The notes beneath the pieces were generated by a model. That model searched no databases and was not told the origin of the DNA. It saw only the letters and a list, made by a program, of their open reading frames with translations. Below, piece by piece: positions 1-21,605 of a DNA stretch of 21,605 bases (positions are counted from its first letter, which is position 1; every line of letters starts with the position of its first letter). The translations under genes and the position numbers were made by a program. This DNA is from a virus, in the IMG/VR virus record IMGVR_UViG_3300008459_000482, positions 1 to 21,605 of that record, one strand, 5' to 3'.

Positions 1-642
1 GGTCGAATAGCATATTATGGAAATATAGTAAAAGATGGTTTAATACTACATCTAGATGCTGGTAAATTGGATTCATATCCAAGATCTGGTACAACTTGGA
101 CCGATTTAAGTGGATATGGGAATAATGGTACTTTAACTAATGGTCCCGTATTTAATAGAAGTAATGGTGATAGTATTTTGTTTGATGGAACTGATGATTA
201 TGTTTCTACAAATTCTATATTTTGTAATTCTAATGGAGGAACTACAATATGTTATTGGATACAATGTAGTAGTTTTTCCGCAGTTGCAGGAGCTGGAAGT
301 ATTTTTCAAGATAATTATATCACATCAACATGTTGGAATGGTACATTTGATACATTGTTTTATAATGTTGCTAAAAAACAATTAACCACCCCATTATCAT
401 TGAATACTTTTTATCATATTGCAATTGATACTACAAATTATTTAATTTATGTAAATGGAGCGGTGGCTACTACACAAAATGTAGCATATGGGTGGGCTAC
501 TGATGCAGTATCTCCTAGACTAGGGAAGAATCGTTACAATTCATTTGCTGGAAAAATGTATGCATTTTCAGTATATAACAGAGTATTAACTGCTGCAGAA
601 ATTTTAAAAAATTATAACGCAACAAAAGGAAGATATATATAA
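1..642 (+). CDS. LamG/concanavalin-like tail adhesin (5' partial)
   Basis: The reading frame is open from the first base, so the gene starts upstream. Its visible N-terminus (GRIAYYGNIVKDGLILHLDA) already aligns with the start of the gene at 901, so probably only a few residues are missing. It has the pattern of phage LamG-type jelly-roll proteins: 'DGLILHLDAG', 'SGTTWTDLSG..NNGTL', 'ILFDGTDDYV', a central beta-rich part ending in 'YLIYVNG', then 'FSVYNRVLTAAEILKNYNATKGR' at the end. That closing segment is typical of the last strand and tail of these domains. Such domains commonly bind glycans or proteins, so a role as a tail-fibre or receptor-binding accessory is inferred. The downstream gene begins one base after its stop codon, which suggests co-transcription. 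The ligand is unknown. Confidence 0.8.
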   Translation, partial: GRIAYYGNIVKDGLILHLDAGKLDSYPRSGTTWTDLSGYGNNGTLTNGPVFNRSNGDSILFDGTDDYVSTNSIFCNSNGGTTICYWIQCSSFSAVAGAGSIFQDNYITSTCWNGTFDTLFYNVAKKQLTTPLSLNTFYHIAIDTTNYLIYVNGAVATTQNVAYGWATDAVSPRLGKNRYNSFAGKMYAFSVYNRVLTAAEILKNYNATKGRYI

Positions 643-643
643 C

Positions 644-904
644 ATGGAAACAAATTACGAACAACGACAATTTATGATATTCAATATATCAGAGTTAAAC
701 TTAATTGATTTTTCACAAGTTTTAGAAACATCTGCAGAAACGGTTAGACTTTCGGTTGATGAAACTAAAACATTTGTTAAATGGGATTCTATAGAAATAC
801 CATCTTCAGTACAAACATTAACAACCACAGAAGGTCCATATACATACAATGAAATATTAGATATATTATCAACCGCTGAGTGGACATCGAATGGAACGGT
901 ATGA
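644..904 (+). CDS. Small conserved tail-fibre-associated protein, function unknown
   Basis: An 86-residue protein with no signal peptide or membrane segment. It contains 'QRQFMIFNISELNLIDFSQV', 'SAETVRLSVDETKTFVKWD' and 'EGPYTYNEILDILSTAEW'. I recall this type of small protein next to LamG genes in other environmental phages, but no function is known to me. Its ATG lies one base after the upstream stop, and its TGA overlaps the next ATG by four bases (ATGA), so its translation is probably coupled to both LamG neighbours. Its position between two paralogous adhesins suggests a structural or assembly helper for them; this is inference from context only. Confidence 0.75.
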   Translation: METNYEQRQFMIFNISELNLIDFSQVLETSAETVRLSVDETKTFVKWDSIEIPSSVQTLTTTEGPYTYNEILDILSTAEWTSNGTV

Positions 905-1590
905 GTACAGTTAATCGAGGAATTATCACTGATGGATTAGTATTATGTTTAGATGCATCTAACTCTAAATCATTTGTTAGCGGCAGTACTACGTGGAATG
1001 ATTTAACTAGAAATGCAAATAATGGAACATTAATTAATAGCCCGACATTTAATTCAAGTAACGGTGGTAGTATTGTGTTCGATGGAACAAATAAATATGT
1101 TTCTGTACCAAAACAGAGTAACTTGGTTAATGTTACTCAATTTAGTATGTGTGCTTGGATGAAGAGAGCTGGAACAAATTCGTTAATTATAATAAGTCAA
1201 TATGAAACAATAGCTAATGATATAGCGTTTGAACTTTGGGGTGATGGTAATGCTTATTTTGAGGTTGGTAACGGGGCAAATTCATACGGGTTTGTTTCAA
1301 ATAACAGTGCCAATTGGCAATTTATGTCAATGACTTTTAATGGTAGTTTAGTTGGAAATTCTAATAGATTAAAAGGATATATTAATGCTGTTGAACAAAC
1401 ATTAACATTTAATGGTACTATACCAGCTACTACTGGGACTGTAAATGGTAATTTTATTTTAGGTTCATTCTTGAGTAGTCTTAATTATGGTAATGGAAAT
1501 ATATCAAATGTTCAAATATATAATAGAGCTTTAACAGCAACAGAAATTCAACAAAATTACAATATGACACGAACCCGTTTTGGTGTATAA
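901..1590 (+). CDS. LamG/concanavalin-like tail adhesin, paralogue of the gene at 1
   Basis: A 229-residue jelly-roll protein. I place the start at the ATG at 901, which overlaps the upstream TGA in ATGA. A GTG at 880 is in frame but lies deeper inside the previous gene and adds residues absent from the paralogue. The motifs follow the same order as in the first gene: 'ITDGLVLCLDAS', 'STTWNDLTRNANNGTL', 'SIVFDGTNKYVSV', 'FSMCAWMKRAG', 'LKGYINAVEQTL', and the closing 'VQIYNRALTATEIQQNYN'. The framework residues are kept while the intervening loops differ, as expected for diverging binding modules. It probably decorates the tail fibre or baseplate and contributes to host adhesion. The gene is followed by a late-promoter-like element and the long fibre gene. 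Confidence 0.83.
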   Translation: MSTVNRGIITDGLVLCLDASNSKSFVSGSTTWNDLTRNANNGTLINSPTFNSSNGGSIVFDGTNKYVSVPKQSNLVNVTQFSMCAWMKRAGTNSLIIISQYETIANDIAFELWGDGNAYFEVGNGANSYGFVSNNSANWQFMSMTFNGSLVGNSNRLKGYINAVEQTLTFNGTIPATTGTVNGNFILGSFLSSLNYGNGNISNVQIYNRALTATEIQQNYNMTRTRFGV

Positions 1591-1592
1591 TC

Positions 1593-1600
1593 ATATTTAT
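1593..1600 (+). promoter_or_regulatory. Late-promoter-like element ATATTTAT before the fibre gene
   Basis: ATATTTATAA lies just after the stop at 1590 and 36 nt before the ATG at 1637. It is one of seven copies located directly upstream of genes in this window. The longer spacing leaves room for the leader, which carries an AGGG-containing ribosome-binding region. Assignment as a phage late promoter is inferred from recurrence and position, not from a known consensus. Confidence 0.45.
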
Positions 1601-1636
1601 AACATATATTAACATAATCTTGGATAGGGAAAAGAT

Positions 1637-3397
1637 ATGCCAAATGAATTCGTAATAAAGAACGGATACTTCTCACAGGGAAGTTCTAACATAACAGGTT
1701 CACTAACAGTAACTGCAGGTGTAACTGCATCATTATTTGGAACCGCTTCATGGGCACAAAATGCCATAACCGCATCTTTTATAACAACAGCACAAACAGC
1801 ATCATATGTATTACAAGCAGTTTCAGCCTCCAGAGCAACATCGGCATCTAGAGCAGATTCTTCATCATATGCTATAACTGCATCTCACGCAACAGGTTTA
1901 GGTGTATTAAATCAAAATATTGTTATAACTGGTTCTTTGACTGTTACGAATGATTTAATCGTACAAGGATCTGCATCTGTACAATATATTACATCATCTC
2001 AATTAAACATTAATGATAATATTATAACAGTTAATACATTAACACCTTCGGTTAGATTTGGTGGTTTAGCTGTAATTGATTCTGGATCATCTCCACAACA
2101 ATCTGGTTCGTTATTATTTGATTCTACAAACAATCAATGGATATTTGTGCACCAATCATCTGCAGCTGCTGCAGTAACAAGTTCGGTGCTTATCATGGGT
2201 CCGCAAACATTTAATAACGTCGGTGGAGAAACTACACTTACTGCAAACCGTATAACAAAAGCAACAGGTGGTGATTTAGGAGAACATATTGGGGATTCTA
2301 ATATCACTGATACAGGCACATTGGTTTCTATTAATAGCAATACCATCATCACAGGTTCATTGAATGTAACTGCTGGTATTACTGGTTCACTATTAGGAAC
2401 TGCTTCATATGCACCAAACTTTGCAAATACAGATTTAACATTTACAAGCGCACGTTCACACAATATTGGTAGTAACTCGTTATTATTATCAACAAATGGT
2501 GAAGGTACGTTGTATATGGACCGATCGTTAATGCAATTAATTGCCCTAGGTAATGCTCGTTTATATATGGGTGATTTAGCATCTGGTTCCATATCACTTA
2601 AAAATAATTATTCAGGAATTTTATTTGATCAGAATGACTCATTATCTACAACAGCATTAACTTCAACATCAGCATCGATAAAAGTATATTCTCCGAAAAT
2701 AAAATTAGATTCCAATGTTACGATAACCGGGTCACTAACAACAACCGGTTCGGTTAAAATGAGTGGATTATCTAACTCAACTACTAGTAACGTTATATAT
2801 TATGATACTACTACCGGCGCATTAACATATGGTGCTGGAGCTAGCAATGCATTTCCATATACTGGCTCTGCACAAATTACCGGATCATTAGGAGTTACTG
2901 GTTCATTTAATGTATATAACTATGATATTTACAGTGGAACATATTATACCAATATTGATACCACAAACCAACAAATACAAAAAGTTTTTGGAATTGGTAT
3001 AGATCCACAACCAGGGACTGTTATTGATTGGGGCGATGAAACATTGAGTTCATTCAATTCATTCGGTGTAAGTGATATAACTGTTAATTGGGGTACTAAA
3101 ATTTTATATACAGCCGGCTCACCATTTGGAAATAATAAACCATCGGTAGATTGGGGTAATCGTTATTTAAGATATAGTAATACTACTACAGATACACCAC
3201 CTATATCAATCAACTGGGGTGCTGGAACATTGAATGATACTAACGGCGCAGTTGCACTAGAATGGGACGTACCAGGAACATTAACAGTGTCAGCATCAAT
3301 GGTATTATCAGCATCGGTTACTGCATCATCAGGTAACTCAGCAACAAGTGATGCAATATTACAAGCAACATTGTTATATTTATCTAACAATTTTTAA
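1637..3397 (+). CDS. Repetitive long tail fibre protein
   Basis: A 586-residue protein rich in Ala, Ser, Thr and Gly and very poor in Cys, typical of trimeric phage fibres. An 'ITGSLxVT' motif recurs at about five places (first at residues 19-26), twice followed by 'GTASWA' or 'GTASYA'. An Ala/Ser/Thr stretch around residues 38-90 repeats 'TASYxxxA'-like units and could form a coiled or beta-helical shaft. Residues 460-545 hold a second repeat built on I/V-x-W-G spaced about 21 residues apart. The C-terminus 'VSASMVLSASVTASSG' is again low complexity. The short N-terminus 'MPNEFVIKNGYFSQG' is probably the attachment end. It probably binds host surface receptors from the tail or baseplate. No chaperone or endosialidase-like C-terminal domain is visible. 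Family assignment is by composition and repeats, so the exact fibre class is open. Confidence 0.8.
   Translation: MPNEFVIKNGYFSQGSSNITGSLTVTAGVTASLFGTASWAQNAITASFITTAQTASYVLQAVSASRATSASRADSSSYAITASHATGLGVLNQNIVITGSLTVTNDLIVQGSASVQYITSSQLNINDNIITVNTLTPSVRFGGLAVIDSGSSPQQSGSLLFDSTNNQWIFVHQSSAAAAVTSSVLIMGPQTFNNVGGETTLTANRITKATGGDLGEHIGDSNITDTGTLVSINSNTIITGSLNVTAGITGSLLGTASYAPNFANTDLTFTSARSHNIGSNSLLLSTNGEGTLYMDRSLMQLIALGNARLYMGDLASGSISLKNNYSGILFDQNDSLSTTALTSTSASIKVYSPKIKLDSNVTITGSLTTTGSVKMSGLSNSTTSNVIYYDTTTGALTYGAGASNAFPYTGSAQITGSLGVTGSFNVYNYDIYSGTYYTNIDTTNQQIQKVFGIGIDPQPGTVIDWGDETLSSFNSFGVSDITVNWGTKILYTAGSPFGNNKPSVDWGNRYLRYSNTTTDTPPISINWGAGTLNDTNGAVALEWDVPGTLTVSASMVLSASVTASSGNSATSDAILQATLLYLSNNF
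3020..3274 (+). repeat. About 21-residue W-G repeat inside the fibre gene
   Basis: Within the fibre gene, codons for Trp465, Trp485, Trp506, Trp527 and a last degenerate Trp543 are spaced by 20, 21, 21 and 16 residues. Each of the first four is followed by Gly: 'VIDWGDETL', 'TVNWGTKIL', 'SVDWGNRYL', 'SINWGAGTL'. The fifth reads 'ALEWD'. The units are about 60-63 nt long and differ at the nucleotide level, so they are an old protein repeat rather than a recent DNA duplication. Confidence 0.6.
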
Positions 3398-3402
3398 TCA
3401 AA

Positions 3403-3410
3403 ATATTTAT
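3403..3410 (+). promoter_or_regulatory. Late-promoter-like element ATATTTAT before the gene at 3431
   Basis: ATATTTATTAATATAAA lies six bases after the fibre stop codon and 20 nt before the next ATG. It matches the element seen before other structural genes. Another copy of the octamer lies inside the end of the fibre gene at 3376-3383, so which of the two is used, if either, is unknown. Confidence 0.45.
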
Positions 3411-3430
3411 TAATATAAAATATAAAGTAT

Positions 3431-3859
3431 ATGGCAACAAGTTTAACGTTTACAGGTGCATTGTTAGCATCATCATCATTATTATTAAGTGCATCTCAAT
3501 TAACACCTATTGTAATCGCACAAGGTGGAACAAATGGTGCTCGTATTTATAGTATCGCAGTACAAACCAATTCGGCGAATGCTGCCAACCACGTATTAGG
3601 ACTTTCTAGTTCAGCTGGTATAGCACGTATGGGTACATTAGCAGTTACTGCCAATTCAGGTTATACTGCAGGTACTGCAATATTTGATTATTATGGTAAC
3701 GCATTATTTGCTGGTGTATTTCAAAAACAAAAAGATGCAAATGGGGTACCTTATTATAATTTACCACCAAATACATTTTTAACAATGCAAATATCAGCAT
3801 CAGTATTTCTATCAGCTGCTACTACATCTAGTATATTTGTTAATGGTGAATTTTACTAA
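3431..3859 (+). CDS. Small structural protein candidate, function unknown
   Basis: A 142-residue protein, Ala/Ser/Thr-rich like the neighbouring fibre, with no Cys. The N-terminus 'MATSLTFTGALLASSSLLLS' is moderately hydrophobic. I regard it as a beta strand region of a virion protein rather than a signal peptide, because phage tail genes do not usually carry one and there is no basic N-region. The middle ('RIYSIAVQTNSANAANHVL', 'AIFDYYGNALFAGVFQ') and end ('YYNLPPNTFLTMQISASVF') look like a small all-beta sandwich. It sits between two fibre-type genes and starts after a late-type element, so a minor fibre, tip or decoration role is inferred. I do not recognise the family. Confidence 0.65.
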   Translation: MATSLTFTGALLASSSLLLSASQLTPIVIAQGGTNGARIYSIAVQTNSANAANHVLGLSSSAGIARMGTLAVTANSGYTAGTAIFDYYGNALFAGVFQKQKDANGVPYYNLPPNTFLTMQISASVFLSAATTSSIFVNGEFY

Positions 3860-3861
3860 TC

Positions 3862-4782
3862 ATGGCTAGAACAGGTTTTGAACGAGGGTACGCCCAAGGT
3901 ATACTGCAAGGTGCTAAAACAGGCTTAGGTATGGCAGGATATCGAACCGGATATGCCGGTGGTCGAACTGATGGTACTGCTAATATGGATAAAATGCAAG
4001 ATCCAGTATTATTAGCATCAGCTCGAAATGATTGTCCCTTTTTCTATTGGAATGCTGATAACATGACATTATCAGGTACAAACGTTACTGCAGTCACAAA
4101 TCTATTAGGAACATATAATCCACTAACACAATCTGCGATATCATCATTTACTGTATCGAGTGACCCATTATATGTAGCACAAGCAGTAAACAATAACCGA
4201 GCAGCGATAACATTTGATAGTAATGATGCATTCGGTGTATTGAATACTGTTGTACCAAATATGACAAATACCGCAGAAATGACATTAATGATGGTTTGTC
4301 GTGTGCCATCATCTAATGGGGTTGTATTATTTTGTAAAAACAATGAATCATTATTTCCAGGTACCGGTACAGCCGGTGATTTAATTATAGAATCACTTAA
4401 TGGTGGTTTTGAAGTAACATTTGTTGGTAATACATATTCTAGTACGAATTATGGAATGTGGACAGCTGGTGATGCAAAAACAAGAAGCGGTGATTGGGTA
4501 TTGCTTACAGTTAAAGCAAGATTAAGTCAACCTAATGGTGCTGGTAGTGAAATAGAAATATATGTTAATGGTACGGAAAATATGGTTAATACATTTGGAC
4601 CAATTACATCATTTGCCGGCACAACATGGTCTAACAGTTATATCATATTTGGAAATGGTAGTTCGTTTGTAAATGGGGGAGGTACTATTGCAGCAGGTTT
4701 AATAACAGAGCAATGGATAAATGAATCTGAACAATTACGGATAGAAAATTATTTTAGAGATTATTATGGAATTAAGTTTTAA
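3862..4782 (+). CDS. Lectin-like jelly-roll protein with glycine-periodic N-terminus
   Basis: A 306-residue protein starting two bases after the previous stop codon. Residues 1-42 are unusual: a run of G-x3-G spacings ('GYAQGILQGAKTG', 'GYRTGYAGGRTDG') that could form a glycine-zipper or packed helical attachment segment. The rest resembles a concanavalin-type sandwich: 'AITFDSNDAFGVLNT', 'EMTLMMVCRVPSSNGVVLF', 'WVLLTVKARL', 'SEIEIYVNGTENMV', 'SYIIFGNGSSF'. It closes with 'GLITEQWINESEQLRIENYF' and 'RDYYGIKF', where an ELRIENYFRDYYG-like ending is common in phage adhesins of this fold. It probably acts as a third adhesion module on the tail. Its last 17 bases overlap the next gene. Confidence 0.7.
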   Translation: MARTGFERGYAQGILQGAKTGLGMAGYRTGYAGGRTDGTANMDKMQDPVLLASARNDCPFFYWNADNMTLSGTNVTAVTNLLGTYNPLTQSAISSFTVSSDPLYVAQAVNNNRAAITFDSNDAFGVLNTVVPNMTNTAEMTLMMVCRVPSSNGVVLFCKNNESLFPGTGTAGDLIIESLNGGFEVTFVGNTYSSTNYGMWTAGDAKTRSGDWVLLTVKARLSQPNGAGSEIEIYVNGTENMVNTFGPITSFAGTTWSNSYIIFGNGSSFVNGGGTIAAGLITEQWINESEQLRIENYFRDYYGIKF

Positions 4783-4969
4783 CCCAGAAACGCAGTATTT
4801 AGTATTTAAACCTGTATATACTGACACAATGGATATTATATCAGTTTATCAAGGACAACCATATCCTACATATGTTATAGACCCATCAACGTGCACTCAA
4901 GAAGAAATGCAACAATATTGGGGTTATGGTTTAACTCATTTATTTGATATTGTAGATAAACTGGTTTGA
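4766..4969 (+). CDS. Small protein of unknown function
   Basis: A 67-residue protein whose ATG lies inside the end of the lectin-like gene (17-base overlap, different frame). It reads as a compact, Tyr- and aromatic-rich domain ('YLVFKPVYTDTMDIISVYQ', 'PYPTYVIDPSTCTQEEMQQY', 'WGYGLTHLFDIVDKL') with no membrane segment. The overlap suggests coupled translation with the adhesin gene, so it may be a small structural or assembly partner. No family is recognised. It is kept because the frame extends well beyond the overlap and ends just before a regulatory-looking gap. Confidence 0.6.
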   Translation: MELSFNPETQYLVFKPVYTDTMDIISVYQGQPYPTYVIDPSTCTQEEMQQYWGYGLTHLFDIVDKLV

Positions 4970-4993
4970 TTTATATTATAATTTTACTATAAT
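4966..4993 (+). promoter_or_regulatory. Sigma70-like promoter candidate before the coiled-coil gene
   Basis: TTGATT (4966-4971), a 16-nt spacer and a perfect TATAAT (4988-4993) precede the gene at 5022 and would place transcription start near 5000. In DNA this AT-rich such matches arise by chance, so the call is modest. The spacer and -10 box form a perfect inverted repeat. Confidence 0.35.
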
Positions 4994-4996
4994 ATA
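4972..4996. repeat. Perfect 9-bp AT-only inverted repeat
   Basis: TATATTATA (4972-4980) and TATAATATA (4988-4996) are exact reverse complements separated by a seven-base loop. As RNA the hairpin would be weak, and no T-run follows, so it is not a convincing terminator. Because it spans the possible -10 box it could instead be a binding site for a dimeric regulator, or simply chance in AT-rich DNA. Confidence 0.4.
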
Positions 4997-5021
4997 TTAT
5001 ACATTAAAAAAATAAATTGTT

Positions 5022-5291
5022 ATGACAAAAAAATTAGACAAAGAACATTTAGAGGCAATTACTCAGCTTCGTGATGAATTCGCAAAAAACAACTCATTAT
5101 TGGGTAGTGTTACATTAGAAGAATATTCATTAACATCTAAATTAGATATTGTGAAATCTCAAAAAGAACAATTATTCAATCAGTTTGCAATGCTTCAAGA
5201 AAGAGAATCTGCATTATTTGAATTGCTTAAAGAACGTTATGGGGATGGTTCTATAAATATAGAAGAAGGTACATTTACTCCAGCTGTATAG
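5022..5291 (+). CDS. Small coiled-coil protein upstream of the sheath
   Basis: An 89-residue, highly charged helical protein. Residues 1-72 have heptad-like spacing of hydrophobics among Glu, Lys and Gln ('HLEAITQLRDEF', 'SLTSKLDIVKSQKEQLFNQF', 'LQERESALFELLKERYG'), interrupted around residues 25-35, which suggests a helical hairpin or coiled coil. A short polar tail, 'GDGSINIEEGTFTPAV', follows. I recall small coiled-coil proteins of this kind in phage genomes without a defined role. Its position directly before the sheath suggests a tail or tail-assembly factor. No good ribosome-binding site precedes the ATG; the leader is almost pure A/T. Confidence 0.65.
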   Translation: MTKKLDKEHLEAITQLRDEFAKNNSLLGSVTLEEYSLTSKLDIVKSQKEQLFNQFAMLQERESALFELLKERYGDGSINIEEGTFTPAV

Positions 5292-5308
5292 TTTGGAGTT
5301 AGTTAACT

Positions 5309-5316
5309 ATATTTAT
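5309..5316 (+). promoter_or_regulatory. Late-promoter-like element ATATTTAT before the sheath gene
   Basis: ATATTTATTATAAATTAAAG lies exactly 22 nt before the sheath ATG, the same distance as before the tube and gp26-like genes. A strong Shine-Dalgarno sequence, AAAGGAG (5325-5331), follows at seven bases from the ATG. A T4-type TATAAATA also occurs at 5252-5259 but lies inside the preceding gene. Confidence 0.5.
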
Positions 5317-5338
5317 TATAAATTAAAGGAGTAATTGA

Positions 5339-7804
5339 ATGGCAGAAAGAACAGTATCGCCAGGTGTATTTACGAATGAAGTAGATCAATCGTTTTTAGC
5401 CGGAGGCGTTGCACAAATCGGAGCTGCGGTAGTTGGACCAACCGTAAAAGGTCCTGCATTAATTCCAACAAAAGTAACATCGTGGGGAGAATTCCAACAA
5501 ATATTCGGATCATATACAGATGATTCTTATGTACCATTTGTGGTTCAAGATTATTTGAGAAATGGTGGAAATTCTATGTTGGTAACACGTCTTTTATATG
5601 AAGATGGGTATTATTTAACAAAAGGTACTTTAGCAATTATCGCAAAGTCAGGATCTGTTAGCAAAGTTACACACGTTTTACACCCAACAGCCCCAGTTGG
5701 ATATACTGCAGGTGCAAATGTGTTTGAATCATCTAGTTTACAAAGCACAGGATCAAATGGTTTAGGACGTTTTAATTTAACAATCTCGGGTTCATTTAAT
5801 ACAGTATCTGTACCAGGCTATGATGCGTATTTAGCAGGTAATGGTACAGCTATATCAGCATCTATTAATCCATCTGATAATGATTATATTGTTAAGAAAT
5901 TTGGTAAATCGCCAAAATCAGTAGATTATCCAGTATATGTTGCATATGAAGATAAAGATGCATATGCATCATTTGCAGACGCAACTAAAGTATATACGGA
6001 ATTAGCTATTATAAACACATATGATTTTAACAATGTAGATTATAAAGTAGCAACAACACCATGGTTAACATCACAAAAAATTGGAAGTGTTGTTAAAGAT
6101 TTATTTAGATTTCATACATTATCACATGGAACATCTGTAAACCACGAAGTAAAAATTGGTATTCGTGATATTAAAACAACAGATGAAGTATCAGATCCAA
6201 CGGGATATGCATCATTTACGGTTGAAGTTCGTAGAGTTAATACAACAGATATTTTAAATTCTCCATATTCTTCACAAGATACTGACTTAGTACCTGATAT
6301 CATTGAAACATTTCAAAATGTTAATTTAAATCCAGATTCTGCTAGATATATTTCTAAAATTATTGGTGATAGATATCAAACAATTACAGATGCTGGTGAT
6401 ATTGTAAAAAATGGAGATTATCCTAATTTATCTAAATTTATTAGAGTTGAGGTAACAGATGCAGTTACTAATAAAACAAATGATAAATCATTAGTACCAT
6501 TTGGATTCCGTGCATTAAATACGCCAATACCAAACGTATCAGGTAGTGTGAATCTTTCTGCAGCGTCATATAATACATCGCAAGTAGCAACTACATATAG
6601 CAATAAAAGATATTTTGGATTTGACTTTACAAATGCAACTAACTTAAATTATTTATCACCAATACCAGCAACTGGGTTTACTACTGGTAGCAACGTTGAT
6701 TTCTATTTAGGAGATATGTTACAAGCAACGGCAAGTGCTTATCCATCATCAACAGCACCATATACAGGTTCATTAGAATCTTCATTAGTTGCAGGTACAT
6801 TTAGCGATAATGTTAAATTAGATACACGTAAATTTATAATTCCATTCCAAGGTGGTTTTGATGGAGCTCGTCCAAATTTACCTAAATATTCTGGTATTAA
6901 TATTACTGACGCAAATACATTTGGATTTGATTGTTCAGGTACTACTACCGGAGGAACTAAAGCATATAATAAAGCATTTACATTGTTATCAAATAGCGAT
7001 ATATATGATATTAATATGTTATTAACGCCTGGTATTTTAGATAGTAAACACCCACTAGTAACAGCTGCAGCAACTGCATTAGCAGAAGGTCGTCAAGATA
7101 CATTTTATGTAATGGATTCGAATGAGATTGATGCAAGTATATCTGATGTAACAACTCAAATTAATTCATTTGACAGTAATTATGTTGCAACATATTGGCC
7201 ATGGGTTAGAATTACAAACCCAGCTAAAAATGTTCCATTATGGGTACCACCTAGTATCGTAATACCAGGAGTATTAGCATTTAATGATAGTATTGCAGCA
7301 CCATGGTATGCTCCTGCAGGTTTAACTCGAGGTGGATTAACAAGTGTTTCTGAAACATATATTAATTTATCACAAGCAATGCGTGATACATTGTATGAAG
7401 CTCGTATTAATCCTATTGCAACATTCCCTAATGAAGGAGTAGTGGTTTGGGGTCAAAAGACATTACAGGCTCGACCAAGTGCATTAGATCGCGTAAATGT
7501 TCGTAGATTATTAATCGATGTTAAAAAATTCATTGCATCGGCAACTAGATATTTAGTATTCCAACAAAATACATCACAAACTAGAGCTGAGTTTGAATCT
7601 ATAGTTAATCCATATTTAGATTCTGTTAAATCTAAACAAGGATTGTATGCATTTAGAGTAGTAATGGATAGTACAAATAATACACCGGCTGAAATTGATA
7701 GAGGAATTTTGTATGGTCAGTTGTTTTTACAACCAACTAGAACCGCAGAGTTTATTATATTAGACTTTAATATACAGCCAACTGGTGCATCATTTCCAGT
7801 ATAA
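5339..7804 (+). CDS. Contractile tail sheath protein (T4 gp18-like)
   Basis: An 821-residue sheath subunit, longer than T4 gp18 (about 659). The N-terminus 'AERTVSPGVFTNEVDQSFL' followed by 'VGPTVKGPALIPTKVTSWGEFQQIFGSY' and 'DYLRNGGNSMLVTRLL' is the classic sheath opening, containing the arm that links neighbouring subunits. Residues about 100-480 are variable, Ser/Thr/Asn-rich and probably form outward-facing insertion domains. The conserved C-terminal core, about residues 700-821, has 'LDRVNVRRLLIDVKKFI', 'YLVFQQNTSQTRAEF', 'GLYAFRVVMDSTNNTP' and 'RGILYGQLFLQPTRTAEF'. The protein polymerises around the tail tube and contracts to drive the tube through the host envelope. It has its own late-type element, a strong ribosome-binding site and a terminator, consistent with very high late expression. 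Confidence 0.95.
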   Translation: MAERTVSPGVFTNEVDQSFLAGGVAQIGAAVVGPTVKGPALIPTKVTSWGEFQQIFGSYTDDSYVPFVVQDYLRNGGNSMLVTRLLYEDGYYLTKGTLAIIAKSGSVSKVTHVLHPTAPVGYTAGANVFESSSLQSTGSNGLGRFNLTISGSFNTVSVPGYDAYLAGNGTAISASINPSDNDYIVKKFGKSPKSVDYPVYVAYEDKDAYASFADATKVYTELAIINTYDFNNVDYKVATTPWLTSQKIGSVVKDLFRFHTLSHGTSVNHEVKIGIRDIKTTDEVSDPTGYASFTVEVRRVNTTDILNSPYSSQDTDLVPDIIETFQNVNLNPDSARYISKIIGDRYQTITDAGDIVKNGDYPNLSKFIRVEVTDAVTNKTNDKSLVPFGFRALNTPIPNVSGSVNLSAASYNTSQVATTYSNKRYFGFDFTNATNLNYLSPIPATGFTTGSNVDFYLGDMLQATASAYPSSTAPYTGSLESSLVAGTFSDNVKLDTRKFIIPFQGGFDGARPNLPKYSGINITDANTFGFDCSGTTTGGTKAYNKAFTLLSNSDIYDINMLLTPGILDSKHPLVTAAATALAEGRQDTFYVMDSNEIDASISDVTTQINSFDSNYVATYWPWVRITNPAKNVPLWVPPSIVIPGVLAFNDSIAAPWYAPAGLTRGGLTSVSETYINLSQAMRDTLYEARINPIATFPNEGVVVWGQKTLQARPSALDRVNVRRLLIDVKKFIASATRYLVFQQNTSQTRAEFESIVNPYLDSVKSKQGLYAFRVVMDSTNNTPAEIDRGILYGQLFLQPTRTAEFIILDFNIQPTGASFPV

Positions 7805-7822
7805 TCTAATTGATTTAAAAAT

Positions 7823-7848
7823 AAGGTAGGATTCGTCCTACCTTTTTT
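7823..7848 (+). terminator. Intrinsic terminator after the sheath gene (UUCG loop)
   Basis: AAGGTAGGA (7823-7831) and TCCTACCTT (7836-7844) form a perfect nine-pair stem capped by the tetraloop TTCG. The run of six T at 7843-7848 begins in the last stem bases. Stem, stable loop and U-run give a strong rho-independent terminator 19 nt after the sheath stop codon. Confidence 0.9.
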
Positions 7849-7857
7849 ACTTTACTG

Positions 7858-7865
7858 ATATTTAT
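7858..7865 (+). promoter_or_regulatory. Late-promoter-like element ATATTTAT before the tube gene
   Basis: ATATTTATAATAAAA starts ten bases after the terminator U-run and lies 22 nt before the tube ATG. An AAGGA ribosome-binding site (7877-7881) follows. The whole 30-base leader closely resembles the one before the gene at 8523 and has the same length. A terminator directly followed by this element is the best positional argument that it is a promoter. Confidence 0.6.
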
Positions 7866-7887
7866 AATAAAAGTATAAGGAAATAAA

Positions 7888-8436
7888 ATGGCACATACAC
7901 CACTTATTGATAGAGTAAATACCGTATACCCGGGATCAACATTTGCGGATTTTGGGATAGAAAATGATTTTAACCAAGCTGCATATTCATGGGAACCTAA
8001 AAAATCCAATCATTTTATTATGTTGATTAGTGGAATTCCTGCATTTTTAATTAAATCCTCAGCAAAACCTAGTTTGTCAAATGGTGAAGTTACCGTAGAT
8101 CATATCAATATTCAAAGATATTTTAAAGGTAAAACGGTATGGAATACTATATCAGTAACAATGTATGATGCAATTGTACCGTCTGGAGCACAAGCAGTAA
8201 TGGATTGGGTTAGAGATCATCACGAATCTGCAACAGGTAGAGATGGTTATAAAACACATTATGCTCGTGAAATAAAATTACAACAACTTTCGCCATTAGG
8301 GGAAGTTATAGAAGAGTGGTTATTGCATAATACATTTATAACTGAATCTAATTTTGGAACATTAGATTGGAGTACTGAAGATGTAGTTAACATCGAAATG
8401 ACATTGAGATACGATTGGGCATTTTTCAAAAAGTAA
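7888..8436 (+). CDS. Tail tube protein (T4 gp19-like)
   Basis: A 182-residue protein, close to the 163 residues of T4 gp19. Recognisable tube features are 'NHFIMLISGIPAFLIKSSAKPS', 'VTVDHINIQRYFKGKTVWNTISVTMYDAI' and 'GAQAVMDWVRDHHES'. The end carries 'EIKLQQLSPLGEVIEEWLLHNTFI', 'NFGTLDWSTEDVVNIEMTLRYDWA'. This layout of antiparallel strands with a final hydrophobic 'LRYDWAFF' is typical of phage and T6SS-type tube subunits. Hexameric rings stack inside the sheath to form the DNA channel. The gene stands alone between a late-type element and an intrinsic terminator. It directly follows the sheath gene, as usual for contractile tails. Confidence 0.93.
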   Translation: MAHTPLIDRVNTVYPGSTFADFGIENDFNQAAYSWEPKKSNHFIMLISGIPAFLIKSSAKPSLSNGEVTVDHINIQRYFKGKTVWNTISVTMYDAIVPSGAQAVMDWVRDHHESATGRDGYKTHYAREIKLQQLSPLGEVIEEWLLHNTFITESNFGTLDWSTEDVVNIEMTLRYDWAFFKK

Positions 8437-8457
8437 AACAATATATATCAATTACGG

Positions 8458-8483
8458 AATGGGAGATTTTTCTCCCATTTTTT
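8458..8483 (+). terminator. Intrinsic terminator after the tube gene
   Basis: AATGGGAGA (8458-8466) and TCTCCCATT (8471-8479) form a perfect nine-pair stem around a TTTT loop, followed by further T residues to 8483. It lies 21 nt after the tube stop codon. Together with the terminator after the sheath, it brackets the tube gene as a separate transcription unit. Confidence 0.9.
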
Positions 8484-8492
8484 GTGTTCTGT

Positions 8493-8500
8493 ATATTTAT
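8493..8500 (+). promoter_or_regulatory. Late-promoter-like element ATATTTAT before the gp26-like gene
   Basis: ATATTTATAATAAAG lies ten bases after the terminator and 22 nt before the ATG at 8523. An AAAAGGA ribosome-binding site follows at 8512-8518. The arrangement is nearly a copy of the tube leader. Confidence 0.6.
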
Positions 8501-8522
8501 AATAAAGTTATAAAAGGATAAA

Positions 8523-9302
8523 ATGAGTAACAAAATGACAGATCGATTAGACAATCAACACATTATTAACTTAGCAAGAAATCAATACGAACAACAAAAA
8601 CGTGTTACGATTCCGCCGGTTATAGTTAAATTACCTAGTAACGGATTGATATATCCAGAATCATCTCCTTTAAGAAGTGGGGAAGTACAGTTAAGACACA
8701 TGACTGCATATGATGAAGATATTTTAACTAATAGTAGTTATATAAAAAATCAAGTAGTATTTGATAAATTGTTAGAATCATTAATTGTTACACCAGGCGT
8801 ATCTCCAGATGATATTGCATCGAGTGATAGAGAAAGTTTATTAATTTCTGCTAGGATTTTAGGATATGGAAGTGAATATCCAGTATTAGTTCAAGATCCA
8901 ACCTCATCGAATTCTATAGAACGAGTAGTTGATTTGTCAAAACTATCATTTAAACCATTTAATTTAATTCCAGACGAAAATGGTGAATTTGAATATATAG
9001 TAGATAATGGTGATATTTTAAAATTCAAATATCTAACATCGAGAGAAACATCTAATATAAATTCAGAAACATCATTATCAGATATTACTCGAATGAGTAT
9101 AACATCAGTAAATACAAATCGCGATACAATGTTTATCAGTGATTATGTTAAATATGAACTAGTAGCAGCTAATGCAAAAAAGTTTAGAAACTATATCTTA
9201 GAAAATATGTCTGGTGTTAATTTTGAAGTGGAATTAGAAGGTGAAAATGGAGGCACCTTCAAAACTACATTTCAACTTGGACTCGACCTTTTTTGGTTTT
9301 AA
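8523..9302 (+). CDS. T4 gp26-like baseplate/tail assembly protein (likely tail assembly chaperone)
   Basis: A 259-residue protein of the T4 gp26-like baseplate group. The key region is 'PPVIVKLPSNGLIYPESSPLRSGEVQLRHMTAYDEDIL' (about residues 35-75), then 'KLLESLIVTPGVSPDDIASSDRESLLISARILGYG'. The ending 'FEVELEGENGGTFKTTFQL' is also characteristic, in front of 'GLDLFWF'. In phage tails the genes between tube and tape measure usually encode chaperones that coat the tape measure during assembly, and T4 genes 26 and 51 are adjacent in the same way. This gene overlaps the next one by about 60 bases in the +1 frame. Its role as chaperone versus hub component is not settled by the sequence. Confidence 0.82.
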   Translation: MSNKMTDRLDNQHIINLARNQYEQQKRVTIPPVIVKLPSNGLIYPESSPLRSGEVQLRHMTAYDEDILTNSSYIKNQVVFDKLLESLIVTPGVSPDDIASSDRESLLISARILGYGSEYPVLVQDPTSSNSIERVVDLSKLSFKPFNLIPDENGEFEYIVDNGDILKFKYLTSRETSNINSETSLSDITRMSITSVNTNRDTMFISDYVKYELVAANAKKFRNYILENMSGVNFEVELEGENGGTFKTTFQLGLDLFWF

Positions 9303-9504
9303 TTCATCACACCAAACAGAATTACATTCTAGATTATACGATTTAATTATAGCAGGTAACGGTTGTTGGGACTGGGATACTGTATATCATTTACCACTTC
9401 ATATACGACGTCTATGGATTAGTAAGATAAATGCTCAGCGATCTAAAGATAATGAAGAGGCTGAAGAACGAGCAAATCGTGCGAAAAATAAAACACATAG
9501 ATAA
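9247..9504 (+). CDS. gp51-like / C-terminal tail assembly chaperone segment, overlapping the gp26-like gene
   Basis: The frame is open from 9238 to 9504. If translated alone, the ATG at 9247 is preferred, giving 85 residues. GAAGG (9237-9241) lies five bases before it, and an in-frame GTG is at 9241. The segment beyond the overlap contains 'QTELHSRLYDLIIAGNGCWDWDTVYHLPLHIRRLWISKI' and ends in a charged tail, 'AQRSKDNEEAEERANRAKN'. The 'WDTVYHLPLHIRRLWI' pattern is what I associate with the gp51-like partner of gp26 in T4-type phages. The first 15-20 residues, read from the overlap, look uninformative, which leaves open that the segment is made as a frameshifted extension of the upstream protein (about 326 residues in total). 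It probably chaperones the tape measure encoded next. Confidence 0.7.
   Translation: MEAPSKLHFNLDSTFFGFNSSHQTELHSRLYDLIIAGNGCWDWDTVYHLPLHIRRLWISKINAQRSKDNEEAEERANRAKNKTHR
9288..9297 (+). other. Possible frameshift site: six-T run in the gp26/gp51 overlap
   Basis: CTT TTT TGG (9288-9296) is read in the upstream frame; the downstream frame reads ACC TTT TTT GGT. A phenylalanine tRNA on TTT at 9291-9293 would re-pair perfectly after a +1 slip (9292-9294) or a -2 slip (9289-9291). Either slip enters the frame of the 9247 gene just before the upstream TAA at 9300. This is a candidate only: separate initiation at 9247 explains the layout equally well. Confidence 0.4.
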
Positions 9505-9526
9505 TGTTATAAAAATGCATATCTAA

Positions 9527-9534
9527 ATATTTAT
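9527..9534 (+). promoter_or_regulatory. Late-promoter-like element ATATTTAT before the tape measure gene
   Basis: ATATTTATATTAAATAG lies 22 nt after the stop at 9504 and 18 nt before the tape measure ATG. Unlike most other copies it is not followed by a good Shine-Dalgarno sequence; the leader ends in GAAATTCGCC. Confidence 0.45.
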
Positions 9535-9552
9535 ATTAAATAGAAATTCGCC

Positions 9553-11397
9553 ATGATTACCAAAACTCAATATGATTTAATATATCGTCTTAAACAAAAA
9601 CCAGCTCATGGACGAGCGGACCGAACTAATACAGATATTCAAAAAGAATTTGAAGCTTGGCTAAAAACTCTAGAAAAAGATATACCAAATGCTGATGCAT
9701 TATTAAATACTTACACCGAATCACTTAAAAATTTAGATACTGCAAATGCTCGTACCGCAATGGGTATGAACAAATTAATTGGTATTCATAATAAATTTTC
9801 AAGTCAGATAAGTGAATTAGTAAAAAATATAACGTATTTTGAAGAAACTAATAAAGCATTAGGTAAAACATTTGGATTAACTGGTAATAAAGCTAAAGTT
9901 TTCGCAAATGATATGCGTAATATTGCTGTAGGCTTGGATATTGGAGAAGATAAATTATTTGGATATGTTGCAGGATTAAAAGATTTAACGAGCGGATTTA
10001 TATCTAGTAATAAAATAAACATGAAATTCCGCGATGGTATGATAAAAGGTCAAGCAATAATGCAAAACCAATTAGAAGTAACCGCCGCAGCTGCAGAAGG
10101 ATATGAAGCATATGCATCTACTTTTGCCGATTCTAGTTTAGATGCGTTAGCAATCCAAAAAAAATTAGCAGATACATTACAAAACGAAACCGGATTAGAT
10201 TCATTATATATTCAATCAACATTAACTGAAGAAATTGGAAATTTAGCGGCAGACGTCCAAATGCATTATAGCAAAATGCCAGGTAGTTTAGAATTAGCTG
10301 TTTTAAAAAGTAAACAGTTAGGTATGAATATGGAAACATTGTATGCTGCTGGTAAAAACATGTTAAATATAGAATCATCAATTGGTCAAGAATTAGAATA
10401 TCAATTAATATCAGGTCAGCGATTATTAACTGCAGATAAGAAAAGTTTAACTAATGAATATCGTTTAGCAACAATTCGAGGCGATGGTGCTAAACAAGCT
10501 GAGTTAATGACTCATTTCTTAAAAGAACAGAGTGGTGTATTAAAAAATAATATATATGCTCGTGAAAAAGCTGCTCAATTATTTGGAATAAATGAGGGCG
10601 ATTTAATGAAAAGCTTACGTCAAACTGAGTTGATTAGTAAACTAGGTGCCGATCGATTAATGGCGTTAAATCAAGGCGATGTTCAAAAAGTTGTAGCTGA
10701 AATACGAAAACAACCTACGACCGATCAACAAAAAGCAGAACGAGAAAAATTAATTGGTGAATTAATAAAAAATAGTGATAAACGATCAACGGCTGAAATA
10801 ACAAATGATCATTTAGCTAGTATTGATACTTATTTGAGAGCTGTTGTTGGCAAAGATATTAATATTAATACAAAAGCTGGTGAAGGTCAAGAGGCATCAT
10901 TACGAGATGCTATTAAAGAGGGTATTAAACCAATAGAAAAGTTAATGACGAGCTTTGATAAAAATGTCGATATGTTCGGAGCTATAGGTATATCAGAAGG
11001 AACTATTAAAGCAATATCTACTCCAATATCTGAATTAGTAAAGATAATGCCAGGTATCGGAACACTTATTTCAGATGCGGTTACTAAATTTAGTGAATTA
11101 ATTACAATTAATTTACCAAATGCATCAGCAAAGCCTGTAAATGATTCATTAATTATACCGGATAGAGGTCCAATATTAAGACCTGCTAAAAATGATGTAA
11201 TTGCAGCATTTAGGCCAAATGACGTTGTGCACAATACACTTAATAGTATGGGTTCTAATAATTCCGCAGCATCAATTGATTACAATAGATTAGCAATGGC
11301 AATTACATCTGCAATGAAAAATGTAAAAGTAGAGGCAACATTAAAAGCTGATACAGTATTTGGTGAAACATATTTAAATAGAAGAAATATAAGCTAA
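9553..11397 (+). CDS. Tape measure protein (T4 gp29-like)
   Basis: A 614-residue, largely helical protein, close in length to T4 gp29 (590). Long helical stretches run through residues 1-520, with many Ala, Leu, Lys and Gln ('NKLIGIHNKFSSQISELVKN', 'QAIMQNQLEVTAAAAEGYEA', 'EKAAQLFGINEGDLMKSLRQ'). A weakly hydrophobic part near residues 480-525 ('ELVKIMPGIGTLISDAVTKF') could be a membrane-interacting segment. From residue 539, 'GPILRPAKNDVIAAFRPNDV' resembles the conserved extended motif near the end of many tape measures. The last 25 residues ('VKVEATLKADTVFGETYLNR') are short beta strands. The protein fills the tube lumen and sets tail length. Its place after the chaperone-type pair and before baseplate genes supports the call. 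No peptidoglycan hydrolase domain is visible. Confidence 0.85.
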   Translation: MITKTQYDLIYRLKQKPAHGRADRTNTDIQKEFEAWLKTLEKDIPNADALLNTYTESLKNLDTANARTAMGMNKLIGIHNKFSSQISELVKNITYFEETNKALGKTFGLTGNKAKVFANDMRNIAVGLDIGEDKLFGYVAGLKDLTSGFISSNKINMKFRDGMIKGQAIMQNQLEVTAAAAEGYEAYASTFADSSLDALAIQKKLADTLQNETGLDSLYIQSTLTEEIGNLAADVQMHYSKMPGSLELAVLKSKQLGMNMETLYAAGKNMLNIESSIGQELEYQLISGQRLLTADKKSLTNEYRLATIRGDGAKQAELMTHFLKEQSGVLKNNIYAREKAAQLFGINEGDLMKSLRQTELISKLGADRLMALNQGDVQKVVAEIRKQPTTDQQKAEREKLIGELIKNSDKRSTAEITNDHLASIDTYLRAVVGKDININTKAGEGQEASLRDAIKEGIKPIEKLMTSFDKNVDMFGAIGISEGTIKAISTPISELVKIMPGIGTLISDAVTKFSELITINLPNASAKPVNDSLIIPDRGPILRPAKNDVIAAFRPNDVVHNTLNSMGSNNSAASIDYNRLAMAITSAMKNVKVEATLKADTVFGETYLNRRNIS

Positions 11398-12875
11398 TGC
11401 CTAATAACGATCAATCATATAAGCCAGTTATAGTTACGTTTGGTAACAATCCAGAATATTCTGAAGATATCAATCCAAAATATAATGAACATCTATTTCC
11501 AGGTGCATCTACATGGACACCATCTGTAGCATCAACTACTAACATACAATTAGGGAAAGTACCAGCAATTGGATTAATTGGTTCATATGCAGGTATTCCA
11601 CAAGTTAACCAAATTGGTCAATCATTGTTAAATGGATCAAAATATGATCCGCATAATGCATATGCAACAGCTGTAGTAAGTAGACAGGATATACCAGGAG
11701 TAAAATATCAAGATTTTAGATCATGGAAAACTGATTTCAATAAAATTAATTCTACTAGTAATTCATTTAGCACACTTCGATTAGACGGTACGCAGGCTGC
11801 TAGCAGAAAAAGTGTTATTGCTGGTATATATGCCGCAGCTGCTACTAGCCCAGCTGGTGCATATTCTGTATTTAATTTAGATGGAGTTGGTAAAACTGGA
11901 TTTGGGTTAGGCGATCATGACAACCCATATGCACTTCGAAATGACTTTACTGCAATGAGTCATATAACAACAAAATGGAAAGAAGAACCTACACCGGTTA
12001 TTCAAAATGGAAATATAATTGGATATATCCCGGGTGGAAAATGGTTACCTACTAAAAATCTATTAGAACGTGTTACCCCGTTTAGAGGTGATAAAGTAAC
12101 TGTTATTGATTTTGGTAAACGAACATTGAAAGAAGCATATCTATGGAAACCTAAACCAGAAAAAGAATTTGCAGGTTTAGATCTTTCTAAATTTGGTATA
12201 ACACAGGATTTTATAAAATTTTATTTTACTGGTCCTAAATTATATAACGGAGTTGATGAAGCAACCGAAGATAACATTATGGTATTTCGTGCTACAATCA
12301 ATCGATTATCAGATAATCATCAACCACAATGGACACCTCAGCCGATGATTGGTAGAGGTGATCCTAATTATCATTTTTCTCAAGTTACAAGAGATATACA
12401 ATTAGATTTTACAGTATTTGCATCTTCACGCGATGAATTAAAACCAATTTGGAGAAAATTAAATGCACTAGCAGGATATACAGCACCAGAATATGATCCA
12501 AATACTATTGCTTTAAAAGGTCCATGGCTTCGTTTTACAATTGGAGATTTATTTGTACAACAACCAGCAATTGTATCTAGTTTATCATATACATTGCATG
12601 ATGAAACTACATCATGGGAAATTAACATTGAACAAGATCCTGAAATGATGCAAGTACCTCATAAAGTAAATGTTTCAATTACATTAACACCTGTTATGGA
12701 TTACTTGCCACAATTAAATGGAAAATTCTATACATTAGCAAATAAAAAACAATTTTTATCGAATGCAGAAACAAAACCAGGAACAACGAATTGGTTAAGT
12801 GATTTTAATTCAAATAAACGAGATCTTGTAACTCCTAATATCATTAATCAATTTATACCAGGATTTGGTTTATAA
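11397..12875 (+). CDS. Baseplate / tail-tube initiation protein (gp48/gp54 type, tentative)
   Basis: A 492-residue protein whose ATG shares one base with the tape measure stop codon (TAATG). The N-terminal half is Gly/Ser/Ala-rich with few landmarks. Residues about 295-440 carry a pattern I associate with T4-type baseplate proteins at the tube end: 'FRATINRLSDNHQPQWTPQP', 'RDIQLDFTVFASSRDELKPI', 'WRKLNALAGYTAPEYDP', 'GPWLRFTIGDLFVQQPAIV', 'HDETTSWEINIEQDPEM', 'LPHKVNV'-like 'VPHKVNVSITLTPVMDYLPQ'. These strands resemble a tube-like fold, which would suit the role of gp48/gp54 in starting tube polymerisation on the baseplate. The position between tape measure and gp53-like genes supports a baseplate role. 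Which T4 protein it replaces is uncertain. Confidence 0.6.
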   Translation: MPNNDQSYKPVIVTFGNNPEYSEDINPKYNEHLFPGASTWTPSVASTTNIQLGKVPAIGLIGSYAGIPQVNQIGQSLLNGSKYDPHNAYATAVVSRQDIPGVKYQDFRSWKTDFNKINSTSNSFSTLRLDGTQAASRKSVIAGIYAAAATSPAGAYSVFNLDGVGKTGFGLGDHDNPYALRNDFTAMSHITTKWKEEPTPVIQNGNIIGYIPGGKWLPTKNLLERVTPFRGDKVTVIDFGKRTLKEAYLWKPKPEKEFAGLDLSKFGITQDFIKFYFTGPKLYNGVDEATEDNIMVFRATINRLSDNHQPQWTPQPMIGRGDPNYHFSQVTRDIQLDFTVFASSRDELKPIWRKLNALAGYTAPEYDPNTIALKGPWLRFTIGDLFVQQPAIVSSLSYTLHDETTSWEINIEQDPEMMQVPHKVNVSITLTPVMDYLPQLNGKFYTLANKKQFLSNAETKPGTTNWLSDFNSNKRDLVTPNIINQFIPGFGL

Positions 12876-12878
12876 ATA
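12871..12878 (+). promoter_or_regulatory. T4-type late promoter motif TATAAATA before the gp53-like gene
   Basis: TATAAATA is identical to the T4 late promoter -10 element. It overlaps the stop codon of the previous gene and lies 27 nt before the ATG at 12906, at a place where no ATATTTAT copy is present. It shares five coding bases with the preceding gene, and the octamer also occurs inside genes (5252, 18280), so it may be fortuitous. Confidence 0.35.
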
Positions 12879-12905
12879 CTTTGACTAACTAATAAGAGAA
12901 TAACA

Positions 12906-13202
12906 ATGAGATATAATACCACAGATAAAACAAATGATATTAATGGTAAACGACGTAAACTAACAACTATATTACCCGTAGTTCCAACGTCTACATCAGA
13001 TATACAAATTATAACAACTAGTGTCGAACGTTTAGATAAATTAGCAAATACATTTTATGGTGATGCTAGTTTATGGTGGATTATAGCAACGGCAAATTCA
13101 TTAGGAAAAGGAACAATTATTGTACCAGTTGATACCGTATTACGTATTCCTAGCAAAAATAAAATAGATGATATAATCATACAAACAAATATAACAAGAT
13201 GA
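12906..13202 (+). CDS. LysM-like baseplate wedge protein (T4 gp53-like)
   Basis: A 98-residue protein. Residues about 38-85 read 'TTSVERLDKLANTFYGDASL', 'WWIIATANSLGKGTIIVP', 'VDTVLRIPS'. This is the LysM-like pattern of contractile-tail proteins: a hydrophobic start, 'D.LA..FYG...LWW.IA.AN', then 'P...LRIP'. T4 gp53 and LysM-type proteins of related injection systems join the hub to the wedges in the inner baseplate. The first 35 residues are extended and polar and could thread into a neighbour. The gene overlaps the following hub gene by four bases (ATGA), consistent with coupled production of interacting baseplate parts. Confidence 0.8.
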   Translation: MRYNTTDKTNDINGKRRKLTTILPVVPTSTSDIQIITTSVERLDKLANTFYGDASLWWIIATANSLGKGTIIVPVDTVLRIPSKNKIDDIIIQTNITR

Positions 13203-15430
13203 GTGAAATTTTTTATTCCCAAGTAGATTCTAATTTACAGACTGAATTACAATATAGAGGTATGGCTGGTCGTTATTCTAGAACGACTGAGGATTTACAA
13301 TTTATGTTGGAAAAAATAGCAAACGTTCGAGTAATTGCATATACATCTGCATCTAAATTAGAATATATAAATGGTTCTGAACTAGGAGGTTTAAGTGTTA
13401 GGGGCGAAGAATATTTACCATCAGGTCCAAATGGATTTTTAAGTGATCGTAAATATACTCAATCTGAACGATATATAGAAAATGATAAAATTAAAGATCG
13501 TAAGTATGGAAAAGGCAAAACAATACAAGAACGTGTAAATGATTCTAAAAGAATACCGCCATATATTAAATCAGCTGAAATTCGAATTGGAGATCATAGT
13601 AATGGTTTATTAAATGAAACTACAATCGATATAGTTATACCAAACCCAGAACGCGATTTAAATTTTATTGAATCTGTATATTTTAGGCCAGGTCGATCTG
13701 TTAATGTAGAAATATCACATCCGGATTCTGCATTAGTTAGTAAATCAAAAAATGTAACAAATGGATTTTTAACCGGGTCAATTCCATCAACTGAAACTAT
13801 TAAAACATTATTTCCGCATTTAACTGAAACCACTGCACGTAATTATCAAAAATTAAATACTGTAATGTTTGATGGAGTAGTTACATCATTTAGTATTGAT
13901 TATTTACCAGATATGTCAGTAAATGCTGTTATAGTTCTTAAAGGTACCAGTACTGTATATACAGATACATCGTTGATAATTAGTGAACAAGAACAACAAA
14001 CTGCTAATGCATCAAAACCGATTGATCCAAACAATCCTCCTGTAAAAACTGAAGCTGAAAAACTACAAGAAGAAAAAGAAAAGCAAATACAATCATTTTA
14101 CGGTAATTTAATGCGTGAAATAGATGCAGATATCAAACAATCAAAAGCTGAAGGTGATCGAACTGAAACTTCTGCATTGGTTATTAAATCTGATAATGAT
14201 GCAACAACAACTGGTCGTGGTAAATGTATTGTACAAGGTGCACCATATACTGGAGGAAATTCTCTTAAATATATACAATTGGCTCGATTAATAGGGTATG
14301 TTAATCGTGTTGTTATTGAAAAACTACCTGGCAGTAAACCAATTATATTTACATCTCAAGGATTCCTATCATGGAGTAATTATCATCCATACTTAGTATC
14401 ATGTGATCCAGAGCGTATTTTTTTACCATCACGTAAAGATGAAACATTGGGCTCATCTCATTATGGAAATTTATATTGGATGCCAGCTGTTAGTAAAATA
14501 CCAATTGATGATAATTTCAACATATATAATGAAAATGCAATAGCAGGTGTTCCACATGGAGGTGGAGATGATATAGGACTCCCTACAAATATATTTATAA
14601 ATGTAGATGTTATACAACAAATTATAGATTCATTGATTACTCAAAAAAAATTAACAGTTAATGAATTTCTTAAAGAAATTAGTTTAGAAGTTTCTCAAGC
14701 AACTGGCGAAGCAATTATTTTAAATTTAATTACACATCCGGAATTGCCTGAATTTTTATTGTGGTATGATATAAATGCACATCGTCTTAAAGCAAATAGT
14801 GTAAAACCATTTAATATACCAATGGGTTCTAATTCAGAATATGGTACGGTTGTTCGAGATTTTAAATTTACTGGTAAATTGCCTAGTGATATTACTAGTA
14901 TTGCGTATATGGTTAATTCTAATGCAGCTGGGGTTTCTGAATCATCTATTGCTCCATATGTTTCTTTCATGTATTCTGCTAATACCATTAAACGTTCAGG
15001 TGCACATGAATCAATTGATGTATTGATAACAGAAGAAGAATTAGCAACACTACGTGCAAACTATAAAAAAACTCACGAACTATATGTTAAAGAATTGTTA
15101 GAAGCTAGAACCAAATTTGGTGCAAATCCAAAAGATTTAGAATCTAGAACAGCATTGGCTCAGGCGTTAAGAAAATATATACAATATCCTAGACCAACAA
15201 TTACTCAATCAAGTCAATTATTAGCACCAGTAATTCCATTTGATGTAGAGTTTACAATTGATGGTATTAACGGATTTCGTTATGGTGATATAATACAATT
15301 TAGTGGATTACCATCTAGATATAGAACCAATGCAGTATTTCCTGTTATAGGAGTAACTCACGCAGTATCTAATGATGGAACATGGACAACAGCTGTTAGA
15401 TGTATAATGAGAAGTGCAATTGAGGACTAA
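13199..15430 (+). CDS. Large baseplate hub protein (T4 gp27-like)
   Basis: A 743-residue protein, almost twice T4 gp27 (391). The early part includes 'RIPPYIKSAEIRIGDHSNGL', 'TTIDIVIPNPERDLNFIESV', 'FRPGRSVNVEISHPDSAL' and 'FDGVVTSFSIDYLPDMSVNA', matching the first barrel of hub proteins. An acidic-basic helical insert follows at about residues 275-325 ('KTEAEKLQEEKEKQIQSFYG'). The second half has 'TVNEFLKEISLEVSQATGEA' and 'HPELPEFLLWYDINAHRL'. The C-terminus 'DVEFTIDGINGFRYGDIIQF', 'LPSRYRTNAVFPVIGVTHAV' and 'DGTWTTAVRCIMRS' is typical of hub proteins. It probably forms the trimeric hub linking tube and spike. The extra length could be an added domain (residues about 325-460), for which I recognise no enzyme motif. 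Confidence 0.8.
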   Translation: MSEIFYSQVDSNLQTELQYRGMAGRYSRTTEDLQFMLEKIANVRVIAYTSASKLEYINGSELGGLSVRGEEYLPSGPNGFLSDRKYTQSERYIENDKIKDRKYGKGKTIQERVNDSKRIPPYIKSAEIRIGDHSNGLLNETTIDIVIPNPERDLNFIESVYFRPGRSVNVEISHPDSALVSKSKNVTNGFLTGSIPSTETIKTLFPHLTETTARNYQKLNTVMFDGVVTSFSIDYLPDMSVNAVIVLKGTSTVYTDTSLIISEQEQQTANASKPIDPNNPPVKTEAEKLQEEKEKQIQSFYGNLMREIDADIKQSKAEGDRTETSALVIKSDNDATTTGRGKCIVQGAPYTGGNSLKYIQLARLIGYVNRVVIEKLPGSKPIIFTSQGFLSWSNYHPYLVSCDPERIFLPSRKDETLGSSHYGNLYWMPAVSKIPIDDNFNIYNENAIAGVPHGGGDDIGLPTNIFINVDVIQQIIDSLITQKKLTVNEFLKEISLEVSQATGEAIILNLITHPELPEFLLWYDINAHRLKANSVKPFNIPMGSNSEYGTVVRDFKFTGKLPSDITSIAYMVNSNAAGVSESSIAPYVSFMYSANTIKRSGAHESIDVLITEEELATLRANYKKTHELYVKELLEARTKFGANPKDLESRTALAQALRKYIQYPRPTITQSSQLLAPVIPFDVEFTIDGINGFRYGDIIQFSGLPSRYRTNAVFPVIGVTHAVSNDGTWTTAVRCIMRSAIED

Positions 15431-15431
15431 T

Positions 15432-16040
15432 ATGAGATTAAAACAATATTATACATTAGATGAGATAACCGTTAATTTATTTACATCTGGATCCGAATGG
15501 ATGTTAGAAGATGGGACTGAATATATTGGATCATACCATAAGTATATTACAAATGAAATATATACTGAAACTGCATGGAATCCAAACAAGTCTGTAAAAT
15601 TAATAAAATATAAACCATCTGATAAATTAGTAGATACATACAAAAAAATAAAAAGTGTAACTACTAAATATCAACATGTTAATCCATACGTAGTTGTATT
15701 ATCAGCTGAAGCTATCAACACAGGTATATTTACTCGGTACTTTATACAAAAACAAAATGATTTTGATATCATAGAAATAGATCAGAAACAATATCAAAAA
15801 TGGCAAAATGGTCAAATTGATCCTAATTTATATAAAGCTATTTCGATTATTTGGACTATAAAAGGAAATGCAACTGATATTAAGCAACATGGTGTTACAG
15901 TATTGTCTGTTAGTAATAAAAATAAAAAACAAGTACGGTTAGCAGAAAAACAAATGCCAGGTATTTCTAAAAAATTAACTAACTATTCTGAGTTTTATTT
16001 AAATTCAGATATCGTTACACCTAAAGATATTAACGCATAA
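15432..16040 (+). CDS. Virion-associated protein candidate of unknown function
   Basis: A 202-residue protein. I use the ATG at 15432: a strong GAGGA (15422-15426) ends five bases before it, whereas the in-frame start at 15414 lies inside the hub gene. The N-terminal part, 'YTLDEITVNLFTSGSEWMLE', 'DGTEYIGSYHKYITNEIYTE', resembles a short domain I recall in many environmental phage tail regions with the pattern 'LYT.G.E....DGTEY.G.YH'. The C-terminal half ('DFDIIEIDQKQYQKWQNGQI', 'YKAISIIWTIKGNA', 'RLAEKQMPGISKKLTNYSEF') is mixed alpha/beta. It directly follows the hub and is the last gene before the replication block, so a baseplate or virion role is likely. No catalytic motif is visible. Confidence 0.65.
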   Translation: MRLKQYYTLDEITVNLFTSGSEWMLEDGTEYIGSYHKYITNEIYTETAWNPNKSVKLIKYKPSDKLVDTYKKIKSVTTKYQHVNPYVVVLSAEAINTGIFTRYFIQKQNDFDIIEIDQKQYQKWQNGQIDPNLYKAISIIWTIKGNATDIKQHGVTVLSVSNKNKKQVRLAEKQMPGISKKLTNYSEFYLNSDIVTPKDINA

Positions 16041-16042
16041 AT

Positions 16043-16071
16043 TTGGTTTATTAATTTATTATTCATATAAT
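16043..16071 (+). promoter_or_regulatory. Sigma70-like promoter before the polymerase gene
   Basis: TTGGTT (16043-16048), a spacer of exactly 17 nt and a perfect TATAAT (16066-16071) fill the 39-base gap after the previous stop. Transcription would start near 16078, only one or two bases before the ATG at 16080. No Shine-Dalgarno sequence is present. This suggests host-polymerase control of the replication block, but chance is possible in AT-rich DNA. Confidence 0.45.
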
Positions 16072-16079
16072 TATACTGT

Positions 16080-17402
16080 ATGGTAGTAGATGATTTAATA
16101 GATTTAAATGCGTTATTCACATATATACAAGATAAAAAGACATTATTAGTTCCGGTGTTAGCAGATCCAAATTTGCATGCATCTCAAAATAATGTAACTT
16201 GTATATATGTTTATACTGAAGATGACGTGGAACGCATAGTACCCATACGCCACACTGAACAACTTATATCATTTTCCGAACATTTAACTAGGTTTCTAGA
16301 ATTAACAGACATCTTTGTATATGATAAGAAACAGTGGCTTCAATTAGGAGGAAATGATGCCGTATGGGATATCAAGACACTTTGGTGGTATACTTACGGA
16401 GAAGCCTATGATGAAACACATTACTATACCACAGCTCATACATTTTATTGGAGACGTCATCAATCATTAGCTAATGTGAATGCACTTATACCGTTAATGC
16501 AACATTTAGCAATGTGTCAGAAAATACGAAAATATGCTTGGCCAATGTGTTTGAATTCTAAATTAACAAATTCATATTTACAGTTCAATGAAATATATCC
16601 GGCAGTGTTTGCATCAATTGAACAAAACGGATTGCGAGTTAATGAAGAATTTAAATCACCAGATTTGATTACTAATAATTTTGTGTTTAGCAATTATCAT
16701 TATCATACTACGACAGGTAGACCCTCAAATGCATATCGAGGATTCAACTATGCGGCAATGAACAAGGAGGATGGTACGCGTGATGCATTTTGTAGTAGAT
16801 TTGATAATGGTGCTTTGGTTGAAATGGATTTCGATGCATACCACGTTAGATTGATTGCTAGATTGATTGGATATAATTTACCTGCAGGTTCTGTGCATGA
16901 ATATTTTGGTAGATTTTATTTCGATACCAACACATTATCAGAAGAACAATATGACCAAGCAAAACAAATAACATTCCGATTGTTATATGGTGGTATTGAT
17001 TCTGAGTTTTTATCAATTCCATTTTTTAAACAAGTTAACGATTTTATTTATGATTTGTGGAGACAATGGAAAGCAAATGGATTTATAAAGACTCCGGTAT
17101 TGAAACGAACAATTAGTTCCGAGACAATAAAAAACATGACAGCAAATAAACTATTCAATTATTATTTGCAATCAGTTGAAACTGAAGTGTCTGTTCAAAA
17201 ATTAAATCAAGTTCAAAAAATATTATCAGAATATCAAACTTGCATGATATTATATACATACGATTCAATTTTATTTGACGTACCTGTAACAGAAGCCAAG
17301 GAAATTTTGCCTAAAATTAAGAATATTTTAGAGGCAGGCAATTTTCCGGTCAAAGTTAAAGTTGGAGGTATTTATAGTAAAATGAATAGTATTACGTTAT
17401 GA
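16080..17402 (+). CDS. Minimal, divergent family A DNA polymerase
   Basis: A 440-residue protein carrying the Pol A palm and fingers motifs in order. 'TTTGRPSN' (210-217) matches the conserved TGR-x-S segment, with Arg214 at the place of Klenow Arg668. Motif A is 'VEMDFDAYHVRLIARLIG' with catalytic Asp250. Motif B is 'AKQITFRLLYGG' with Lys295, Phe299 and Tyr303 for Klenow Lys758, Phe762 and Tyr766. 'NYYLQ' (360-364) keeps the N-x3-Q pair. Motif C is 'LYTYDSILFDV' with Asp395. Differences are marked: His255 at the Glu710 place, Tyr291 at the Arg754 place, and YDS instead of HDE. Residues 1-150 have the length and some order of a 3'-5' exonuclease domain, but I see no D-x-E or Y-x3-D active site. 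It presumably replicates phage DNA; activity needs testing. It ends in a four-base overlap with the next gene. Confidence 0.85.
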   Translation: MVVDDLIDLNALFTYIQDKKTLLVPVLADPNLHASQNNVTCIYVYTEDDVERIVPIRHTEQLISFSEHLTRFLELTDIFVYDKKQWLQLGGNDAVWDIKTLWWYTYGEAYDETHYYTTAHTFYWRRHQSLANVNALIPLMQHLAMCQKIRKYAWPMCLNSKLTNSYLQFNEIYPAVFASIEQNGLRVNEEFKSPDLITNNFVFSNYHYHTTTGRPSNAYRGFNYAAMNKEDGTRDAFCSRFDNGALVEMDFDAYHVRLIARLIGYNLPAGSVHEYFGRFYFDTNTLSEEQYDQAKQITFRLLYGGIDSEFLSIPFFKQVNDFIYDLWRQWKANGFIKTPVLKRTISSETIKNMTANKLFNYYLQSVETEVSVQKLNQVQKILSEYQTCMILYTYDSILFDVPVTEAKEILPKIKNILEAGNFPVKVKVGGIYSKMNSITL

Positions 17403-18424
17403 CAATAGATTCAATAATAACCGAATGGACATATAGACTACCTAAAGGGTATCCAACATCAGATTCAGACTATGAAATTCTTCGAAGTGTATTATCTGAA
17501 ATGACCGCATTATCTGATCAGGCACAACAATTAATAATCGATCGTGCTAAAGGTAATAATACAAAACAACTAACTATCATAAAAGAAGGATCTCCAGATT
17601 ATGATGCTGCGATTAGATCTAGATTAAAAATACCTGAAGATCAACCAATTCCTCCGGTTACTGGAACATATGCATTACAAAAAGGTCCAATGTCACTAAA
17701 GCCAGAAGATGCTAGAATATTTAATGCGTTATGGCCAGAGACAATGAATAGTGCGATAATTGGAAAAGGTGAGATTGCATTATATTGGTTATATCAATAC
17801 CAAAATCCATCAGTTGATACATTTGATAATAGAGGTGATGATCAGCCAGATTTAACAATTGGTAGCGATGATGTTGAAGTAAAAAGTTATCCATCCCACA
17901 ATGCGAGAATTGGGTTAGGTCGATTCCAAAAATTTAAATCAACTAGACAATTAGTTTCAATTGTATTTGGTATTCATACATTAGCACAAACATTTGGTAG
18001 TAACAAATCAGAACGCGTATTTTCAGATTTAGCTTTCGGCGGTAATGAATTAACAGAAGCATTTAAAACATTTATTGCTGTTGATAGTTTAGCTCAAAAA
18101 GTTGAATTAATTGAATCATTTCCTATATTTAAAAGTTTGTTTGATCAGATTGATTTAGTAAAACAAGAATTAAATTTATCCGGAGATCAACCATATGAAC
18201 CACAAGTTGCAGCTGCAGTTTTACTTAGAAGAATATTAGAAGAAAAATTAGATGTTAAGCCAGGTGATGATGGTTTTATTATAAATACTAGTAGTAAAAA
18301 TCCAGAAGATATATTTGCATATCAAATTAATTTTGAAGCATTAGAACCAGAAACGATATTAGCAAATGTGGTTATTAATGGTGGAACTATTGAAGCAAAT
18401 TACAAAAACCTATTTGGCTTATAA
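17399..18424 (+). CDS. PD-(D/E)XK nuclease-like protein coupled to the polymerase
   Basis: A 341-residue protein whose ATG overlaps the polymerase stop (ATGA). The N-terminus 'IITEWTYRLPKGYPTSDSDYEILRSVLSEM' resembles a short domain I recall from other environmental phage proteins. Residues 121-162 contain a plausible PD-(D/E)XK site: helix 'GKGEIALYWLYQYQ' with Glu125, then 'DDQPDLTIGSDDVEVKSY', giving Asp151, Glu160 and Lys162 (PD-x8-E-V-K). The remainder, after 'RIGLGRFQKFKSTRQLVSIV', is mostly helical with no further motif recognised. This points to a metal-dependent DNA nuclease, perhaps a recombination or repair enzyme, a host-DNA degrader, or a substitute proofreading or processing partner for the polymerase. 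The function is inferred from the motif and the coupling only. A nuclease-fold structural protein is an alternative. Confidence 0.6.
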   Translation: MTIDSIITEWTYRLPKGYPTSDSDYEILRSVLSEMTALSDQAQQLIIDRAKGNNTKQLTIIKEGSPDYDAAIRSRLKIPEDQPIPPVTGTYALQKGPMSLKPEDARIFNALWPETMNSAIIGKGEIALYWLYQYQNPSVDTFDNRGDDQPDLTIGSDDVEVKSYPSHNARIGLGRFQKFKSTRQLVSIVFGIHTLAQTFGSNKSERVFSDLAFGGNELTEAFKTFIAVDSLAQKVELIESFPIFKSLFDQIDLVKQELNLSGDQPYEPQVAAAVLLRRILEEKLDVKPGDDGFIINTSSKNPEDIFAYQINFEALEPETILANVVINGGTIEANYKNLFGL

Positions 18425-18435
18425 GGAATACAAAA

Positions 18436-18822
18436 TTGAAAACACAATTACTGTGCACATTTGCACATAAATCAGATATAAATATAATAACAGAATATAT
18501 ACAGAATAACTATGAGATACCCGAATCTCGTATATTCATATTCTCAAATGCAAATGTACCTAATAATTTATATTGTACATACAATGCGTTAGATTCAAAC
18601 AGACGAGGTCAAAACACAATTAGCATACACCGTAAAAAAGAAACAAATACATTGTATACGGTTAATGCTTTAAATGAAGTTATCCGGGTAGTAAATAATG
18701 GAGTATTAGATAAGTCATATCAGTTAGATTGGACAGCATATCAAAATTCATTTATACTTACTGATGACAATGGTTATCGAGTTATTAATTTAGTATTTTT
18801 CAAGAAAATTGCTTGGAATTAA
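18436..18822 (+). CDS. Conserved phage protein of unknown function, TTG start
   Basis: A 128-residue protein beginning with TTG at 18436. An AAGGA (18423-18427) upstream, overlapping the previous stop codon, and 'MKTQLLCTFA' as a sensible N-terminus support this start. The sequence is compact and mixed alpha/beta: 'LLCTFAHKSDINIITEYIQN', 'NLYCTYNALDSNRRGQNTIS', 'IHRKKETNTLYTVNALNEVI' and 'LDKSYQLDWTAYQNSFILT'. I recall proteins with the 'HRKKETNTLYT.NALN' stretch in many uncultured T4-like phages, always without a function. It follows the nuclease-like gene by 11 bases and probably belongs to the replication operon. Confidence 0.72.
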   Translation: MKTQLLCTFAHKSDINIITEYIQNNYEIPESRIFIFSNANVPNNLYCTYNALDSNRRGQNTISIHRKKETNTLYTVNALNEVIRVVNNGVLDKSYQLDWTAYQNSFILTDDNGYRVINLVFFKKIAWN

Positions 18823-18829
18823 TATTTAT
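18822..18829 (+). promoter_or_regulatory. Late-promoter-like element ATATTTAT before the gene at 18855
   Basis: ATATTTATTTATATATTAT starts at the last base of the previous stop codon and ends 25 nt before the ATG at 18855. It is the only such gene-proximal copy in the replication block, which suggests that this one gene is expressed late. Confidence 0.45.
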
Positions 18830-18854
18830 TTATATATTATAAGAAAAAGTAATA

Positions 18855-19223
18855 ATGATAAAGTTAAAAAAACTATTAGGCGAAGCTGGGTATAAAGGTG
18901 ATACTTATTATAGTCGTGGAGAATGGTTTAGTAGAAGCGATGACAAAGCATCATTAGCAACAAAAACTAAACCAGAATGGGATGCATTTGTAGATAAATA
19001 TAATAGTATGCCTGGGTTTGAAACTACAACTAAAGCAGATGGTAAAACATATAGTGCCGAAATTAAAAATTTAGAAACTGGGTTGCGATGGATAGTTCAA
19101 AGTAACGGAGGTAACAATTGGTCTTATATCGGTCGTAAGGTAGGATATACAGGAAACCCAGAATTTTTACGCGATGTTGAAGCACTTATAGCAAACTTTG
19201 AAGAAATAAATGGAAACATTTAA
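18855..19223 (+). CDS. Candidate capsid-internal (ejected) protein with T4-type capsid-targeting leader
   Basis: A 122-residue protein. Its first ten residues, MIKLKKLLGE, followed by Ala, resemble the capsid-targeting sequence of T4 internal proteins (MKTYQEFIAE/A). In both, Leu or Ile is at position 8, Glu at 10, and cleavage would follow the L/I-x-E site used by the T4 prohead protease gp21. The remaining 112 residues ('YYSRGEWFSRSDDKASL', 'TKPEWDAFVDKYNSMPGFET', 'TGLRWIVQSNGGNNWSYIGR', 'PEFLRDVEALIANFEE') look like a small folded, roughly charge-balanced domain with no Cys. It has a late-type element upstream although it sits among replication genes. The inferred role is packaging in the head and delivery with the DNA. 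The short motif could be chance; no enzymatic function is recognised. Confidence 0.6.
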   Translation: MIKLKKLLGEAGYKGDTYYSRGEWFSRSDDKASLATKTKPEWDAFVDKYNSMPGFETTTKADGKTYSAEIKNLETGLRWIVQSNGGNNWSYIGRKVGYTGNPEFLRDVEALIANFEEINGNI

Positions 19224-19290
19224 TATTAAAAAAATTAACAACTTACTTGGAATTACCGCATTAATTATCTATTATATAATTAATAAATAA
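19210..19290 (+). CDS. Possible 26-residue membrane peptide
   Basis: An ATG at 19210, overlapping the end of the previous gene by 14 bases, opens a frame ending in TAA at 19288-19290: METFNIKKINNLLG, then a hydrophobic stretch 'ITALIIYYII' and NK. It is long enough to cross or insert in a membrane only marginally. GAAGAA upstream is a weak ribosome-binding site. It fills most of the otherwise empty gap before the ssDNA-binding protein gene. Such short frames occur by chance in AT-rich DNA, so this is a low-confidence call. Confidence 0.22.
   Translation: METFNIKKINNLLGITALIIYYIINK
19253..19280 (+). promoter_or_regulatory. Promoter candidate before the ssDNA-binding protein gene
   Basis: A perfect TATAAT (19275-19280) is preceded 16 nt upstream by a poor -35 match, TTACCG. 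Transcription from here would start near 19287 and give an A/U-rich leader of about 36 bases ending in AAAGG and the ATG at 19323. The site overlaps an inverted repeat, so promoter and RNA-hairpin readings compete. Confidence 0.3.
19260..19284. repeat. Perfect 9-bp inverted repeat in the ssDNA-binding protein leader region
   Basis: ATTAATTAT (19260-19268) and ATAATTAAT (19276-19284) are exact reverse complements around a seven-base loop. If transcribed from upstream, this gives a weak hairpin followed by almost 40 unstructured A/U-rich bases up to the ATG. T4 gp32 represses its own mRNA by binding an unstructured A/U-rich leader next to a folded element, so an autogenous operator is possible but unproven. 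Confidence 0.35.
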
Positions 19291-19322
19291 CATAAATTAA
19301 TAATTTAACAAAAGGCAAAATT

Positions 19323-20087
19323 ATGGCTTTAAATTTAGACGCTATCAAAGCGAAACTTAACCAATTAAACAAGAGTGACGAAAAGAAAAACAACTTGTGG
19401 AAACCTGAAGCAGGTAAAACTCGTATTCGTATCGTTCCTTATGTACACAGAAAAGATAATCCGTTCTTGGAATTATATTTTCACTATGACATTGCAAAAA
19501 AATCAATGTTATCTCCAATCAGTTTTGGGAATGCAGATCCAATCGTAGAATTTGCAGAAAAGTTAAAGAAAACGGGCGACAAAGATGAGTGGATCATGGG
19601 TCGTAAAATTGAACCTAAAATGAGAACATATGTTCCTGTTATCGTTCGCGGTAAAGAAGCAGAAGGTGTTAAATTTTGGGGATTCGGTAAACAAATCTAT
19701 ACTGAATTATTATCAATTGTATCAGATCCAGATTACGGCGACATTACAGACTTAATGAATGGTCGTGACATTGATGTTGAGTTTACACCAGCAGAAGGTG
19801 GAGGTTTTCCTAAAACTACAATTCGTGTAAAACCAAATACACAACCAGCAACAGACGATAAATCAATTGCTGAGAAAATCATGAACCAACCTGAAATCAC
19901 TGACATTTTTCCTGAACCATCTTATGACGAATTACAAAAAGCGTTAGAAGATTGGATGAATCCTGAAAATGCAGATGCAGATGTAGAAACATCATCAAGC
20001 ACAAGCGAAGACACATCAGCATCAACAACTACAAAAACACCTAAAGTGGAAAACGTAGCTGATGCATTTAATGATTTATTTAACTAA
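19323..20087 (+). CDS. gp32-like single-stranded DNA-binding protein
   Basis: A 254-residue protein. The N-terminal helix 'LDAIKAKLNQLNKSDEKKNN' and 'LWKPEAGKTRIRIVPYVHRK' match the basic N-domain and first strand of gp32-type proteins. The core contains 'NPFLELYFHYDI', 'DPIVEFAEKLKKTGDKDEWI', 'MRTYVPVIVRGKEAEGVKFW', 'FGKQIYTELLSIVSDPDYGD' and 'DIDVEFTPAEGG', an OB-fold layout. The C-terminal 45 residues are acidic and Ser/Thr-rich and end in 'VADAFNDLFN', the tip that typically recruits replication partners. T4 gp32 binds zinc through His and three Cys; this protein has no Cys at all, so that site is absent. It coats ssDNA at replication and recombination intermediates, here next to RecA and a flap nuclease. 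The AAAGG ribosome-binding site is seven bases before the ATG. Confidence 0.85.
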   Translation: MALNLDAIKAKLNQLNKSDEKKNNLWKPEAGKTRIRIVPYVHRKDNPFLELYFHYDIAKKSMLSPISFGNADPIVEFAEKLKKTGDKDEWIMGRKIEPKMRTYVPVIVRGKEAEGVKFWGFGKQIYTELLSIVSDPDYGDITDLMNGRDIDVEFTPAEGGGFPKTTIRVKPNTQPATDDKSIAEKIMNQPEITDIFPEPSYDELQKALEDWMNPENADADVETSSSTSEDTSASTTTKTPKVENVADAFNDLFN

Positions 20088-20098
20088 GGAGTAACGAA

Positions 20099-21262
20099 AT
20101 GGCAAAGAGTAAAAGCAAACTAGAACTGGAAGATGCTTTAGCAAACACATTAGCAGAAAGCATTAATAAACAGTTTAAAGGGCAATCATTAAAAACTGCA
20201 TTCTTTTTAGAAGGCGATGATGATTCTCCTAGTAATGTATCCGAATGGATTTCATCTGGTTGTGATATGCTCGATTTAGCAATTTCAAATCGACCGAACG
20301 GAGGATTCCCAGTAGGTCGAATTACTGAAGTTACCGGATTAGAAGCATCAGGTAAATCATTATTAGTATCACATGTAGTAGCAGAGACACAGAAAAAAGG
20401 TGGCTTAGCAGTTTATATTGATACTGAGTCAGCATCAAGTGCTGAATTTATGTCAGCTATCGGTATTGATTTAAAGACAATGTTATATGTTCCATTAGAG
20501 ACAATTGAAGAAATATTTGAAACGATTGAAACTATAGTAGAACAGGTTAGAAAATCAAACAAAGACCGATTAGTTACAATTATTGTAGATTCAGTAATGG
20601 GAGCTTCTACTAAAATAGAAATGGCCGCTGAATATGACAAAGATGGTTATGCAACTAGTAAATCAATCATTTTATCTAAAGCAATGCGTAAAGTTACAAA
20701 CTGGATTGCTCGAGAAAATATTTGTTTGATATTTACAAATCAGTTACGAACAAAATTAGGTGTATCTTTTGGAGATCAATGGACAACATCAGGTGGTAAA
20801 GCAATTCCATTCCACGCATCAGTAAGATTGCGTTTAAAGAATACCGGAATGATTAAAGCAAAAATCAATGGTGTTGAACAAGTAGTTGGTAGTAAAACAG
20901 AAGTGCAGGTTGTGAAAAACCGTATGGGTCCTCCACATAGAAAAGTAAACTATGACATTTACTATGATAGTGGAATTGACAATTACGGTGGTTGGTTGGA
21001 AATTATGAAAAAGTTCGATTTAGTTAAACAAGCAGGTGCTCATTACACATTAGATGATGTTGATATTGAAACTGGTGAAACGTTTGGCGAAATTAAATTT
21101 CAATCAAAGAACTTCGTAGAAAAGGTTATAGATAATAAAGAAGTAAAAGATCGTTTATATGCTAGAATTTGTGAAGCATACATTTTCAGATACCAAGCAG
21201 GTATTGATGGTGGTATAGATGATGTTATTGTTACGGATGAAGTTTACGATGAAGAAGGATAA
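20099..21262 (+). CDS. recA: RecA-type recombinase (functional counterpart of UvsX)
   Basis: A 387-residue ATPase. Walker A is 'GLEASGKS' (80-87), followed by 'GGLAVYIDTESA' with the catalytic Glu110 and Walker B 'VTIIVDS' ending at Asp164-Ser165. 'FTNQLRTKLGVSFGDQW', 'TTSGGKAIPFHASVRLRL' and 'VVGSKTEVQVVKNRMGPP' correspond to the DNA-binding loop L2 region and the following strands of bacterial RecA. These are much closer to RecA than to T4 UvsX. The end keeps 'DNYGGWLEIMKKFDLVKQAG' and a helical C-domain, then an acidic tail, 'VIVTDEVYDEEG'. The N-terminal helix 'LELEDALANTLAESINKQF' is in the place of the polymerisation segment. It forms filaments on ssDNA and drives strand exchange and recombination-dependent replication. 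AAGGAG precedes the ATG, 12 bases after the gp32-like stop. Confidence 0.92.
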   Translation: MAKSKSKLELEDALANTLAESINKQFKGQSLKTAFFLEGDDDSPSNVSEWISSGCDMLDLAISNRPNGGFPVGRITEVTGLEASGKSLLVSHVVAETQKKGGLAVYIDTESASSAEFMSAIGIDLKTMLYVPLETIEEIFETIETIVEQVRKSNKDRLVTIIVDSVMGASTKIEMAAEYDKDGYATSKSIILSKAMRKVTNWIARENICLIFTNQLRTKLGVSFGDQWTTSGGKAIPFHASVRLRLKNTGMIKAKINGVEQVVGSKTEVQVVKNRMGPPHRKVNYDIYYDSGIDNYGGWLEIMKKFDLVKQAGAHYTLDDVDIETGETFGEIKFQSKNFVEKVIDNKEVKDRLYARICEAYIFRYQAGIDGGIDDVIVTDEVYDEEG

Positions 21263-21605
21263 TGAATAAATATCAACAATTATTCAAACAATTACAACAA
21301 GAAAAGTCTAGTGCTCCGTCAAGTGTCAATGATCATATTATGATATTTGACGGCACTAACACTTTTATACGTAGTTTTGGAGCAACACCATCAACTAATG
21401 AAGATGGTGAACATATCGGTGGAATAACCGGATTCTTATTCTCAATTGGTAAAGCAATTAGAGATTTTAAACCTAGTAGGGTAGTTGTAGTATTTGATGG
21501 TAGAGGTGGATCTGCTCGTCGTAAAAAAATATACGGAGATTATAAAGGTAATAGAGCTAATAAAACTAGATTAAGACGCCACGATCATCACTTTGCAAAC
21601 ATTGA
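21262..21605 (+). CDS. 5'-3' exonuclease / RNase H of the flap nuclease family (3' partial)
   Basis: The ATG shares its A with the last base of the upstream TAA (TAATG), so it is translationally coupled to the recombinase. The visible 114 residues contain 'DHIMIFDGTNTFIRSFGA', where Asp in 'IFDG' is the first metal ligand, then 'GGITGFLFSIGKAIRDFKPS', 'RVVVVFDGRGGSARRKKIYG', with the second Asp in 'VFDG' and the basic cluster, and 'DYKGNR'. This is the N-terminal half of the PIN/FEN fold as in T4 RNase H, which removes RNA primers and flaps from lagging-strand fragments. The C-terminal metal site and the helix-hairpin-helix region lie beyond the window, so the exact subtype remains open. Confidence 0.87.
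   Translation, partial: MNKYQQLFKQLQQEKSSAPSSVNDHIMIFDGTNTFIRSFGATPSTNEDGEHIGGITGFLFSIGKAIRDFKPSRVVVVFDGRGGSARRKKIYGDYKGNRANKTRLRRHDHHFANI

What the first reader, a model, noticed from the sequence alone, without database searches (positions are those of the whole stretch)
18855..19223. Possible capsid-targeted, host-ejected protein embedded in the replication block
The sequence shows MIKLKKLLGE followed by Ala. T4 internal proteins carry a ten-residue leader (MKTYQEFIAE/A) that directs them into the prohead and is cut by gp21 after an L/I-x-E motif. The leader length, hydrophobic position 8, Glu10 and following Ala all agree. The gene also has its own late-type ATATTTAT element although its neighbours are replication genes, as expected for a virion cargo protein. 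If correct, the 112-residue remainder would be an undescribed effector delivered with the DNA, analogous to T4 IPI, IPII or Alt.
Basis: partly seen in the sequence, partly recalled or inferred. Interest (0 to 1): 0.75.

Follow-up and report, generated by a model that had tools for sequence, protein, structure and literature searches.

The report
Phage cargo protein with capsid-address leader
The gene encodes a small protein that begins with a ten-residue 'address label', found on dozens of otherwise unrelated proteins in uncultured T4-like lake and sea phages, which most likely sends the protein into the phage head to be cut free there and injected into the next host, revealing a large unexplored set of candidate injected phage proteins.

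Summary
In detail: window 18855-19223 encodes a 122-aa protein starting MIKLKKLLGE|A, with an ATATTTAT element 33 nt upstream. The leader is a genome-wide signal, not a coincidence. Five related genomes carry 29 genes with it at the start against 0.13 expected. A longer form, (M)xKLxxILAENMRRFGTKNLxE, heads over 100 proteins. In all, 218 ORFs fall into 99 clusters of otherwise unrelated mature parts. Both forms end in L-x-E, the motif at candidate gp23 and gp22 cleavage sites of the clade. A gp21-type protease is present in 13 of 18 long relatives. Homologues of the window protein carry either leader, swapped at the predicted cut. The gene sits in a slot between an invariant 128-aa gene and ssb; of 35 genes there, 30 have the leader, 2 a near-leader, 3 are HNH-like. 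ATATTTAT marks structural genes and is enriched before leader genes (p=1e-8). Best reading: a T4 internal-protein-like capsid-targeting leader with a cleaved, probably ejected cargo; cargo function unknown, anti-defence most likely. The kind is known from T-even phages; this two-format system in uncultured phages is a new variant. No virion data exist.

The parts
18822..18829 (+). ATATTTAT promoter-like element, late-gene type of this clade (ATATTTATAnTAAA), overlapping the stop codon of the preceding gene
   Evidence: enriched upstream of leader genes, 26/46 vs 119/684, Fisher 1.3e-8
18855..18884 (+). Leader peptide MIKLKKLLGE (residues 1-10), predicted capsid-targeting propeptide; L4, L7, L8 and E10 fall on the positions that matter in T4 IPIII
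   Evidence: PMC9026906
18882..18887 (+). Predicted gp21-type cleavage between Glu10 and Ala11 (L-G-E|A)
   Evidence: Same L-x-E motif as the candidate gp23 (QLVKE|A) and gp22 (SDLLKE|A) sites in relatives; leader swap occurs at this point
18885..19220 (+). Mature cargo, residues 11-122, 12.6 kDa, pI 5.2; low-confidence model has helix, four strands, helix; family known only from five uncultured contigs plus distant relatives L005/L007
18436..18822 (+). Invariant 128-aa gene (MKTQLLCTFAHKSD...), left border of the cargo slot
19323..20087 (+). gp32-like single-strand DNA-binding protein gene, right border of the cargo slot
   Evidence: PHROG 1192, 2e-17

Best explanation
The gene encodes a capsid-targeted cargo protein of a T4-like phage. 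The first ten residues bind the prohead core during assembly (inferred). The phage's gp21-type protease cuts after Glu10 (inferred from the shared motif). The 112-residue remainder stays in the head with the DNA and enters the host at infection (inferred by analogy with T4 internal proteins), where it most likely blocks a host defence or helps take-over (inferred, target unknown). The gene occupies an exchangeable cargo slot and is one of a family-wide arsenal: 5 to about 14 leader-bearing genes in each of four long relatives, using a short 10-aa leader or a long leader of about 18-24 aa that often begins with the same 10-aa form and adds NMRRFGTKNLxE. Shown here: the shared leader, its modular exchange, the motif match with candidate head-protein sites, the protease gene in relatives, the slot and the promoter-element association.
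For: Leader shared by 218 distinct ORFs in 99 mature-part clusters; 29 starts vs 0.13 expected; 120 of 121 long motifs are N-terminal and 116 of 121 have Glu at the predicted P1. A whole-protein search with a relative's cargo returned many contigs matching over the leader only, about residues 4-24, mostly at 72-95% identity. Leader exchange on homologous mature parts: window/L003/L004 short, L001/L002 long, and several other clusters. Selection is on the peptide: fourfold sites differ at 0.55 (saturation 0.66), codon positions 1+2 at 0.16. Conserved positions 4, 7, 8, 10 are those that control targeting and processing of T4 IPIII (PMC9026906). gp21 protease in 13/18, gp23 in 13/18, L-x-E sites in gp23 and gp22, gp23 aligned to T4 gp23*. 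Late-type element enriched. Cargo slot. Some cargos resemble effectors or virion enzymes: ART-PolyVal, lysozymes, M23 peptidase, GDSL, kinase-like. One cargo family has a homologue inside the head module of an unrelated phage.
Against: No virion proteomics. gp21 is not in the window, which by synteny with G001 starts about 11 kb too late, nor in the short contigs nearest to it. L-x-E is a loose motif, so the sites in gp22/gp23 are candidates only. The mature protein is acidic. The cargo's function has no homology or structural support.
Confidence: 0.8

Rival explanations
1. The leader is a docking signal for another phage or host structure (tail, baseplate, membrane or replication complex) and is not a prohead address; L-x-E at its end is incidental or a site for another protease.
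For: Several leader proteins are peptidoglycan hydrolases that could act from the tail; the window gene lies among replication genes.
Against: The leader ends in the motif seen at candidate gp23/gp22 sites of the same phages; conserved positions equal those of the T4 CTS (PMC9026906); the cargos are too diverse for one structural role.
Confidence: 0.12
2. The shared start is a DNA-level element (recombination hot spot or translation signal) that spreads cassettes, and the peptide has no function.
For: Leader genes sit in an exchange slot, some beside HNH endonuclease-like genes.
Against: Synonymous sites are near saturation while amino acids are kept, and the conservation stops at the predicted cut.
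Confidence: 0.03
3. The protein is packaged and cleaved as proposed, but is a passive head component (core filler or DNA-packing protein) and not an effector acting in the host. This is a sub-case of the best explanation, differing in the last step only.
For: T4 IPIII affects head assembly (PMC9026906); no function is known for this cargo.
Against: The slot is empty in 10 of 34 relatives and its content turns over, which does not fit a needed head part; other leader cargos look enzymatic; T4 Ip1-3 are all type IV restriction inhibitors (PMC12373910).
Confidence: 0.2

Closest known systems
T4 internal proteins IPI, IPII, IPIII with capsid-targeting sequence (CTS)
   Same: N-terminal leader of about 10 residues ending h-x-E, key positions 4, 7, 8, 10; unrelated mature parts sharing only the leader; exchangeable locus; T4-type head with gp21, gp22, gp23.
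   Different: The leader sequence differs (MIKLKxLLxE, not MKTYQEFIAE); a second, longer leader format with two L-x-E sites; up to about 14 genes per genome; many acidic cargos; enzyme-like cargos; slot next to ssb.
T4 Alt (ejected ADP-ribosyltransferase with a gp21-removed propeptide)
   Same: Virion-delivered enzyme with short propeptide (PMC9026906); one leader cargo matches ART-PolyVal just below the family cut-off.
   Different: The window protein itself shows no ART similarity.
SPN3US / phiKZ-like ejection proteins cleaved by a prohead protease
   Same: A large set of ejected head proteins, some processed in the head (PMC5694885, PMC10052503).
   Different: A different phage group; no shared short leader of this type was compared here.
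Phage P1 Dar (defence against restriction) proteins
   Same: Head-associated counter-restriction proteins (PMC12810830).
   Different: Different phage type; no such leader was tested here.

Membership tests
T4-type CTS internal protein | Short N-terminal leader with hydrophobic residues at 4, 7, 8 and Glu at 10 | tested here: met
   MIKLKKLLGE; column conservation; T4 positions from PMC9026906
T4-type CTS internal protein | Leader shared by otherwise unrelated proteins of the same phage group | tested here: met
T4-type CTS internal protein | Phage encodes gp21-type prohead protease and a gp23/gp22 head | tested here: met
   In long relatives: PF03420 13/18, PF07068 13/18; not in the window itself, which is a fragment
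T4-type CTS internal protein | Leader is cut off by the protease in the prohead | not testable with these tools
   Motif agreement only
T4-type CTS internal protein | Mature protein is in the virion and ejected into the host | not testable with these tools
   No proteomics held
T4-type CTS internal protein | Late expression | tested here: inconclusive
   Late-type element upstream, enriched among leader genes; no transcript data
T4-type CTS internal protein | Mature protein small and basic (a usual trait of T4 IPs, not strictly defining) | tested here: not met
   112 aa but pI 5.2; in the set 44% of cluster representatives have pI above 8
T4 IPI/IPII/IPIII sequence families | Homology of the mature domain | tested here: not met
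   No match in the phages collection, Pfam or PHROGs

The most novel reading that the evidence does not exclude
Uncultured T4-like phages of lakes and seas run a genome-wide, two-format capsid-address system carrying up to about 14 different cargos per genome, including putative kinase, ADP-ribosyltransferase and peptidoglycan-hydrolase cargos and a two-cargo polyprotein to be cut inside the head, so that reading leaders alone lists a large, unexplored set of injected phage effectors.
Probability: 0.6. Interest if true: 0.75.

Novelty: new variant of a known kind. Interest (0 to 1): 0.65.

Why it matters
T4's internal proteins are a textbook case of proteins delivered with phage DNA, and all three are now reported as restriction inhibitors (PMC12373910), but the principle was documented mainly in T-even coliphages. 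A recognisable leader in uncultured phages turns the search for injected proteins into a sequence search: 99 cargo clusters were read out here from about 260 stretches of DNA, nearly all without known function. It makes directly testable whether injected effector arsenals are general in T4-like phages, and offers new capsid-targeting tags.

Tried and rejected
Searching the window's record for a tight ATATTTAT-ATGA pattern gave nothing because the spacing is about 24-40 nt. No family for the mature domain in PHROGs, Pfam or the phage records, nor in the PDB by profile. Structure prediction was low confidence (mean pLDDT 50) and its best Foldseek hits were insignificant (E at least 0.05; a short alignment to RnlA repeats), so no function is drawn from it. 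A deeper search from the alignment returned only the same four relatives. PADLOC gave no hits for the cargos. The long leader has no significant match in 50,697 phage records. gp21 was not found in the contigs nearest the window, which are short fragments. A paper on the T-even internal-protein polymorphism (Repoila 1994) is not held and is known here only through papers that cite it. Considered and rejected: DNA-level element; signal peptide (no hydrophobic stretch long enough, from the sequence). Homologues without a leader are nearly all partial matches or leaders missed by the pattern; a few seem real, such as relatives of clusters C33 and C51. The single-linkage clusters C0 and C1 are partly chained by shared modules, and the 'short' member of C17 is a long leader missed by the pattern, so the eight clusters with both leader types are an upper bound; about six look sound.

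Full report
Observation. The ORF at 18855-19223 is real and begins MIKLKKLLGEAGYKG. An ATATTTAT element lies at 18822-18829. Upstream is a 128-aa gene, downstream a gp32-like ssb gene and UvsX. The window is a 21.6-kb virus record from a T4-like phage, with tail sheath at 5339 and a hub-like gene at 8523. The nearest named phage by UvsX is Microcystis phage Mel-JY01, 56%.

Homologues. Four related proteins were found in viral contigs, 60-66% identical. L003 and L004 begin MIKLKTLLGE. L001 and L002 begin MKKNTLAENMQRFGTKNLDE, followed by a homologous mature part. The exchange point is the predicted cut. In L001/L002 the same ORF holds a second leader, MAENMRRFGTKNLKE, and a second cargo, which looks like a polyprotein. 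The L004 contig has three consecutive leader genes.

The leader is general. Among the ORFs found, 120 of 121 motifs are N-terminal and 116 of 121 carry Glu at the P1 position; L-x-E also stands just before the NMRRF core in most. The long leader often starts like the short one: MIKLKNILAE + NMRRFGTKNLNE. In four long relatives and Mel-JY01 the strict short pattern opens 10, 4, 7, 6 and 2 genes, against 0.01-0.04 expected per genome. With both formats and looser starts G001 has 14, G002 5, G008 14, G003 12 and Mel-JY01 4. All held loci give 218 distinct leader ORFs in 99 clusters. A search with the whole cargo protein of L005 returned many contigs in which only about residues 4-24 match. Weakly recruited starts (M[IMLKE][KR]L only) show that when Glu is at 10, positions 7 and 8 are nearly always Leu or Ile, and conservation collapses at 11. 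Fourfold-degenerate sites in the long leader are near saturation (0.55 of 0.66) while codon positions 1+2 differ at 0.16, so selection acts on the peptide.

Link to the head. Relatives encode a gp21-type protease (PF03420, 13 of 18) and gp23 (PF07068, 13 of 18); most records without them are shorter fragments. The head cassette holds the protease, a gp22-like scaffold starting MAKSDLLKE|AIADAKAVKE|T and gp23 with NQARQLVKE|ASS, in Mel-JY01 QLISE|ANR. The gp23 aligns with mature T4 gp23* from residue 63 on, which places the propeptide cut before that point; LVKE57 is the likely site, LLE48 the alternative. G001 is collinear with the window (sheath at 82.2 kb; leader genes at 95.9-96.9 kb in the same slot as the window gene), so gp21, at 65.6 kb in G001, is expected about 11 kb left of the window's start. 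T4's CTS work found residues 4 and 7 important for targeting and 8 and 10 for processing (PMC9026906), which matches L4, L7, L8, E10 here.

Slot and expression. Between the 128-aa gene and ssb, 34 distinct slots came from contigs fetched by UvsX (not by the leader) and the window. Ten are empty and 24 hold 35 genes: 30 with the leader by pattern, 2 near-leaders (MIKLKNVLKE, MIRLKTLLED) and 3 HNH endonuclease-like genes. ATATTTAT is oriented with genes (34 to 1 in G001), precedes sheath, tube, hub and other structural genes, and precedes 26 of 46 leader genes against 119 of 684 others (p=1.3e-8). It is absent in front of ssb and UvsX in the window. Relative to T4's TATAAATA (own knowledge) the orientation is reversed.

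Cargo. Pfam found in 72 representatives: phage lysozymes, LysM, M23 peptidase, GDSL hydrolase, DUF5872 and ART-PolyVal (the ART match is just under its cut-off). A five-member family has kinase-like motifs; its model weakly resembles aminoglycoside phosphotransferases and it matches an annotated serine/threonine kinase of a Bacillus phage at 27%. Another family has a homologue between a giant head-module protein and the capsid maturation proteases of Actinomycetia phage DSL-LC01. The window cargo itself has no recognised relative and a poor model.

Interpretation. Most likely a T4-internal-protein-like cargo: targeted by the leader, cut by gp21, packaged and ejected. Shown: gene, leader, modular exchange, motif agreement, slot, element. 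Inferred: targeting, cleavage, ejection, effector role. Anti-defence is the leading guess for function because T4 Ip1-3, which share only the leader, are all type IV restriction inhibitors (PMC12373910), but this is analogy. As a principle this is known in T-even phages (PMC3012670, PMC9026906, PMC12373910); the leader formats, scale and cargo range are new as far as the held literature shows, which leaves out most subscription journals.

Noticed in passing
L041:8490-9434, L058:10151-11137, L067:10490-11667, L022:15377-15994 and others: A C-terminal tag KYDASGIDTPGDPNM (exactly the last 15 residues) on 14 proteins, several with different middles, 13 of which also have the short N-terminal leader. 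Function unknown.
   Followed up: partly
window 1637-9553 and genomes G001-G003, G008: The late-type element reads ATATTTATAnTAAA in gene direction, the reverse complement of T4's TATAAATA, and is strongly strand-biased; a possibly different late promoter.
   Followed up: partly
L001:1252-1950, L002:735-1433: One ORF with two leader-cargo units in tandem (internal MAENMRRFGTKNLKE), possibly a polyprotein cut in the head.
   Followed up: partly
window 17399-18424: Conserved gene starting MTIDSIITE|WTYRLPKGYP, found once per contig with a constant N-terminus; starts like a leader ending I-x-E and has a stretch (DLTIGSDDVEVKSY) reminiscent of PD-(D/E)XK nucleases.
   Followed up: partly
L031, L048, L064, L195 slot genes: HNH homing-endonuclease-like genes (MNYEQIYKQLIDRAKTR..YKERHHIIP) sit in the cargo slot beside leader genes.
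   Followed up: no
many long-leader proteins, e.g. L029:390-722, L098:10818-11237: A second shared block DxDQNNNGYPDxTE, like a calcium-binding loop, follows the leader in several otherwise unrelated cargos.
   Followed up: no
window 19217-19291: Tiny ORF METFNIKKINNLLGITALIIYYIINK overlapping the end of the cargo gene; its start resembles a decayed leader.
   Followed up: no
L154:6754-7296, L234:7624-8163, L242:1483-2025, L246:5633-6187, L254:13094-13636: Leader-bearing kinase-like family of about 185 aa that ends at a VDW motif, conserved across relatives.
   Followed up: partly
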